Source: a bacterium (GTDB lineage Bacteria > Patescibacteriota > Gracilibacteria > UBA4473). Taken from it: a stretch of DNA of 64,000 nucleotides. Position numbers and translations under genes: made by a program. The stretch spans positions 62,001-126,000 of the forward strand of contig JAACPJ010000003.1 in the NCBI GenBank assembly GCA_009995455.1, written 5' to 3'. A model generated the notes under the pieces. It was not told the origin of the DNA, searched no databases, and saw only the letters and a list, made by a program, of their open reading frames with translations. Shown piece after piece: positions 1 through 64,000 of the stretch. The stretch's first letter is position 1. Every line of letters begins with the position of its first letter.

Positions 1-1
1 T

Positions 2-1093
2 GCGTTTCGGATTGAAGACACCGCCAGAATGCCAAAACTTTTGGAGCGTCATTTTAGAGAACACGATTTTTCACAATTTGAAGAAGCGTTTGGTGATGGT
101 TCAATTGAGAACTATTTCAATATTGTGCCTAAAGTAGAAAACAAAGCCCAGGTATTTGTGCCAATTATGCAGGGGTGCGATAAGTTTTGTACTTACTGTA
201 TCGTGCCTTTCACACGGGGCCGAGAAATATCACGACCGCTAGAGGATGTGCTGGCCGAGTGTAAGGTGTTAGTGGAAGCGGGGGCGAAAGAAATTACTTT
301 GCTTGGGCAAAACGTGAATTCTTATAAAGACGGTGAAAAAGGAGAGAAGTGTTTTGCAAAATTGCTTTTAGAAGTTGATAAGCTTCATGTGATGGGGCTG
401 TCTCGGACTCGATTTACTTCAGCTCATCCACAAGATTTTACTGATGACGTCATTGATGCTTTAGCGCACATGAAAACCCGTTGTCCCTATATTCATTTGC
501 CGGTTCAGCACGGGAGCAATCAAACGCTGCGAGCGATGAATCGAAATTACACGATTGATAAATATAACGATATTATCGCAAAAATTAGAACGGCGATGCC
601 TGACACGACTTTAGCGACCGATATAATTGTTGGCTTTCCGGGTGAAACGGAGGAACAATTTCAAGAACTGTGTGATTTTGCTGACGAACTGAAACTTGAT
701 TTTTCCTACACCGCTATTTTTTCACCTAGAAAGCACACTCCGGCCGCTCGGATGGAAAAAGAGTTTATTGATATGGAAGAAAAAAAATCAAGATTTCACC
801 GGTTTGATGAGATTGTAAAAAAACATGCCTTTGCCCAGAGAGCGAAGTTTGTTGGTAAAGAAGTTGAAGTTTTGGTTGAAAAATCTGAAGTAGCAGAAAA
901 TGGTCTGTATCGGAATGCGGGCCGAACTCGTGAATTTTTTGAAGTTTGGTTTTTAGCCGGTCGACCTTTAAAAGGTAAAGAGGTAATGGTGACTTTAGAT
1001 GAACAAAAAGGCTACGTGTTTAGCGGAACGATGCCGGAAGTTGAAGCACAAAAATATGCGGCACCAGCGTTATTAAAAGTTTTGGCGGTTTAA
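2..1093 (+). CDS. miaB: tRNA-2-methylthio-N6-dimethylallyladenosine synthase (MiaB), 5' end truncated by window edge
   Basis: Radical-SAM motif CDKFCTYCIVPFTRGRE plus MiaB-type HLPVQHGSNQTLRAMNR and GFPGETEEQF. Frame is open upstream of the track ATG (AFRIEDTAR-M), so the gene continues off the left edge. Confidence 0.93.
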   Translation, partial: AFRIEDTARMPKLLERHFREHDFSQFEEAFGDGSIENYFNIVPKVENKAQVFVPIMQGCDKFCTYCIVPFTRGREISRPLEDVLAECKVLVEAGAKEITLLGQNVNSYKDGEKGEKCFAKLLLEVDKLHVMGLSRTRFTSAHPQDFTDDVIDALAHMKTRCPYIHLPVQHGSNQTLRAMNRNYTIDKYNDIIAKIRTAMPDTTLATDIIVGFPGETEEQFQELCDFADELKLDFSYTAIFSPRKHTPAARMEKEFIDMEEKKSRFHRFDEIVKKHAFAQRAKFVGKEVEVLVEKSEVAENGLYRNAGRTREFFEVWFLAGRPLKGKEVMVTLDEQKGYVFSGTMPEVEAQKYAAPALLKVLAV

Positions 1094-1142
1094 TGAATTT
1101 TGATTCTTAAGCTTAAAAAAATCATTTAATGTATTCTGCACA

Positions 1143-1167
1143 ACCAAGTCTGCTTGGTGATTTTTGA
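1143..1167 (+). terminator. Putative intrinsic terminator after miaB
   Basis: ACCAAG-TCTG-CTTGGT stem followed by GATTTTT. Confidence 0.45.
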
Positions 1168-1207
1168 CTTTTGGGTAAATTTTAAATGTATCCTAATTAT
1201 TTTTTCT

Positions 1208-2497
1208 ATGGGCACTCCGTTCGATTATTTTCAGCAAAATTTTGGCTTAGCCGCAGACTGTTTAGGTTTAGAAGCAGCGACGCGCAAAAAACTGATGGAG
1301 CCAGAAAATATTTTTAAGAAAGAGATTGAGTTTAAAACCGATAGCGGTGAAACTAAAACGGTGTCAGCTTACCGAGTGCAAAATAATTCAGCGCGTGGGC
1401 CTTACAAAGGCGGAATTCGTTTTCATCCAGAAGCCAATGAAGCGGAAGTTAAAACTTTAGCCGCATTGATGAGCTTGAAGTGTGCGGTGGTTAATATTCC
1501 TTTAGGAGGCGGTAAAGGGGGCGTTGAAGTGAACCCAAAAAATCTTTCGCAAACAGAGTTAGAACGAGTCGCCAGAAGTTATATGCGGGCTTTGGCCGAA
1601 AATAACATTGTGGGACCAGAAAAAGATATTCCAGCCCCTGATGTTTACACGAATCCGCAAACCATGGCTTGGATGTTAGATGAATACGAGAAAGTTGTGG
1701 GACATAAGGCTCCAGGGGTTATTACCGGTAAACCAATCGCTTTGGGTGGCAGTTTGGGAAGGTCTTACGCGACGGCCCAGGGTGGTTTTTTTGTTTTAAG
1801 AGATTACTTAAAAGACCAAGGGAAAAAACTTTCTGAAACGACCGTGGCGGTTCAAGGTTTTGGGAATGCGGGCTCTTATTTTGCGAGTATTGCGAGTGAC
1901 GCGGGTATGAAGGTTGTGGCGGTTTCGGATTCTAGCGGTGGCGTGTTTTGTAATGGAGATCAGTGTGAGGTTCCAAAGTTAAAAGAATACAAAGAAGATT
2001 CTGGTTCGCTGCGTGGCAATTTTTGCCAGGGGGATAGTTGTGATGTGGATAAAATGAAAAAAGCCGAGGTTGAAATGATCTCAAATGAAGAGCTGTTAGC
2101 GCTTGAGGTAGATGTATTGGTTTTAGCGGCCTTAGATGGGGCGGTTGATGAGCGCAATGCGAATGAAGTTAAGGCGAAAACTATTTTAGAACTGGCTAAT
2201 GGACCGGTGACACCCGAAGGGGACGAGATTTTAGAAAGAAATGGTGTCGCTGTAATTCCAGATATTTTAGCGAATGCAGGAGGGGTAACGGTTTCTTATT
2301 TTGAATGGGTGCAAAATCGGTCAGGTGATGTATGGACGGAAGCTCATGTAAATCAACGTCTTGAAACGGTGATGCACAACGCTTATAAAGACTTGAAAGC
2401 TATTAAAGAAGAAAAAGTTACTTCGTGGCGAGTAGCGGCTTTAGTGTTAGGGATAGAGCGTTTAATTACGGCCATGAAATTGCGCGGTTGGTTATAA
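1208..2497 (+). CDS. gdhA: Glu/Leu/Phe/Val dehydrogenase (glutamate dehydrogenase type)
   Basis: YKGGIRFHPEANEAEVKTLAALMSLKCAVVNIPLGGGKGG, GPEKDIPAPDVYT, GFGNAGSYFA motifs. ATG at 1208 (MGTPFDYFQQ) is a better start than the track start at 1154. Confidence 0.92.
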   Translation: MGTPFDYFQQNFGLAADCLGLEAATRKKLMEPENIFKKEIEFKTDSGETKTVSAYRVQNNSARGPYKGGIRFHPEANEAEVKTLAALMSLKCAVVNIPLGGGKGGVEVNPKNLSQTELERVARSYMRALAENNIVGPEKDIPAPDVYTNPQTMAWMLDEYEKVVGHKAPGVITGKPIALGGSLGRSYATAQGGFFVLRDYLKDQGKKLSETTVAVQGFGNAGSYFASIASDAGMKVVAVSDSSGGVFCNGDQCEVPKLKEYKEDSGSLRGNFCQGDSCDVDKMKKAEVEMISNEELLALEVDVLVLAALDGAVDERNANEVKAKTILELANGPVTPEGDEILERNGVAVIPDILANAGGVTVSYFEWVQNRSGDVWTEAHVNQRLETVMHNAYKDLKAIKEEKVTSWRVAALVLGIERLITAMKLRGWL

Positions 2498-2546
2498 ACC
2501 GTGGACGCCGCTTTTAATTTTAAAAACCCTCTCTACAATCCCTTTG

Positions 2547-3428
2547 ATGAAAATTAAAGCCAAGGTTATTGAGGGGGTTCAAATAGGCGCTAAGTTTGGA
2601 ATCGCAACAGCAAACTTAGAATTGAATTCACTCCCTAAAATTGAAGAAGGCGTTTATTTAGTCACGGTTAATCTTGAGCAAAAGTCTTATGATGCCTTAT
2701 TTCACTTTGGGCCTCGCAAAACCTTTGGCGGAGATTTTTCGGCTGAAGTGCATATCTTAGATTTTAATCAGGAAATTTATGGTGAAACTTTAAACATAGA
2801 GCTCGGTAAAAAATTACGTGAAGTGAGGGCTTTTAAAAACGCCGACCAATTGTTTACTCAAATTGAAACCGATATTTTAGTGGCTCGAAAATATTTTATG
2901 CGCCAAAAAATAAAGAAACAATGGAACGCTTTGAGCCTGCATGATCAAGCGGTGCTCTCAGAAAAAGCGGTACATCATATTAGTGCGAAGGTTGAGTTTT
3001 TAGAGGCCAAACGGGTTTTTGTGTATGCCCCGCAATTAGGAAAAGAAATCAGTTTTGTAGCGCCACTAATGGAGAAATTTCCAGATAAAGACTACTTGTT
3101 TCCGGTAGTTAAAGGTGAGGCAATGGAATTTTTTAAAGTGGATGACTACAAAGTCTTAGAGCCAGCTGATTTTGGTATTATGGCGCCAAAGGCAGAAGGT
3201 ATTTCTTTTAACGTTGAAGCGGGAGACTTAATGTTGGTTCCAGCGGTAGCCGCCGATAAAAATGGGAATCGCTTAGGCAAAGGAGGCGGTTTTTATGATA
3301 AGTACTTAGCCACGCTAGATTCTAGCGTCAAAACATTGGCGATATTACCCCGTTTTGCCGTAGTAGATAAAGTGCCAACCCAAAAACATGATCAAACTTT
3401 AGATGGAGTGGTTGAGTGTGAGGTTTAG
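2547..3428 (+). CDS. Fusion: riboflavin kinase (RibF C-terminal type) domain + 5-formyltetrahydrofolate cyclo-ligase
   Basis: N-terminal ATANLELNSLP..GVYLVTV..EVHILDFNQEIYGETLNIELGKKLREVRAFKN resembles flavokinase. C-terminal GNRLGKGGGFYDKYL is the 5-FTHF cyclo-ligase motif. Confidence 0.82.
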   Translation: MKIKAKVIEGVQIGAKFGIATANLELNSLPKIEEGVYLVTVNLEQKSYDALFHFGPRKTFGGDFSAEVHILDFNQEIYGETLNIELGKKLREVRAFKNADQLFTQIETDILVARKYFMRQKIKKQWNALSLHDQAVLSEKAVHHISAKVEFLEAKRVFVYAPQLGKEISFVAPLMEKFPDKDYLFPVVKGEAMEFFKVDDYKVLEPADFGIMAPKAEGISFNVEAGDLMLVPAVAADKNGNRLGKGGGFYDKYLATLDSSVKTLAILPRFAVVDKVPTQKHDQTLDGVVECEV

Positions 3429-3613
3429 ATTTTTTTAGTATTTCCTTTTTTGTATCGCCAAAAAAGAAAGAAAAAAGGCGACCCCAAAATAAATTTTAAA
3501 AAATTAATAACTCACTCACTAAATTTATAAAACTCGGGCTTTGCCCTCAGACACTTACAAGTTTTTCGTTTGTTTCGTTAAAATTTTTAAGAAAATTTTT
3601 TTAAAGGGATTAC

Positions 3614-3646
3614 AAAAAAGCCAACTCAGATGAGTCAGCTTTTTTA
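3614..3646. terminator. Bidirectional intrinsic terminator between convergent genes
   Basis: AAAAAGC..ACTCA-GA-TGAGT..GCTTTTT inverted repeat between convergent CDSs. Confidence 0.65.
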
Positions 3647-3666
3647 ATGTTAATATTCAATAAGTT

Positions 3667-4956
3667 TTAGTGTTTCAAGAATTTAGAAACCGCTTTCACA
3701 ACCGCTTTAGCTTGGTCTAATGTAATTCCAATTTCAGCTAATTCTTCAGCTTTTAGGCCTTCGAACTGTTTGATTTGAGAAAGTCCCATTTCAGTTAGTG
3801 TGGCAATTACTTCAGGATCAACGCCTTCTAAATGGTCAATGGTTACTTTTTCAGAAACTTCCTTTTTCGGTTTCTCTTTATTAGGTTTAGCCGCCATATC
3901 TTCTTCTTCCATTGGTCCGTCGTAAGTAATCACATCGACTTGCATGTTGATTAAGTTTCCGGCTAAACGAACATTTTGTCCTCGTTTGCCAATGGTGATC
4001 GCTCGCTCTTCTTCTCGAACAAAAATTTTCACTCGGTTTTCTCCGTTATCGCCAACAAAGAATTCTACCTTGGCAATTTTAGCCGGAGCTAAAGCCGCGA
4101 TAAGCAGTTTTTTAGCGTCATCGTAAAACTGAATCACATCGAGTCTTTCGTCACCTACTTCTTCCATAACCGAATTAATTCTTGATCCTTTCTGACCAAC
4201 GAACGCTCCTACTGGGTCAATCCCACCATCTTCAGAAGCCACAGCGATTTTACATCGCACGCCCGCTTCACGAGCAATTTTAGCGACGTAAACAAGACCT
4301 TCTCGCATTTCTGGGATTTCTTGTTCGAACAAAGCAATGATAAATTCGTTGCTGGCACGAGTAATTCGTAGTTGTGGACCTTTTGATGTGAGTTCAACTT
4401 TTTCAAGTAGAACCTTGATTCGTTGTCCGGTAAAAAATTTCTCACCTGGAATTTGCTGTCTTCTATGTAACACGGTGGCGACGCCTTCAATTTCAATTAA
4501 GGTCGCGTCAAAATCAGCTTTTTGTACACGAGCGGTAATAAGTTCTCCTTCTCGGTTTTTGAATTTTTGGAAAAGCATTTCACGTTCCGCTTCATTAAGC
4601 TTTTGTGAAATTACTTGTTTCGCGGCTTGAGCGGCGATTCTTCCAAAGGCTTCTTGCATTTCAATTGGCACAAACACTACGTCTCCCACCGCAGCGTCTG
4701 GTCGAAAAATTTTGGCGTCTTTTAGCAAAATGTCCAAATCGTGATCTTCAATTTTTGGAACGACTTCCCGTTCTTCAAAGATTCTGATTTGAGTAATGTC
4801 ATCACCAAGTACTACTTTGATAGCTTGGCGCTGAGAACCAAAATCTTTTTTATAAGCCAGAGCGATGGCTTTTTCGATGGCATCGATAACAATGTCTTTA
4901 TCGAGGTTTTTTTCAGCGCAGAGCTGATTAATGGCCGCTTGAAGTTGACTTTGCAT
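3667..4956 (-). CDS. nusA: Transcription termination/antitermination factor NusA with C-terminal helix-hairpin-helix-like extension
   Basis: NusA N-terminal domain, S1 and KH motifs (GAFVGQKGSRINSVMEEVGDERLDVI; GKRGQNVRLAGNLI). Confidence 0.93.
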   Translation of the reverse strand: MQSQLQAAINQLCAEKNLDKDIVIDAIEKAIALAYKKDFGSQRQAIKVVLGDDITQIRIFEEREVVPKIEDHDLDILLKDAKIFRPDAAVGDVVFVPIEMQEAFGRIAAQAAKQVISQKLNEAEREMLFQKFKNREGELITARVQKADFDATLIEIEGVATVLHRRQQIPGEKFFTGQRIKVLLEKVELTSKGPQLRITRASNEFIIALFEQEIPEMREGLVYVAKIAREAGVRCKIAVASEDGGIDPVGAFVGQKGSRINSVMEEVGDERLDVIQFYDDAKKLLIAALAPAKIAKVEFFVGDNGENRVKIFVREEERAITIGKRGQNVRLAGNLINMQVDVITYDGPMEEEDMAAKPNKEKPKKEVSEKVTIDHLEGVDPEVIATLTEMGLSQIKQFEGLKAEELAEIGITLDQAKAVVKAVSKFLKH

Positions 4957-5130
4957 GGGGGAGAAAGGGAGTTATGAAATGAAGAGGGCTTGCCTTAAAA
5001 AACCGATAATCTAAATAGACTATCAGTTAAGTACATCCCTATTGTGCGTTCAGAAGGGGTTTTGTCAAATTTTTTTCGGCGTACCGAACTTGGTCGCGAA
5101 GTTTTTGAAAACGCGGTATGATGCGTTTTG

Positions 5131-6393
5131 ATGAATTTAGATCGATTTAGAAACTGGTACGACTCGAGTTTTAGTCTTAAAGAGTTATATGAAAGTGAAC
5201 TTTTGAAAGCTGCCTTGGTGGCGGTTTTATTCGCTTATTTTTTAACCTTTAATATTTGGATTCAAGAGTTTCGTTTTACCATTGAGGCCGTAGAGCAGGG
5301 AAAACATTTATGTTGGCCGTACGCTAAAAATTGTGGCGACTGGTATTTTTTATCGGGCTTGCCATTTGGTTACACCGCTAATATTTTTTATATGGGGCTG
5401 TTTGGAATTATGGGCTGGAGTGCTTGGGCTATGTGGCGTGGGCAGTGGCGATTGGCGCATGGTTTAATGTGGCCGCTTTTTATTTGGAAGGCCTTGATGG
5501 TGTTACTGTTCTCTATGTCTCAAGTGGGTAATTATGAGTACTACCACTTGGTTTTTAGTCTGATTTTGCTCGCCTTTCCCCACAAAATTTTCTTTCTGAA
5601 ATTTAGCTTAGTTTGGTTTTATTTCTTGTCGGTCGCGGCAAAAATTCACCCCGCTTGGACACTAGGAACTTACTTTAGTACGCTTAAAACTGGGCTGCCG
5701 GTTTTGCCTGACATGGTAATGCCCGTTTGGACTAACTTTGTAATATTTATGGAAATGGTTGGGGCCTGGTTTTTGCTGGGACCAAAAAATTTATGGCAGC
5801 GTTTGGCGTTTATCTTTTTTGTGATATTTCATTTATATTCAGGACTGCTGGTGAGTTACCGCTATCCAGCCACGGTTTTGCCGATGCTGTTTATTTTGTT
5901 TGGGCCTTTATACCAGCAGACTAAGATTCCAACCGGTATAAAAACTTTGCCCGGTTGGTTACTAATGGCTTTGCTGGGTCTTGGGCAATCAATTTCTCAT
6001 ATCATTCCAGGAGACGAAAAATCAACTATGGAAGGAAATTTTTATGGGCTCTACATGTTTGAGGCCAATCATCAGTGTGTTGAACAAGCCACGATTTATC
6101 GAAAGGGGGATGATCCAGAGGTATTAAAAAAGGAAAGCTTTCAAGCCCGTAATCGTTGCGATGCTTATCGAGTTTGGTTTAAACACCAACAACAGTGCAA
6201 AAGCGATTCGACGATTGAGCGAATTGAAATTCAGTTTGATCACTCTATCAATGGAAATCCTTTTTATCGAACGATAGATATTCCTGATATTTGCGCGGTA
6301 GATTATAAACCTTTCAGTCGTAATGATTGGATCAAAACTGACAAAGAAGGAGCCGAGTTGATTGGTTATCCGATGCGAAATTATTACTATTAA
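5131..6393 (+). CDS. Multi-pass membrane protein, HTTM/gamma-carboxylase-TM-like
   Basis: Many hydrophobic segments; KIHPAWTLGTYF..NFVIFMEMVGAWFLL..FFVIFHLYSGLL resembles HTTM-type proteins. ATG at 5131; the track start 5128 is a TTG. Confidence 0.5.
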   Translation: MNLDRFRNWYDSSFSLKELYESELLKAALVAVLFAYFLTFNIWIQEFRFTIEAVEQGKHLCWPYAKNCGDWYFLSGLPFGYTANIFYMGLFGIMGWSAWAMWRGQWRLAHGLMWPLFIWKALMVLLFSMSQVGNYEYYHLVFSLILLAFPHKIFFLKFSLVWFYFLSVAAKIHPAWTLGTYFSTLKTGLPVLPDMVMPVWTNFVIFMEMVGAWFLLGPKNLWQRLAFIFFVIFHLYSGLLVSYRYPATVLPMLFILFGPLYQQTKIPTGIKTLPGWLLMALLGLGQSISHIIPGDEKSTMEGNFYGLYMFEANHQCVEQATIYRKGDDPEVLKKESFQARNRCDAYRVWFKHQQQCKSDSTIERIEIQFDHSINGNPFYRTIDIPDICAVDYKPFSRNDWIKTDKEGAELIGYPMRNYYY

Positions 6394-6405
6394 GTCTGTA
6401 AAAAA

Positions 6406-6597
6406 ATGATGCCAGAATCTATTATCGTTCCAAGCTTTGATCCGAATTACGATTTGGCTTATTTGACGCCCTTACAATTATTTTTAGCGCCTTATGAAGT
6501 TTGGTGGGAACTTTGTTTATGGACGGTGTTTGCCTTTGCGCTCGCCTTTAAAATTTACCAATATTTAATTTATCCTTATTTGTATGACACCGAGTAA
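6406..6597 (+). CDS. Small membrane protein (63 aa)
   Basis: Short ORF with one hydrophobic segment (LCLWTVFAFALAFKIYQYLI) between two co-oriented genes; overlaps the next start by 14 nt. Confidence 0.6.
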   Translation: MMPESIIVPSFDPNYDLAYLTPLQLFLAPYEVWWELCLWTVFAFALAFKIYQYLIYPYLYDTE

Positions 6598-8242
6598 AAG
6601 AGAAAAAGAACTTTTTAAAAGAATTGAGCAGGACGCTTTAATGAGAACAAATTTAAAAGCCGATGAGCCCATTATTTTACGGGCGACCCAAACAGGAAAG
6701 CTCCTTAATTGGTTATTTGATATTCGGGCGCTGGTAACTAAATCTGATGATTTGAACTTACTGGCTGAAGTTTTTTGGGACAAAATGGAGAAGCAATGGC
6801 CTTTTCAAGTGGGAGGATTAGAAGTGGGCGCTATTCCATTAGTGGCCGCTATTGTGATGAAAGGCCGAGAAAAAAACTACAATGTAAATAGTTTTATGGT
6901 TCGAAAATCGCGTAAAAAGGCGGGTCTTTGCAAACAAATTGAAGGGACGTTAACCAGTGAACCGGTGGTAGTAGTAGATGATTTAATAAACTCAGGGCAT
7001 TCGATGCGTCGGGTGGTAGCGGCCGTTGAACAAGAAGGTCAAAAAGTGGACACTATTTTTACTTACCTCGATTTTGAAAGAGAAAGCGCGCATGAATATA
7101 TGACCGCTGAGGGTATTAAGTATAGGAGCGTTTATAAACTTTCTGATTTTGGTTTAACCTATGGTAGTGATCAAAAGGAGCGTTTTTTCCCAGATGAAAA
7201 TACTTTAAAAGTAGAATGGGTTTATGAGCCACCGATGCCGAATTATGTTTTTAGTGTGCCTCATTCTGGGCCAGCTCAAGATGATGATAAAATTTATTAC
7301 GGGGCGGATAATGGTTATTTTTATGCCGTGGATAAGCGAACGGGGCAAAAAGTTTGGGAATTCCAAACAGGGGAGTCGATTAAGGGGATTTTCTCCAGTC
7401 CGGTTCTCACCGAGAAAGGGGTGATTTTTGGAGCCTATGACGGCAGTGTCTATCACCTTGATAGAAATGACGGAACCGTGATTTGGGAAGCGGCTGTGGC
7501 CGAATATGTAGGATCTTCACCTTGTCTTGCCCCAGAACTAAACCTGGTGTTTATTGGTCTGGAGCACAATATTTTTAATAATCGAGGGGCCTTAGTTGCT
7601 TTGAATTTAGAGACGGGTGAAAAAGAGTGGGAGCAATTTACCCAGGAGTATATGCACTCAACTCCGGCTTATTGTGCCGAAGAACGTTTGGTAACGGTCG
7701 GTTGCAATGACGGTAAGGTTTTACTGTTAGATGCAAAGTCAGGTCGTAAATATTGGGAATTTATCATGGAAGGGCCTTTAAAAGCCGCTCCAACTTTTGA
7801 TATGAAAAGAAGACAAATTATTGCGCCGGCTTTTGATAAAAACTGCTATGGCATTGATATAGATTCGGGTGAAGAGAACTTTAGATTTAGTGCTGGGCAC
7901 GTTTTTTATAACACGGCTTTAGTGGTGGAAGACAAGCTTTATGTCGGTAGCTGTGATAAAAATTTTTATATCTATGATTTAGCTAAAAATAAGTTGCTCA
8001 AAACCATGCCCACTACTGGGCGAATTTTATCGCATCCACGGTACATTAATAACAGCGTTTGGTTCGGAGCCAATGACGGCGGCGTACGTCAGATTGATTT
8101 TGAAGGGAACTATTTAGGCGGAGTTTTGTTACCGGAGCGTCCGGTTACGCCGGTTATTTATGACGAAAAAATAAACCGTTATTACGTAGTAACGATGGGA
8201 AATTTTTTAGTTTGCATGGAGCCAATTCCGGTTGAAGCTTAG
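6584..8242 (+). CDS. Phosphoribosyltransferase domain fused to PQQ-like beta-propeller repeats
   Basis: PRPP-binding loop VVVVDDLINSGHSM, then repeated propeller blades (KIYYGADNGYFYAVDKRTGQKVWEFQTG; GVIFGAYDGSVYHLDRNDGTVIWEA; LVTVGCNDGKVLLLDAKSGRKYWEF). No signal peptide. Confidence 0.8.
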   Translation: MTPSKREKELFKRIEQDALMRTNLKADEPIILRATQTGKLLNWLFDIRALVTKSDDLNLLAEVFWDKMEKQWPFQVGGLEVGAIPLVAAIVMKGREKNYNVNSFMVRKSRKKAGLCKQIEGTLTSEPVVVVDDLINSGHSMRRVVAAVEQEGQKVDTIFTYLDFERESAHEYMTAEGIKYRSVYKLSDFGLTYGSDQKERFFPDENTLKVEWVYEPPMPNYVFSVPHSGPAQDDDKIYYGADNGYFYAVDKRTGQKVWEFQTGESIKGIFSSPVLTEKGVIFGAYDGSVYHLDRNDGTVIWEAAVAEYVGSSPCLAPELNLVFIGLEHNIFNNRGALVALNLETGEKEWEQFTQEYMHSTPAYCAEERLVTVGCNDGKVLLLDAKSGRKYWEFIMEGPLKAAPTFDMKRRQIIAPAFDKNCYGIDIDSGEENFRFSAGHVFYNTALVVEDKLYVGSCDKNFYIYDLAKNKLLKTMPTTGRILSHPRYINNSVWFGANDGGVRQIDFEGNYLGGVLLPERPVTPVIYDEKINRYYVVTMGNFLVCMEPIPVEA

Positions 8243-8637
8243 TTTAAAAATAGATACTGCCACTTCTTCCAGTTGGCTTCTTCTTTGATTTTTCGCACTT
8301 CTTCTCGGGCGGCTTCAGTCGGTAAAATTTCAAGCTTTTCTTCGACTAAAACAATTACTTGTTCGCCAGGCAGCTTTTTACCCATCTGCATTTTCGCTTC
8401 TTTCTCTAAGCGTTCTGGAGTTTTTAAATAAGCCAGAAGTTGTTTCTTTTCTTCGATTTCGTTTTTTAGTTTTTGGTTGGTGGCGTGAATTTCTTCAATT
8501 TCGGTTTGAACCTTTCGTGACTCATGCAAAAAACTTGCGATTGAATAAAGCAGCCAGAACAGGAAAAAAAAGAGCCCTACCATGGTGATAACACTGCGCG
8601 GAGAATAGATTTCTGAATTACTACCACGGTTGTTCAT
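8239..8637 (-). CDS. Septum formation initiator FtsB/DivIC-like protein
   Basis: Single TM followed by coiled coil (SFLHESRKVQTEIEEIHATNQKLKNEIEEKKQLLAYLKTPERLEKEAK). Start at the ATG ending at 8637 (MNNRGSN), preceded by a -10-like TATCAT. Confidence 0.7.
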   Translation of the reverse strand: MNNRGSNSEIYSPRSVITMVGLFFFLFWLLYSIASFLHESRKVQTEIEEIHATNQKLKNEIEEKKQLLAYLKTPERLEKEAKMQMGKKLPGEQVIVLVEEKLEILPTEAAREEVRKIKEEANWKKWQYLFLN

Positions 8638-8712
8638 AGTTCGATGATAATCAATTTTAAGGTAACGCAAAGACTTCCCATTTTATGACGTTCTTTAACG
8701 TAGGGGATACAG

Positions 8713-8740
8713 ATGACAATTAGCTTCGCTTCGGTACAAT
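8713..8740 (+). promoter_or_regulatory. Promoter of pth; predicts leaderless transcript
   Basis: ATGACA-16 nt-TACAAT, then 7 nt to ATG at 8748. Confidence 0.6.
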
Positions 8741-8747
8741 TGTCGTA

Positions 8748-9287
8748 ATGAGACTGATTGTAGGCCTTGGTAATTTTCCAGAAAAGTACGCGCTGACCCG
8801 TCATAATTTTGGTTTTTTAGCCTTGGAGGCCTTGTCTAAAAAATACAATTTTACGCCTTTTAAACTGGAGTCTAAGTTTAAAGCTCAACTAAGTTATGGG
8901 GAAATAAAGGGGGAAAAAACCATTCTTTGTAAACCGCAAACCTTAATGAATTTAAGCGGTGAAGCCGTGGGCCCGATTATGAAGTTTTATAAAATACCCT
9001 TGGAAAGCTTAGTGGTTTTAACCGATGATTTAGATCAAGATTTTGGCGCGACTCGATTGCGGGTTAAAGGCTCAGATGGTGGGCAAAGAGGGTTGCGACA
9101 TATTACCAAAGTGCTTGGTAGTGCCGAATATTTACGCCTTAAATTTGGTATTAAAAACGAGTTTAGAGCGCGCTTCAATGCAGCGGACTTTGTGCTTGGT
9201 AAGTTTACAGCGGAAGAACAAGCGGCTTTAGGAGCGGTGATAGCCGAAGGATTAGAGAAGCTAATAAGGTTTGACAGATTTTCTTGA
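8748..9287 (+). CDS. pth: Peptidyl-tRNA hydrolase
   Basis: VGLGNFPEKYALTRHNFGF, CKPQTLMNLSGEAV, DDLDQDFGATRLRVKGSDGGQRGLRHI motifs. Confidence 0.95.
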   Translation: MRLIVGLGNFPEKYALTRHNFGFLALEALSKKYNFTPFKLESKFKAQLSYGEIKGEKTILCKPQTLMNLSGEAVGPIMKFYKIPLESLVVLTDDLDQDFGATRLRVKGSDGGQRGLRHITKVLGSAEYLRLKFGIKNEFRARFNAADFVLGKFTAEEQAALGAVIAEGLEKLIRFDRFS

Positions 9288-9322
9288 AACCGTACTCTCG
9301 CGCTCGAACTAAGTTTTAAACT

Positions 9323-9466
9323 ATGACGAATCGCGGATCGGCTAAACGACACGGAGGACACGAAATTAATGAACGTCGAAAAAAATCGACTTTGTCTAAA
9401 CGAGATAACAAAGCTAAAGCTCGAGAACGACGAGCGGTTTTGAAAGAAAAAGGACTTAACTGTTAA
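9323..9466 (+). CDS. Small highly basic protein (47 aa), unknown
   Basis: ORF below the 60-aa track cutoff: MTNRGSAKRHGGHEINERRKKSTLSKRDNKAKARERRAVLKEKGLNC*; followed by a terminator. Confidence 0.55.
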   Translation: MTNRGSAKRHGGHEINERRKKSTLSKRDNKAKARERRAVLKEKGLNC

Positions 9467-9495
9467 TTTTCCCCCACCTTACAGAAACTAAAATT

Positions 9496-9517
9496 AAACC
9501 GCTGCGGCGGTTTTTTT
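9496..9517. terminator. Intrinsic terminator
   Basis: AAACCGC-TGCG-GCGGTTT followed by T-run. Confidence 0.75.
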
Positions 9518-9521
9518 ATTG

Positions 9522-10571
9522 TTATGCTTCTTTGGCAGCTTGCTGTAAAAGTTCGCTTAATTTTTTGCTGACTTTTTTCGGTAACTTGTGTTTGATAATC
9601 ACGATGTGGTCACCGACTTGTCCGTCACGTTTAATACCCTGACCTTTTATTTTGAGCCTTGTTTTGTCAGCGGTTAAAGCGGGCACCTCAAGAGACTGGT
9701 TACCCCAGAAGGTTTTTACTTTTACATCGGTTCCATCTAAGGCTTCAAAAATTGGCACTTCTAAATCTTGAATTAAATCGAGGCCCTCACGTTCCCAATG
9801 TTTATCCTCAGCCACTCGGATGTGAACGTAAAAATCTCCGGCAGGACCACCATATTTGCCCGCGTCCCCGTCTTGTCGCATTCGTAGGGTTTGCCCAGAT
9901 TGAATACCGGCGGGTATTTTAACTTCAATTGTGGTTTTATCTTCGTACCGAGTTTCTCCGTGGCACGTTTTACAAAGATTCTCAAATGTTTGGCCGCTGC
10001 CATGACAAGTGCCACAAGTGGCTTTTTGTTGCACATTTCCAAACGGGGTTTGGAAGGTTTGCGTTACTTGCCCAGTACCGGCACAAGTGCTGCAAGTTTT
10101 TTGCCCAGAGCCACCTTTATGGTCACACGTTTCGCAAGATTTGTATCGACGAGCGCTATATTTTTTTGTGGTTCCCGTCACTGATTCAGCAAAAGTAATA
10201 TCGGCTTCAACTTCTAAATCAGAACCTCGTTGTGGCGCCCGAGGGTTTTGTGACCGTCCTCCTCCACCGCCAAAAAAACTTGAGAAAACATCTTCGAACC
10301 CGCCAAAATCTTGGGCAGAAAAACCACCAAAGCCTTGTGCGCCGCCACCGCCAAATCCGCCTTGGGCACCCGCTTCACCGAATTGATCATATTGCGCGCG
10401 CTTTTGTTCATTCCCAATGGTTTCGTAGGCCTGGTTTATTTTTTTAAACTCAGCTTCATTCCCGCCTTTATCGGGATGATGTTTTTTTGCCATATTTCGG
10501 TAGGCTTTTTTGATATCCGCTTGTGAAGCCGATTTATCAACGCCGAGAACTTTGTAGGGATTGTCGCTCAT
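9522..10571 (-). CDS. dnaJ: Chaperone DnaJ
   Basis: J-domain (HHPDKGG), G/F-rich region, CxxCxGxG zinc-finger repeats, C-terminal substrate-binding domain. Confidence 0.96.
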   Translation of the reverse strand: MSDNPYKVLGVDKSASQADIKKAYRNMAKKHHPDKGGNEAEFKKINQAYETIGNEQKRAQYDQFGEAGAQGGFGGGGAQGFGGFSAQDFGGFEDVFSSFFGGGGGRSQNPRAPQRGSDLEVEADITFAESVTGTTKKYSARRYKSCETCDHKGGSGQKTCSTCAGTGQVTQTFQTPFGNVQQKATCGTCHGSGQTFENLCKTCHGETRYEDKTTIEVKIPAGIQSGQTLRMRQDGDAGKYGGPAGDFYVHIRVAEDKHWEREGLDLIQDLEVPIFEALDGTDVKVKTFWGNQSLEVPALTADKTRLKIKGQGIKRDGQVGDHIVIIKHKLPKKVSKKLSELLQQAAKEA

Positions 10572-10580
10572 TTCCAGCCT

Positions 10581-10608
10581 AATATAAAAAAATTAGCAAA
10601 TGGGTCAA
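10581..10608 (-). promoter_or_regulatory. Promoter of dnaJ; predicts near-leaderless transcript
   Basis: Minus strand TTGACC-16 nt-TATATT, then 9 nt to ATG. Confidence 0.6.
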
Positions 10609-10642
10609 ATGACTGCTAATAGAATTTGTTTCTTATTTTTAC

Positions 10643-13438
10643 TTAAGCCTCGGTTGGGACTGTCGGGGGTAAATTATCTAAATTTAAAAGTTCTCTAAAA
10701 CCACGGTTATTTCCAGCGGCTGCTGCTTCCAATATTTCATTGAATTGATTTCTCACGCTTAAAGCTCGACTGCCATCAGCGGTGTTATCCCATTTAAGGG
10801 CATTTAGTTGCGCCAAGATGGTGTGCAAGTTGATATGATTATCGCTCATCATTTCACCCAAGCTTTTAAACTTATCGAGTTCGCTTTCGGGTAAGGTATT
10901 ATTGCCCCGAATACCCCAGTATTGTTTCATAAAATTCACTAAGGCTCGATTTCCTAAAGTTTCTCCGGCTTGGGCAAGTTCGGCCGCACTTTTTACCACA
11001 AAACCATCGGTCATAGCGCCCAAAGCTTGGGCTGTGGCCCATTCGCTGGCGGGCACGCGTAGGTCTTCGCTATCGGGTACGCCAAGTAGGTGTTCGGCGA
11101 TGATAGTGCCATCACTTGAGTTTTGAATGAAGCGTGTTTGGTCGGTTCCACTGGATTCAATGATGTAATCTCCTTCGGGCGTTAAACCTACCATATTGGT
11201 GCCACTAGGCATGGTGTTTAGGTTTTGGAAGCTTTGTGCTTGCTCTCTAGGGGGAGATGTTTGAAAACTTGGATCCGATTTGACATGTAAGGCGTAAAGA
11301 ATGTCGTCGGGTGCTTCTCCGTTTTGAACTCGCTCAGTTACATACTGAAAGTCCTCAGTTGTAAATTCTGGCATTTCACCGTTGTGAGTGACTCGATATT
11401 CTTGAATATACTGCGTCGCAATATCAACTGTTTCATGGAAGGTCTGTCCTTCTTCTGTGCTCGGTTCTAACACTTCTTCTGCCTGAGCAATAGACTCTTG
11501 ATAAACTCTTTCTTCCGCTTGGGCCTCTTCTCTTATTTCTTCTCCTTCTGCAATATTACCTAGTGAATTTTGTAGTGATGGAATCTCAATCACCAGAAAA
11601 TCGAGTAATCTTTGCTCGTCTTCAGATAGAGAATCATCGTTTACGAGTCTCATTTCTAGTCCCTGCTTAACTTGTTGAGCTTGCACAATTAATTGATTTA
11701 ATTGTTCAGGAGTCATGCTCTGAGGGTCTATACCTTCTACCATGGCTGGGTTGATGGCTCCAAGGGCCTCAATTACACCGGCTACATACATTTGGTTTTT
11801 AAAGACGATTACGGCTCCTTCTAAATCATTAATTCCAGGTTGGCGGCTAAGGGTATTAAGTCGCGCTAAGAGAATTTGTTTTAATTGTGGGTTTTGTTCC
11901 AGTAAAAGCGCTCCGTCTTCATCAGAGCTTCCTAAAATTCTGGCAATAAGAATTCCAAGCTGTTGATTAAATGACTCTGAATTAAAGCTGCCATCACGAG
12001 CCATTTGTTCAAGCGAACTATCGAATTCTTCTAACCATCGTGATAATTCTTCTGGTGATAAGTTTTCAAACTCCGCCAGAATGAGTTGTGTATTAGCGGC
12101 AATAAGAGCCTCATTTTCTGCTTTTAATTCCTCTACATGAATATCAATCGCTTGTAAAAGATCAGGAAGACTGCCTTTGAGTTGTTTTAAAGACGCAATC
12201 ATTAGAGCGCTGGTTTCTGGGTTTGATTCCGCGGCAATAGCCGTTTCGTATTTTTGTACTTCAGCTTCTGCGTATTCTACGATTTTTTGGATGGCTAATA
12301 AAATGCCATCTCTAAAATCTGCCGGATTACTTAAGGCGTCTAAGCCTGGAACGCTTTCAAAACCAGGAATGTTGAAGGACTCTCCCACACTTAGATCATT
12401 ATAATTTTCGCGACGAGTGTTCGCATCAAGAAAAGTTCTAAATGAGCCTCCTTCTACAAACAATGTTTTTATCTCGGTTATGAAAGGTAAATCATTGGCT
12501 AGTAAACTTCCATTAATCGAATCAGAAAAATTCTTCCAGGCTTGAGCGGTATAAAAATTTGTATTTCGATTTTGTTCTAAACGAGCCATTTCATCACTGT
12601 TTTCTATGTTTGAAAAAACGGGATTTTCTGCTTTTAATTGGGTCAAGATGGCGCTATCAGTATCGAGTAAATCTGCATCACCAAAAGTAGTAAAATTAGT
12701 GTCAGAACCAATTCTGGCTCGGTTTCCCACAATTCCATCGGGGCTAAATCCTAGATAACCGTGGGGCGTTCTAACATATAACTCGTTATTGATTTGTAGG
12801 TATTGCTGGTTCGGGTCTATAGGAGACAGAAGATCCATGAAGTTTGCTTGCCGCGCTAAATCAGTGTCACCATAAAAATTGGCACGGTAACTGATTCGAC
12901 TTCCTTCTGTTGCGAGTGTATCGGTAAATAAATTTCTGGCATCATCCCGATAGTCGAGAAGAAACCTCGTTTTTGCACTGGGTGCTAACAAATCTAAAAT
13001 AGCCCCTTCGTATGAAAAATCGGTTCCTCTTTGCAAGGCCTGAGCTAAGTCGGTGCTAATAATATTATCGGCCACAGAACCAATGCTATCACGAATCCAC
13101 TGCAAGTTGGTTCGATCATCCCCTGAGCCGTCTAGACTGTCAGATTGGAAATCGTTACGTGCAATTCGAACTAAAAGTAAAACTTGTTCATCAATGGGAA
13201 GGTCTGAGGGTAATGTTTCTTGATTTTCAATTTGGGCCTGAAGATCGGCTAAAGCCATTTCAGTATCAAGGATAGCTGTCTCTCGGGCACTGCTACTGAG
13301 GGTTTCTGCTTCAGGCGTTAAAGCGGGGGCTTCGGTTTCATCTGGGCTCGAAGCGCTGCTGGCAGACGCTCCCATTACAAAAACAAACCGCCCAATTGGG
13401 GCTGTTAAATTTTTGTCTGAGGCGTACCAAAACTTCAT
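10643..13438 (-). CDS. Large protein of unknown function (931 aa)
   Basis: Long uninterrupted ORF, no recognised domain, acidic/Gln-rich, no classical signal peptide. Confidence 0.75.
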   Translation of the reverse strand: MKFWYASDKNLTAPIGRFVFVMGASASSASSPDETEAPALTPEAETLSSSARETAILDTEMALADLQAQIENQETLPSDLPIDEQVLLLVRIARNDFQSDSLDGSGDDRTNLQWIRDSIGSVADNIISTDLAQALQRGTDFSYEGAILDLLAPSAKTRFLLDYRDDARNLFTDTLATEGSRISYRANFYGDTDLARQANFMDLLSPIDPNQQYLQINNELYVRTPHGYLGFSPDGIVGNRARIGSDTNFTTFGDADLLDTDSAILTQLKAENPVFSNIENSDEMARLEQNRNTNFYTAQAWKNFSDSINGSLLANDLPFITEIKTLFVEGGSFRTFLDANTRRENYNDLSVGESFNIPGFESVPGLDALSNPADFRDGILLAIQKIVEYAEAEVQKYETAIAAESNPETSALMIASLKQLKGSLPDLLQAIDIHVEELKAENEALIAANTQLILAEFENLSPEELSRWLEEFDSSLEQMARDGSFNSESFNQQLGILIARILGSSDEDGALLLEQNPQLKQILLARLNTLSRQPGINDLEGAVIVFKNQMYVAGVIEALGAINPAMVEGIDPQSMTPEQLNQLIVQAQQVKQGLEMRLVNDDSLSEDEQRLLDFLVIEIPSLQNSLGNIAEGEEIREEAQAEERVYQESIAQAEEVLEPSTEEGQTFHETVDIATQYIQEYRVTHNGEMPEFTTEDFQYVTERVQNGEAPDDILYALHVKSDPSFQTSPPREQAQSFQNLNTMPSGTNMVGLTPEGDYIIESSGTDQTRFIQNSSDGTIIAEHLLGVPDSEDLRVPASEWATAQALGAMTDGFVVKSAAELAQAGETLGNRALVNFMKQYWGIRGNNTLPESELDKFKSLGEMMSDNHINLHTILAQLNALKWDNTADGSRALSVRNQFNEILEAAAAGNNRGFRELLNLDNLPPTVPTEA

Positions 13439-13510
13439 CTACGCGTGTGCTTATATAATATAATAACAATCTGGTTATTATAACACAGTTTTAGTAATTT
13501 AGAAAGTGCG

Positions 13511-14587
13511 CTAATTTAGTCGAATTATAAAGGCAGCATCAGGATCAATTGATGGTTGCTGTATGGGACTTCCAATAGTGGGGTCTGGCGTTTGCTCATC
13601 AACTATATTTACTTCTGTTTTTGCAAGGGGTGGATCGGCGGTATTGATTTCACTTTGTATGGCATTAACCTCACTCGTTCGTGAGACATACATTGGCGTT
13701 CCGTTTTGTGCGCTTTCATTAATATTTCTCTTAATGTGTTTGAGTAAAAGATAGGTAATATCTCCATCAGCTAAACGATAACATCCAGCGCTGGCCGCGA
13801 GATTGCTTTGTAATTCACCTCGGTCATTAAAACCAACATTTGTGCCATGGAGCGCTACTCCACGTTGCGCTAAACGATGGTCGGCTCGCCGGTCAGAAAT
13901 TGAGGCGCGGCCGGTGGTTATCGTGGCATGTCGGTTAACATTATTTACGATATCACCATTGGAATAATAACGCGTATCGTTGTGTAAAAGCGCTTCTCCA
14001 ATCCGTCCTTCCATGATGGAAGAAATCCACATTTCTCCATAGGGCGAGCCTCCAGAATTGATTTCATTGCTAAAACCATGTCTAGAAACGGTTACATCCA
14101 TTTGAATTGTGGCCTGAAGCGTGCCATTTTGCTTTTTAACCACGTACAAATGTCGGTTTTGGCCGTCAATAAAAAGTCCTACTTGGCCTTCTTCTAAGTG
14201 GCCTAAAAGGTTTTGTTTTGCTTCTGAAAAATTCTCTAGAATTTCTGTGTTTTCAGGGCGTCGCATTGTCGCATTAACGCGATTTAAAACTTGTTCAAAT
14301 TGCGCTGGGCTACGGGGCGGGGTTTGGTCATTTCTTTCCGCTTGCCGATAGTAGGCGACTACGTCTTCTAAATCGGCTCTAAATTCTGGGTTTGTTTGAG
14401 CATGTGATTCTAGTTGAGAGCCGTAGGGGAGTTCTCTGAGTGCTTCTGACACAGCCGCTTGAATCTCGGCAGGTGTTTGAGCAATTGTTGATTTAGGCGT
14501 TAATGTACAGGCTAATAATCCAAATATAATCTCACGTCTTGTAATCTTATTACTTACTTCTGGATTTTTTTTGTGGTCTAAACTCAT
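13511..14587 (-). CDS. L,D-transpeptidase (YkuD)-like protein with twin-arginine-like N-terminus
   Basis: VALHGTN...SAGCYRLADGDI matches the HGT..S.GC.R L,D-transpeptidase catalytic pattern; N-terminal TRREIIFGLLAC. Confidence 0.75.
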   Translation of the reverse strand: MSLDHKKNPEVSNKITRREIIFGLLACTLTPKSTIAQTPAEIQAAVSEALRELPYGSQLESHAQTNPEFRADLEDVVAYYRQAERNDQTPPRSPAQFEQVLNRVNATMRRPENTEILENFSEAKQNLLGHLEEGQVGLFIDGQNRHLYVVKKQNGTLQATIQMDVTVSRHGFSNEINSGGSPYGEMWISSIMEGRIGEALLHNDTRYYSNGDIVNNVNRHATITTGRASISDRRADHRLAQRGVALHGTNVGFNDRGELQSNLAASAGCYRLADGDITYLLLKHIKRNINESAQNGTPMYVSRTSEVNAIQSEINTADPPLAKTEVNIVDEQTPDPTIGSPIQQPSIDPDAAFIIRLN

Positions 14588-14715
14588 CTTACATTTAATA
14601 GCTTAAAACTAGTTATTTACAAATTATTTTTTTATTTTTTTATAGAGTTCGTATTCGTTAAAAAACCCAAAACAGAGTTCAGTGTTTCAATTAATCAAAA
14701 TTTTTTTAGGAGTGG

Positions 14716-14738
14716 AAGGGCGCGACAAGCGCGCCCTT
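14716..14738 (-). terminator. GC-rich hairpin downstream of the GC-rich island gene
   Basis: Perfect 9-bp stem AAGGGCGCG-ACAAG-CGCGCCCTT. Confidence 0.5.
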
Positions 14739-14759
14739 ACCAAGAATCCATCAAGTGGA

Positions 14760-15224
14760 TCAGAATTTCGCCATTGAATCGAATCCTGCCGGCACTTGTG
14801 CCGGCATGGTGACCCGAATCAGCTGGGGCGAAAGCGCCCCGGTGGTCGGGTCGACCTCGTCATATCGGTACCAACGCTCCCCAGAGGGGGCGTTTACTTC
14901 GACGACGGGGCCGGCATGGGCAATCTCGCCCATGCAGATCGAGGGTGCCGGGCTGCTCAAGTGCAGCACTGTGCCCGGAAAGTCGGCGCACATCACGGGT
15001 ACGCCCTGCACAAAAACCGTGCCTGACATTGCCGCGATTTGATTGGCCGTTTGCGGTTCGACAATGCCGAAAACTGTCCAGGTTTTTACCGCCTCCGTGC
15101 CAAGGACGCAGGCGTCACCGATGCGAACGTGGTTCGCGCTGGCACAGGCCAGACCGTCGTCGGCGAAAGCCGGGGCGGCGATGCTGACGAGCAGGGCGGC
15201 AGTGGTCAAGATAGCGTTTTTCAT
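14760..15224 (-). CDS. Small secreted protein of unknown function in GC-rich island
   Basis: Signal peptide MKNAILTTAALLVSIAAPAFADD; Shine-Dalgarno GGAAAGGA upstream of ATG; markedly higher GC than flanks. Confidence 0.65.
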   Translation of the reverse strand: MKNAILTTAALLVSIAAPAFADDGLACASANHVRIGDACVLGTEAVKTWTVFGIVEPQTANQIAAMSGTVFVQGVPVMCADFPGTVLHLSSPAPSICMGEIAHAGPVVEVNAPSGERWYRYDEVDPTTGALSPQLIRVTMPAQVPAGFDSMAKF

Positions 15225-15320
15225 GGTTTGTCCTTTCCAAGACTGGTTGATATGTTCCCGCAGGAACGAGGGTTAAATTCAGGCGAAGCCCGAACGAAAC
15301 CGTTCTCCCCCTGCGGGTGG

Positions 15321-15369
15321 TGAACGGTTCTTTTAACTTCTGATTTAAAGAAGCTAGAAGAACCGTTCA
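15321..15369. repeat. Inverted repeat / hairpin at the edge of the GC-rich island
   Basis: 12-nt perfect arms TGAACGGTTCTT ... AAGAACCGTTCA. Confidence 0.6.
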
Positions 15370-15396
15370 ATACCAAAGTGGTACTGAGACAAAAAT

Positions 15397-15552
15397 ATGA
15401 AAACTATTGTCTGATCCGAATTCGTAAAAGAACAAATTAAACTTGAAGGAGCTGATTTCGAGCGTCAAACCGTTAACAAAAGTTAAGGTAGTGGCTACAA
15501 AGCCAGCTATATCAAGTCGATTTTGACTGTCAGTACAATTATTATAACATAA
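15397..15552 (+). pseudogene. Possible decayed small ORF with two in-frame stops
   Basis: Single frame reads MKTIV*SEFVKEQIKLEGADFERQTVNKS*GSGYKASYIKSILTVSTIIIT*; stops at 15412 (TGA) and 15484 (TAA). Confidence 0.3.
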
Positions 15553-15672
15553 AAAACATATAAATCAATATTCCTGAAAAGTAATTTTGAATCTTCTTGT
15601 CGGGAAATTAATTTCACGTTTGTTTTTTTTGACAACTCATGTTATAATGTTCTGATATTTCAATAATTTTGT

Positions 15673-18009
15673 ATGAAATTTTTACACCAATCGGCTACGG
15701 AAGCTTTTACAGACGGTAATTCTGTAGGGCGATTTATTAATTTTGCTCAAGGCGATAGACCTCGACATATTTCAGAAGCAGACCCAGATGCAGCAGAAGT
15801 TGCGCAGCTTGACGCTTTAAAACTAGGGGTAATTGGAGAAGCACGTGAAGAGGAGCGATCTCATTTATTACAGACTACTATTGATGCGGCGATTGACCGT
15901 GTTTCAGGTGATATTAACGCAATTCGACGTTTTAATGGTTTCGAGGTAGGTGAAGATGGGGCTATTTCGGTTATTATTTACAGAAGTATTGGTGGTACAG
16001 AAAGAAACAGACTTTTATTTAGTGCCGATGATATAGTGGATTCAGGTTTTACAACTGATGAACTTTTAAATGCTTTAAACTATGCAGCTCCGAGATTTGC
16101 CGAAACGGGAGCTTTTGCTGCAGATGTTGATCCTGGCGCAGCTCGCATTGTTGATATGCGTACAGCAGACCCAGATGCAGCAAGTTTGGATGATCCAATT
16201 AGACCTGTAATAATTCCAGAGGATCCAAACGCAGCCGCTGTAATACCATTAGAAGTTCCGATTGATACTGCCCCAGGCAACTTTGCTTCAGACCTAAATA
16301 TTGAAGAATTTAACACCAATTTAGAAGCCGAAGATAAACTAGAAGACGTACAATTTGATGCTTTAACTAATAGCTATGTAGTCGTCTTTGAAAATGGAGA
16401 TCGAGTGACGATTCCAGGTGCAGGGATTGGAAGCACACTTGATTTAATTGACGCTTTGAGAGAAGAGCTTGGAGTAGAGGCTCCTGTAGAGAAAGCACCT
16501 GAAGGCGCACAATTAGATATGAATGCTGAAGCGGCGCAAGAGGCTATTAAAAGTTTAGAAGGTTTAACAGGCGCTGACTTACAAACACGAATTAACGAAC
16601 TTGCGACTCAATTAGGAATCACTTTCCCAGAAGGTCGTTACGTTGAAAATGGACTTTTAAAAGTTGATGGTTCAATTGGAGGAACGACTCGAAATGCTTT
16701 AAATCAAGTGATCGAAGTATTACAGGGAAGAATTCCATTACAAGCGGAAGTTTATGGTCGAGTTTTAGATGATATTGAAGGTGAAATTACAGCTCAATCA
16801 ATTGAAACGGCCATTAAAGCCGATCCTGAAGCACGCGTATTAACATGTCAGTTACAAGTAGATTTAGGTCTGCTTAAAAGAGAAGATGGTACCCCTTATT
16901 ACACCGCTGGTGTTGATGGCGCTTGGGGCGCTGGAACCCGTGGTGGTTTAACCGCGGCTTTGGAAGCTTACGGAAGCTTGACGGCCATTCGCCGAGCGGC
17001 CCGAATTGCAGAAGTAGAACAAGAAGCAGAAATTAATGATGGTGATGGAAGAACTAACAGAGGTTTAGATTTAGTCGCGCAAGGCGCTGACTATGTACCA
17101 GGTTCACTTGAAGAATTTTTGGCGGAATACAAAGTAACGGCTGATATGCCAGCAGATATTGCGGCTGATCCAGAACGAGCTCGTGAATGGATTATTGGTC
17201 AAGCCATTGCCATGGGAGACCGTGAAAATGCGAGTCAAACTCGACTGACTTTTATTGATGGTTTATCACAATACGGAAATGATAATATTCGAGACGTAAT
17301 GCGAGAGTTACGACGTAATTTTGAAACTAACACTGGCCGAACTGAGTTAGCCGAAGCCATGGGGGACGGTGTAGCCGTTACACAAGCTGATTTTATGGAG
17401 CCAGTAATTGATCTGGGCGGACGAAGAATTGATACTTCGCTTCTCGACACCGCTTATATTGCCACCGGTTCTGATGTCACACGTGACATTGATGGTTCGC
17501 AACAACGAGGAACAATGGAAGTGCCAATTTGGCTTCCAGATGGTTCAATTAATCCAAAATTTGCCGAACTTGAGTTCACAAACGCAACTTACATTAATGG
17601 AGCGATTGTCATGACCATGGGGAATGGTTGTGAAGGGAACTTAGTCATTATTCCGGTACAACGTGAGAAATACACACCACCACCAGTAGTGCCAGTTCAG
17701 CCACGACAGCCACGTGAGCCAAGAGAACCACGAGACCCTCGAACTCCACGTGACCCAGAACCAACGCCAACACCTGAAGGCCCAACTCGACGATGTCGAA
17801 CGGAGAAAGATTGTCAGGGAGGTAGAATTCGAACTCGACAAATTTGTTGGGACGAAGGATCTTGGGGCTTTGGTAACACCACTACTCGGTCACCTTGGAT
17901 GCAAACGACTGAATCTTGTAATAACGGAGGAGACGGTGACGGATGTAGTGGTTGTGGCGCGGGTTCTGGAGGTGATGATAGTGAAGGCACAGGTGGTAAC
18001 GGTTTATAA
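15673..18009 (+). CDS. Large protein with PG-binding-like motifs and Pro/Arg linker (778 aa)
   Basis: CQLQVDLGLL..YTAGVDGAWGAGTRGGLTAAL and LKVDGSIGGTTRNALNQ resemble PG_binding_1 repeats; linker QPRQPREPREPRDPRTPRDPEPTPTP; Cys/Gly-rich C-terminus. Confidence 0.65.
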   Translation: MKFLHQSATEAFTDGNSVGRFINFAQGDRPRHISEADPDAAEVAQLDALKLGVIGEAREEERSHLLQTTIDAAIDRVSGDINAIRRFNGFEVGEDGAISVIIYRSIGGTERNRLLFSADDIVDSGFTTDELLNALNYAAPRFAETGAFAADVDPGAARIVDMRTADPDAASLDDPIRPVIIPEDPNAAAVIPLEVPIDTAPGNFASDLNIEEFNTNLEAEDKLEDVQFDALTNSYVVVFENGDRVTIPGAGIGSTLDLIDALREELGVEAPVEKAPEGAQLDMNAEAAQEAIKSLEGLTGADLQTRINELATQLGITFPEGRYVENGLLKVDGSIGGTTRNALNQVIEVLQGRIPLQAEVYGRVLDDIEGEITAQSIETAIKADPEARVLTCQLQVDLGLLKREDGTPYYTAGVDGAWGAGTRGGLTAALEAYGSLTAIRRAARIAEVEQEAEINDGDGRTNRGLDLVAQGADYVPGSLEEFLAEYKVTADMPADIAADPERAREWIIGQAIAMGDRENASQTRLTFIDGLSQYGNDNIRDVMRELRRNFETNTGRTELAEAMGDGVAVTQADFMEPVIDLGGRRIDTSLLDTAYIATGSDVTRDIDGSQQRGTMEVPIWLPDGSINPKFAELEFTNATYINGAIVMTMGNGCEGNLVIIPVQREKYTPPPVVPVQPRQPREPREPRDPRTPRDPEPTPTPEGPTRRCRTEKDCQGGRIRTRQICWDEGSWGFGNTTTRSPWMQTTESCNNGGDGDGCSGCGAGSGGDDSEGTGGNGL

Positions 18010-18028
18010 GAAAGAAATAATTAATAGT

Positions 18029-18244
18029 ATGAATAATATGAAAAAAGTATTGGTCGTAATCACTCTGGGTTTGTTTGTAACTGGTTGTAATAAAATCGAT
18101 AAAGTTAAAACAGAGCCATCATCTAACCCGGCCGCAAATGGGCAGGTATATGAAAGCACATCAGAAACTTCTGTAACTACAGCGGTTGAAGCCGAGCTTG
18201 ATATTATTAATCAAGGTGGCACCTCTGATGGTTCTGGCCTTTAA
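18029..18244 (+). CDS. Small lipoprotein (71 aa)
   Basis: Lipobox MKKVLVVITLGLFVTGC; within the track ORF 17714..18244, but the true start is 18029 or 18038. Confidence 0.65.
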   Translation: MNNMKKVLVVITLGLFVTGCNKIDKVKTEPSSNPAANGQVYESTSETSVTTAVEAELDIINQGGTSDGSGL

Positions 18245-18303
18245 TTTAATATTTGACAAATATAAATATAGTATTATTACTAAAACAAGTAACATCTTAA
18301 TTA

Positions 18304-21300
18304 ATGAAAATGTTTAAAAATTCGGTCATGAGATACGTCTCAAAACAAATGATAACCAGCTTAATGCTGTCACTGTTTGTTGGAGGTCTTTTTGTAGCTC
18401 AAGTTGAAGCTGGTACGTACTCAGCTGGGCAAGTTTTTAACCATAGACATTGGATTAAGAACAACAACTCTTGTACTATCTACATTACGAGTATTACCAA
18501 ATCTTGGACTAGTACTGGGAATGTAATTCAAAGAGTTGATAATCGTTCAGGAGATACGGTTACAGATTCATCAACGAATCAAAGCGGTTCATTTTCCTAT
18601 CCAGTAAATAACTATGCTTTAGCTCCTGGAGCTGAAGTAAGTGCTTATTTAGATTTTTACACTCGAAGCAGTACAAGTGGTTCTGTAACCACCAATGTTA
18701 CCTTTCAATATACCAGTAATTGTGGACCGTGTCAGGTTAGTGCGAGTCATACATCGACCATTACGAATCCAGATCCAACGGTTTGTACTCAGTCATCGTT
18801 CGCAAAAAATAGTGCAAATCCGGGTGAGAGTGTGAATTTTACTTGGAATATTAATAATCCTAACGGACAAGTAAGACTCACTTGTGGCGGGGCTGGTCAA
18901 CCAGGAATATTCGATGCGAATGTGCCAAATTCTGGGACTCGATCAATTACCGTTCCGGCAAATGCCGATTCAACAGACGTTATTAGTTGTAGCCTTAGAA
19001 TTGGGACGACTAATCTGTGTGGAGATAATTTAACGGTTAACGGAACACCAGATATTCAAATTATCAAAACCGATCAAAACTCGGCTGATCAAGACGGGGT
19101 TCAACAAAATGATAGCCAAACTATTAACAGTGGTGGGAATGCGGTATTTAAAATTACTGTGCGTAATAACGGAAGTGAACCCTTAAAAAATGTCGTAATT
19201 TCTGACACAGAATCACCCGCTTGTAATCGAACAGCGGCTCAAACTCAAAGTTTATATTCTGGTTCAACTTTCGCTCCAGGCGCACAGTTTAGTTATAACT
19301 GTACCGCTACAGGCGTAACGCCAGCTAGTTTTGTTGATGGCGATAATGATATCTCGGTTACGGGTAAAGGTAATGTATCGAATCAAACCGTAAACGATGC
19401 AGATCCTTCGGTAGTTCTTTTCAAAAACATTCCACCAGCGAATGTTCAAATTTTGAAATGGGCTAATAACCCAAATGATAAAGACGGAAAACCAACGGGT
19501 AATAATTCAACTAATGATTCACAAGCGATTAATTCTAATGCGAACGCGATTTTTAGAATTCAAGTAAAAAACACCGCCAATGTGGCTTTGCAAAATGTAC
19601 GTGTTAACGATGAAAATGCGAACGAGTGTGCTTTAACGGCCGCTCAAGTAAATCAAATTTTGACGGCTGGAACCAGTCCAAAAAGTTCGGTTACTAATGT
19701 GGTAAAACTTAGTGGAACGAATAATAATAATATTTTAGAACCGAACGAAGGGTTTGAATATGATTGTACTCAGCCTAATGTTTTAGATAGTTACACCAAT
19801 ACAGCGGTGGTAATTGGTGACCCGGTTAATGGTGATCCATCTGTTTCGGATGACGATCCAAGTGAGGTGGTGATTTGTAATTTAGAAGATTGTGTTACGC
19901 CTCCAGTTACGCCAAGTATTAACATTGTTAAAACGGATGTGAATACAAACGATCAAGATGACGTTCAAAGAAATGACACGCAAACGATTGACCCAGGTCA
20001 ACAAGCGGTGTTTGAAATCAAGGTTACTAATAACGGGAAAGAAGCGTTAAGAAATGTGGTGGTGACAGATCCTGAATCACCTTCATGTAATCGAAGCGCG
20101 ACTCAAACCCAAGCTTTGTACCCAGGTCTAATTTTTGATCGAGGTGAAAGCTTTATTTACACTTGTTCACGAGCGAATGTTTCTGAAACCACTTTCGTAG
20201 ATGGTGATAATGATTCTTTTGTAACCGGTATTGGAGTTAAATCTGGCACAACGGTAAACGATGAAGATCCATCGGTAGTAGTGCTAACAGAAGACGCTCC
20301 AATTTGTGGAAATGGAATCGTGGAAGCGCCAGAACAATGTGATTTAGGTTCTCAAAACGGACAACCTGGTAGTGCTTGTTCTGCGACATGTACCACAAAT
20401 CCGGTGGCTACTTGTACCGGAGCCGATTTTAATCCAGACGCGGTACTCGCGGGGAACACTTCAGTGTTCAACTGGACGACGATTAATATTGCAAACAACT
20501 TGAACCTTAAATGTTCTGGTTCATCGGGTTTTAATTTAGACGTTTCAGTACCAGCTAATGGTTCACGCAATATTACCGTGCCAAGCAGCGCGGCTTTGGG
20601 AACCGACACAAACTGTGAACTTTTCAATAACGGAAATAAACTTACTTGTGAAGACACGCTTCACACCAGAAATTCAATTTGTGGTGATGGAATGGTTGAA
20701 ACTGGTGAAATGTGTGACGATGGTAATACGAACAATGGTGATGGTTGTTCAAACACTTGTCAGCTAGAACCCGCTTGTGTGGGGACGCCATTCTTTGCGC
20801 CAAACCCAACCACGCCAAACAGTAAATCAGTCTTTAGTTGGGATACGGCTAACACGGGCGTTGATGTAACGCTGAACTGTAGTGGTTCTGCGATTACTAA
20901 CTTCACTAAAACCGTGCCTTCAAATGGAACGGAAGAAATTAATGTTCCAATTACAGCGACTAATGGTTCGCAAGCGACTTGTCGACTAGTTGAAAATGGA
21001 ACCAATGTTCCAAGTTGTGCCGCTACCTTAGACGTTGATACCGGTATTGGCCCATTCTGTGGAGACGGACTGGTTAACCAACCAAGTGAACAGTGTGATG
21101 ATGGTAATACTAATAACACCGATAGTTGTTCAAACACGTGTCAAAATGTGTTACCTCCTTACGCGATTGACGTGCTTAAATGGGCGGCGAATCCAAATGA
21201 TAAAGATGGAACGACAACGGGAAACAATAACACGAATGATACGCAAACGGTTGAATCGGTGGCGACGAATAATCTTGATAACGCGGTTTTCCGTATTCAA

Positions 21301-24282
21301 GTCACCAATGTCGGGCAAAACGCTTTGAAAAACGTAAAAGTGAATGACGCTAATGCCGCGGCTTGTGCATTAACTCCGACTCAAGTTCGAGAAATTCTAA
21401 ACACGGGAACTTCTTCTAAATCTACGGTACGAAACGTGGTGATTCAAACAGAAGTGATTAAGGATGATCTACTTCAACCAACCGAACGATTCCGATACGA
21501 TTGTCTTCAAGCGGGAACTCGTGATGGTTACACCAATACGGCGGTTGCCGTTGGGACTCCCGTTAATAATAGTGCGGATGTAAATGATTCTGATCCTTCA
21601 CAAGTACTCGTTTGTAACGGATCAAATTGTCCGCCAACGGGAGATCAACCAAAAATTAAAATAGTTAAAACGGATGAAAACACGACTGATTTTGACACCG
21701 TTCAAGGAAATGACACGCAATTAATTGCGACTAACACTGCGGCTGGATTTAAAATCACCGTAACAAATAATGGAGCTGAACCACTGAAAGAAGTGGTAGT
21801 AACCGACGAAGAATCACCGGCTTGTGCTAGAACAGCCAGCCAAACTCAAGCGCTTTACCCAGGTTCAGTGTTTGATGTCGGAGAAAGTTTTTCTTACCTT
21901 TGTGAAAAAGCGAATGCGAATCCAGGTGATTTTGACGGAGCGAATGGTCAAGGTTCAGTGGATGGCAAAAATGATGCTCGTGTAGATGCAAAAAGCACGG
22001 TTGATAATCAGCCAGTGAATGATGAAGATCCTTCAGAAGTTCTGTTTATTACTCAATGTACAGTAGCTCAAGGTCAAATTACGATTACCAAAGACGACTC
22101 TACGCCTGGTCAACCAGACACAGACGGAGATGACACGCAAACGATTGCTAACGGTGGTACGGCTACGTTCACTATTTCTGTGGCAAATCCTGGTACTTCT
22201 TCAATCTCTGAAGTAAGTGTGACTGATACCTTAAGTCCAAGTTGTGCTCGATCTCAATCTGAATTTATGACACTGCTTGGCAATGTGGGCAACAACAATA
22301 ATACGCTCGATCCGGGCGAAGTAATCACTTACACTTGTACCCAAACCAACGTAACGGCTAGCTTTACTAACACGGCGTCGGTATCTGGTAAAGTTGCAGC
22401 GATTCCATGTATTGTCAGTGATGATGACACTTCAGCGGTGGTAGTTACGGGTGGTCCAGGAGGTTTCTGTGGAAACGGAGTAGTAGAAGCGCCAGAGCAA
22501 TGTGACGATGGAAACAGCATAGATAACGATAGTTGTAGCAATACTTGTACTTTGCCTCCAACTTGTGCAAACCCACCTTGTGGCGGAGGGACTCCAATTG
22601 ACCCATCGGTTGGAACTTGTGCCTTTAATACCTCTACGGGAGCCGCCTTGTGTTCTCCGAAGAAGCCGGTTGAAGATGTATCAGACCCACTATGGCAAGC
22701 TTACCGATTGTGTAGAGATGGAATTAACTCACCGCGTCACCCAATTACGGGAACTATTGCAGAAGCATGTGCTCTAGATTGGGCAGAAGATCAAGGTTTA
22801 CTCCTTTGTGGTCCTAAAGTTGGTGGAACTATTGATCCATTCCAACCACTAGCGGGTACTTTCAATCAAGCTGAAATTAATGCGCAATGTGACCCAACGT
22901 TTCCACCAGTGCCTTGTACACCAGTAAATACGCCTTGTCCTGAGTGTTTCAAAGCTGGGAACAGTATTGTGAAACAAGTTCGTCCAGGCGATTTGTCTCA
23001 ACCTCTTGGCACATCGGCCACTGTGGCTAAAGGCGAAAACGCTAAATACGAAGTAACGGTAAAAGTAGATGGTTTTGACACTTCTAAATTCCAAATTATC
23101 GACGCTCAAATCCGAGTTTACGACCAAACGATTCCAACTGAATCAGGAAATATTTTCAACCGTAAAGGAATCGAAGATGGTGACGGAAACAACACTTGGT
23201 TATGGTGTGATGAAAATGTTCTTTGTCCAGAATTTGGAGAATACTTCTACCTAGACTTAAGAAACAATATTAGCCGAAACTTTGTAAATGAGATTAACGC
23301 GGTTGGTGAAACTGAACTTAAAGTTCACTACGATATGGATACAGCGGTGGCTTCAACTAAAGATACGGCCAACATCAAAAACGTGGCTTACGCTATGATC
23401 TACTACACTTACATTAACACCGTTGATTCAACGACTGGAAATAGTATTGCCGGGTTTGGTAACAATATCTGTCAACCAACTCCGCCAACTAAAGTAAGCC
23501 AATTAGCGCAAGGAACGTATGGTTCTGTGGCCAATGTAGAAATTATTCGACCATTCATTAAAGCGAAAGCGGGGAATGCGGGTTACTATGGTGGAGGAAG
23601 TACTGATAAAGCGTTTGCCGATCAAAACAATATTTTATCGCCAACCGATCCAAACCAAAATTACGGGTTAACGTTAACTGATGACACCACGGTTTACACC
23701 GGGGCTGAACAAGGTGACGCGGATGACTTCGCGGAATTCCAAGATCAAAAAGATGATTTCTACGATAATCTTGATGCCGCCACTAATGGAACGGTTACCA
23801 TTGGAGGTCAAACCTTCAGCCGAGTGGGAGACTCTGAAGTTTACCAGTTCGCTGGTACAACCTTAGATGTGAGTGCCGTGAAAGATATTTCAAAAAGTGC
23901 GACGTTTATTCTTACTAACGGAAATCTAACCGTTAATAATAACTTTGCTTTCACTAACGCTGGCGTATTCGCGGCTTTCATTGTTCGAAACGGAGATCTA
24001 TTGATCAACAAAGACGTTCAAACGATGCAAGGTATGTACCTGGTTGAACAAGGGGAAATTAAATCTTCACCAGAGCCAGATGTTTCAATGGCTCAGCTAA
24101 AAGTATCGGGTAATCTATTTGGAGACCTAGGTCACTTGCTCGCTTACAGAAGATACATCGGTAGTGGTACAAACATTGAACCAAGTATCGAAATCAATTT
24201 CGATCTAAGACTGCTTAACAACACGCCACCAATGCTCGAACAATTCCTTGGGGAAGGTTGGAGACAAGAAATCCAAGACTAA
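18304..24282 (+). CDS. Giant secreted surface protein with DUF11-like repeats and Myxo-type Cys-rich repeats (1992 aa)
   Basis: Signal peptide (MITSLMLSLFVGGLFVAQVEA); repeated I.I.KTD.N..D.D.VQ.NDTQTI blocks; CGNGIVEAPEQCDDGN....DSCSNTC repeats. Confidence 0.85.
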   Translation: MKMFKNSVMRYVSKQMITSLMLSLFVGGLFVAQVEAGTYSAGQVFNHRHWIKNNNSCTIYITSITKSWTSTGNVIQRVDNRSGDTVTDSSTNQSGSFSYPVNNYALAPGAEVSAYLDFYTRSSTSGSVTTNVTFQYTSNCGPCQVSASHTSTITNPDPTVCTQSSFAKNSANPGESVNFTWNINNPNGQVRLTCGGAGQPGIFDANVPNSGTRSITVPANADSTDVISCSLRIGTTNLCGDNLTVNGTPDIQIIKTDQNSADQDGVQQNDSQTINSGGNAVFKITVRNNGSEPLKNVVISDTESPACNRTAAQTQSLYSGSTFAPGAQFSYNCTATGVTPASFVDGDNDISVTGKGNVSNQTVNDADPSVVLFKNIPPANVQILKWANNPNDKDGKPTGNNSTNDSQAINSNANAIFRIQVKNTANVALQNVRVNDENANECALTAAQVNQILTAGTSPKSSVTNVVKLSGTNNNNILEPNEGFEYDCTQPNVLDSYTNTAVVIGDPVNGDPSVSDDDPSEVVICNLEDCVTPPVTPSINIVKTDVNTNDQDDVQRNDTQTIDPGQQAVFEIKVTNNGKEALRNVVVTDPESPSCNRSATQTQALYPGLIFDRGESFIYTCSRANVSETTFVDGDNDSFVTGIGVKSGTTVNDEDPSVVVLTEDAPICGNGIVEAPEQCDLGSQNGQPGSACSATCTTNPVATCTGADFNPDAVLAGNTSVFNWTTINIANNLNLKCSGSSGFNLDVSVPANGSRNITVPSSAALGTDTNCELFNNGNKLTCEDTLHTRNSICGDGMVETGEMCDDGNTNNGDGCSNTCQLEPACVGTPFFAPNPTTPNSKSVFSWDTANTGVDVTLNCSGSAITNFTKTVPSNGTEEINVPITATNGSQATCRLVENGTNVPSCAATLDVDTGIGPFCGDGLVNQPSEQCDDGNTNNTDSCSNTCQNVLPPYAIDVLKWAANPNDKDGTTTGNNNTNDTQTVESVATNNLDNAVFRIQVTNVGQNALKNVKVNDANAAACALTPTQVREILNTGTSSKSTVRNVVIQTEVIKDDLLQPTERFRYDCLQAGTRDGYTNTAVAVGTPVNNSADVNDSDPSQVLVCNGSNCPPTGDQPKIKIVKTDENTTDFDTVQGNDTQLIATNTAAGFKITVTNNGAEPLKEVVVTDEESPACARTASQTQALYPGSVFDVGESFSYLCEKANANPGDFDGANGQGSVDGKNDARVDAKSTVDNQPVNDEDPSEVLFITQCTVAQGQITITKDDSTPGQPDTDGDDTQTIANGGTATFTISVANPGTSSISEVSVTDTLSPSCARSQSEFMTLLGNVGNNNNTLDPGEVITYTCTQTNVTASFTNTASVSGKVAAIPCIVSDDDTSAVVVTGGPGGFCGNGVVEAPEQCDDGNSIDNDSCSNTCTLPPTCANPPCGGGTPIDPSVGTCAFNTSTGAALCSPKKPVEDVSDPLWQAYRLCRDGINSPRHPITGTIAEACALDWAEDQGLLLCGPKVGGTIDPFQPLAGTFNQAEINAQCDPTFPPVPCTPVNTPCPECFKAGNSIVKQVRPGDLSQPLGTSATVAKGENAKYEVTVKVDGFDTSKFQIIDAQIRVYDQTIPTESGNIFNRKGIEDGDGNNTWLWCDENVLCPEFGEYFYLDLRNNISRNFVNEINAVGETELKVHYDMDTAVASTKDTANIKNVAYAMIYYTYINTVDSTTGNSIAGFGNNICQPTPPTKVSQLAQGTYGSVANVEIIRPFIKAKAGNAGYYGGGSTDKAFADQNNILSPTDPNQNYGLTLTDDTTVYTGAEQGDADDFAEFQDQKDDFYDNLDAATNGTVTIGGQTFSRVGDSEVYQFAGTTLDVSAVKDISKSATFILTNGNLTVNNNFAFTNAGVFAAFIVRNGDLLINKDVQTMQGMYLVEQGEIKSSPEPDVSMAQLKVSGNLFGDLGHLLAYRRYIGSGTNIEPSIEINFDLRLLNNTPPMLEQFLGEGWRQEIQD

Positions 24283-24309
24283 ACTAAATCGTTTAAGCTT
24301 TAATACAGA

Positions 24310-24342
24310 AACTCGGAACCACACTCGGTTCCGAGTTTTTTT
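24310..24342 (+). terminator. Intrinsic terminator after giant surface protein gene
   Basis: AACTCGGAACC-ACACTC-GGTTCCGAGTT followed by T-run. Confidence 0.85.
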
Positions 24343-24396
24343 ATGTCCTGCGTTCCTTTTAAAAAGGCCTTATCTGTGTTATAATGGTTAGATTTT

Positions 24397-27300
24397 ATGG
24401 GAACTTTAATAAGACTCGTCCTCGGACATCTCAGCTGGCTACGCTGGCTTGGGTTTGGAGCCTACCGGCTGCGGAGTGCTTTTGTGCTTTACCGCGCTTT
24501 TTTTCTTATGTTTGCGGCTCTTTTTACCGAGGCTGAAGTTGGACAAATTTGGAACAGCGAAATTGCCACTCGAAGTTTAAGCTTTGGGGAATGGTGGATT
24601 GTTTTAGTGAACTTGGTTTTCTTTGCCTTAGATGTTTACACGGTGTTTGTGTTAGCGCGTTTTACGATCCGCTATTTGCATCGTCGTAAGCAAGCGAAGA
24701 ACTTAGTGCATTTAAGAGTTTTATTGCCACGAAATGACTCGAAACTCGATAACGAGAAAAGAAATGAAAAAGATTTCCATGAGGCGATTGGTCGTGGTGA
24801 ACAGCTTTACCGCGCCTTACATGAAACTCGTGATTTGAATTTATATAATGTCTGGGTGAATCGAATTTTTTGGGGACAACCGCATATTTCATTCGAACTG
24901 CAGTATGATAAGCAAGAAATGAGCTTTGTGATTGTGGTTGATAAGTACTATCAAGCGATTGTTGAAAAACAAATTACTTCGTTTTATGAATCTGCGGAAA
25001 TTGAGCCCATTAAAGAAGAAAAAAGATTTAAAATTAAGGAGCCGGGTTATTTTGCCAATGGATATTATATGCACACGGGCGAAGATTTTTGGTATCCTAT
25101 TGAAACCTATAAACAAATTGAAGAAGATCCGCTGAACAATATGGCGAATTCTTTTGCGAAACTTGATAAAGAAGACAAAGGCGTGATTCAGCTAGTAATT
25201 AAACCCATTTCAAACTCGTGGAGAAAAGAAGCCGCCGAAGCGGGGACGGCTTTATTTAAAGGGAAGAAAAAGGGGAAAGGGAGAATTCCAATTATTGGCC
25301 CGATTTTAGGGGCAATCTGGTGGCCGTTTAAAGTTATGCTGACGGGTTATGACCCTGAAACGGATGGACTGGGCAGTAATGCTCCAGGGGCTTCAGGAGG
25401 CGATAGTTATGTGCGAATGCTGGCGTCGGAAGAGGAAATTGCGAAAGCGATTGGTGAAAAAGCGATTCAAAGTGGTTTTGATTGTAGTATCCGAGTTTTA
25501 GCGGCCTCTAAAAACGAAGTTCGAGTGCAAGAAATTTTAAATGGAATGTTTACGTCGTTTAACGTGTTTAAGGGCGACGGTAAAAATTACTTTGAAAACC
25601 GACGAATTGTGCCTTTCAATCGGATCAATATTCCGATTTTGATTCATAACTTTCACTATCGTTTATGGAACGTACTAGAACATAAGTCACTTTTAAGTTG
25701 TGATGAACTGGCAACGATCTTTCATTTTCCTGACGCTAAATATAACAAAATTCCAACCATTAAATGGCTTGATTACAAAGTTCTACCACCGCCAATTGAT
25801 CTGCCTAAAGAAGGTATTATTTTGGGGAACTCGGTGTACCGAGGTGAAACCAAGCCGGTTCATATGTTGGATAACGACCGAACGCGACATACCTACATTG
25901 TGGGGAAATCCGGGAGTGGGAAATCTGTGCTTTTGGAATACATGGCTGGGCAAGATGTGGTTCGTGGAGCGGGAGTGTGCGTGATTGATCCGCATGGTGA
26001 TTTGGTGGAAGACGTGTTATCACGAACGCCAAAAGAACGAGCCAAAGATGTAATGGTTTTTGATCCGGGTGATCGAGAACGACCGATGGGGCTTAATATT
26101 TTGGAATGTAAAACCGAAGAAGAACAAGATCGAGCTTCGCTGGATGCGATGGAAATTTTCATCAAATTATTCGGGAATGAAATTTTTGGTCCGCGGATTC
26201 AACATTATTTTCGGAATGGGTGTTTAACGCTTATGGCCGATGAAGAAGAAGGCGCAACGCTACTAGATGTACCACGATTATTTATTGATGACGATTTTCA
26301 ACGTTATAAAGTTTCAAAACTAAAAAACCCGATGGTGCGAGCCTTTTGGGAAAACGAAATGGCAAATACGGGTGACCGAGAGAAACAAGAAATGATCCCG
26401 TACTTCACCAGTAAATTTGGCCCGTTTGTGACCAATACCACCATGCGTAACATTATTGGGCAAACCAAATCAGCCTTTAATGTGCGGCAGTGCATGGATA
26501 CTGAAAAAGTGCTTTTGATTAATCTGTCTAAAGGGAAAATCGGGGACATTAATGCGCAGTTGCTGGGGCTAATTATGGTTTCAAAAATTAACCAAGCGGC
26601 GATGGCGCGAGCCGATATGCCAAAAGAAGATCGTAAAGATTTTTATTTGTATGTGGATGAGTTTCAAAATTTCGCCACCGATACTTTTGCCTCGATTCTC
26701 TCTGAGGCACGGAAATATCGATTGAATCTTATTATGGCGCATCAGTATATTGCTCAGTTAAGTGAAAGCGCTGGTGGAGTGGCGGTGGGGCAAAAAGACT
26801 CAAAAATTCGTGATGCGGTATTTGGGAATGTGGGAACGATGATGAATTTTAAAGTAGGGGCGGAAGATGCTGAATACTTTGAAAAAGAATACGCTCCGAT
26901 TTTAAGCGCTCAAGATATTTTGAGTATCGCCAATTACAAAGCCTACATTAAACTTAATATTAATAATTCAACGTCTCGTCCTTTCTCTATGGAATCTATT
27001 TGGGATCCAGATGGTCGTAATTATAAAATTGCCGAGATTATCAAAAAATATTCACGGATGAAATACGGTCGTAAGAAAGAATTTGTGGATGCGGAAATTG
27101 AGGCGCGTATGGGGATTAATAATATCAACGCGATCACGGCAACCGCTAAAGCCGATCCGACGGTCAGTGATTCGTTACTGGGTGATAATCCAATTGGAAC
27201 GACTCCAAGTCCAACGAGTGCGGCGGCTATTCCAGCTTCAGCTCGAATGGCGCCTCCGGTGGATCCAACGAAACCTTTAACCGCTAAAGTGGCGGAAGAA

Positions 27301-27432
27301 AAAGCCGCCATTGCGGCGCTTCCTAAAATGCCTGTCCCTGCAGAAATGGCTGAGCCAACTATTAGCGTTTCGGTTAAACCTGAAGTAACAACAGCGGCTG
27401 CGGTGGAGCCAAAACCAGAAGCAAAAGTCTAA
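24397..27432 (+). CDS. Type IV secretion/conjugation-type ATPase (TraG/VirD4/DUF87-like) with N-terminal membrane segments
   Basis: Walker A YIVGKSGSGKSVLLE, VCVIDPHGDLVEDVL, FYLYVDEFQNFATDTFASILSEARKYRL. Confidence 0.82.
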   Translation: MGTLIRLVLGHLSWLRWLGFGAYRLRSAFVLYRAFFLMFAALFTEAEVGQIWNSEIATRSLSFGEWWIVLVNLVFFALDVYTVFVLARFTIRYLHRRKQAKNLVHLRVLLPRNDSKLDNEKRNEKDFHEAIGRGEQLYRALHETRDLNLYNVWVNRIFWGQPHISFELQYDKQEMSFVIVVDKYYQAIVEKQITSFYESAEIEPIKEEKRFKIKEPGYFANGYYMHTGEDFWYPIETYKQIEEDPLNNMANSFAKLDKEDKGVIQLVIKPISNSWRKEAAEAGTALFKGKKKGKGRIPIIGPILGAIWWPFKVMLTGYDPETDGLGSNAPGASGGDSYVRMLASEEEIAKAIGEKAIQSGFDCSIRVLAASKNEVRVQEILNGMFTSFNVFKGDGKNYFENRRIVPFNRINIPILIHNFHYRLWNVLEHKSLLSCDELATIFHFPDAKYNKIPTIKWLDYKVLPPPIDLPKEGIILGNSVYRGETKPVHMLDNDRTRHTYIVGKSGSGKSVLLEYMAGQDVVRGAGVCVIDPHGDLVEDVLSRTPKERAKDVMVFDPGDRERPMGLNILECKTEEEQDRASLDAMEIFIKLFGNEIFGPRIQHYFRNGCLTLMADEEEGATLLDVPRLFIDDDFQRYKVSKLKNPMVRAFWENEMANTGDREKQEMIPYFTSKFGPFVTNTTMRNIIGQTKSAFNVRQCMDTEKVLLINLSKGKIGDINAQLLGLIMVSKINQAAMARADMPKEDRKDFYLYVDEFQNFATDTFASILSEARKYRLNLIMAHQYIAQLSESAGGVAVGQKDSKIRDAVFGNVGTMMNFKVGAEDAEYFEKEYAPILSAQDILSIANYKAYIKLNINNSTSRPFSMESIWDPDGRNYKIAEIIKKYSRMKYGRKKEFVDAEIEARMGINNINAITATAKADPTVSDSLLGDNPIGTTPSPTSAAAIPASARMAPPVDPTKPLTAKVAEEKAAIAALPKMPVPAEMAEPTISVSVKPEVTTAAAVEPKPEAKV

Positions 27433-27474
27433 CCGATTTTTAGATCGTGTTTGTCGAGAAGGCAGCGTTTGTAT

Positions 27475-28113
27475 ATGCTTGGGCAGATGAAAAATATTGC
27501 CCAGCTTTTAGTCGAACAAAACGTCGTACAAACAAATTTTGAGAATCCTTTCACTTGGACCTCTGGTATTAAATCACCCGTTTATTGTGATTGTCGTGAG
27601 CTGATTAGTATTCCCGAAGCTAGAGATATTATTGTGGAGGCTTTTCTAGAATTAATGGAGCGAGAAAATTTAAAGTGCGATTATATTGCCGGTCCGGCTA
27701 CAGCCGGAATTCCTTGGGCAGCGATTATTGCTGATCGGCTAAAAATTCCCATGCTCTATGTTCGTTCAAAACCAAAAGGGCACGGGGCTGGTAAAATGGT
27801 CGAAGGAAAAGTTTTTACTCAGAACCCAAACATTGTGGTGGTTGAAGATGCTTTTTCAACGGGAGGTTCTTCGATTAAATCTGCCGAAGCCCTTCGGACA
27901 GAAGTCGGGGCAATGGTGACGCATATTATGGGAATTTTTTCTTGGAGTACGCCCCAATCAATCACGAATGCGGAAGAAGCGGATATTACTTTGGCGCCGC
28001 TGACTGAATTTCACGCGATTGTGAAAGCACTAATCGATTCTGGAAAAATTGATCAAACGCAAAAAGAAAGTTTAGAGCGTTTTCACGACAATCCTTCGCA
28101 GTGGGGTGTTTAA
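27475..28113 (+). CDS. pyrE: Orotate phosphoribosyltransferase
   Basis: FTWTSGIKSPVYCDCRELIS, GPATAGIPWAAIIADRL, VRSKPKGHGAGKMVEG, IVVVEDAFSTGGSS motifs. Confidence 0.92.
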   Translation: MLGQMKNIAQLLVEQNVVQTNFENPFTWTSGIKSPVYCDCRELISIPEARDIIVEAFLELMERENLKCDYIAGPATAGIPWAAIIADRLKIPMLYVRSKPKGHGAGKMVEGKVFTQNPNIVVVEDAFSTGGSSIKSAEALRTEVGAMVTHIMGIFSWSTPQSITNAEEADITLAPLTEFHAIVKALIDSGKIDQTQKESLERFHDNPSQWGV

Positions 28114-28117
28114 TTAT

Positions 28118-29215
28118 TTACTGAACTAAGTGACCAATCGCTTGGCAGCTTTCGGTTAAAAGCAACGTGCATTGATCATTCGCGCCCATTCGTTGGTAGC
28201 TACATTTGTCATTAGTTGAAATTTGGCCATTACAAAGTGACGGACAACCGGTAGCTTTTTCACTTGGGCATTCGTAGAGAGCTGTTTTTAAAGTAGAGGT
28301 AGTGCCCACACAGCGACTTTGCATTTGTAATCCGCAACCAATTCTTTGGTCACAAGCACGAATAACGTCAGAGCTCAGCAAGCTGTTTTCTGAATCTTGC
28401 CAGCCTGGACCCTGCGTTAAAGCTCCTATTTTCCAGTCTGGTTTTTCAGCTTCATTATGCAATTTGTAACCGAGCTGACAGCGCAAAGCTTGATCGGAAC
28501 ATTCAATGCCCGCTTGAATATTAAGCCCGTCTCCCCAAGCTCCATTAGGGGCCACAACTGCAGACCAACCGCCTTCAGACCACTCATTTCCAACCGTTGC
28601 TTCGGTTGTTACCCAAGGCGTTAAGGCGGGTTGTTTTAAGTGATTGACTCGATACCTTAATCGGCAACTAGCCGTTTCGGCGACCGCTAAATTGGGAGAA
28701 CACTGTAAACTCATTTGTACACCACAGCCGTCGCCTGAACAGTTCGTCACCAAGCCGCTATTAAAGAGAGCCATCTTACCGACTGGGTCATTGTTTAAAC
28801 CGGTTTCTTGCCAAGCCGATTCGTATTTTGCGTCTTTAACTCGGTAGCGAATTTTGCAGTTGGCCGCTGGTGGTTGTAATTCTAATTGTGGACGAGCATC
28901 CCAAGTCGTGGGGTCAATACAGTGTTCACCGTTAGCATCGCAATATTCTTCTGCCCCGATTTTTCCGCCTACATCTAGAGTTAAACTACTAGCCGGAGTT
29001 TTTTCATTGATTCCAACTTGCAGTCCCGTTTCGGTCAAAAAATTATAAATTCCTCGCAACGTTTTTACCAAACTGTTAAATTCTTCAATCGTGACGGTGT
29101 TTTCAAACTGACTGTCTTTTACCGGAATTTGCTCGACCGAAGCCGTGTCTGTTTGTGCCTTTACGCTGAATATAGTGAAGGCAGTTAGAAGAGCGATAAC
29201 CTTTATTTTTTTCAT
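28118..29215 (-). CDS. Secreted Cys-rich protein of unknown function
   Basis: Signal peptide MKKIKVIALLTAFTIFSVKAQ; GLQVGINEKTPASSLTLDVGGKIGAEEYCDANGEHC, then repeated Cys-rich segments. Confidence 0.65.
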   Translation of the reverse strand: MKKIKVIALLTAFTIFSVKAQTDTASVEQIPVKDSQFENTVTIEEFNSLVKTLRGIYNFLTETGLQVGINEKTPASSLTLDVGGKIGAEEYCDANGEHCIDPTTWDARPQLELQPPAANCKIRYRVKDAKYESAWQETGLNNDPVGKMALFNSGLVTNCSGDGCGVQMSLQCSPNLAVAETASCRLRYRVNHLKQPALTPWVTTEATVGNEWSEGGWSAVVAPNGAWGDGLNIQAGIECSDQALRCQLGYKLHNEAEKPDWKIGALTQGPGWQDSENSLLSSDVIRACDQRIGCGLQMQSRCVGTTSTLKTALYECPSEKATGCPSLCNGQISTNDKCSYQRMGANDQCTLLLTESCQAIGHLVQ

Positions 29216-29337
29216 TTTTCTTATCATAAAGTTCACAGCTCTATAGGTAAAGAGCTTTCAAAAATTTAGGCTCTAACAGATGGTGGCTTTTTTTATGTTT
29301 ATTAGTAAGATCGCCCTTGAAAATACTTAGTGCATTT

Positions 29338-29904
29338 ATGAAAGATATTATTCTTATCGGTCGACAAGGTTCTGGAAAAGGAACCCAAGGTAAAATTTTA
29401 GCCGAAAAATTTGGTTATCAAATTTTTGAGACAGGAGGCGCTTTGAGAAGCATGGCGCAACAAGACTCTGAACTAGGACGCCAAGTGAAAGAAATCACGG
29501 GAAGAGGTGATTTGGTTTCAAACGAAATTGTAATGGCAATTGTTCGTGAGTTTTTGTCAGAACTCGCCTCGACCACTCCGGTTATTTTTGATGGAATTCC
29601 TCGTTCAGAAATTCAACGAGAGAGTTTAGAAGCCGAGCTTAAAAATGCCGGTCGAGATTGGACGGCTTTAGAAATTCGAATTAGTAACGAGGAAGCGGTT
29701 CATCGTTTACTTAAAAGAGCTGAAATCGAGGGGCGAGCTGATGACAACATTACGGCAATTCAAAAAAGACTCGAAAATTTTGAAATGCATACTCAACCTA
29801 TTTTAGATATTTGGGCCGAACGAGATTTGCTGGTGGCGATCAATGGGAAATCAGATATTGATTCGGTGCATGAAGCGGTTGTAGAAGCCTTAAATTTAGC
29901 GTAA
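29338..29904 (+). CDS. adk: Adenylate kinase
   Basis: IILIGRQGSGKGTQGKILAEKFGYQIFETGGALR, VIFDGIPRSEIQ. Confidence 0.85.
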   Translation: MKDIILIGRQGSGKGTQGKILAEKFGYQIFETGGALRSMAQQDSELGRQVKEITGRGDLVSNEIVMAIVREFLSELASTTPVIFDGIPRSEIQRESLEAELKNAGRDWTALEIRISNEEAVHRLLKRAEIEGRADDNITAIQKRLENFEMHTQPILDIWAERDLLVAINGKSDIDSVHEAVVEALNLA

Positions 29905-30650
29905 TGGTAGTAGTTAAAACTGATCTTGAAATTGCGGTTATGCGCCATGCAGGAAAAATTCTGCAAGGGGTTCAAGAATTATTAAAAACAAAGATTCAAC
30001 CAGGAATAACGCTGCTAGAACTGGATGCAATTGCTGAGAAAGAAATTCTAAAGCATAATGGTAAACCTTCTTTTAAAGGGTTTAATGGTTTTCCAGCGAC
30101 ACTTTGTACCATGATTAATTCAGAAGTGGTGCATGGCATTCCTGATAATCGCGAACTTCAAGCCGGTGATTTATTATCGGTTGATTGCGGCGTGACCTAC
30201 GAAGGCCTAATTGCGGATGCCGCTTTTACCGTCATTGTTGGTGGTGATGAAACGAACCCGGAAAGAGCGCGTTTTAGCCAAATTGTAAAAAAAGCCCTAG
30301 AAGCAGGTTGTGAGCAAGCCGTAGCGGGTAATACCTTGGGAGATATTGGTTATGCCGTACAACGTACTATTGAAGCTGGTGGCTATCATATTTTAAAAGA
30401 ATTTACCGGGCACGGTGTCGGTTATGAAATGCATGAAGACCCATTCGTACTGAATTATGGCACGCCTGGTAAAGGCATGACTTTGAAAGAGGGCATGACG
30501 ATTTGTATTGAGCCAATCGTTACTATTTCTAAAACCAGAACCAAAACGCTTAAAGATGGTTGGACTGAGGTCACGGTCGACGGGAAAGAAGCTTGTCAGT
30601 GGGAACACTGTGGAGTCGTTACAAAGTCTGGTTTTGAGATATTTGCCTAA
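29904..30650 (+). CDS. map: Methionine aminopeptidase type I
   Basis: SVDCGVTYEGLIADAAFTV, GHGVGYEMHEDPFVLNYG, TICIEPIVT, QWEHCGVVTKSG. Confidence 0.95.
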   Translation: MVVVKTDLEIAVMRHAGKILQGVQELLKTKIQPGITLLELDAIAEKEILKHNGKPSFKGFNGFPATLCTMINSEVVHGIPDNRELQAGDLLSVDCGVTYEGLIADAAFTVIVGGDETNPERARFSQIVKKALEAGCEQAVAGNTLGDIGYAVQRTIEAGGYHILKEFTGHGVGYEMHEDPFVLNYGTPGKGMTLKEGMTICIEPIVTISKTRTKTLKDGWTEVTVDGKEACQWEHCGVVTKSGFEIFA

Positions 30651-30732
30651 ATACCACATTCTTTCTCGGTTTGACTTGCCAAAAAATGTTACAGCACTAG
30701 AAACACTACATCATGTTTAGAAAGACTAAATA

Positions 30733-32832
30733 ATGCACCAAACACAACTTCTGTATGTCGCCCTGCTGGTGTTTGGATTACTTTCGCTTTCAACTCTTGT
30801 TCATCTTGTCTCTAAAAAGCTGCATGTGCCTTTTGCCGTGGGGTTACTACTGGTAGGTTTAGGTCTTTCTTCTTACTTAAATTCGGGTTTAGTGCCGGAT
30901 CTAAACTATATTCAATTTTCACCGGATTTAATTTTTTATGTGTTTTTGCCAACCTTAATTTTTGAATCGGCTTACCATATTAAGTTTCGGCAATTTAAAG
31001 GGGTGTTTCGTGAAGTTACCACTCTGGCGACCCTTGGTTTAGCGATTTCAATTTTGATTGTATCTGTGGCTTGTCACTATCTTTTGGGGTTGCCTTGGGG
31101 CGTTGCTATTTTATTTGGGGCCCTAATTTCATCTACAGATCCAGTGGCGGTGCTGGCTATATTTAAAGAATTAAAAGTTCCTAAAAAATTAACAACCATT
31201 GTCGATGGGGAAAGTTTAATTAATGATGGAACGGCCCTGGTGGCTTTCCAGTTTATCTTCAAGTTTGTGGTTTTAGGCGCTGCTTTATCTTTAACACCGA
31301 CTTCAATTGGTTTGGAATTTTGGAAACTATTATGGTCTATTGTGGTTGGATTAATGGTCGGAACTTTTTTTGGAGCCATTTTTGCAACCGCCATCGCCAA
31401 GAGTGATGATCGTGGCGTGCAGCTGACTTTAAGTTTAGTTCTAGCCCATACCACCTTTTTGGTAGCCGGAGGTTTGCTAGGTGTTTCTGGTATTTTGGCG
31501 ACCTTGTCAGCGGGGCTGGTTATGGGGAATTGGGGCCGAAGAAAATTGAAACCTGACACCAATCGATCCTTCGTTGAAATTTGGTCTTTTTTAGGCTTTA
31601 TTTCGAACGCTTTAGTTTTTTTATTACTGGGGTTAAAACTAGGAGAAACTGATTGGCTTGAATACTGGGGCATGATTTTAGTCTCTTCTGCAATAGTGCT
31701 GGTTGTGGCACGTCCTATCTCGGTTTACACATCACTAATTGGTACAAACTTAACTCGTAAAGGGAAAGAAAATAAGATTTCCCCAGCTTATCAGGCCGTG
31801 GTAGTTTGGGGTGGTATTAGAGGGGCGTTGGCGGCCGCCGCCGCGCTTTTGATTCCGGCAGAATTTGCCTACGCCGCGCCTTTACAAGCGATGACGGCTG
31901 GTGTGATTGTGGTCAGTTTTTTATTGAACGCGACAACGATTAAGTGGCTGCTTAAATTCACAAAAATTTCAGTTTTTAGTCGGGCCGATCGTTTTCGCCA
32001 AGCTGAAGCTGAACTGATTATTAACGAAGAAGTTCTAAATTTTCTCGATTATTTACTCGATAAAAAATATATCTCTAAGCCTATTTTTGAAAAACTACAG
32101 GCACAATATTCAGCGCAGCATACTATGGTGGCTAATGGTTTAAAGCGACTAGAAAAAAGTCTAGATAACAATCAAAGAGCCCTTGAAAAAATTCTCACCC
32201 ATTTTGCTTTAGGGATAGAAATGAAAACCTACCGCAAACTATTTGCGAACAATGAAGTTTCGGAAGAACGATTTGTGGTTCTAAGTGAAAGTATCGATCG
32301 GCAACTCGATCGTTTAGATCACGATGTTTTACCCGATGAAAGGCAGCCAAAACATAAATACGCGCCGGAAGTGGATGAAAAGTGTTTGTTAGAGATCGTT
32401 TTTAGAAAACTGAAGCTTCATGATTTGGCCGATGCAAGAGCTATAATTTTTAAGAAAAGTCGAATCGTTTCTCGACTACAACACTACCGAGCCAGACGAA
32501 TTGCAAGTTGGAAAGTCGTGTTAGATTTTGAACGTTTACAATCGGATCACCCGGTGTTTAAGGGTTCTGATGTAGTGAATAAAATTTTAGAAAGATATCG
32601 TCATTGGAACGCAAGTGCCGAACAAAAAATGATGGAGCTTGAAGCAAAGTACCCAGAAATTGTGATTCCATACCGAGTGACGATGGCTGATCGGGCGTGT
32701 TTAACGAAAGTAAAAAGACTTGAGCAAGATTTTTTAGAAAAGGGTTTTATCTCAGAAAAAATTTACGATTCATTAGAAATCGATTTAAAAGCCAGAACAA
32801 AAGCTTGTGTGTGGACGCCGAAGAAAAATTAG
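30733..32832 (+). CDS. Na+/H+ antiporter (CPA1/NhaP-type) with long cytoplasmic tail
   Basis: FGALISSTDPVAVLAIFKEL, DGESLINDGTALVAF, VVVWGGIRGALAAAAAL. Confidence 0.9.
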   Translation: MHQTQLLYVALLVFGLLSLSTLVHLVSKKLHVPFAVGLLLVGLGLSSYLNSGLVPDLNYIQFSPDLIFYVFLPTLIFESAYHIKFRQFKGVFREVTTLATLGLAISILIVSVACHYLLGLPWGVAILFGALISSTDPVAVLAIFKELKVPKKLTTIVDGESLINDGTALVAFQFIFKFVVLGAALSLTPTSIGLEFWKLLWSIVVGLMVGTFFGAIFATAIAKSDDRGVQLTLSLVLAHTTFLVAGGLLGVSGILATLSAGLVMGNWGRRKLKPDTNRSFVEIWSFLGFISNALVFLLLGLKLGETDWLEYWGMILVSSAIVLVVARPISVYTSLIGTNLTRKGKENKISPAYQAVVVWGGIRGALAAAAALLIPAEFAYAAPLQAMTAGVIVVSFLLNATTIKWLLKFTKISVFSRADRFRQAEAELIINEEVLNFLDYLLDKKYISKPIFEKLQAQYSAQHTMVANGLKRLEKSLDNNQRALEKILTHFALGIEMKTYRKLFANNEVSEERFVVLSESIDRQLDRLDHDVLPDERQPKHKYAPEVDEKCLLEIVFRKLKLHDLADARAIIFKKSRIVSRLQHYRARRIASWKVVLDFERLQSDHPVFKGSDVVNKILERYRHWNASAEQKMMELEAKYPEIVIPYRVTMADRACLTKVKRLEQDFLEKGFISEKIYDSLEIDLKARTKACVWTPKKN

Positions 32833-32878
32833 GTCAATCGTTTGCGTGTCGCTTTAACAGAGAGTAGAAATAACGGTG

Positions 32879-33514
32879 ATGTCTGAATACGATAAATTTG
32901 CGGAGAACTGGGATAAAACGCGCGTTAAACCATGGCCTGAATTTGATGTTTTTTTTCCTTTAATACAAAAGGGGGATCGATTGCTCGATTTAGGTTGTGG
33001 AAACGGAAGATTGCGGCAGTTCTTACCAAATAATTTGGTGAGAAGTGGGGATTATTTTGGTTTTGATTTATCGGTAGAGTTACTCAAAATTGCTCGCCAA
33101 AACCATCCACGGGATTCATTTTTTAAGGGTGATTTTTCAACCCCTTTACCCTTTGGAGCCGATAATTTTGATTGGGTTGTTAGTATTGCCGCCTTTCACC
33201 ATTTGCTTGAACCATCGGCTCAGAAAGTATTTTTAAACGAAGTTTATCGAGTACTTAAACCGGGAGGAAAAGTTTTTTTAACCACATGGGTTTTACCCAA
33301 GAAATATTTTTGGATGAATTTTTGGCGTGGTCGTGTTTTTACTAAAAATTGGATTGTGCCTTTTGGAAAAGAAAAACACGTTCGGACCTATCGGTATGTA
33401 AACGAAAATGATTTAAAAGGCTTACTGACTAAAGCGGGTTTTGTGGTGGAAAAAGCGGAGCGCTTTGAAGAGCGCAATTTTATTATTTTAGCCTCAAAAT
33501 CGAAGAAAAAATAA
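32879..33514 (+). CDS. SAM-dependent methyltransferase, Trm9-like
   Basis: DRLLDLGCGNGRLRQFL, YRVLKPGGKVFLTTW; FAENWDKTRVKPWPEF start. Preceded by TTGCGT-17-TAGAAA. Confidence 0.8.
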   Translation: MSEYDKFAENWDKTRVKPWPEFDVFFPLIQKGDRLLDLGCGNGRLRQFLPNNLVRSGDYFGFDLSVELLKIARQNHPRDSFFKGDFSTPLPFGADNFDWVVSIAAFHHLLEPSAQKVFLNEVYRVLKPGGKVFLTTWVLPKKYFWMNFWRGRVFTKNWIVPFGKEKHVRTYRYVNENDLKGLLTKAGFVVEKAERFEERNFIILASKSKKK

Positions 33515-33562
33515 TTGAATCTAAGTAGCCTTTAGGGTCTAAAAAGCTAATCTTTAAGACGT

Positions 33563-34615
33563 ATGAATTTAACGACTTATTTTGATTCGGCCGCTTCAAC
33601 GCCTTTGCACCCTGATGTAAAGCAGGTAATGATTGATCACTTAGATTTAGAGGGAAATAATAATTCTCATCATGCGGCAGGGTTTGCGGCTCAGAAGTTA
33701 ATTGATGACAGCCTTAAAACGATCGCCAAAACGTTGGGATGTAATTGGGAACAGTTAAGTGTGACTTATTCTGGAACCGACGCGGTACGGCGCGTATTAT
33801 GGGAAGCTCGTAAGCATTGGGGCGTGGATGCTTTGTGGGGATCAGCGGTTGAACACAGCTCTGTTTTAGATGAACTTTTGCCCGGTAATAAATTCGATCC
33901 GGTAACGTTAAAAGGTTTGCCACATGATGCCGAATTTGCGGCTTTAATGGCGGCTAATTCGGAAACCGGGCAAATATATAGGGGCGATGAGTTACGGCAG
34001 AAATTTCCAAATACTTTTATTTTACGGGACTATTCACAAAGTTTCGCAAAGGGTGAAATTCCAGATCTGAAAAATTGTGACGCCGCGGTGTTTACACCCC
34101 AAAAATTTTATGGGCCAAAGCATATCGGCATATTATATCTTAAAAATCCAGAAGCTTGGCCTGAAATTTCTAAAGACAGCCACACTAAAAGTTCTTACTT
34201 AGTTGCTGCTACAGCTAAGGCTTTTGAATTATGGGGTAAAAATCACGAAGCTCACAAGGCTGCTTTTGCGAGTTGGGAATCTCAAATTAGAACCACTATA
34301 ATCAAACAAATTCCTGATTATAAGTTTCATGCCTTTGAAGCTCCCCGGGTTACAGGCCTTATTAATGTTGCTTTTAAAGGCGTACGTGGTTCAGAGTTAA
34401 TGGCAGTACTTTCAAAGGAGGAATCAATTTGTGTGTCGACGGGATCAGCTTGTACGAGTGATATTATGTCGCCCACTGAAGTTATAAAATATATTGAAAG
34501 TGATCCGACTTGGCAGTTCCCAGTTCGGATTTCTTTACATCAGTTTTTAACGGACGCGGCGGTAGATGATTTTTGTGAAATTTTAGTTCACTATGTAACC
34601 GAATTGCGAAAATGA
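33563..34615 (+). CDS. Cysteine desulfurase / class V aminotransferase
   Basis: VEHSSVLDELL, PQKFYGPKHIGILYL (PLP Lys), SICVSTGSACTS (active-site Cys). Confidence 0.85.
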   Translation: MNLTTYFDSAASTPLHPDVKQVMIDHLDLEGNNNSHHAAGFAAQKLIDDSLKTIAKTLGCNWEQLSVTYSGTDAVRRVLWEARKHWGVDALWGSAVEHSSVLDELLPGNKFDPVTLKGLPHDAEFAALMAANSETGQIYRGDELRQKFPNTFILRDYSQSFAKGEIPDLKNCDAAVFTPQKFYGPKHIGILYLKNPEAWPEISKDSHTKSSYLVAATAKAFELWGKNHEAHKAAFASWESQIRTTIIKQIPDYKFHAFEAPRVTGLINVAFKGVRGSELMAVLSKEESICVSTGSACTSDIMSPTEVIKYIESDPTWQFPVRISLHQFLTDAAVDDFCEILVHYVTELRK

Positions 34616-35199
34616 AAAAACCACAGATAGTTTATATCCATGGTGGTGATGGTTTTGATAGTTTGTGGCCAGCTCTCAAGGTTTGGTCTGAGGTTTTGAT
34701 TTATAAAGCCTCAAAATTATTTAAACCAAAGAGCGCAAAATGGCCCGATCATTTGACCTCTGATTTACCGGATTTTGAGGTATTGAAATTGAAAATGCCT
34801 ACCAAATATAACGCTAAATACAAGGCTTGGGTGAATCATTTTGAAAGTCAGTTTCCTTTGTTTAATGATGAAGTAATTTTGCTGGGTTGGAGTTTAGGCG
34901 CAAATTTTTTAGTTAAATATTTAGCCGAGAATGATTTCCCCAAAAAAGTTAAAGCGGCCCATTTAGTAGCGGGCTGTTATGGTTTAGGGGGGGGCTTTGA
35001 ATTGTCTCATAATTTCCCTGGCAAACTCAGTAACTACAACGTGACGTTGTATCATTCAAAAGATGATTTCGTGGTTAAATTTGAGGATTTTCAGAAATAT
35101 AGAGAAAAATTGCCGCAGGCTAAAACTGAAATTTTTGAAGACCGAAATCATTTTCTGCAATCCGATTTTCCTGAGTTACTTCTAAACTTAAATAAATAG
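34612..35199 (+). CDS. Alpha/beta hydrolase (RBBP9/YdeN-like)
   Basis: YIHGGDGF, LLGWSLGANFLVKYL nucleophile elbow, C-terminal RNHF; overlaps upstream stop (ATGA). Confidence 0.65.
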   Translation: MKKPQIVYIHGGDGFDSLWPALKVWSEVLIYKASKLFKPKSAKWPDHLTSDLPDFEVLKLKMPTKYNAKYKAWVNHFESQFPLFNDEVILLGWSLGANFLVKYLAENDFPKKVKAAHLVAGCYGLGGGFELSHNFPGKLSNYNVTLYHSKDDFVVKFEDFQKYREKLPQAKTEIFEDRNHFLQSDFPELLLNLNK

Positions 35200-35237
35200 C
35201 CAGACTTGCTTCTGGTGTGCTCGGCAACATTAGTTTT

Positions 35238-35266
35238 TTGATTTATTCAGCTTTTCTGTGTAGAGT
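35238..35266 (+). promoter_or_regulatory. Promoter; predicts leaderless transcript
   Basis: TTGATT-17-TAGAGT, 9 nt before ATG at 35276. Confidence 0.55.
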
Positions 35267-35275
35267 CGCTTTTAG

Positions 35276-35734
35276 ATGAGTTTTCATGAACTAACACAGT
35301 ATATTAACCGCTATCAAGTGCATTCTTATAGCAAATTGAAGCGTCATATTGTGATTCGTCATGAAGATTTTAAACGTATTCAACACCGTTTTAAACCGAC
35401 GAAAACAGTTTTTCATTGGTGGCGTCCGACCTGGAGAAGTACTGATAGACTGCGGCATTGGCACGCGGTTAAGTTTGATGAGTTTGTGGAACTTCATTGC
35501 GATTTTGGAAACCTAAATCGACATTATTTACTGGGTTTACTTCATTTATTTGTGGATGTGCTTGGGTATATGACGTGGTGTTTTTTGCGGCACGGAAAGC
35601 CTTGGCATAAACGAGATTTTAGTCATTTAAAAGATATCAAAACGCATCACCCTTTTCATCTAGCGAATGTGTTTTCGGCTCGAATTGGTTTGTGTTTACT
35701 CGATTCAAAATTAAGTCATAAAAAGACCGCTTAA
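35276..35734 (+). CDS. His/Arg/Trp-rich protein of unknown function (152 aa)
   Basis: ORF with upstream promoter and start coupled to xth (TTAATG). Confidence 0.65.
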   Translation: MSFHELTQYINRYQVHSYSKLKRHIVIRHEDFKRIQHRFKPTKTVFHWWRPTWRSTDRLRHWHAVKFDEFVELHCDFGNLNRHYLLGLLHLFVDVLGYMTWCFLRHGKPWHKRDFSHLKDIKTHHPFHLANVFSARIGLCLLDSKLSHKKTA

Positions 35735-36531
35735 TGAAAATTATTAGTTGGAATGTGAACGGACTTAGAGCCGTTGAAAGAAAAGAGTTTTTGGGTGCGT
35801 TTTTAAATGAACATTCGCCTGATATTTTGTTACTGCAAGAAACTAAGTCTAAACCGGAACAGGTGGCATTTTTGGAGCCGCTGTATCCGGATTATCAAAA
35901 GTTTTATGTATCTGCCGAAAAACCAGGGTATTCGGGCGTCAGTATTTGGTTGAAAAACGAACTTAAATCTCAGTTTGGAAATTTCGAATTTATTGCTGGG
36001 ATGCTCAATGACCCAGTAAGTGAAGAAGGTCGAATCGCTCGCTTGGATTTTACCTTGAATGCTGAAAAATTTAGTGTTTTAGGTGCCTACTTCCCTAATG
36101 GCGGTAAGTCGGATGATGCTTGGCAGCATAAACTTAAATTTTATGCGGCTTGGTTAGAATATGTAAATTCAATACGTGATAGCGGACGAAAAGTCATTTG
36201 GACTGGAGACGTTAATTGTGCCCACAACGAGATTGATTTAGCCAGACCGAAAGATAATGATGGGGTGATTGGCTTTCATCCCAAAGAACGGGCTTGTTTA
36301 GATGATTGGATTTCAAATCGTTGGATAGATGTATGGCGAACTAAAAACCCAGATACGACTGAAGTTTATTCTTGGTGGCATATGATTAGTCGGGCGCGTT
36401 TAAGAAACGTAGGTTGGAGGATTGATTACTTTTGGATTGATGCACCCTTGATGAAGTCGGTTAAAAATGCCGAGTATCTGACCGAGCAAATGGGCAGCGA
36501 TCATTGTCCTGTGGTGTTAGAAATTAATTAA
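35734..36531 (+). CDS. xth: Exodeoxyribonuclease III
   Basis: KIISWNVNGLRAVERKEF, LLQETKS, WTGDVNCAHNEIDLARPK, RIDYFWID, GSDHCPVVL. Confidence 0.95.
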   Translation: MKIISWNVNGLRAVERKEFLGAFLNEHSPDILLLQETKSKPEQVAFLEPLYPDYQKFYVSAEKPGYSGVSIWLKNELKSQFGNFEFIAGMLNDPVSEEGRIARLDFTLNAEKFSVLGAYFPNGGKSDDAWQHKLKFYAAWLEYVNSIRDSGRKVIWTGDVNCAHNEIDLARPKDNDGVIGFHPKERACLDDWISNRWIDVWRTKNPDTTEVYSWWHMISRARLRNVGWRIDYFWIDAPLMKSVKNAEYLTEQMGSDHCPVVLEIN

Positions 36532-36560
36532 AAAAGCCGCTTCGTAGAGGCGGCTTTTCT
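36532..36560. terminator. Bidirectional terminator between convergent genes
   Basis: AAAAGCCGC..GCGGCTTTT stem. Confidence 0.8.
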
Positions 36561-36580
36561 TGTTTCAATTTTTTTACGTT

Positions 36581-38233
36581 TTATTCGAGTACGATTCCTT
36601 GGTCTGTAAGTTCTTCATCGTCTTCAAACATTTCTTCTTCTTCGTCATTATCTACCCCGAGAACTTCTTCCTCTTTGTCTTCATCTTCATCATTAACACT
36701 CGCTTCTTCTTCGTCCTCAGCGGTGTTTTCGTCTTCAGTCTCAGCTTCAACTTCAATTTCTTCGCTCAAGGCTTCTTCGCCCAGCATTTCTATATCTTTT
36801 AGAAAATCTGCTTCGAGTTCGGCTAATGGGTCGATTTGTAATTCGTTGCCCAGTTCAATTAATTTTGCGTTTAGGTAGCCTAGAGGTACTTGTTGACTTG
36901 GTTTAATAGCGGCTAGTCGTTGGATTTTTCCAGATAAGTGGTAGATATACTCTACTTGCCTTTCGACTGGAGCTTCAGACGCCATTAATTTTTCTTTTAG
37001 CCCCGCAATTAATTGATTTATTTGTTGCTGAGTACGAACTGATACTAGTTTCAAAGTACTTCCGTTGGTTTCCAAAGTGATAGTTAGATCCGCGTCATCG
37101 GCTAAAGTCATAAGATCAATTCGGAGGGTGTTTGCATCTTCAAGTTCCCCCACTTTGTGTTCAATGATTGGCCATGGTGAAACCAAAACATAATCGATAG
37201 CAATACCGGTTTGGAACATATTGGCTTCCATTGGACCATCGCCTTGAGCTCCATCGCTTTTTAGACCCTCTTCTTTTGCGGGTTTAACCACGGATTCTAA
37301 ATTCAAACTAACGGTGCCGTTAGCATTAATTTTAAAACCAGAAGTATCGTATTTAGCGTAATTAAAGACGCCGACGGATGAAGACACGTTTTCACAGTTG
37401 TTGAAGAAGAAAGGAAAATTGTTTTCTGGGATTTCTTCTTCTTCAGGACAGATAGCTTCGAACTCATTAGATTCTGCTGCCAAGGCTTGTTCAGCCTCAA
37501 TTTCTTCTGGTGTTTTAGTCAGCGCTTCAAGTTCGGCTAGAGTGTTGTCTGGTATTAAAGTCGCATTTTGAGTTTTATCAAAAATCTCAGTCAGTGTTTG
37601 ACTGGTTCCTGTTTGGTTTTCATAAACGGTAATAGTGTTTACTGAAATTTCGTCTTTTTTGCTATCGCTACAGCTAATATCAACTGTTTTTTGTAGTTTA
37701 TATTCTTCAACGCGTGGTTCTGAAAAATCAGTCACTTGGTAGAAGGCTTTGATTGCTGGGGCATCACAACTGTCGGCTTTTCTTTCAATGGTTTGAGTGA
37801 AAACCACTTCATTTGTAGCGGTATCAATATCTTCAACGGTTATATCTACCGAACCTTCAGTTTCACTTGGCGCGCATGAAGTTCTTTTTTCTAAATCGAG
37901 AACCGTCACAATTTTTTCTGGGCCTTCCAAGCTTTCAGCACCATATTTTTTAAGTAAATCAGGATCGTTACAGCTTTCATAGGCCAGTCGTGGTTCTTCA
38001 CTTTCTCCCGTAGCCATGCCAGTAAGTCCTTCAGTAAGACTTCCTGCTAGGTTTTCTCCTAGGTTTTGCATTTGCTTATTCATTTCACTCATATCTAACT
38101 TAACTCCAATGTTAGAAGTTCCGTCTAAATTGAGCGTTTCTTTAAATTCAATCTTATAACAGCCACTGAGTAACAGAGTACTAAGCGCTAATGCTGATAT
38201 TTTTGTGCCGATGCCGAGGCTTGTTTTCGCCAT
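36581..38233 (-). CDS. Lipoprotein with acidic C-terminal tail (550 aa), unknown
   Basis: Lipobox LALSTLLLSGC; very acidic Glu/Asp-rich C-terminus. Confidence 0.7.
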   Translation of the reverse strand: MAKTSLGIGTKISALALSTLLLSGCYKIEFKETLNLDGTSNIGVKLDMSEMNKQMQNLGENLAGSLTEGLTGMATGESEEPRLAYESCNDPDLLKKYGAESLEGPEKIVTVLDLEKRTSCAPSETEGSVDITVEDIDTATNEVVFTQTIERKADSCDAPAIKAFYQVTDFSEPRVEEYKLQKTVDISCSDSKKDEISVNTITVYENQTGTSQTLTEIFDKTQNATLIPDNTLAELEALTKTPEEIEAEQALAAESNEFEAICPEEEEIPENNFPFFFNNCENVSSSVGVFNYAKYDTSGFKINANGTVSLNLESVVKPAKEEGLKSDGAQGDGPMEANMFQTGIAIDYVLVSPWPIIEHKVGELEDANTLRIDLMTLADDADLTITLETNGSTLKLVSVRTQQQINQLIAGLKEKLMASEAPVERQVEYIYHLSGKIQRLAAIKPSQQVPLGYLNAKLIELGNELQIDPLAELEADFLKDIEMLGEEALSEEIEVEAETEDENTAEDEEEASVNDEDEDKEEEVLGVDNDEEEEMFEDDEELTDQGIVLE

Positions 38234-38367
38234 GTGATATTTGTTTTACTAGGTGATAGTACAATAATTTAGACTTTTAGTGCAAATTATTTGTTCAGTA
38301 TGTTTGCTTTTTAAATATTGACATTATTTAATTATAGTTTAAATTTTAAATAAATTCAAGTTTTAAT

Positions 38368-40596
38368 ATGACACTTCATTTCTCGGAGCGTGATGCGCAA
38401 TTCCACGCAAATCAAAATTTGGCTATTGATGGAAACGGTGATAATAAATTAGATGGAGAAGCCCGGCTTATCCTTGAAGGGGCTGAAATAGGATGGGTAA
38501 AGGATATACTTAGTGACAATCCAAATCGATTAATACAGGGTGGTAAAAGTACCTTGGGGCAGGCCGGGGTTGATTCTTCCATTGATTTGTCGCAGGCCGT
38601 TATAGAAGGAAACGTTTTATCGGCTCCGGTGGAGCTTTTAAATTACTCTCCGCATCAATGGTTAAGGGTTGTACAACAAAATCCGCTAGAACTGGGCAAA
38701 ATTGGTATGCGCTCTGAGGATCATCTTCCCATGGGTAAAAGTGAAATAATAGACCTCATAAACCAAGGTTTTATTCAGTTACCTAAATATTATAAAAAAA
38801 ATCTTATATCAGAAACTGGAGAGGTGCCTTTAAAACTCGTCCCTGGCGTTGAATGGATTTTACCGCCTGAGTTAACTGATGATGAAATTTTGTCGATGAT
38901 TAAAAACGGTCGAATCGCTTTGCGTAAGCTGCAAGCGATTGCCCCGCGAAATCGAGTGAGTCAGATAGTTTCACCTGGCGAAACCTTTGTCGGGGGCATT
39001 CCCGTTTCAATGGTTGGGGTTACGGCTATGGTGGGTGATGCCGTGGGTGGGGTTTTGAAGCATTTAGAGGCGCGTCGGCTTGACGGTGACCGGACCACCG
39101 GAACTTTTGGCTATAAAGACCCGACAAAGTTAGTCCATGTCGAACTGGTTAATCAAGGCGATCAGGCGGTGACAAAATCAGAAGTAAGAGTGCCCCTGAC
39201 TTTTCACGAAAATGGTTCACCAAGCCCAGTTCAGAAAGTTTTTAAGGGCTGGACGCCCGATAAGCAAAAGCGAATCCATCGTGAGGGCATAGCTCTGTCA
39301 GATGTTTTAGATTTTTCAGATGAATCGTTTTGTCGAATGTTTGAAATTATAAGAGGCAAAACTCATTCGGTGGTAATTCGTAAAGGGGGCATGGTATCTG
39401 TGCCAGAGTCACAAACCTATGATTGGCAAAAGAAAGCGGAAGTTAAGGCTCTAAACGATAATGATTTATGTAGAACTAGTAATGGTTTTAAAAAATTACA
39501 ACAGGGCCTCGAGTCAACTCACGAGCAAGGGGCAATTTTAGTGACCAGGGCCTTGGGTTCAATTTCACATTTAGAACAGTTATATGAACAAGGGGTTCGA
39601 CATATTTTTTTCGAACGAATGAATATGGACCGTATAAGCCATGAAGAACCAGAGCAAGGCAGTGCAAGAGGTGATTTGTACTTAGATAGTGGAAAACACC
39701 TAAAAATGCTCGACCTAGAATATAAGGGAATGAAATTTTACTGGAGGCCGAAGCTCGCTAATGGAGATACTATGGCGATGCGAGAGTTTTATCGTGGGGC
39801 GTTTATTTTGCCCGATCAAGAAAATAAAGACTTGGTAGACCGGGTTAGTTTTAAGGGGGCTTCGATCGCCATGTTTGGGTCAAGTGTTGATGAAAGCGAA
39901 GAAAATCCACTTGAAGATGAAATATCAGACTTTGTTGGTCGTTTAGGGGTAACCTTTAATGGGCATTTGGGAATTATTCATGGTAACGGGCCAAGTGTAA
40001 TGGCTATGGCTGATAAAGCGGCCCGAAAACATGGTTTGTTAAGTATTGGTATGGGGATGGATTTTGAGCAAGTAGGAGAGATTCCAAACTACACACCACA
40101 GCAGTTAGTTTTTTTTAAAGACAATGAAATTGAGTATCGCCAAACCTGTTTTGAGCGTTTACAAACTGTGCCTGTTTTTAACCTAGGCGGGAAAGGAACG
40201 TACTACGAGTTAATTTTATCGTTTCTTAAAACCGGTCTAAAAAGCAGTTTGCCGGTGCCCATTGTGTTGGTAGATCCCACAGGAACCAGCTTTTGGCAGC
40301 CTACGATTGGGCAAGTTGAAAATATGGCTCAAAATCAGATTGGGAGCTATAGCTTTGCCCGACCGTTAACTCAAAAATGGACGACTGAAATTTTTAAACC
40401 CGTTAAAAATTATGATGAAGCGGCTGGGGTTATTGAATCTTTTTATAAAGATCCCGAAGCTTTTTGGCAGCAGATTGGTATTTCGGAAGCAGAGCTTATG
40501 GTCGCTTTTAAAAATCAACTAGATCTTTATAAAAGTGTAAACCAAGGGATTCCTGATTTTTTATTTCCAGCTTTTAAAAAAAGGGGATTAATTTAA
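38368..40596 (+). CDS. Protein of unknown function with C-terminal LOG-like (lysine-decarboxylase-like) domain (742 aa)
   Basis: ASIAMFGSSVDE ... GIIHGNGPSVMAMADKAARKHG ... FNLGGKGTYYELILSFL resembles the LOG GGxGTxxE pattern; about 480 aa N-terminal region unrecognised. Confidence 0.65.
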   Translation: MTLHFSERDAQFHANQNLAIDGNGDNKLDGEARLILEGAEIGWVKDILSDNPNRLIQGGKSTLGQAGVDSSIDLSQAVIEGNVLSAPVELLNYSPHQWLRVVQQNPLELGKIGMRSEDHLPMGKSEIIDLINQGFIQLPKYYKKNLISETGEVPLKLVPGVEWILPPELTDDEILSMIKNGRIALRKLQAIAPRNRVSQIVSPGETFVGGIPVSMVGVTAMVGDAVGGVLKHLEARRLDGDRTTGTFGYKDPTKLVHVELVNQGDQAVTKSEVRVPLTFHENGSPSPVQKVFKGWTPDKQKRIHREGIALSDVLDFSDESFCRMFEIIRGKTHSVVIRKGGMVSVPESQTYDWQKKAEVKALNDNDLCRTSNGFKKLQQGLESTHEQGAILVTRALGSISHLEQLYEQGVRHIFFERMNMDRISHEEPEQGSARGDLYLDSGKHLKMLDLEYKGMKFYWRPKLANGDTMAMREFYRGAFILPDQENKDLVDRVSFKGASIAMFGSSVDESEENPLEDEISDFVGRLGVTFNGHLGIIHGNGPSVMAMADKAARKHGLLSIGMGMDFEQVGEIPNYTPQQLVFFKDNEIEYRQTCFERLQTVPVFNLGGKGTYYELILSFLKTGLKSSLPVPIVLVDPTGTSFWQPTIGQVENMAQNQIGSYSFARPLTQKWTTEIFKPVKNYDEAAGVIESFYKDPEAFWQQIGISEAELMVAFKNQLDLYKSVNQGIPDFLFPAFKKRGLI

Positions 40597-40656
40597 AGAC
40601 TTTGCCAAATCAAATTTTTGGTTTAGCCTGTGATTCGAATTTTCCAAAAATAATCC

Positions 40657-43002
40657 ATGAGCAAGAACTTAGTAATAGTTGAGTCCCCAGCGAAAGCGAA
40701 AACCATTGAAAAGTATTTAGGAAAAGACTTTACGGTGAAATCGTCATTTGGACATGTGCGAGATTTGCCAAAAAAAAATATGAATATCGATATTGAAGGT
40801 GGCACTTTTATGCCCACCTATGAAGTATCACCTGATAAGACGAAAGTGATTAATGAACTAAAAAGAGAAGCTAAAGGCAAAGAAGTTTGGCTGGCAGCGG
40901 ATCACGATCGTGAAGGAGAAGCGATTGCTTGGCATGTTTGTACGGCTCTTGGTTTAGATACGAAAAAGACGAAACGAATTACGTTTTCTGAAATTACTAA
41001 AACTGGCATCATGTCGGCCATGGAAAAACCGACGGTCATTAACCAACCGTTAGTAGACGCCCAACAAGCGCGTCGTGTTCTTGATAGACTGGTGGGGTAT
41101 GAACTTTCACCGGTTTTATGGAAAAAAATTAAAGCCGGACTTTCAGCCGGTAGAGTGCAATCTGTAGCGGTTCGAGTGATTGTTGAGCGTGAACGAGCGA
41201 TTCGAGACTTTGAAGCGAGTTCTGTTTTTAAAGTAACGGCGGAATTTGATTTAGGTGATAACAAAATTTTAAAAGCGGAATGCAGTCAGAAATTTGAAGA
41301 ATATGAAGCCGCTAAAGGTTTTGTAAAAGCCTTAATTGGGGCTGATTTTAAAGTTGATTCAATTGTGGCTAAGCCCAGTAAAAAGTCGCCTTCAGCCCCT
41401 TTTACTACTTCAACCCTGCAGCAAGAAGCTTCACGAAAACTCAGCTTTTCGGTGAAACAAACGATGATGGTGGCGCAACGATTATACGAAGCGGGGAAAA
41501 TTACTTATATGAGAACCGATTCGGTGAATTTGTCAGACCAAGCTTTGACGCAAGCGGCGCAAATGATTGAAAAAGAGTACGGTAAAGAATACGTCGAAAC
41601 TAGAAAATTTAAGACCAAAAACTCAAGTGCGCAAGAAGCGCATGAAGCCATTCGGCCAACGGATTTAACCGAGGCGAGTGTTGCTGGAGAACGAAACGAA
41701 CAACGTTTGTATGATCTTATTTGGAAGCGAACGGTCGCTTCTCAAATGGCTGAAGCCAAGCTTGAAAAAACAACCGCAACGATTTCGGTTTCTACCCGAG
41801 AAGAAACTTTTCAGGCTCAAGGAGAAGTGTTGCAGTTTGATGGTTTCCTCAAGTTATACCTTGAAAGTAAAGACGATGAAGAGGATGAAGATACATCTGG
41901 CGTATTGCCGCCTATTAATGAAGGGCAAATTTTGGCGATGAAAGAAACGGTGGCTAAAGAAACTTACGCGCGTCCAAAACCAAGATTTACCGAGGCCAGC
42001 TTGGTAAAAGCTCTAGAGGAGATGGGAATTGGTCGTCCGTCTACTTATGCTCCGACGATTTCAACCATTCAAGACCGCGGTTATATTGAAAGAAAAGATA
42101 AACCAGCCGAACAACGACAAGCGCGAATTATTACTCTGACCGATAAAATTGAAGAAACGAGTATTTCAGAGAATTTTGGGGCGGAAAAATCAAAACTATT
42201 CCCAACTGACATTGGAAAAGTAGTAAACGACTTTTTAGTGAATCATTTTGGCGACATTGTTGATTTTCAATTTACGGCCAAAGTAGAAGAGGAATTCGAT
42301 GCTATTGCGGAAGGTAAAAAAGACTGGAACGCGATGATTAAAAGCTTTTATGGAGGGTTTCATGATACGGTTGAAGCCGCTGGCGGCATTAGCCGAGAAG
42401 AAGCTTCTTCACAACGTGAACTGGGGAAAGACCCTAAAACAGGGAAACCGGTGATTGCGCGAGTGGGAAGATTTGGACCAATGGTGCAAATTGGGGTGGC
42501 TGAAGACGAAGAAAAGCCGGCTTTTGCTTCTATTCCAGAAGGCGTAAGTGTGGAAGAAGTCACGCTTGAAGAAGCGTTAAGGATGTTTGAGTTTCCACGT
42601 AATCTTGGAAAAATTGATGGTGAAGACGTACTGGTTAACACAGGACGATTTGGACCTTACGTGAAGTGTGGCAAAACCAATGCTTCACTTAAAAAAGCCA
42701 CTATGGACGAAGACGGAAATGAAATTCCAGGCGATGATCCACATGGAGTTGATTTGGCCAGAGCAAAAGAACTCATTTTAGAAAAACGAGAAATCGACAA
42801 AAATAAATTTATTGGTGATTGGCCAGAAAAAGAAATCCAATTATTGCGAGGCCCATACGGAATTTATATTAAGCATGGGAAAGCGAACGTTCGAATTCCA
42901 AAAGACGTTGAAAACCCAGAAAAATTAATGCTGGAAGAAATTGAAAAAATTATCGCTGAAGCTCCGAAAAGCAAAGGACGACGGTTTACGAAAAAGAAGT
43001 AA
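40657..43002 (+). CDS. topA: DNA topoisomerase I
   Basis: NLVIVESPAKAKTIEKYLG, AADHDREGEAIAWH, ITYMRTDSVNLSDQA, GIGRPSTYAPTISTIQDRGYI. Confidence 0.97.
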   Translation: MSKNLVIVESPAKAKTIEKYLGKDFTVKSSFGHVRDLPKKNMNIDIEGGTFMPTYEVSPDKTKVINELKREAKGKEVWLAADHDREGEAIAWHVCTALGLDTKKTKRITFSEITKTGIMSAMEKPTVINQPLVDAQQARRVLDRLVGYELSPVLWKKIKAGLSAGRVQSVAVRVIVERERAIRDFEASSVFKVTAEFDLGDNKILKAECSQKFEEYEAAKGFVKALIGADFKVDSIVAKPSKKSPSAPFTTSTLQQEASRKLSFSVKQTMMVAQRLYEAGKITYMRTDSVNLSDQALTQAAQMIEKEYGKEYVETRKFKTKNSSAQEAHEAIRPTDLTEASVAGERNEQRLYDLIWKRTVASQMAEAKLEKTTATISVSTREETFQAQGEVLQFDGFLKLYLESKDDEEDEDTSGVLPPINEGQILAMKETVAKETYARPKPRFTEASLVKALEEMGIGRPSTYAPTISTIQDRGYIERKDKPAEQRQARIITLTDKIEETSISENFGAEKSKLFPTDIGKVVNDFLVNHFGDIVDFQFTAKVEEEFDAIAEGKKDWNAMIKSFYGGFHDTVEAAGGISREEASSQRELGKDPKTGKPVIARVGRFGPMVQIGVAEDEEKPAFASIPEGVSVEEVTLEEALRMFEFPRNLGKIDGEDVLVNTGRFGPYVKCGKTNASLKKATMDEDGNEIPGDDPHGVDLARAKELILEKREIDKNKFIGDWPEKEIQLLRGPYGIYIKHGKANVRIPKDVENPEKLMLEEIEKIIAEAPKSKGRRFTKKK

Positions 43003-43538
43003 TGATTGAATCGATTCTAGATTTCTGGTTTGAAACCTTAGAACCCGAGCAGTGGTTTGCAAAAGACGATCAACTTGATCAGCAGATTAAAGAAATGTTC
43101 GAGCCAACTTACTACAAAATAGTAGCGGGTGATTGTGAAGATTGGGAACACACGCCTCACGGCAGTTTGGCGATGATTATTGTCTTAGACCAATTCTCTC
43201 GAAATATGTTCCGAGATAATCCGCAAGCCTTTGCGGAAGATAAAAAGGCTTTAAGTGTATCTAAAAACGCGATTGAGAAAGGCTTTGATATGGCCTTGGA
43301 CACAGAAAAGAGAAGATTTTTGTATATGCCGTATATGCACAGCGAAGACAAAAGCGTCCATGAAGTTGCCGTAAAGTTATTTACGGATCTCGGCAATGCT
43401 CAAACTTTGGAATATGAATTAAAACACAAAGCGATCATTGATCGATTTGGACGTTATCCGCACCGAAATAAAATTTTGGGTCGAACTTCGACGGCCGAAG
43501 AATTAGAATTTTTAGAACAGCCTAATAGCTCTTTTTAA
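43002..43538 (+). CDS. DUF924 family protein
   Basis: ILDFWFE..PEQWFAKDDQLDQQIKEMF..GSLAMIIVLDQFSRNMFRD; overlapping TAATG start with topA. Confidence 0.82.
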   Translation: MIESILDFWFETLEPEQWFAKDDQLDQQIKEMFEPTYYKIVAGDCEDWEHTPHGSLAMIIVLDQFSRNMFRDNPQAFAEDKKALSVSKNAIEKGFDMALDTEKRRFLYMPYMHSEDKSVHEVAVKLFTDLGNAQTLEYELKHKAIIDRFGRYPHRNKILGRTSTAEELEFLEQPNSSF

Positions 43539-43544
43539 AAGAAT

Positions 43545-44264
43545 TTATTGAAATTGAATTTGTTTAAGCGAACTAATAACGCTCACTCGCTCGGCGTTAC
43601 TGGCCACGAATTGCTGTAAGTTTCCGCTTATTTCAACTTTACCTCGATGTACCAGCAAAACTCGGCCAATATTGGCGCCAACAGCGCTAGTTATGCCCGC
43701 TAAAGAGTCTTCAATTGTTACGCACTGTTCTGCTGGATGATTTAAGGTTTGACTCGCGACTCTATATGAACTTGGGTCTGGTTTTTTGGCGGTAACTTGT
43801 GGGTTATCATAACCAATAACGGTCCCAAAGTTTGATTCCCACTTTAAAGTTTTAAGCGCTAATTTAAGTCGATTGGTCGGGTTCGAACTCACTAAGGCCG
43901 CTCTTTCTGGATTTAACTGCTGTACTAATCCAGGCGAACCTGGGAAAAATTTTAAGTTTTCAGCACTGCCATATAATTCTGTTTGCTGACCATTCCAATG
44001 GGCTAAATAGATTTCTAAAAAGGCTTGTCGACTTTTTCTCGAGGCTTCATTTTCTGCGGCCTCAACCCATTTAATCATTGGGTCAGTCGTACTTTCACCT
44101 GATACATGACTTTCTACATTTGGATAAATAAGCTCTGTTTGTGCTTGAGCGAGATCTACGCCTTCGTGGAAAAGCTGCCCTTTAGCGGCTTCTGTCTCCA
44201 CTAAGGTGCCGTCAAAATCAGATAACACAGCTTGATCACTATTAATTGTAACGGTTTGATTCAT
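43545..44264 (-). CDS. HAD-superfamily phosphatase
   Basis: AVLSDFDGTLVETE, FFPGSPGLVQQL, KKPDPSSYRVA, VTIEDSLAGITSA. Confidence 0.82.
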   Translation of the reverse strand: MNQTVTINSDQAVLSDFDGTLVETEAAKGQLFHEGVDLAQAQTELIYPNVESHVSGESTTDPMIKWVEAAENEASRKSRQAFLEIYLAHWNGQQTELYGSAENLKFFPGSPGLVQQLNPERAALVSSNPTNRLKLALKTLKWESNFGTVIGYDNPQVTAKKPDPSSYRVASQTLNHPAEQCVTIEDSLAGITSAVGANIGRVLLVHRGKVEISGNLQQFVASNAERVSVISSLKQIQFQ

Positions 44265-44270
44265 AACATT

Positions 44271-44298
44271 GGTATAACAAATAAAATACATAAATCAA
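44271..44298 (-). promoter_or_regulatory. Promoter of HAD phosphatase; predicts leaderless transcript
   Basis: Minus strand TTGATT-16-TATACC, 6 nt before ATG. Confidence 0.55.
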
Positions 44299-44344
44299 TA
44301 TTTATTGATATTAGCAACCATTAATATTGTCACAGTTTTAATCT

Positions 44345-44373
44345 TTGCATCGTATAAAAAATTAGTTCATAAT
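44345..44373 (+). promoter_or_regulatory. Promoter; predicts leaderless transcript
   Basis: TTGCAT-17-CATAAT, 8 nt before ATG at 44382. Confidence 0.55.
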
Positions 44374-44381
44374 TTTGTTTG

Positions 44382-44885
44382 ATGAAATTTTTATTGCTGC
44401 TGGGTTTAGGTTTTACGTCTGTAGCGCAAGCTAGTTTGCTGTCATCACAGCTGAATTACAATCAATACGGAGATTGGAGAAATAATGATCAGCTTTATTT
44501 CTCAACCTTCAATAATGGCGAACAGTGGAAGCCTTGGAAAAATGACAGATATACCGTTGATCCTCTGACCTTAGTGGATCAGATAAATTTGTGTTTTGCC
44601 TATGGCGGTGGTTGGAATCACTATTATAACGATTGCGTGATTGAGGACGAAGACCAACTTTTAGATTACGTTGAAGCCGTGGAAGACGCCGAACGTTTTG
44701 GATTTCATTTTAGTGCACCGGCTTATAACATTGAAACAGAAGAAAATTTTGAGGACATTGATCCGGCAGATTTAGACTGGGATAACTACGTTAATTGGTC
44801 ACCAGAAAAACAGCTTTATTTTTCCACCCTTGATCAGCAAGAAGAAAATGGGGTGATTATTCCGTGGAAGCTAAATAAATATTAA
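44382..44885 (+). CDS. Secreted acidic/Tyr-rich protein of unknown function
   Basis: Signal peptide MKFLLLLGLGFTSVAQA; acidic Trp/Tyr-rich mature region; internal LYFSTFNNGEQWKPWKND / LYFSTLDQQEENGVIIPWKLN duplication. Confidence 0.6.
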   Translation: MKFLLLLGLGFTSVAQASLLSSQLNYNQYGDWRNNDQLYFSTFNNGEQWKPWKNDRYTVDPLTLVDQINLCFAYGGGWNHYYNDCVIEDEDQLLDYVEAVEDAERFGFHFSAPAYNIETEENFEDIDPADLDWDNYVNWSPEKQLYFSTLDQQEENGVIIPWKLNKY

Positions 44886-44898
44886 TCGGCCTCGTAAG

Positions 44899-44927
44899 TT
44901 GTAGAAGGCTAGGGCTTCTGATATAAA
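44899..44927 (+). promoter_or_regulatory. Promoter; predicts leaderless transcript
   Basis: TTGTAG-17-TATAAA, 7 nt before ATG at 44935. Confidence 0.6.
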
Positions 44928-44934
44928 GTTACTA

Positions 44935-45594
44935 ATGATGCGAATGCTAAAGATAATTTTGAAATTAGCGCCTTTTGTTATTGGACTAGCGCATATTTCT
45001 AACGAACTTGAAACGAAGAAAAAGAAAAAATTTTCAGTCGGCCGTTCTTTAATTCTGCTAATGGCTTTGAGCGCTCTTATTTTAGTCTCTACGATGATTA
45101 ATGTGCGTTTGCACTACAATGATGCCTTTACTGGTAAAATTGATGGCTGTGCCGTAATTTTTGGGGCAGCCGTTTGGAAAGGGGATCAACCTTCAAATGC
45201 TTTAAATGATAGAACTCAAGCCGCCATTGACCTTTATCAAAACGCATCTGTTAATTGTTTAGTTTTTTCCGGTGGAGAGTCTAAGTACGGAGCTCATGAA
45301 GTAGCGGTTATGGAACGTTTAGCTTTAGAAGCTGGTGTACCTGAATCGGTTATGGAATATGATTATGATGGAAATAATACTTTAGCGACTATTTTGAACC
45401 TTCCCAAAGAAAGAGCTTATGTTTTAGTTTCAAATGACTTTCATATGGCTCGAATTGGCTTAATGGCAAAGCGAACTGGCATAGAAGAATTTTATCTGCA
45501 TGCAGCTCCATATGAATATGGAAGATACACTAAAAACCTCAATTATTACTGGCGAGAAGTGGCTGGAACTTTAGTCGTCTGGTTTGGGTTGTGA
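44935..45594 (+). CDS. SanA/YdcF-like DUF218 membrane protein
   Basis: CAVIFGAAVWKGDQPSNALNDRTQAAIDLYQ, LVFSGG, YVLVSNDFHMARIGLMAK. Confidence 0.78.
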   Translation: MMRMLKIILKLAPFVIGLAHISNELETKKKKKFSVGRSLILLMALSALILVSTMINVRLHYNDAFTGKIDGCAVIFGAAVWKGDQPSNALNDRTQAAIDLYQNASVNCLVFSGGESKYGAHEVAVMERLALEAGVPESVMEYDYDGNNTLATILNLPKERAYVLVSNDFHMARIGLMAKRTGIEEFYLHAAPYEYGRYTKNLNYYWREVAGTLVVWFGL

Positions 45595-45628
45595 TTTTTA
45601 GCGAACCTTTTAAACTGGTTCGCGGTGC

Positions 45629-45704
45629 GGGCCGGTAGCTCAGTGGTTAGAGCAGGGCGCTCATAACGCTTTGGTGGCTGGTTCAATTCCAGCTCGGCCC
45701 ACCA
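45629..45704 (+). tRNA. tRNA with CAT anticodon; likely tRNA-Ile2 (lysidine-type) or elongator tRNA-Met
   Basis: Cloverleaf: GGGCCGG/TCGGCCC acceptor, GCTC..GAGC D-arm, GGGCG-CTCATAA-CGCTT anticodon arm, GCTGG-TTCAATT-CCAGC T-arm, encoded ACCA. From memory, close in D/T arms to E. coli minor tRNA-Ile. Confidence 0.93.
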
Positions 45705-45824
45705 CTTTTTTAATATTTTAAAGCCTTAATATTGAATATTATTCTGTTTTTTTGACCTATTTTTTTATTATTCATGAATTCCATTTATCTGGTACACTTG
45801 GCGTCGAAGTATTTTTACCTATAT

Positions 45825-48800
45825 ATGCGATCTTTTTTTCCCTCGTTTTTGACCATCAGTAGGAAATTTTTTTTATTGGGATTAATGTCGGTTGTGCTGG
45901 TGCCAATGGCTCAGGCTACTTCAGAGGTGGGAACCTATGATACCACGCATTTAATTCCACCGATTTATGCCCGAGATCTGCTTTCATCGACCTCAGATGT
46001 TCAGAATCATTACCTCTATCTTTCTACTAACGAAACAACGGCTTTTGATGTCACCATCCAAAATGCGGATGGTTTCAATAGTTTGCCTGGTGGGATTTCG
46101 CAGACGGTTTCAATTTCTAAAACGTCACCGCAGTTGATCACGCTAAGTGCGGCTCCATACGGAGCGACTGCTTATGGAGCCTTGGGGATTGTGGCAGATG
46201 TGGGACTCAATGTGGTGAACTCAACCGATGGTCTAATACTGACGGCCCCAAACCGGTTTTATGCTAACATTCGGCACCTGAGTGGTTCACAAGGAACTTC
46301 TTTGACGGCTAAGGGGCAGACCGCTTTTGGGAAACGATTCCGTTCAGGTCATTTGCATACAAATGCAACCGATGTTCCTGAAGTGAAGTCTCACTTTATA
46401 TCGCTAATGGCGGTTGAGGATGGCACAACGGTGAGTTTTGGTGACATTACGCCTGGTTTAACTTTTGTGGGAGGGAGCACGTCCCCAGGGCCAGTGATAC
46501 TAGATAAGTATGAGTCCTATACAATTGGTGTACGGCTCGATCAATATAACAATACGGTTGGAACCGCGGAAAATGATTTAAATGGGACGCTGGTGACTTC
46601 CGATAAACCAATTGTGATGAATTCCGGTTCATTTTTAGCTGGGGCACAAGGCGGTGGACGAGATATTGGTACGGATCAGATCCTTTCCACTGGATTTTTG
46701 GGGACAAAATTTATTGTGGTTGAGGGGGCGGGGGGAGCGGCCGCGGATGTTTTGGAAACCCCGATTGTAATTGCTGAATATGACAATACCGAGATTTTTC
46801 TCCGAGGTTCGGCTACACCTTATGATTTAGGGGGAGGAAACACGGTTTTAAACGCTGGAGAATATGCGATTATTCCGGGAACGGAGTACCCAGCTGAAGG
46901 GGTGATGTTTATTCGTACAAGCCAGCCAGCTTATCTCTATCAAAGCACGAGTTCCAATAGCTCCAATGGAAACGGGATGAATTATGTAGCGCCAATTTTT
47001 GACAATCTTGAGACTCAACCAGTCTTGATTCCAGCAGTAGACCAACTAGGGACGCCAACTATTTCAGTGATTGCCCCAGCCACCGCCACTATTACCCTTA
47101 ATGGAGTTGTGATGACGGGGGCGACGGCCGTACCTGGGATTTCAGAGTTTGTATTGTACACCGATACCGATGAGACGGGGGATGTTGAGATTACGGGGAC
47201 GGAGCCGTTTTTAGTGACTACTTCTAGTAATTCTGGAAACCGTGGTGCGGCGGGTTACTTTGTTGGTTTTCCTAATTCCTATGCCATTCAAGACCAATCT
47301 TCGACGCCACCAGGGCTACCAGTGACAATTGATGTTCAACTCAATGATGTTCCAGGAGTTTTTGTTTTTACGGTAACAAGTGTCACTCAGCCCGCGAATG
47401 GGGCGGTTGTTTTGAATGGAAACGGGACGGTGACTTATACTCCAGTAGATTCGGCGTTTACAGGGGTGGATACTTTTACTTATACGATTGATAACGGGAG
47501 TGGTCTTACTGACTCGGCCATCGTTACCGTTTCGATTGATTCCGATAGTGATGGGATTGGAAATACGACGGATCTTGATAGTGATAATGATGGGATCCCC
47601 GATTCAATTGAAGGTGTAGGGGACACAGATGGCGATTTGATTCCAGATAATCTTGATCTTGATAGTGATAACGATGGAATTTATGATGTAGAGGAAGCGC
47701 GTCACGGAGCCATTGATGCGAACAATGATGGACGTGTGGATGGGTTTACCGGAGATAATGGTCTTTTGGATTCACTCGAAACGGTAGCGGAATCAAATAT
47801 CTTGAACTACACCGTTGATAATTTTGATAGTGATGGAGTGGCCAATTACCTGGACCTTGATAGTGATAATGACGGTCTGCCAGATAACATTGAGGCTCAA
47901 GATGGGGTCAATTATATCGAGCCAGGGCTGGTCTATGATCTCAATGGAGTAGACACGGTTTATCCGACAGGGTTGCGACCTTACAATACTACGGGCACTG
48001 GAAATCCTGATTACTTGAATACGGATTCAGATCAAGACGGTGATAGTGATACTTTAGAGTCGGGTTTGACTTTGTCGGGGGTGCCAGGGGCGAATGGTTT
48101 GGACAGTAATTATGAAACGGATGATGATTACACCGATCCCAATGGGACCATAGGGGATCCAAGTACTTTTCCTGATAGTGATGCCGATGGAATACCAGAT
48201 TATCAAGATAATAATCTGCCTTCGACTGATCTTGCCATAGATGGTGGCAATACCGACACCGTCGATGAAAATGTCGTGATCGGAACCGTCGTGGGGGCTT
48301 TGGCGACGACTGATCCAGATCTAGGGGATACCTTCACTTATAGTTTGACTTGTGCCCCAGCGGGAGCTGATGATGCTATTTTTAGAGTTAATGGGACAAA
48401 TTTAGAAACCAATGCTTTGTTGGACTACGAAAATCCTACAGACGCGAATTTCGATCGCGTTTACGAAGTCTGTATCATTTCCAATGACGGCTATCATGAT
48501 TATCAGGAAACCATCACGATCACGCTTAGCGATCTAGATGAAATTGCTCCGGCACCACCGGTGATAACGACTCCGATCGAAGGGGATGATGTGGTAGATG
48601 AGACCGAACATAATTCGGTTTTGGTCGAAGGAACGGCCGAAGCCAATAGTACGGTCGAAGTTACCTTTAGTGATGGAGTGAATCCAGATGTGATTGTGAC
48701 GGTTGTGACGAATGGAGGTGGCAATTGGACGCTCTTAGGGAATGAAGCGGATATCTCACTTTTGAGTGAAGGGAATATAACGGTTACAGCTACCTCTATG

Positions 48801-50522
48801 GATGCGGCTGGGAACACTTCATTGCCGGTGAGTGAGACGATTGATCACCAAGCGATCGAAGTGGACGTCACCGTCGGGGATACAACGGCGACCGTTACCT
48901 GGACCACGCCGACGGCAACTAGTTCACAAGTTGACTACGGTTTAACGACCACGTTGAATGAGTCGACTGGAGAGCAGAATATCGCTCCAAAAGTCACTAG
49001 TCATACGCTTGATTTGACGGGGTTATTGTCTTGTACCACTTACTTTTATGAAACTATTTCTCGTGATGCCGGTGGTAATGTGAATCGAGATGGGATTTAC
49101 GAATTTACCACAACTGGTTGTGTCGGAGGGACGACGGTATCAGCTGGTCAGACAACCAACGTTGTACCAGATATAACGGGTGATAACGGGACGCCTTTGA
49201 GTCTTACGGCTATTGGAGCAGATCGAGTTGATCTTTCAATACCAGCAGGATACGCGACCACGGCAGCCTGTGGTGCGGGTGGTGCGTACTTTCAATTGAA
49301 GCAACTGGTTGAGCCTCCAGTCATCACGGCACTCGGCTTGCCGACGGATGTTCTAAATTTGAATACGATTAATATTTATGAACTTTCAGCCTACTGTGAT
49401 CCAGCGACGCGGGTAACTACTTTTGATCAGCCGATTACGGTGACGATGTATTACGATGCCTTAGAAGTGGCGAATCTTGATGAGTCGGCGATTCGAATTT
49501 ACCGCTACAACACTCTTACCCCCGCCTGGGAAGTGCTCAATAATTGTTCGGTTAATATGGAAAATAATACCGTTACTTGTGAGACAGTCGGATTCTCTTC
49601 TTTTGGGGTCTTTGGGCCAAATTCTGGGGGAGGCGCTGGTGTTGGCGGCGGGAGCGCTAACAAGCGTTTCATTGTTGATGTATGTGATTATGAAACCGGG
49701 AAATGTTTGTCCGTTTACCCAACTGGAAGTGATACGGCTTACCAAGATTACTTAGCGTGTTATCAAACAAATGCTTCTAAATCAGGCCACCAATGTGCCA
49801 TGGAATGGGCCTTGGAAAAGGGCTATGTTGCCGCCATTGATTTCAATCCGGCACTCGTGAAAGCGACCATAAATTCTGCAGACACAACTGAATCACCCGA
49901 GATCCTACAATTATCAGCCCCAGCGGCTTGTACGACCGAGCAATTGGTGCGATATCCTGATCGTCGTGGGAGCGGAATGCCCGCTGATATTTATGAGACA
50001 GATACGAACAACCCAGCATATGAATATGCTCTTGATTTAGCCGAGCAAGGTGTCGTGCACGGGGATGACACGAGTGGAGGTTTACGGATTAATGATTTGA
50101 TAACGCGAGCGGAAGCGGTGAAAGTTTTTTCACAAGCCGCTGAGCATTTGGTTGCCGTTGAGATTGAATGTTTGGATAACTACTTCCCGGATGTAGAAAC
50201 GGGGGCATGGTATCATCGCTATGTTCAAAACATGCAGGAGCGTGACATTGTTCATGGTTATAAGGACGGTTTTTATAAACCGCAGCGAAATATTTCAGCG
50301 GGAGAATTGTATAAAATTGCGTCTATCACCTTTGGTTATGCAACCAAAGCTCAATCTGACAGGAGTCTATTAGATTGGCACGAATTCTATCGTAAGTCAC
50401 TGCTTAAAAATGGCGTCCTGCCTACTTGGATACTAGAATATGAGCCAGATCAGCCAGTGACGAGAGGGGATCTCTTTTCGTTAATCTCGAAAATCCTCAT
50501 GGTAAAAGATGGAATTCGATAG
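45825..50522 (+). CDS. Giant surface protein: IgGFc-binding-like N-terminus, TSP3-type DxDxDG repeats, Ig/cadherin-like and FN3-like regions, C-terminal SLH domains
   Basis: ALTSDKP/FVVEGAGGAAADVLETP-type N-terminal region, SDSDGIG..DLDSDNDGIPD repeats, C-terminal YALDLAEQGVVHGDD...RAEAVKVFSQAAE and YFPDVETGAWYHRYVQNMQERDIVHGYKDGFYKPQRNIS SLH motifs. Signal peptide from M at 45825. Confidence 0.82.
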   Translation: MRSFFPSFLTISRKFFLLGLMSVVLVPMAQATSEVGTYDTTHLIPPIYARDLLSSTSDVQNHYLYLSTNETTAFDVTIQNADGFNSLPGGISQTVSISKTSPQLITLSAAPYGATAYGALGIVADVGLNVVNSTDGLILTAPNRFYANIRHLSGSQGTSLTAKGQTAFGKRFRSGHLHTNATDVPEVKSHFISLMAVEDGTTVSFGDITPGLTFVGGSTSPGPVILDKYESYTIGVRLDQYNNTVGTAENDLNGTLVTSDKPIVMNSGSFLAGAQGGGRDIGTDQILSTGFLGTKFIVVEGAGGAAADVLETPIVIAEYDNTEIFLRGSATPYDLGGGNTVLNAGEYAIIPGTEYPAEGVMFIRTSQPAYLYQSTSSNSSNGNGMNYVAPIFDNLETQPVLIPAVDQLGTPTISVIAPATATITLNGVVMTGATAVPGISEFVLYTDTDETGDVEITGTEPFLVTTSSNSGNRGAAGYFVGFPNSYAIQDQSSTPPGLPVTIDVQLNDVPGVFVFTVTSVTQPANGAVVLNGNGTVTYTPVDSAFTGVDTFTYTIDNGSGLTDSAIVTVSIDSDSDGIGNTTDLDSDNDGIPDSIEGVGDTDGDLIPDNLDLDSDNDGIYDVEEARHGAIDANNDGRVDGFTGDNGLLDSLETVAESNILNYTVDNFDSDGVANYLDLDSDNDGLPDNIEAQDGVNYIEPGLVYDLNGVDTVYPTGLRPYNTTGTGNPDYLNTDSDQDGDSDTLESGLTLSGVPGANGLDSNYETDDDYTDPNGTIGDPSTFPDSDADGIPDYQDNNLPSTDLAIDGGNTDTVDENVVIGTVVGALATTDPDLGDTFTYSLTCAPAGADDAIFRVNGTNLETNALLDYENPTDANFDRVYEVCIISNDGYHDYQETITITLSDLDEIAPAPPVITTPIEGDDVVDETEHNSVLVEGTAEANSTVEVTFSDGVNPDVIVTVVTNGGGNWTLLGNEADISLLSEGNITVTATSMDAAGNTSLPVSETIDHQAIEVDVTVGDTTATVTWTTPTATSSQVDYGLTTTLNESTGEQNIAPKVTSHTLDLTGLLSCTTYFYETISRDAGGNVNRDGIYEFTTTGCVGGTTVSAGQTTNVVPDITGDNGTPLSLTAIGADRVDLSIPAGYATTAACGAGGAYFQLKQLVEPPVITALGLPTDVLNLNTINIYELSAYCDPATRVTTFDQPITVTMYYDALEVANLDESAIRIYRYNTLTPAWEVLNNCSVNMENNTVTCETVGFSSFGVFGPNSGGGAGVGGGSANKRFIVDVCDYETGKCLSVYPTGSDTAYQDYLACYQTNASKSGHQCAMEWALEKGYVAAIDFNPALVKATINSADTTESPEILQLSAPAACTTEQLVRYPDRRGSGMPADIYETDTNNPAYEYALDLAEQGVVHGDDTSGGLRINDLITRAEAVKVFSQAAEHLVAVEIECLDNYFPDVETGAWYHRYVQNMQERDIVHGYKDGFYKPQRNISAGELYKIASITFGYATKAQSDRSLLDWHEFYRKSLLKNGVLPTWILEYEPDQPVTRGDLFSLISKILMVKDGIR

Positions 50523-50859
50523 AGGAATTTTGCAAATTTTACAGCCGCTAATTCACTACAGTTTACATTTATTACTTCCTGGAATTATCGCCTGGATTTT
50601 TTATAGAAAAATTTGCCTTACCGCTTGGGCGGTTATGGCGGCTACCATGCTGGTTGATATTGATCATTTATTAGCAGAACCGATTTTTGAAGCCAGTCGA
50701 TGCAGTATTGGGTTTCACCCCTTGCATACAATTTATGCAATGGGTTTCTATCTCTTTATTTTTTTTGTGCCAAACGTTTATTTTCGGCTTATTGGGCTGG
50801 GATTGCTTTTACATATGGCCACAGATTTTCAAGATTGTTTATGGATCAGTGCCCGTTAA
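50509..50859 (+). CDS. DUF6122-like membrane protein
   Basis: HYSLHLLLPGIIAWIFYRK..MLVDIDHLLAEPIFEASRCSIGFHPLHT..GLLLHMATDFQDCLW. Confidence 0.72.
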   Translation: MEFDRGILQILQPLIHYSLHLLLPGIIAWIFYRKICLTAWAVMAATMLVDIDHLLAEPIFEASRCSIGFHPLHTIYAMGFYLFIFFVPNVYFRLIGLGLLLHMATDFQDCLWISAR

Positions 50860-50879
50860 TAAAATGCAGCGGTTTTGTT

Positions 50880-50908
50880 TTGACTCTTGTTCTCAATTGA
50901 ACTAAATT
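50880..50908 (+). promoter_or_regulatory. Promoter of ncRNA candidate
   Basis: TTGACT-17-TAAATT in the intergenic region, no CDS start following. Confidence 0.5.
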
Positions 50909-50913
50909 TTAGA

Positions 50914-51070
50914 TCAACTGGAGTGCTCGTGCATTCTGTTAATATCTTCTTCTACCAATCATTTCCTTATGGGATCTCGGAACGTGTGCTCTGCGGAGCT
51001 TATGTATGGGAACCCACCTCAAAAAAAAGGGAAAAGGAGTATAACGGAACACGGCATTTTGGTGCTGTCT
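50914..51070 (+). ncRNA. Structured ncRNA candidate (single long hairpin, 6S-RNA-like architecture)
   Basis: Arms 50924-50941 (TGCTCGTGCATTCTGTTA) and 51042-51056 (TAACGGAACACGGCA) pair with small bulges and G.U; inside, TGGG/CCCA and ACGTGTGCTC-TGCG-GAGCTTATGT hairpin with UNCG-type loop; own promoter. Confidence 0.45.
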
Positions 51071-51441
51071 CAATTTAAAATTCTTTGCGCTTTGTGCGCG
51101 AATTTTTTGGCGACCATTACTAAGTACATCCCCTTATCGTTTCGTTCAAAATCAAAATCTATTCCTGCATTCTTAAGAGTTTGGCTTATCGCTTGCAGGG
51201 TTTGATAGCTATAAATAAAGCGGTGAACTTCTGTCAATTCTGGCGTTGGATAACCACCGTGTAACTGATTCCACATCCCTCCGAGACCCTTGTCATCTGT
51301 TTGCCAGGTATGACCTTCTCTGGCTTTTGTTTGTCGTGTTTTTTCTAAAGGTTTGGTTAATGGAGAATTGCAATTGGCGGCACTTTCTAGCCCATCAGGA
51401 ATGATTTCAGCTAAGGCCATAGGTGAAGTTTTGGTGAACAA
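51070..51441 (-). CDS. Conserved-looking hypothetical protein (123 aa)
   Basis: Intact ORF in a gene-sized gap; no family recognised. Confidence 0.5.
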   Translation of the reverse strand: MFTKTSPMALAEIIPDGLESAANCNSPLTKPLEKTRQTKAREGHTWQTDDKGLGGMWNQLHGGYPTPELTEVHRFIYSYQTLQAISQTLKNAGIDFDFERNDKGMYLVMVAKKFAHKAQRILN

Positions 51442-51482
51442 TAAATCTTTCTTAAACCGAATTTTGATTTAAGTTTTTAGCC

Positions 51483-51854
51483 ATGTCAAAGTCTAAATTG
51501 CTTGGAGCCGAAGGGGAAGATTACGCGGCTTATTACTTGAAATTAAAAGGCAAAGAAATTATTGCCCGCAACGTGCACGCTAGTGGCGGTGAGCTCGATA
51601 TTATTGCCTATGATAAATCTTCGGACGTTTTTTTGTTGATCGAAGTCAAAACTCGTTCGGATGAAAGTTTTGCGCAAGGGGTTGAAGCGGTTGGGAGGTC
51701 TAAACAAAAAAAAATGGAAAAGGCGGCGGCGCACTTTTTTCTGCATATTTTGCGTTGGCCACAAATGCCAGTTTATGAAATTCACGCACTGGTTTTAACG
51801 GCTGGGATTGGTAATGGGGAATTTAATGTGCAGTATTATGATGACTTGAGTTAG
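51483..51854 (+). CDS. YraN/UPF0102 family protein
   Basis: GAEGEDYAAYYLKLKGKEIIARNVHASGGELDIIAYD...LLIEVKTRSDESFAQGVEAV. Confidence 0.88.
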   Translation: MSKSKLLGAEGEDYAAYYLKLKGKEIIARNVHASGGELDIIAYDKSSDVFLLIEVKTRSDESFAQGVEAVGRSKQKKMEKAAAHFFLHILRWPQMPVYEIHALVLTAGIGNGEFNVQYYDDLS

Positions 51855-51916
51855 TCTTTATTTTCAAAATACTTTTAAGGGGGTAGATCAAGTCAATCGA
51901 AGCAGTGCGCTCTGAA

Positions 51917-54169
51917 TTACAACTGTCTTCTTAAATTTTCTAGCTGTTTTTTATTAATCACTTTTAGCAAATCTTCATCACGGGCTTCACGAATACCGCT
52001 GATGGTTTCAAAGGTTTGCATAAGCTTTTTTTTGGTCGTTCCACCAATACCGCTTACATCATCTAAAATAGATTTGGTTTGTGATTTGGTGCGCAGCGAA
52101 CGATTAAAGCTAATAGCGAAACGATGCGCTTCATCACGAAGTCTTTGTAATAGTTTAAGGGCTGAGCTATCAAAACTGAGTTCAATCGGCGCAGAGCTGC
52201 CGGGACGAAAAATCTGTTCTTCACGTTTAGCTAAACTGATTACCTGAGTTTTGGGGTTAAAGCCTTCAATTTCAATGTCGGCAAAGATTTTCATCACACT
52301 ACTGAGTTGCCCTTTACCTCCATCGATTACGACTAAATCGGGCAGTACCCATTTTTCTTTTTTTACCTGTAACTTTTTTCCCATCGGATTGGTGTGTTCA
52401 GGTCGACCATCGCCTTTCCAAAAATTTTTTTCGTAGCCATTTTTTTCGTAAAATTTAACCGCTCTTTCATGGGCGTTTAATACCACCGATTTGAATTCGT
52501 TTTCCAGCGCGTAACGCTCAATTAGCTGTAAGGCCGTTGTGCCATGACCACTTTTTTGATGGCTTTTATCAAAGCCAAATACACGCATAGTTAATCGTGT
52601 TTTACTGCTATGATCTAATCGTACGACCCCAATAATTTCCTGTTCTAGCGTAAAGACCATTGGATGGTTTTTAGCCTTTTTTTCATCTTTATGCTCGCGA
52701 TCATATTCAAAGTCTTCCCCGAAGTGTGGTCTGAAAATCTCGGTTTCCCGAATAGTGTGATAGCTTTCCCAATCAGCTTCTGATTCAACGGCTCTCATAA
52801 CGAGCTTGCTTTTGAAATCTGGGTTGGCTTGAGTCCGCACAAATCTTCGTCTTAAAACTTCTTCCATACTGGCAAAATCATCGATTTTGTCTTTTTCTAA
52901 GGTCTTAACTTTAAAGCGTCGATACTCAGAATTTTTTGGTTTCCCGTTTTCAAAAACCACCATGCTAGCCACCGTATGCGTGCCTGATAAATGAGAAATA
53001 TCAAAACACTCAATTCGTTCTGGTGGCTCGGGTAAATTAAGAGCTTCGGCTAACTCGGGTAAGGCTTTGCTGAAGTTTTCGGCTTGGCTTAAAGCCGCGA
53101 CTTTTGCTTTTTCAGCTTGGTTTTTGGCATTAATGGCCGCTAAGGCGAGTACCTTTTTTTTGTCACCAATTTGCGGCACAATCAATTCCACTTTTAAGCC
53201 GCCAAAGAAGGTTTGGGTTAAAAATTTCTCCATTGCTTCTCTGTCACTTAGTTCTGCCGGAATCATGATTTCACGAGGAAAGTCGGTGACTTTTTCATAA
53301 AACTGGGCCAAGAACTGGCGAATCACATCACTGTCTTCATTGAGCTCTTCGCCTCTGAATTTAACTTGGTTTAAATCTCTAAAACGTCCTTGTCTAAAGG
53401 CCATTCTTACTAAATAGATATCTTTGCCGTCGCGATGAAAATTTACAAAATCTCGATCAATCATGTCCGCAAATTCCACCGTTTGCTTTTGGGTAGAGCG
53501 TTCAATTGATTCAAGCGTATCACGGAGTTTAGCGGCGGCTTCAAATTTTTTTTCTGAAGCAAACAGCATCATTTTATCGCGAATCTCTTTCTTAATCTCG
53601 GCCGTATTGCCCTTTAAAAACCGCTTCATACGATCAATGTTGTGACGGTAGTCCTCTAAGCTGACTTGGTGACCAGTCAGTTGATTGATATAATAATCTT
53701 GCCCTGGTTTAACCATTTTAACGCCAAAGAATTTTTGGCAGAATTTAATGGTATCCCGAAAATCTCGAGCCGAAGTTTTTGGTCCAATATAGGTGCTGCC
53801 GTCTTTTACCACACGGCGAACCATTTCCAACTTGGGTTCTTCTTCATTAGTTACGCGCAGGTATAAAAAATTTTTATCATCTCGCATTAGAATATTAAAA
53901 CGCGGCCGGTATTCTTTAATCAGATTATTTTCCAGAATCAGCGCTTCAATTTCGGTGCCAACACTGCGAGTCTCAATCTTGGCAATTTTGGTTACCATTA
54001 ATTGCGTTTTGGGCGACTGATTTGTTTTTTGAAAATAAGAACTCACTCGTTTGCGCAGATGTTTGGCTTTGCCCACGTAAAGTAACTTTCCTTCATCATC
54101 CCAATATAAATAACAACCGGCATCGGTTGGAATTTCTTGAGGCTTAAAGGTGAATTTTTTTTCGGTCAT
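51917..54169 (-). CDS. uvrC: Excinuclease ABC subunit C with inserted GNAT-like acetyltransferase domain
   Basis: GIY-YIG start (GCYLYWDDEGKLLYVGKAKHLRKRVSSYF), UVR motif, ECFDISHLSGTHTVASMVVFENG, PDLVVIDGGKGQL, C-terminal HhH. GNAT-like segment between RRRFVR and PDLVVIDGG. Confidence 0.93.
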   Translation of the reverse strand: MTEKKFTFKPQEIPTDAGCYLYWDDEGKLLYVGKAKHLRKRVSSYFQKTNQSPKTQLMVTKIAKIETRSVGTEIEALILENNLIKEYRPRFNILMRDDKNFLYLRVTNEEEPKLEMVRRVVKDGSTYIGPKTSARDFRDTIKFCQKFFGVKMVKPGQDYYINQLTGHQVSLEDYRHNIDRMKRFLKGNTAEIKKEIRDKMMLFASEKKFEAAAKLRDTLESIERSTQKQTVEFADMIDRDFVNFHRDGKDIYLVRMAFRQGRFRDLNQVKFRGEELNEDSDVIRQFLAQFYEKVTDFPREIMIPAELSDREAMEKFLTQTFFGGLKVELIVPQIGDKKKVLALAAINAKNQAEKAKVAALSQAENFSKALPELAEALNLPEPPERIECFDISHLSGTHTVASMVVFENGKPKNSEYRRFKVKTLEKDKIDDFASMEEVLRRRFVRTQANPDFKSKLVMRAVESEADWESYHTIRETEIFRPHFGEDFEYDREHKDEKKAKNHPMVFTLEQEIIGVVRLDHSSKTRLTMRVFGFDKSHQKSGHGTTALQLIERYALENEFKSVVLNAHERAVKFYEKNGYEKNFWKGDGRPEHTNPMGKKLQVKKEKWVLPDLVVIDGGKGQLSSVMKIFADIEIEGFNPKTQVISLAKREEQIFRPGSSAPIELSFDSSALKLLQRLRDEAHRFAISFNRSLRTKSQTKSILDDVSGIGGTTKKKLMQTFETISGIREARDEDLLKVINKKQLENLRRQL

Positions 54170-54283
54170 GGATCACCGATATTTTAAATTTTTTTAGCGT
54201 CTTGTGAATTCGGTTACCAAAAGAAGTTTTTAACTTCCTTCTCGTGTTTTACTTTTGAAGGAAAACTTTTAAGCTGACCGTCG

Positions 54284-54649
54284 ATGTCTAAAGAAAAAGA
54301 ACCCGCTAAAGAAAGAGCTAAAAACGCGCCTAATGTGAAGTCGTTTAAAATGGTGAAGCCGGCGAAACCGACTCAAGCGGAGATGGATGCGGCGGCTATT
54401 ATGGCGGCTTTTAAAGAGTTACAGGTGAATGAGTTTGTGAAATACATGCGTTCACCCTGGCGCATTATGTGGCATAATTTTTTGGCGGGTGTTTTTCGTG
54501 GCCTGGGTCTTATTGTTGGATTAACGGTGGTTTTTGCTATTCTGATCTGGCTTCTGGCTGGGTTAGTAGACTTTCCTTTAATTGGACAGTACTTTGAAGA
54601 ACTAAAAAATTTATTAGAGCAATTTGCTGAAATTGAATCCCCACGATAA
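54284..54649 (+). CDS. DUF5665-like membrane protein
   Basis: FVKYMRSPWRIMWHNFLAGVFRGLGLIVGLTVVFAI..PLIGQYFEEL. Confidence 0.65.
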   Translation: MSKEKEPAKERAKNAPNVKSFKMVKPAKPTQAEMDAAAIMAAFKELQVNEFVKYMRSPWRIMWHNFLAGVFRGLGLIVGLTVVFAILIWLLAGLVDFPLIGQYFEELKNLLEQFAEIESPR

Positions 54650-54945
54650 TGGATAACGAAATCGTACAACAACTGGCTTTCTTTGCGCTTAACTTTGCGC
54701 TGATATTATCGACGTTACTTTTCTACGCTATTTTTGGTTGGGTAATTGCGAATTGGTTGATTATGTTTGGAATTTTAAGCCCGATGAATCGAGCTTTTCA
54801 GTTTTTAACGCAACTGGTAATGCCGCTTTTAAAACCCTTTCGTTGGGCTCGTATTGGCATGATTGATTTGTCGCCTATCGTCGCCATTTTGGCACTTGAT
54901 TTAGCGATGACGGTCATGCGAAATGTAGTCACACAGTTTATTTAG
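54649..54945 (+). CDS. YggT family membrane protein
   Basis: Two-TM protein with PLLKPFRWARIGMIDLSPIVAILAL; TAATG coupling to upstream gene. Confidence 0.78.
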   Translation: MDNEIVQQLAFFALNFALILSTLLFYAIFGWVIANWLIMFGILSPMNRAFQFLTQLVMPLLKPFRWARIGMIDLSPIVAILALDLAMTVMRNVVTQFI

Positions 54946-55358
54946 TTTGGATAAACCAGGGTCAGTCGAGGTTCTAAAACGTATTTTGAAAAATTTTTTC
55001 TATTTTTTCTCATACTTAAAATCGGCCCCTTATCTTGCCAGCGTTGAAACTCGGCGCAAAAATCATCTCCAGGGAAAATAAATCCATTATTAAGATCTAT
55101 TACTTGCCCTGAACGAGCGCCTACGACTTCTACAAGATCCGCTACTAAAGGCGGTAGTGCGGGAAATGCCCCCAATCTATTATTATTGATTACTTCTAAT
55201 TGCCGATCGGAAAGTACGCTTTTGATTCTGGCACCAATTTGGAAATTACCAAAATTGTAATCACCAGATTTTAATCCAAGCGCTGCTTGCATTGTAATCG
55301 CGCCCGTTTTATCTAGCGATTCAAAAATTATTTGTTCCCGTTCTGAAAAAGGTCTCAT
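54942..55358 (-). CDS. Hypothetical protein (138 aa)
   Basis: Intact ORF; start overlaps the upstream ORF stop. Confidence 0.5.
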   Translation of the reverse strand: MRPFSEREQIIFESLDKTGAITMQAALGLKSGDYNFGNFQIGARIKSVLSDRQLEVINNNRLGAFPALPPLVADLVEVVGARSGQVIDLNNGFIFPGDDFCAEFQRWQDKGPILSMRKNRKNFSKYVLEPRLTLVYPN

Positions 55359-55630
55359 TACTTCTGAATAACTCTTAAGGCCTGCCCTCTATAATTTATT
55401 GAAGAGGCATTAATCAGCAGATTAGCTTTTTGTACTGGCGGGGTAATGTAATAGGTTTCACCCACAAATTCTCCATCATCACCTACAAGAGTTAAGCACT
55501 GGTAGTCAGAACCTGACGACTGAAAAGCTGTAATTGGATACGGAATTGAATTAACGGCTAAAATGTTTGGTCCATAGTCTGGTCCTCCACCAAAGCCAAC
55601 TTCAGAATCACTAAGGTTATCTAAGGGCAT
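55358..55630 (-). CDS. Hypothetical protein (90 aa)
   Basis: Intact ORF coupled to the 54942..55358 ORF. Confidence 0.5.
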   Translation of the reverse strand: MPLDNLSDSEVGFGGGPDYGPNILAVNSIPYPITAFQSSGSDYQCLTLVGDDGEFVGETYYITPPVQKANLLINASSINYRGQALRVIQK

Positions 55631-55679
55631 AGAATAATTATTATTTAATTTAAGATAAAATGTTAATAAAATTAGTCAA

Positions 55680-56228
55680 CTACTTCTTTCGAGTTGGTCC
55701 ATCTAGTTCTGGTACGTCTAACACAGGAATTTTTTTATCTGATTTCACTTCCGTTTTTAAAACGCTTGAATCAACGGTGATTTTGTCGGCTTTAATTTTT
55801 ATAATACGGTGCTGTGGGATTCGGTGCTTTCCAAATCCAAACCAGTTTTTTTCTACTTCTAGGGCTAGCAGACGAGGTGAAATAGTATCAAAAGTAAAAT
55901 CGCTTACAGTACCTAAATATTTTTTATGGGCCTGATCATAAACTCGTGCTTTTAAAATTGGGCACTCTTTTTCAAATGTTTTGCGTAGACGGGGTAAGTC
56001 TTCGGGGGTACTTAAATCGTTACTGTCGTTGATCGTAATTTGTTGGCTGTCCCAACTAATAATATCTTTAGGTAGCAACAATTTTTGCCCTTCTAACGAC
56101 TTTACCCAAAACGCTTCAAACACGCCTGTATCAGGGTTAACTACCATATCTAGTAGCAACCCCGTAGGCAAATCATCATTCTTACTTTGAATAATAGTTT
56201 TATAACTTTGTTTAAACGTCGTTAGCAT
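55680..56228 (-). CDS. PRC-barrel domain protein
   Basis: LPTGLLLDMVVNPDTGVFEAFWVKSLEGQKLLLPKDIISW and YLGTVSDFTFDTISPRLLALEVEKNW: two PRC-barrel-like units. Confidence 0.7.
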   Translation of the reverse strand: MLTTFKQSYKTIIQSKNDDLPTGLLLDMVVNPDTGVFEAFWVKSLEGQKLLLPKDIISWDSQQITINDSNDLSTPEDLPRLRKTFEKECPILKARVYDQAHKKYLGTVSDFTFDTISPRLLALEVEKNWFGFGKHRIPQHRIIKIKADKITVDSSVLKTEVKSDKKIPVLDVPELDGPTRKK

Positions 56229-56279
56229 GGTTTGCAGATTAATCTAGACGTTCAAGAGTGCAAAAGAAACGCTCTTAAT

Positions 56280-58781
56280 TTAGTAGACCTTGGCGGTGTC
56301 GGTGTTTTGGTAAAAGTAGTCTAGAATTTCTGTGTAATTTTTTCCTTGTTCTGCGAGTACACGAGCGGTGTTACCCGACAACCCTACCCCATGCCCTTTT
56401 GGCTCTAAGCCCTCGTCATATGGTAATTTACGGCCAACAGTCCATGGGTATTGGCTCACCCAGATAGAAGAACTTTCACCCCCACTTTGAGTGAAGTAAG
56501 GACCAATAGCCGGTTCACCGTTATACGTAAGAACTCGTCCCTTTGTTTGAGCAATTAAATCCTTTTGTTCATGATGGTAAATTTCCCAGTCGTAACCCAA
56601 GTAGAATTGCGAAGTAGCGGGTGAGTCTTCTAAGTCGAAGTTTCTCGTTTTAAATTTTCTTTTATCACCGGAGTAAACCAATACGTAACTTCGAGCTAAA
56701 ACGTGTATCGCGTGTTTTTTCTGTTCTGGTTCGGTGGAAGGCTCTTCGGCCAGTCCCCAAAGGTATTGTTCTAAAGGTAATTGATTGACTAAGTAAAACT
56801 TTTTACCAGCTGACCAATGGGCATTAATTTGCTGTCTAAAGCGATTATAGGCAACAGAACCTAAGCCTCGATCATAGTTCTTAACCTGTATCACTCCATT
56901 AGTTTTGAATTGTGGATTCTCAACGGTTAATCGTCCATCGGTGCCAACAATATCAAAAGCGTTTACTTCGTCTTTTGGTAAAAGTCTTACGTCCTCGTCT
57001 TTATCGTACTGAGCGACCATTTTGCCGTTTGACCAAACTTCAAGCGTATCACTTGCCGAGAAGATTGCGTAGTTTCCATCAAAATAGCTCAGCTTGATTT
57101 TTACTTGTGGTCCAAATTCTAAAGCACTGGCTTCTTTGAATTTTTGATCGGCTATTTTGGTAACTGGATTTGGTTTGTTTGCCGCGCTGCTGGTAATGGC
57201 TTGGGTTCTGGTTTCAACTCTGCTTAGAGCCTCTTTATGACCTGAAATTTGAATCGGGAAGGTAAACTGAGGCAAGTCAGTTTCAACTTTCTCATCCATC
57301 AGTGCTTTTATATTTGGAATGAGCTGTAATTGGTAGTTACCATTTGGAGTCGTTTCAACTAACACTCTCGCTTTAAATATGCCGGTATCATTTGGTTCAA
57401 TTTCTTGAATGGCAATAAAGCTGGTGATTTTTAGGCCCTGAGGAATGTTTGAAACACTCAGTTTTTCGCCTCGTTTCCAGGTAACTTTACTTTGGTTTTT
57501 AACTTTGATTTCAAGTGTTGTGGTTTCCCCACGTTTTAAAAGTTCTGTTTGCAGAAGTGAGCTCAGCACAATTGGGCTTACACTCACGGCATCTGTGGTG
57601 GTGACACGTCTTTGAATTCGCGGAGCGCTACGGCTTTTACTAAGAAAGTCTAAACCACTTTTGGCGTCTGTCGTTTTAAAGCTCGTGGCCAAAGCTTTGG
57701 CTTTTTTTCTAATTTCTGGCAGCAATACGCTTAGATTTTTCCCAGGACAGGCGGTTCCATAACCCTGACGAGCGACATCGTTGTGTCCACTTACGTTATA
57801 AGAATTTGTGCCTAGCCAGAAGCTGCGCGCGGCTGGATCAACATTAAATCGATTCGCGTGATCGGCGAGTACTAGGGTTAAAACTTTAAGCTGATTTGGG
57901 GTTGGTTCTTCGTACTGAAAATTTCCCATTAATGAAATCCCAATTGAACCCAAATTATGCAGTGCCGTGTGAGCGCCAACCATGCCAGCCCCACCGGCTC
58001 GTCCTTCGTAAATATTTCCTTGTTTATCAATTACGTAATGATAACCAATATCACCCCAACCACGCGTAACAGTATGGTAGTAATAAATGGCTCTCATTAA
58101 CTCCATTGGGTCGCGGGTTTCGTCAGTGACTTCACCCGTATGATGCACGATGAATTTTCTGGTGGTTTGATTTTCCTCTAACGGCCAACGTAACCGATTC
58201 CCTTGGGCATCAAATTGTTCGACAATTTTAGGTCTTAAAGTTTTAGAAAGACCAACGGCCTCCGGGACTGAAGTTCTAAAGCCTCGTTCCGGGTTCCAAA
58301 TTCTCAAGCTTTCATCGGCGCCCCATTGTTCACGAGTAATGTATTCTGGCTTTAAAGAAGTATGTGCTAAGCCCGTTTCAGGATTGTCATAACTGTCATC
58401 ATCAAAGGCGTCGAAACGAGCGGTTAGATTTTCGCCTTCACGTTTTGTGTTAAAGAAATGTGCGACAACCTCGATATTTTCAGGGTTTGAAAGACTCAAA
58501 CTGGTTTGTAGCTTTCCAAAGGTTAGAAGCTCTAGCAGATCCGCTTCAGTGCCTCCTTCAGCGCCTTCGGCTTGATACCAAGGATACGTGTTTTCATTCA
58601 CATGGTAGTCGATTTTTGGTAAAGGGGTTCCGTCGGGCGTCATTAAAGTTACCGCGTTCCATTCGAACGGCGTCTTAATGGTAATGTTTCCGGCGGGCAA
58701 GGTTAAAGCTTCAGCGTGAAAATATTGATCACTCCCTTGATTAAACATCGCTGTAACACCGAGAATTAGTTCTTTCCACAT
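56280..58781 (-). CDS. N-acetylmuramoyl-L-alanine amidase (PGRP/Amidase_2) fused to SpoIID-like domain
   Basis: ITREQWGADESL, FIVHHTGEV, RGWGDIGYHYVIDKQGNIYEGRAGG, VSGHNDVARQGYGTACPGKNL; C-terminal LPLEQYLWGLAEEPSTEPEQKKHAIHVLARSYVL and GHGVGLSG typical of SpoIID. Confidence 0.87.
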   Translation of the reverse strand: MWKELILGVTAMFNQGSDQYFHAEALTLPAGNITIKTPFEWNAVTLMTPDGTPLPKIDYHVNENTYPWYQAEGAEGGTEADLLELLTFGKLQTSLSLSNPENIEVVAHFFNTKREGENLTARFDAFDDDSYDNPETGLAHTSLKPEYITREQWGADESLRIWNPERGFRTSVPEAVGLSKTLRPKIVEQFDAQGNRLRWPLEENQTTRKFIVHHTGEVTDETRDPMELMRAIYYYHTVTRGWGDIGYHYVIDKQGNIYEGRAGGAGMVGAHTALHNLGSIGISLMGNFQYEEPTPNQLKVLTLVLADHANRFNVDPAARSFWLGTNSYNVSGHNDVARQGYGTACPGKNLSVLLPEIRKKAKALATSFKTTDAKSGLDFLSKSRSAPRIQRRVTTTDAVSVSPIVLSSLLQTELLKRGETTTLEIKVKNQSKVTWKRGEKLSVSNIPQGLKITSFIAIQEIEPNDTGIFKARVLVETTPNGNYQLQLIPNIKALMDEKVETDLPQFTFPIQISGHKEALSRVETRTQAITSSAANKPNPVTKIADQKFKEASALEFGPQVKIKLSYFDGNYAIFSASDTLEVWSNGKMVAQYDKDEDVRLLPKDEVNAFDIVGTDGRLTVENPQFKTNGVIQVKNYDRGLGSVAYNRFRQQINAHWSAGKKFYLVNQLPLEQYLWGLAEEPSTEPEQKKHAIHVLARSYVLVYSGDKRKFKTRNFDLEDSPATSQFYLGYDWEIYHHEQKDLIAQTKGRVLTYNGEPAIGPYFTQSGGESSSIWVSQYPWTVGRKLPYDEGLEPKGHGVGLSGNTARVLAEQGKNYTEILDYFYQNTDTAKVY

Positions 58782-58956
58782 GGTGTTATAGGTTTAATAA
58801 ATTGTTTTTTTTGATTTCGGTGTGTTTGGTTTTCGAGTTCATGTCTATCTTTATTTAGGGTAATGAATGATGTTTGTTGGTCAATTTTTTTGTTCATTGA
58901 CTTTGGCACATCTGTAATCAAACGAGGGGTAGTATTTTTTTGTGACCGATTGTTGA

Positions 58957-58985
58957 TTGACAAAAACAAGCTAACATCTTAATAA
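58957..58985 (+). promoter_or_regulatory. Promoter; predicts leaderless transcript
   Basis: TTGACA-17-TAATAA, 7 nt before ATG at 58993. Confidence 0.65.
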
Positions 58986-58992
58986 TCAACTC

Positions 58993-59718
58993 ATGAAAAG
59001 CACTCAAACAGCGGAGGCTGATTTACAGCAAACACTGCAAGCCTTTATGCAGTCGATGCCAAGTTCCCCAACCCAAACGCATTCTAAAAAAGTGAAGCTT
59101 ACTACACATCACCCGCAAACGGGTCAGGCTATGACGGTGGAAATGGAGCAAACCACTCAAGCGGTGGTGATGGCGCATGAAGTAATGAACATAGCCAATG
59201 CTTCGCAGAGACAAGTATCAGTGCCACCTCAGTCGGCTTTAGTACAAGCTTTTCCTGGAGCGAGCATTATTGAAAAAATTATTGCTGGCCATATTTCGTA
59301 TATCATTATTCCTGTCTGCGGTATTATTATTGCTTGGAGTTATAATCAAATGAGTGGGGGACATGCCTTGCTTGGCACGGCAATTTTCTTTTTTAGTGTC
59401 AGTATTATTCTTGAATTAGGGGCGAAGCTTATGCATTTCCCCGAGATCGATAAAAAGTTAGACGAAAAGCTGCAAGGCCAAAAAGTCAGACTTAAATCAA
59501 AAGCTTGGTTAAAGGAAGGTTTCCTATTCTTGCTCGAAAATCTAAAAGCGAGTCATATTAAGCTGGCGTTCCAATGGACGGGTATAGCTTTAGCGTTCTT
59601 GGGTTGTTTGTTGATGATAAGTTTCTTTTTGCATCAAACCAGTAGCATTGTGGGCGGATCGGTTAATTCGAATCCCTATAGTGTGAGTCAAAGTGGTTCT
59701 CCTTTTACGGTTCGATAA
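58993..59718 (+). CDS. Membrane protein of unknown function (241 aa)
   Basis: Intact ORF with promoter and terminator; hydrophobic segments. Confidence 0.65.
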   Translation: MKSTQTAEADLQQTLQAFMQSMPSSPTQTHSKKVKLTTHHPQTGQAMTVEMEQTTQAVVMAHEVMNIANASQRQVSVPPQSALVQAFPGASIIEKIIAGHISYIIIPVCGIIIAWSYNQMSGGHALLGTAIFFFSVSIILELGAKLMHFPEIDKKLDEKLQGQKVRLKSKAWLKEGFLFLLENLKASHIKLAFQWTGIALAFLGCLLMISFFLHQTSSIVGGSVNSNPYSVSQSGSPFTVR

Positions 59719-59720
59719 TT

Positions 59721-59754
59721 AAAAAACCCAAATCAGAAAATGATTTGGGTTTTT
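59721..59754. terminator. Bidirectional terminator
   Basis: AAAACCCAAATCA-GAAAA-TGATTTGGGTTTT stem between convergent genes. Confidence 0.85.
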
Positions 59755-59777
59755 ATCCATTTTGTAACGGCTGACTT

Positions 59778-61601
59778 TTATCGTAACGCTGCTTGTATGG
59801 CCGCGTCTAATTGTCGGTCTTGCTCTTGAGCTTTTTCTTCTGCGGTTGGATCTGTGATTTCAACATCTGGAAGTACTCCAATATCGTTAATCCAATTTCC
59901 ATCAGGGCTTAACCATTTAGCAACCGTTAGCTTTAAGTTTCCGCCATTGGTGAAACTGACAATCTCTTGCACGGTTCCTTTGCCGGTTGAGGCCGTTCCC
60001 ATAATTTGACCAATGCCATAATCTTTAATCATAGCGGTTAAAATTTCTGAGGCACTGGCTGAACCTTTGTTTTGTAAGAAAACCATGGTTCCATTGAAGT
60101 TCGCTAGTTCTCCATTTCCATCCGCTTTATAAACCGATTCGCGGTCTTTGTATTCAACGGTAAAGATTTCTTGATCCTCTTTTAAGAAGATTTCACCCAC
60201 ACTGACAGCGGCGGTTAGAAATCCACCTGGGTTGTTTCTTAAATCAAACACAATCCCTCTTGGTTTTTTGGGCAGAACTTCAGTGGTAATCATTTTGGCT
60301 AAATCTTGACCACTGGTACGTGAAAATTGATGTAAACCAATAACCGCTACACCATTTTTAAATTCGAGTGTTAAAGCTGGAATCGTGATGTGGCCTCGGG
60401 TAACGACGTAGTCTTTAGCGCCTTCAAATTCGCGAAAGATTGTCAGGGTTACTTTCGTGTCTTTTGGGCCGCGCACTTTGGCAATAATTTCACGAACGCC
60501 TAAACCAGTTACCAGTTCGCCATCAACGGCTTTCACAATATCGCCGGCCTTAAGTCCGGCTTTTTCGGCGGGGCTTCCTTTAATAGGGGAGGTAATGGTG
60601 AAGTTTTCGTCGATCATTTCAACGTAGGCTCCAATACCATCAAATTCGCCTTCTAGTCCTTCTAAAAATTCATCGGATTTATCAGGCGTTACGTAATTAC
60701 TGTACTTGTCATCGAGGGCTTCAACGAGGCCGGCGATTCCAGCATTAATCATTTCGGCTCGTTTTTCGTCGTTTAAGTTTTCAGAAAATTTGTACTTACT
60801 TTCAATTTGAGAAATCACCGCATCCCAAACCTGCATATCTAAGCTGTTGTTACTGCTTAAGTTCAGTGAGCCTTGATTAGTGCTTTCAATTTTTATGCCA
60901 GGGGTTGTACTGCGAGTGGGTTGATTAGCCGTTCGTTTTTGGTAAGGGAATTCTTCAGACCGATTATTTTGAGCCGCAGGAGTTATGGTTGAAACTTTTT
61001 GAGAACCGTTTGCCGTCCATTGTTCAATCCAAGTAATAAGTTCGCGTCGGGTTAAATCTTCTTGAGGACGAAATGGATCAACTTGAAAATCTTTTAACAT
61101 GCCAGAAGCATAAGCCGCTTCAATATGAGGGTAGTATTTGGCCAGTCTTGAAACACCTGATGAGATTTCTCGAAATTTAGAAGAAACCATTTTTGGAGCC
61201 ATTATGCCTTTGCTTTCAATGATGATGCGGATGGCCTCACTTCGTTTAATGTTTGCTAGACCATTATATGGGGCATCTGCATCTAGCCAGCCTCTTCGAA
61301 TAGCTTCTCTTAAATATTGAGCTTCTTCTGATTCTGGATCAACTCCAGCCGGAACGGGTGTTTCAAAGGTGGCAAACTCTGGGCTAAAACCTGTATCGGC
61401 AGTGATTACTTGCCAAAACATTGTTTGCGGAATGGGGCTGTCGGCTCGGAAAAAGCCTTCGCCTTCTAGGGCTCCATTTTCAATCAAACGATTAAGGGTT
61501 GGAGTAAGTCTTGATGACTCGGGGATGTCACGATAAGCCGCTTCAGAAAAGCTGGTAAGCGTTAAAGTGAGGAATAAAATGTAGGATAAAAATCGATTCA
61601 T
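59778..61601 (-). CDS. S41 C-terminal processing peptidase with PDZ and N-terminal SLH-like domains
   Basis: GEFDGIGAYVEMIDENFTITSPIKGSPAEKAGLKAGDIVKAVDG (PDZ), VFDLRNNPGGFLTAAV, NKGSASASEILTAMIKDYG (S41); SLH-like FREISSGVSRLAKYYPHIEAAYASGMLKDFQVDPFRPQEDLTRRELITWI. Confidence 0.88.
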   Translation of the reverse strand: MNRFLSYILFLTLTLTSFSEAAYRDIPESSRLTPTLNRLIENGALEGEGFFRADSPIPQTMFWQVITADTGFSPEFATFETPVPAGVDPESEEAQYLREAIRRGWLDADAPYNGLANIKRSEAIRIIIESKGIMAPKMVSSKFREISSGVSRLAKYYPHIEAAYASGMLKDFQVDPFRPQEDLTRRELITWIEQWTANGSQKVSTITPAAQNNRSEEFPYQKRTANQPTRSTTPGIKIESTNQGSLNLSSNNSLDMQVWDAVISQIESKYKFSENLNDEKRAEMINAGIAGLVEALDDKYSNYVTPDKSDEFLEGLEGEFDGIGAYVEMIDENFTITSPIKGSPAEKAGLKAGDIVKAVDGELVTGLGVREIIAKVRGPKDTKVTLTIFREFEGAKDYVVTRGHITIPALTLEFKNGVAVIGLHQFSRTSGQDLAKMITTEVLPKKPRGIVFDLRNNPGGFLTAAVSVGEIFLKEDQEIFTVEYKDRESVYKADGNGELANFNGTMVFLQNKGSASASEILTAMIKDYGIGQIMGTASTGKGTVQEIVSFTNGGNLKLTVAKWLSPDGNWINDIGVLPDVEITDPTAEEKAQEQDRQLDAAIQAALR

Positions 61602-61761
61602 ATAAAGGTGTTTTAAATTCTTTCGAACTATAAAGATCGAGTTGGACTCGGGCAAGGAAGTTATTGCAGGTTTTGGTAAGAGTTCCTAAATATGAGGGCT
61701 TTGATTTTTTGAGTTCGTTTACACTTATATAATAAGGGACATTAATTAGGAGGTAATTTTA

Positions 61762-61830
61762 ATGCCTCTAAAACAATTATTGTTTCCCCGAAATAAGACT
61801 GAAAAATTTAGCTTCAGGCGATCACACTAA
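61762..61830 (+). CDS. Candidate 22-aa basic peptide with strong Shine-Dalgarno
   Basis: TAGGAGGT 8 nt upstream of ATG: MPLKQLLFPRNKTEKFSFRRSH*; TATAAT at 61728-61733. Confidence 0.35.
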   Translation: MPLKQLLFPRNKTEKFSFRRSH

Positions 61831-61971
61831 TCGATCAAATATTGAGAATTAAAGTTTTTTTTAGGAGATGGTTTTTTTAATTAAATCCTCAGAATCCTTT
61901 TGCTTAAGGCCTGGCGGCAATCTGCTAACTGGATCAGTTTTGGGTTCTACTAAAATTCTCTCATTTTCCTC

Positions 61972-61999
61972 TTGACGGTTCTTGAGTCTTGTCTAAGAT
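61972..61999 (+). promoter_or_regulatory. Candidate rRNA promoter
   Basis: TTGACG-16-TAAGAT upstream of 23S rRNA. Confidence 0.45.
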
Positions 62000-62215
62000 C
62001 GGCCAGCTGTTTGGTTCTTGAATCCACTTCTAGAAAGTGCGACACACCCCAGACAGGTTCTTTCACAAATCGGATGTATTTACATACATATATTTTGTTT
62101 CAACAGACGTGTCTGCAATACGTGATCTGTTTGAAACGTGTTAATTTGAATGCTTATTGAAACTTGCTCATTGTTTTTCAGAGCAAGTCCAATATTTTAA
62201 TATACGAATGAAAAA

Positions 62216-64000
<1,785 letters not shown>

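Follow-up and report, generated by a model that had tools for sequence, protein, structure and literature searches.

What might a protein that joins a phosphoribosyltransferase (PRTase) domain to a PQQ-type propeller do beside a membrane protein and a 63-aa protein in a bacterial genome of 1.32 Mb? The locus lies in a stretch of 64,000 nucleotides (the window) of contig JAACPJ010000003.1, from a bacterium whose relatives have been deposited as Candidatus Gracilibacteria. An earlier note on this DNA had pointed to three co-directional genes, the last two overlapping by 14 nt, and all were found as placed (Table 1), with an overlap of exactly 14 nt (6584-6597) between genes 2 and 3 and a gap of 12 nt between the stop of gene 1 and gene 2. 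The trio is conserved in 3 of the 3 genomes of the genus examined (G000, G001 and G002), and all of them, hence three species, share the 14-nt overlap. Across these species, all three frames are under purifying selection, with pN/pS values of 0.16-0.25 for genes 1 and 3 and 0.28-0.40 for gene 2, so that the 63-aa gene can be taken as real. The set proposed by the earlier note as undescribed and built around an unusual PRPP-binding/propeller fusion is selected, co-directional and conserved in the genus. The gene 1 homologue in G001 (L003:49-1319) is split by an apparent frameshift, possibly an assembly error.

Table 1. Features of the locus and its surroundings (positions in the window)
Feature	Position	Strand	Description
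nusA-like gene	3667-4956	-	flanking gene; name from reading the translation
Gene 1	5131-6393	+	420-aa polytopic membrane protein, family without a name; ATG start
Cys pair C61/C68 of gene 1 (HLCWPYAKNCGDWYF)	5311-5334	+	invariant in four distant homologues
K171/H173/W176 motif of gene 1 (AAKIHPAW)	5641-5658	+	invariant; resembles HTTM KLNADW without statistical support
Gene 2	6406-6597	+	63-aa protein, one hydrophobic segment; ATG start
Gene 3	6584-8242	+	PRTase-propeller fusion, 552 aa; ATG start
PRTase domain, residues 1-206	6584-7201	+	TIGR00336 E=7.2e-21, below cut-off; best structure matches are OPRTases
Catalytic-loop RKSRKK (R107-K112)	6902-6919	+	His of OPRTases replaced
PRPP-binding loop VVVVDDLINSGHSM	6965-7006	+	Asp pair in 12/12 fusion family members (alignment)
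Eight-bladed PQQ/BamB-type propeller, residues 208-547	7205-8224	+	Pfam, AlphaFold, Foldseek
Septum-initiator (ftsB)-like gene	8239-8670	-	other flank; name from reading the translation
pth	8748-9287	-	follows the ftsB-like gene; name from reading the translation
Canonical PyrE	27451-28113	+	separate gene, above family cut-off

The N-terminal domain of the fusion is derived from orotate phosphoribosyltransferase (OPRTase). Its PRPP loop, which the earlier note had placed at about 6958-7011, is indeed intact (Table 1). With PyrE (TIGR00336; PDB 5hkf and 2p1z) the domain shares the PRTase fold, the PRPP loop with its Asp pair and the RKxxK loop, the last being present in 11 of the 12 family members, with G415 gapped at this position. 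It differs from PyrE in the positions that we take to be the substrate motif and the catalytic loop of OPRTases: TSGxKSPxY is replaced in 12/12 fusions, with an invariant Trp found there instead; the catalytic-loop His is kept in G037 only. Moreover, the fusion carries the propeller and, at 74.7 or 78 bits, does not reach the curated TIGR00336 cut-off of 106.8 bits. As the window contains a separate canonical PyrE above this cut-off, and most of the fusion-carrying genomes likewise have one, identity with the housekeeping OPRTase was rejected. The missing orotate-binding Arg was discarded as an argument, as this residue is also missing from two canonical PyrEs of the class. A full-length copy of the fusion in G029, with a divergent propeller and PRPP loop, forms a long branch in the tree.

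Several PQQ-type blades had been ascribed to the rest of the protein; the propeller type holds (Pfam PF13570, E=1.8e-43; PF13360, E=8e-23), but the count has to be raised to what is modelled as a complete eight-bladed ring. The AlphaFold model of the fusion (mean pLDDT 81.6) comprises the PRTase fold and the propeller, the strands of which fit eight blades at residues 208-547, as read from the strand list of the model, and Foldseek matched the model to the designed eight-bladed Cake8 (TM 0.93, target-normalised) and to eight-bladed BamB (TM about 0.76-0.83). A signal peptide was sought at the N-terminus and none was found; the sole hydrophobic stretch (residues 74-92) maps to a strand/helix in the core of the PRTase fold, in agreement with the earlier description of the protein as lacking an export signal. 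PQQ-type propellers are, as a fair generalisation, usually exported, and to this extent a cytoplasmic one attached to an enzyme is odd, as had been remarked. However, the best Pfam model for the propeller, Beta-prop_ACSF4, is named after a propeller that is joined to an adenylating enzyme, and enzyme-propeller fusions therefore have a precedent. The fold and the blade repeats are common to the fusion and to BamB/PQQ-type propellers (PF13360, PF13570), whereas the fusion has neither a signal nor a lipoprotein anchor and its propeller is part of a soluble enzyme fusion. A role as the BamB outer-membrane assembly factor was rejected, given a score of 87 bits, far below the equivalog cut-off of 285, and no export signal.

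The fusion was identified by profile search in 12 of the 353 genomes of the class, distributed over five families. A profile is needed because the more distant fusions escape single-sequence searches: a phylum-wide search of the latter kind returned nothing besides the window itself. A scan of the genome collection with narrow automatic patterns recovered only two members of the genus and G037. In the tree, the genus, G389/G390, G393/G394 and the members of family f14 form groups, whereas family f146 is split, so that retention or transfer of the fusion would seem to have been patchy. In the other families of the class, these genes contain in-frame TGA, read here as Gly. Viral contigs and phage records yielded no fusion, and a phage origin was rejected, the huge-phage match LR756511 being a stand-alone PyrE-like protein. 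No place recovered in the plasmid search covers 80% of the fusion, the matches being mainly to the propeller. Anti-phage defence was likewise discarded: the PADLOC PRTase_III-A match is weak and partial (18 bits, E=4e-4), and genes 1 and 2 match none of the PADLOC defence models. A literature search returned no description of a PRTase-propeller fusion, which is weak evidence of novelty, as most subscription papers lay outside the search.

The full trio is confined to one genus, and elsewhere the fusion occurs with other partners, mostly without gene 1. The neighbourhood conservation expected by the earlier note thus holds, but only narrowly, and the trio is not a general unit; the neighbours vary, and the acidic PRPP-loop residues are kept in all homologues. 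Outside the genus, the fusion stands beside radical SAM/Hxs genes in G037, G029 (on contig C41), G393, G415, G435 and G451. Four radical SAM genes precede it in G037, the last one of the B12 type and overlapping the fusion by 4 nt, and a hydrolase and then a secreted protein with a Hint domain follow. The latter (L023:11700-12470) is peptide-like, its Hint/intein-type domain lying between Asp/Cys-rich tails. On contig C41 of G029, three radical SAM genes come after the fusion, the last of them of the B12 type, and in G393 a B12 radical SAM gene and HxsB lie downstream. Radical SAM genes flank the fusion of G451 on both sides, and HxsB, HxsD and an HxsA-like peptide are encoded upstream; the arrangement in G435 and G415 is similar, with HxsA3-like peptides and, in G415, also an HxsC-like protein. 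G394 is split over contigs, the ends of which fit the gene order of G393, so that it is probably linked to radical SAM/Hxs genes as well. One query recovered the B12-type radical SAM relatives in the fusion-linked genomes, and the peptides adjoining the fusion give matches to NCBIfam HxsA3/HxsA4 that stay below the cut-off. The neighbourhood is different in G389 and G390, where the fusion adjoins genes for a thioredoxin-like and a rhodanese-like protein as well as secreted peptides that have Gly-rich tails; in G390 an Hxs cluster lies roughly 12-20 kb away. PMC9062424 credits the His-Xaa-Ser idea to Haft and Basu.

This recurrent linkage suggests that the fusion may help in modifying or exporting cell-surface peptides. 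The fusion is, however, at most an optional accessory of Hxs systems, because most genomes with HxsB (56/353, versus 12/353 for the fusion) lack it. In contrast to several other families, in which the fusion lies in or beside His-Xaa-Ser clusters (HxsA/B/C/D), none of HxsA-D is found beside the trio of the window's genus. HxsB is absent from G000, G001 and G002, a search for HxsC gave nothing in G000 and G001 and no more than a weak fragment match in G002, and no B12 radical SAM protein was detected in the genus beyond MiaB-type matches, the three radical SAM matches of G000 being, from reading their sequences, MiaB, Elp3 and the PFL activator. A peptide role at this locus is therefore transferred by homology from the linkage in relatives. 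A pattern scan of the window ORFs revealed no HxsA-type repeat peptide, and the trio has no known precursor-like peptide at its side. A candidate lead, 7.4 kb from the trio, is a 778-aa protein (15673-18009, +) without a Pfam match, whose Gly/Asp/Cys-rich C-terminus (GGDGDGCSGCGAGSGGDDSEGTGGNGL) resembles the tail of the secreted peptide next to the G389 fusion; these two have the sole such tails in 2446 ORFs scanned. The window further encodes a 931-aa protein without a convincing family (10643-13438, -), adjoining an L,D-transpeptidase-like protein (13511-14587, -), and two proteins of 1992 and 1582 aa (18304-24282, + and 45774-50522, +) read as repeat-rich surface proteins.

The membrane protein encoded by gene 1 has several hydrophobic segments and no Pfam or NCBIfam match. 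Its identity is 80% to the G002 protein, 46% to an Agrobacterium plasmid protein and 41% to the G390 protein. Gene 1 is present in 4 of the 353 genomes of the class (three of the genus, and G390) and adjoins the fusion in all 4; with the genus counted as one lineage, 2 of 2 carriers of gene 1 have the fusion, a chance of about 7e-4 for presence alone. The pairing of gene 1 and the fusion thus recurs in a second, distant family, in support of the earlier proposal that they belong together, although the association spans only two lineages and the two genes converge in G390. G389, a sister of G390, keeps the surrounding block without gene 1. On Agrobacterium tumefaciens plasmid pAtG3_79b (L050:9830-11146), the gene 1 homologue, 46-48% identical, belongs to a cluster that includes an NRPS; a DCC1-like oxidoreductase is encoded three genes downstream of it, and the stretch of this cluster that was read contains no annotated fusion. 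In G390, the homologue is extended at its C-terminus by a part with hydrophobic segments, and this part is similar to the 63-aa protein (shuffle P 0.06, 0.001 and 0.011 in the comparisons with the three species), so that gene 2 is plausibly a split-off C-terminal segment of a gene-1-type protein.

The reading that we favour, with a probability of roughly 0.4, is that the fusion serves as a cytoplasmic, PRPP-using accessory of a peptide-modification or export pathway, one that has lost its radical SAM partners in the window's genus. The PRTase domain would bind PRPP and probably move phosphoribose to some acceptor that is not orotate; this could be a residue within a secreted peptide or else an intermediate from partner enzymes. 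The eight-bladed propeller would act as a docking platform for the peptide or for partner proteins. Radical SAM enzymes of His-Xaa-Ser type clusters would be the partners in most other lineages; in the window's genus, where those enzymes are absent, the fusion would be translated together with genes 1 and 2, and the membrane protein and the 63-aa membrane segment, possibly in a physical complex with it, would carry the product to or across the membrane. The earlier suggestion of a nucleotide-linked membrane modification or sensing module survives in its 'modification' part, through the radical SAM/His-Xaa-Ser clusters around the fusion elsewhere, but loses its carboxylase component and the trio as a general unit. 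A more specific version, in which the fusion phosphoribosylates a residue of a secreted peptide and the B12-type radical SAM enzyme remodels the ribose in most lineages, with the membrane partner standing in for it in the window's genus, we regard as quite unlikely. We know of no phosphoribosylation of ribosomal peptides, and the chemistry of radical SAM peptide systems includes, to our knowledge, no ribosyl transfer.

The main rival to this accessory role, if a somewhat unlikely one, casts the PRTase domain as a non-catalytic PRPP sensor that gates the contact between propeller and partner according to PRPP or nucleotide supply. Regulators of the PRTase fold exist (PurR or GfcR-type), and retention of the PRPP loop together with loss of the substrate motif and, in nearly all members, of the catalytic His is what such a sensor might look like, as is a weak similarity to GfcR-type regulators, which stand among many PRTases in the matches. 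Yet the RKxxK lysines persist in 11/12 members, G037 keeps the His too, and Pfam and the AlphaFold model reveal no DNA-binding domain in the fusion. It is very unlikely that the protein is instead a nucleobase-salvage enzyme or an OPRTase paralogue, merely stabilised by its propeller and functionally unrelated to its neighbours: clear as the OPRTase ancestry is, the canonical PyrE of the window and of most fusion genomes, the replacement of TSGxKSPxY throughout the family and the repeated linkage to peptide-maturation genes all speak against this.

Two further alternatives turn on gene 1. The earlier note had likened it to HTTM/gamma-carboxylase proteins, and as a remote enzyme of this type it would make the trio a quinone-coupled protein-modification module at the membrane, which we consider unlikely. 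A Lys motif and then an FH motif in a polytopic membrane protein would recall HTTM/gamma-glutamyl carboxylases (PF05090), and hhalign placed the K171..W176 and FH motifs in register with one HTTM protein; the invariant Cys residues and the DCC1-like or thioredoxin/rhodanese genes near the Agrobacterium and G390 homologues would fit as well. However, the likeness comes without a significant sequence or profile match. The hhalign score of 21.0 falls inside the spread of the shuffled controls (up to 23-30), and comparison with a five-member HTTM alignment missed the motif. HTTM membership is unsupported by Pfam, NCBIfam, a PDB profile search, a PF05090 search of the three genus genomes, which gave no match, and hhalign with reversed and shuffled controls, and the AlphaFold model of gene 1 (pLDDT 46) is too poor for structure matching. 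Finally, genes 1 and 2 might adjoin the fusion by chance or hitch-hiking, without a joint function, as could be argued from the closer similarity of gene 1 to the Agrobacterium plasmid protein than to that of G390, from the block in G389 and from the restriction of the full trio to one genus. This is very improbable in view of the renewed adjacency of gene 1 and the fusion in a distant family, the overlap kept over three species and purifying selection on all three genes.

If the link of the fusion to peptide maturation holds, a PRPP-using component would be added to radical SAM peptide systems, and the locus would offer a handle on the surface make-up of very small, probably host-dependent bacteria.
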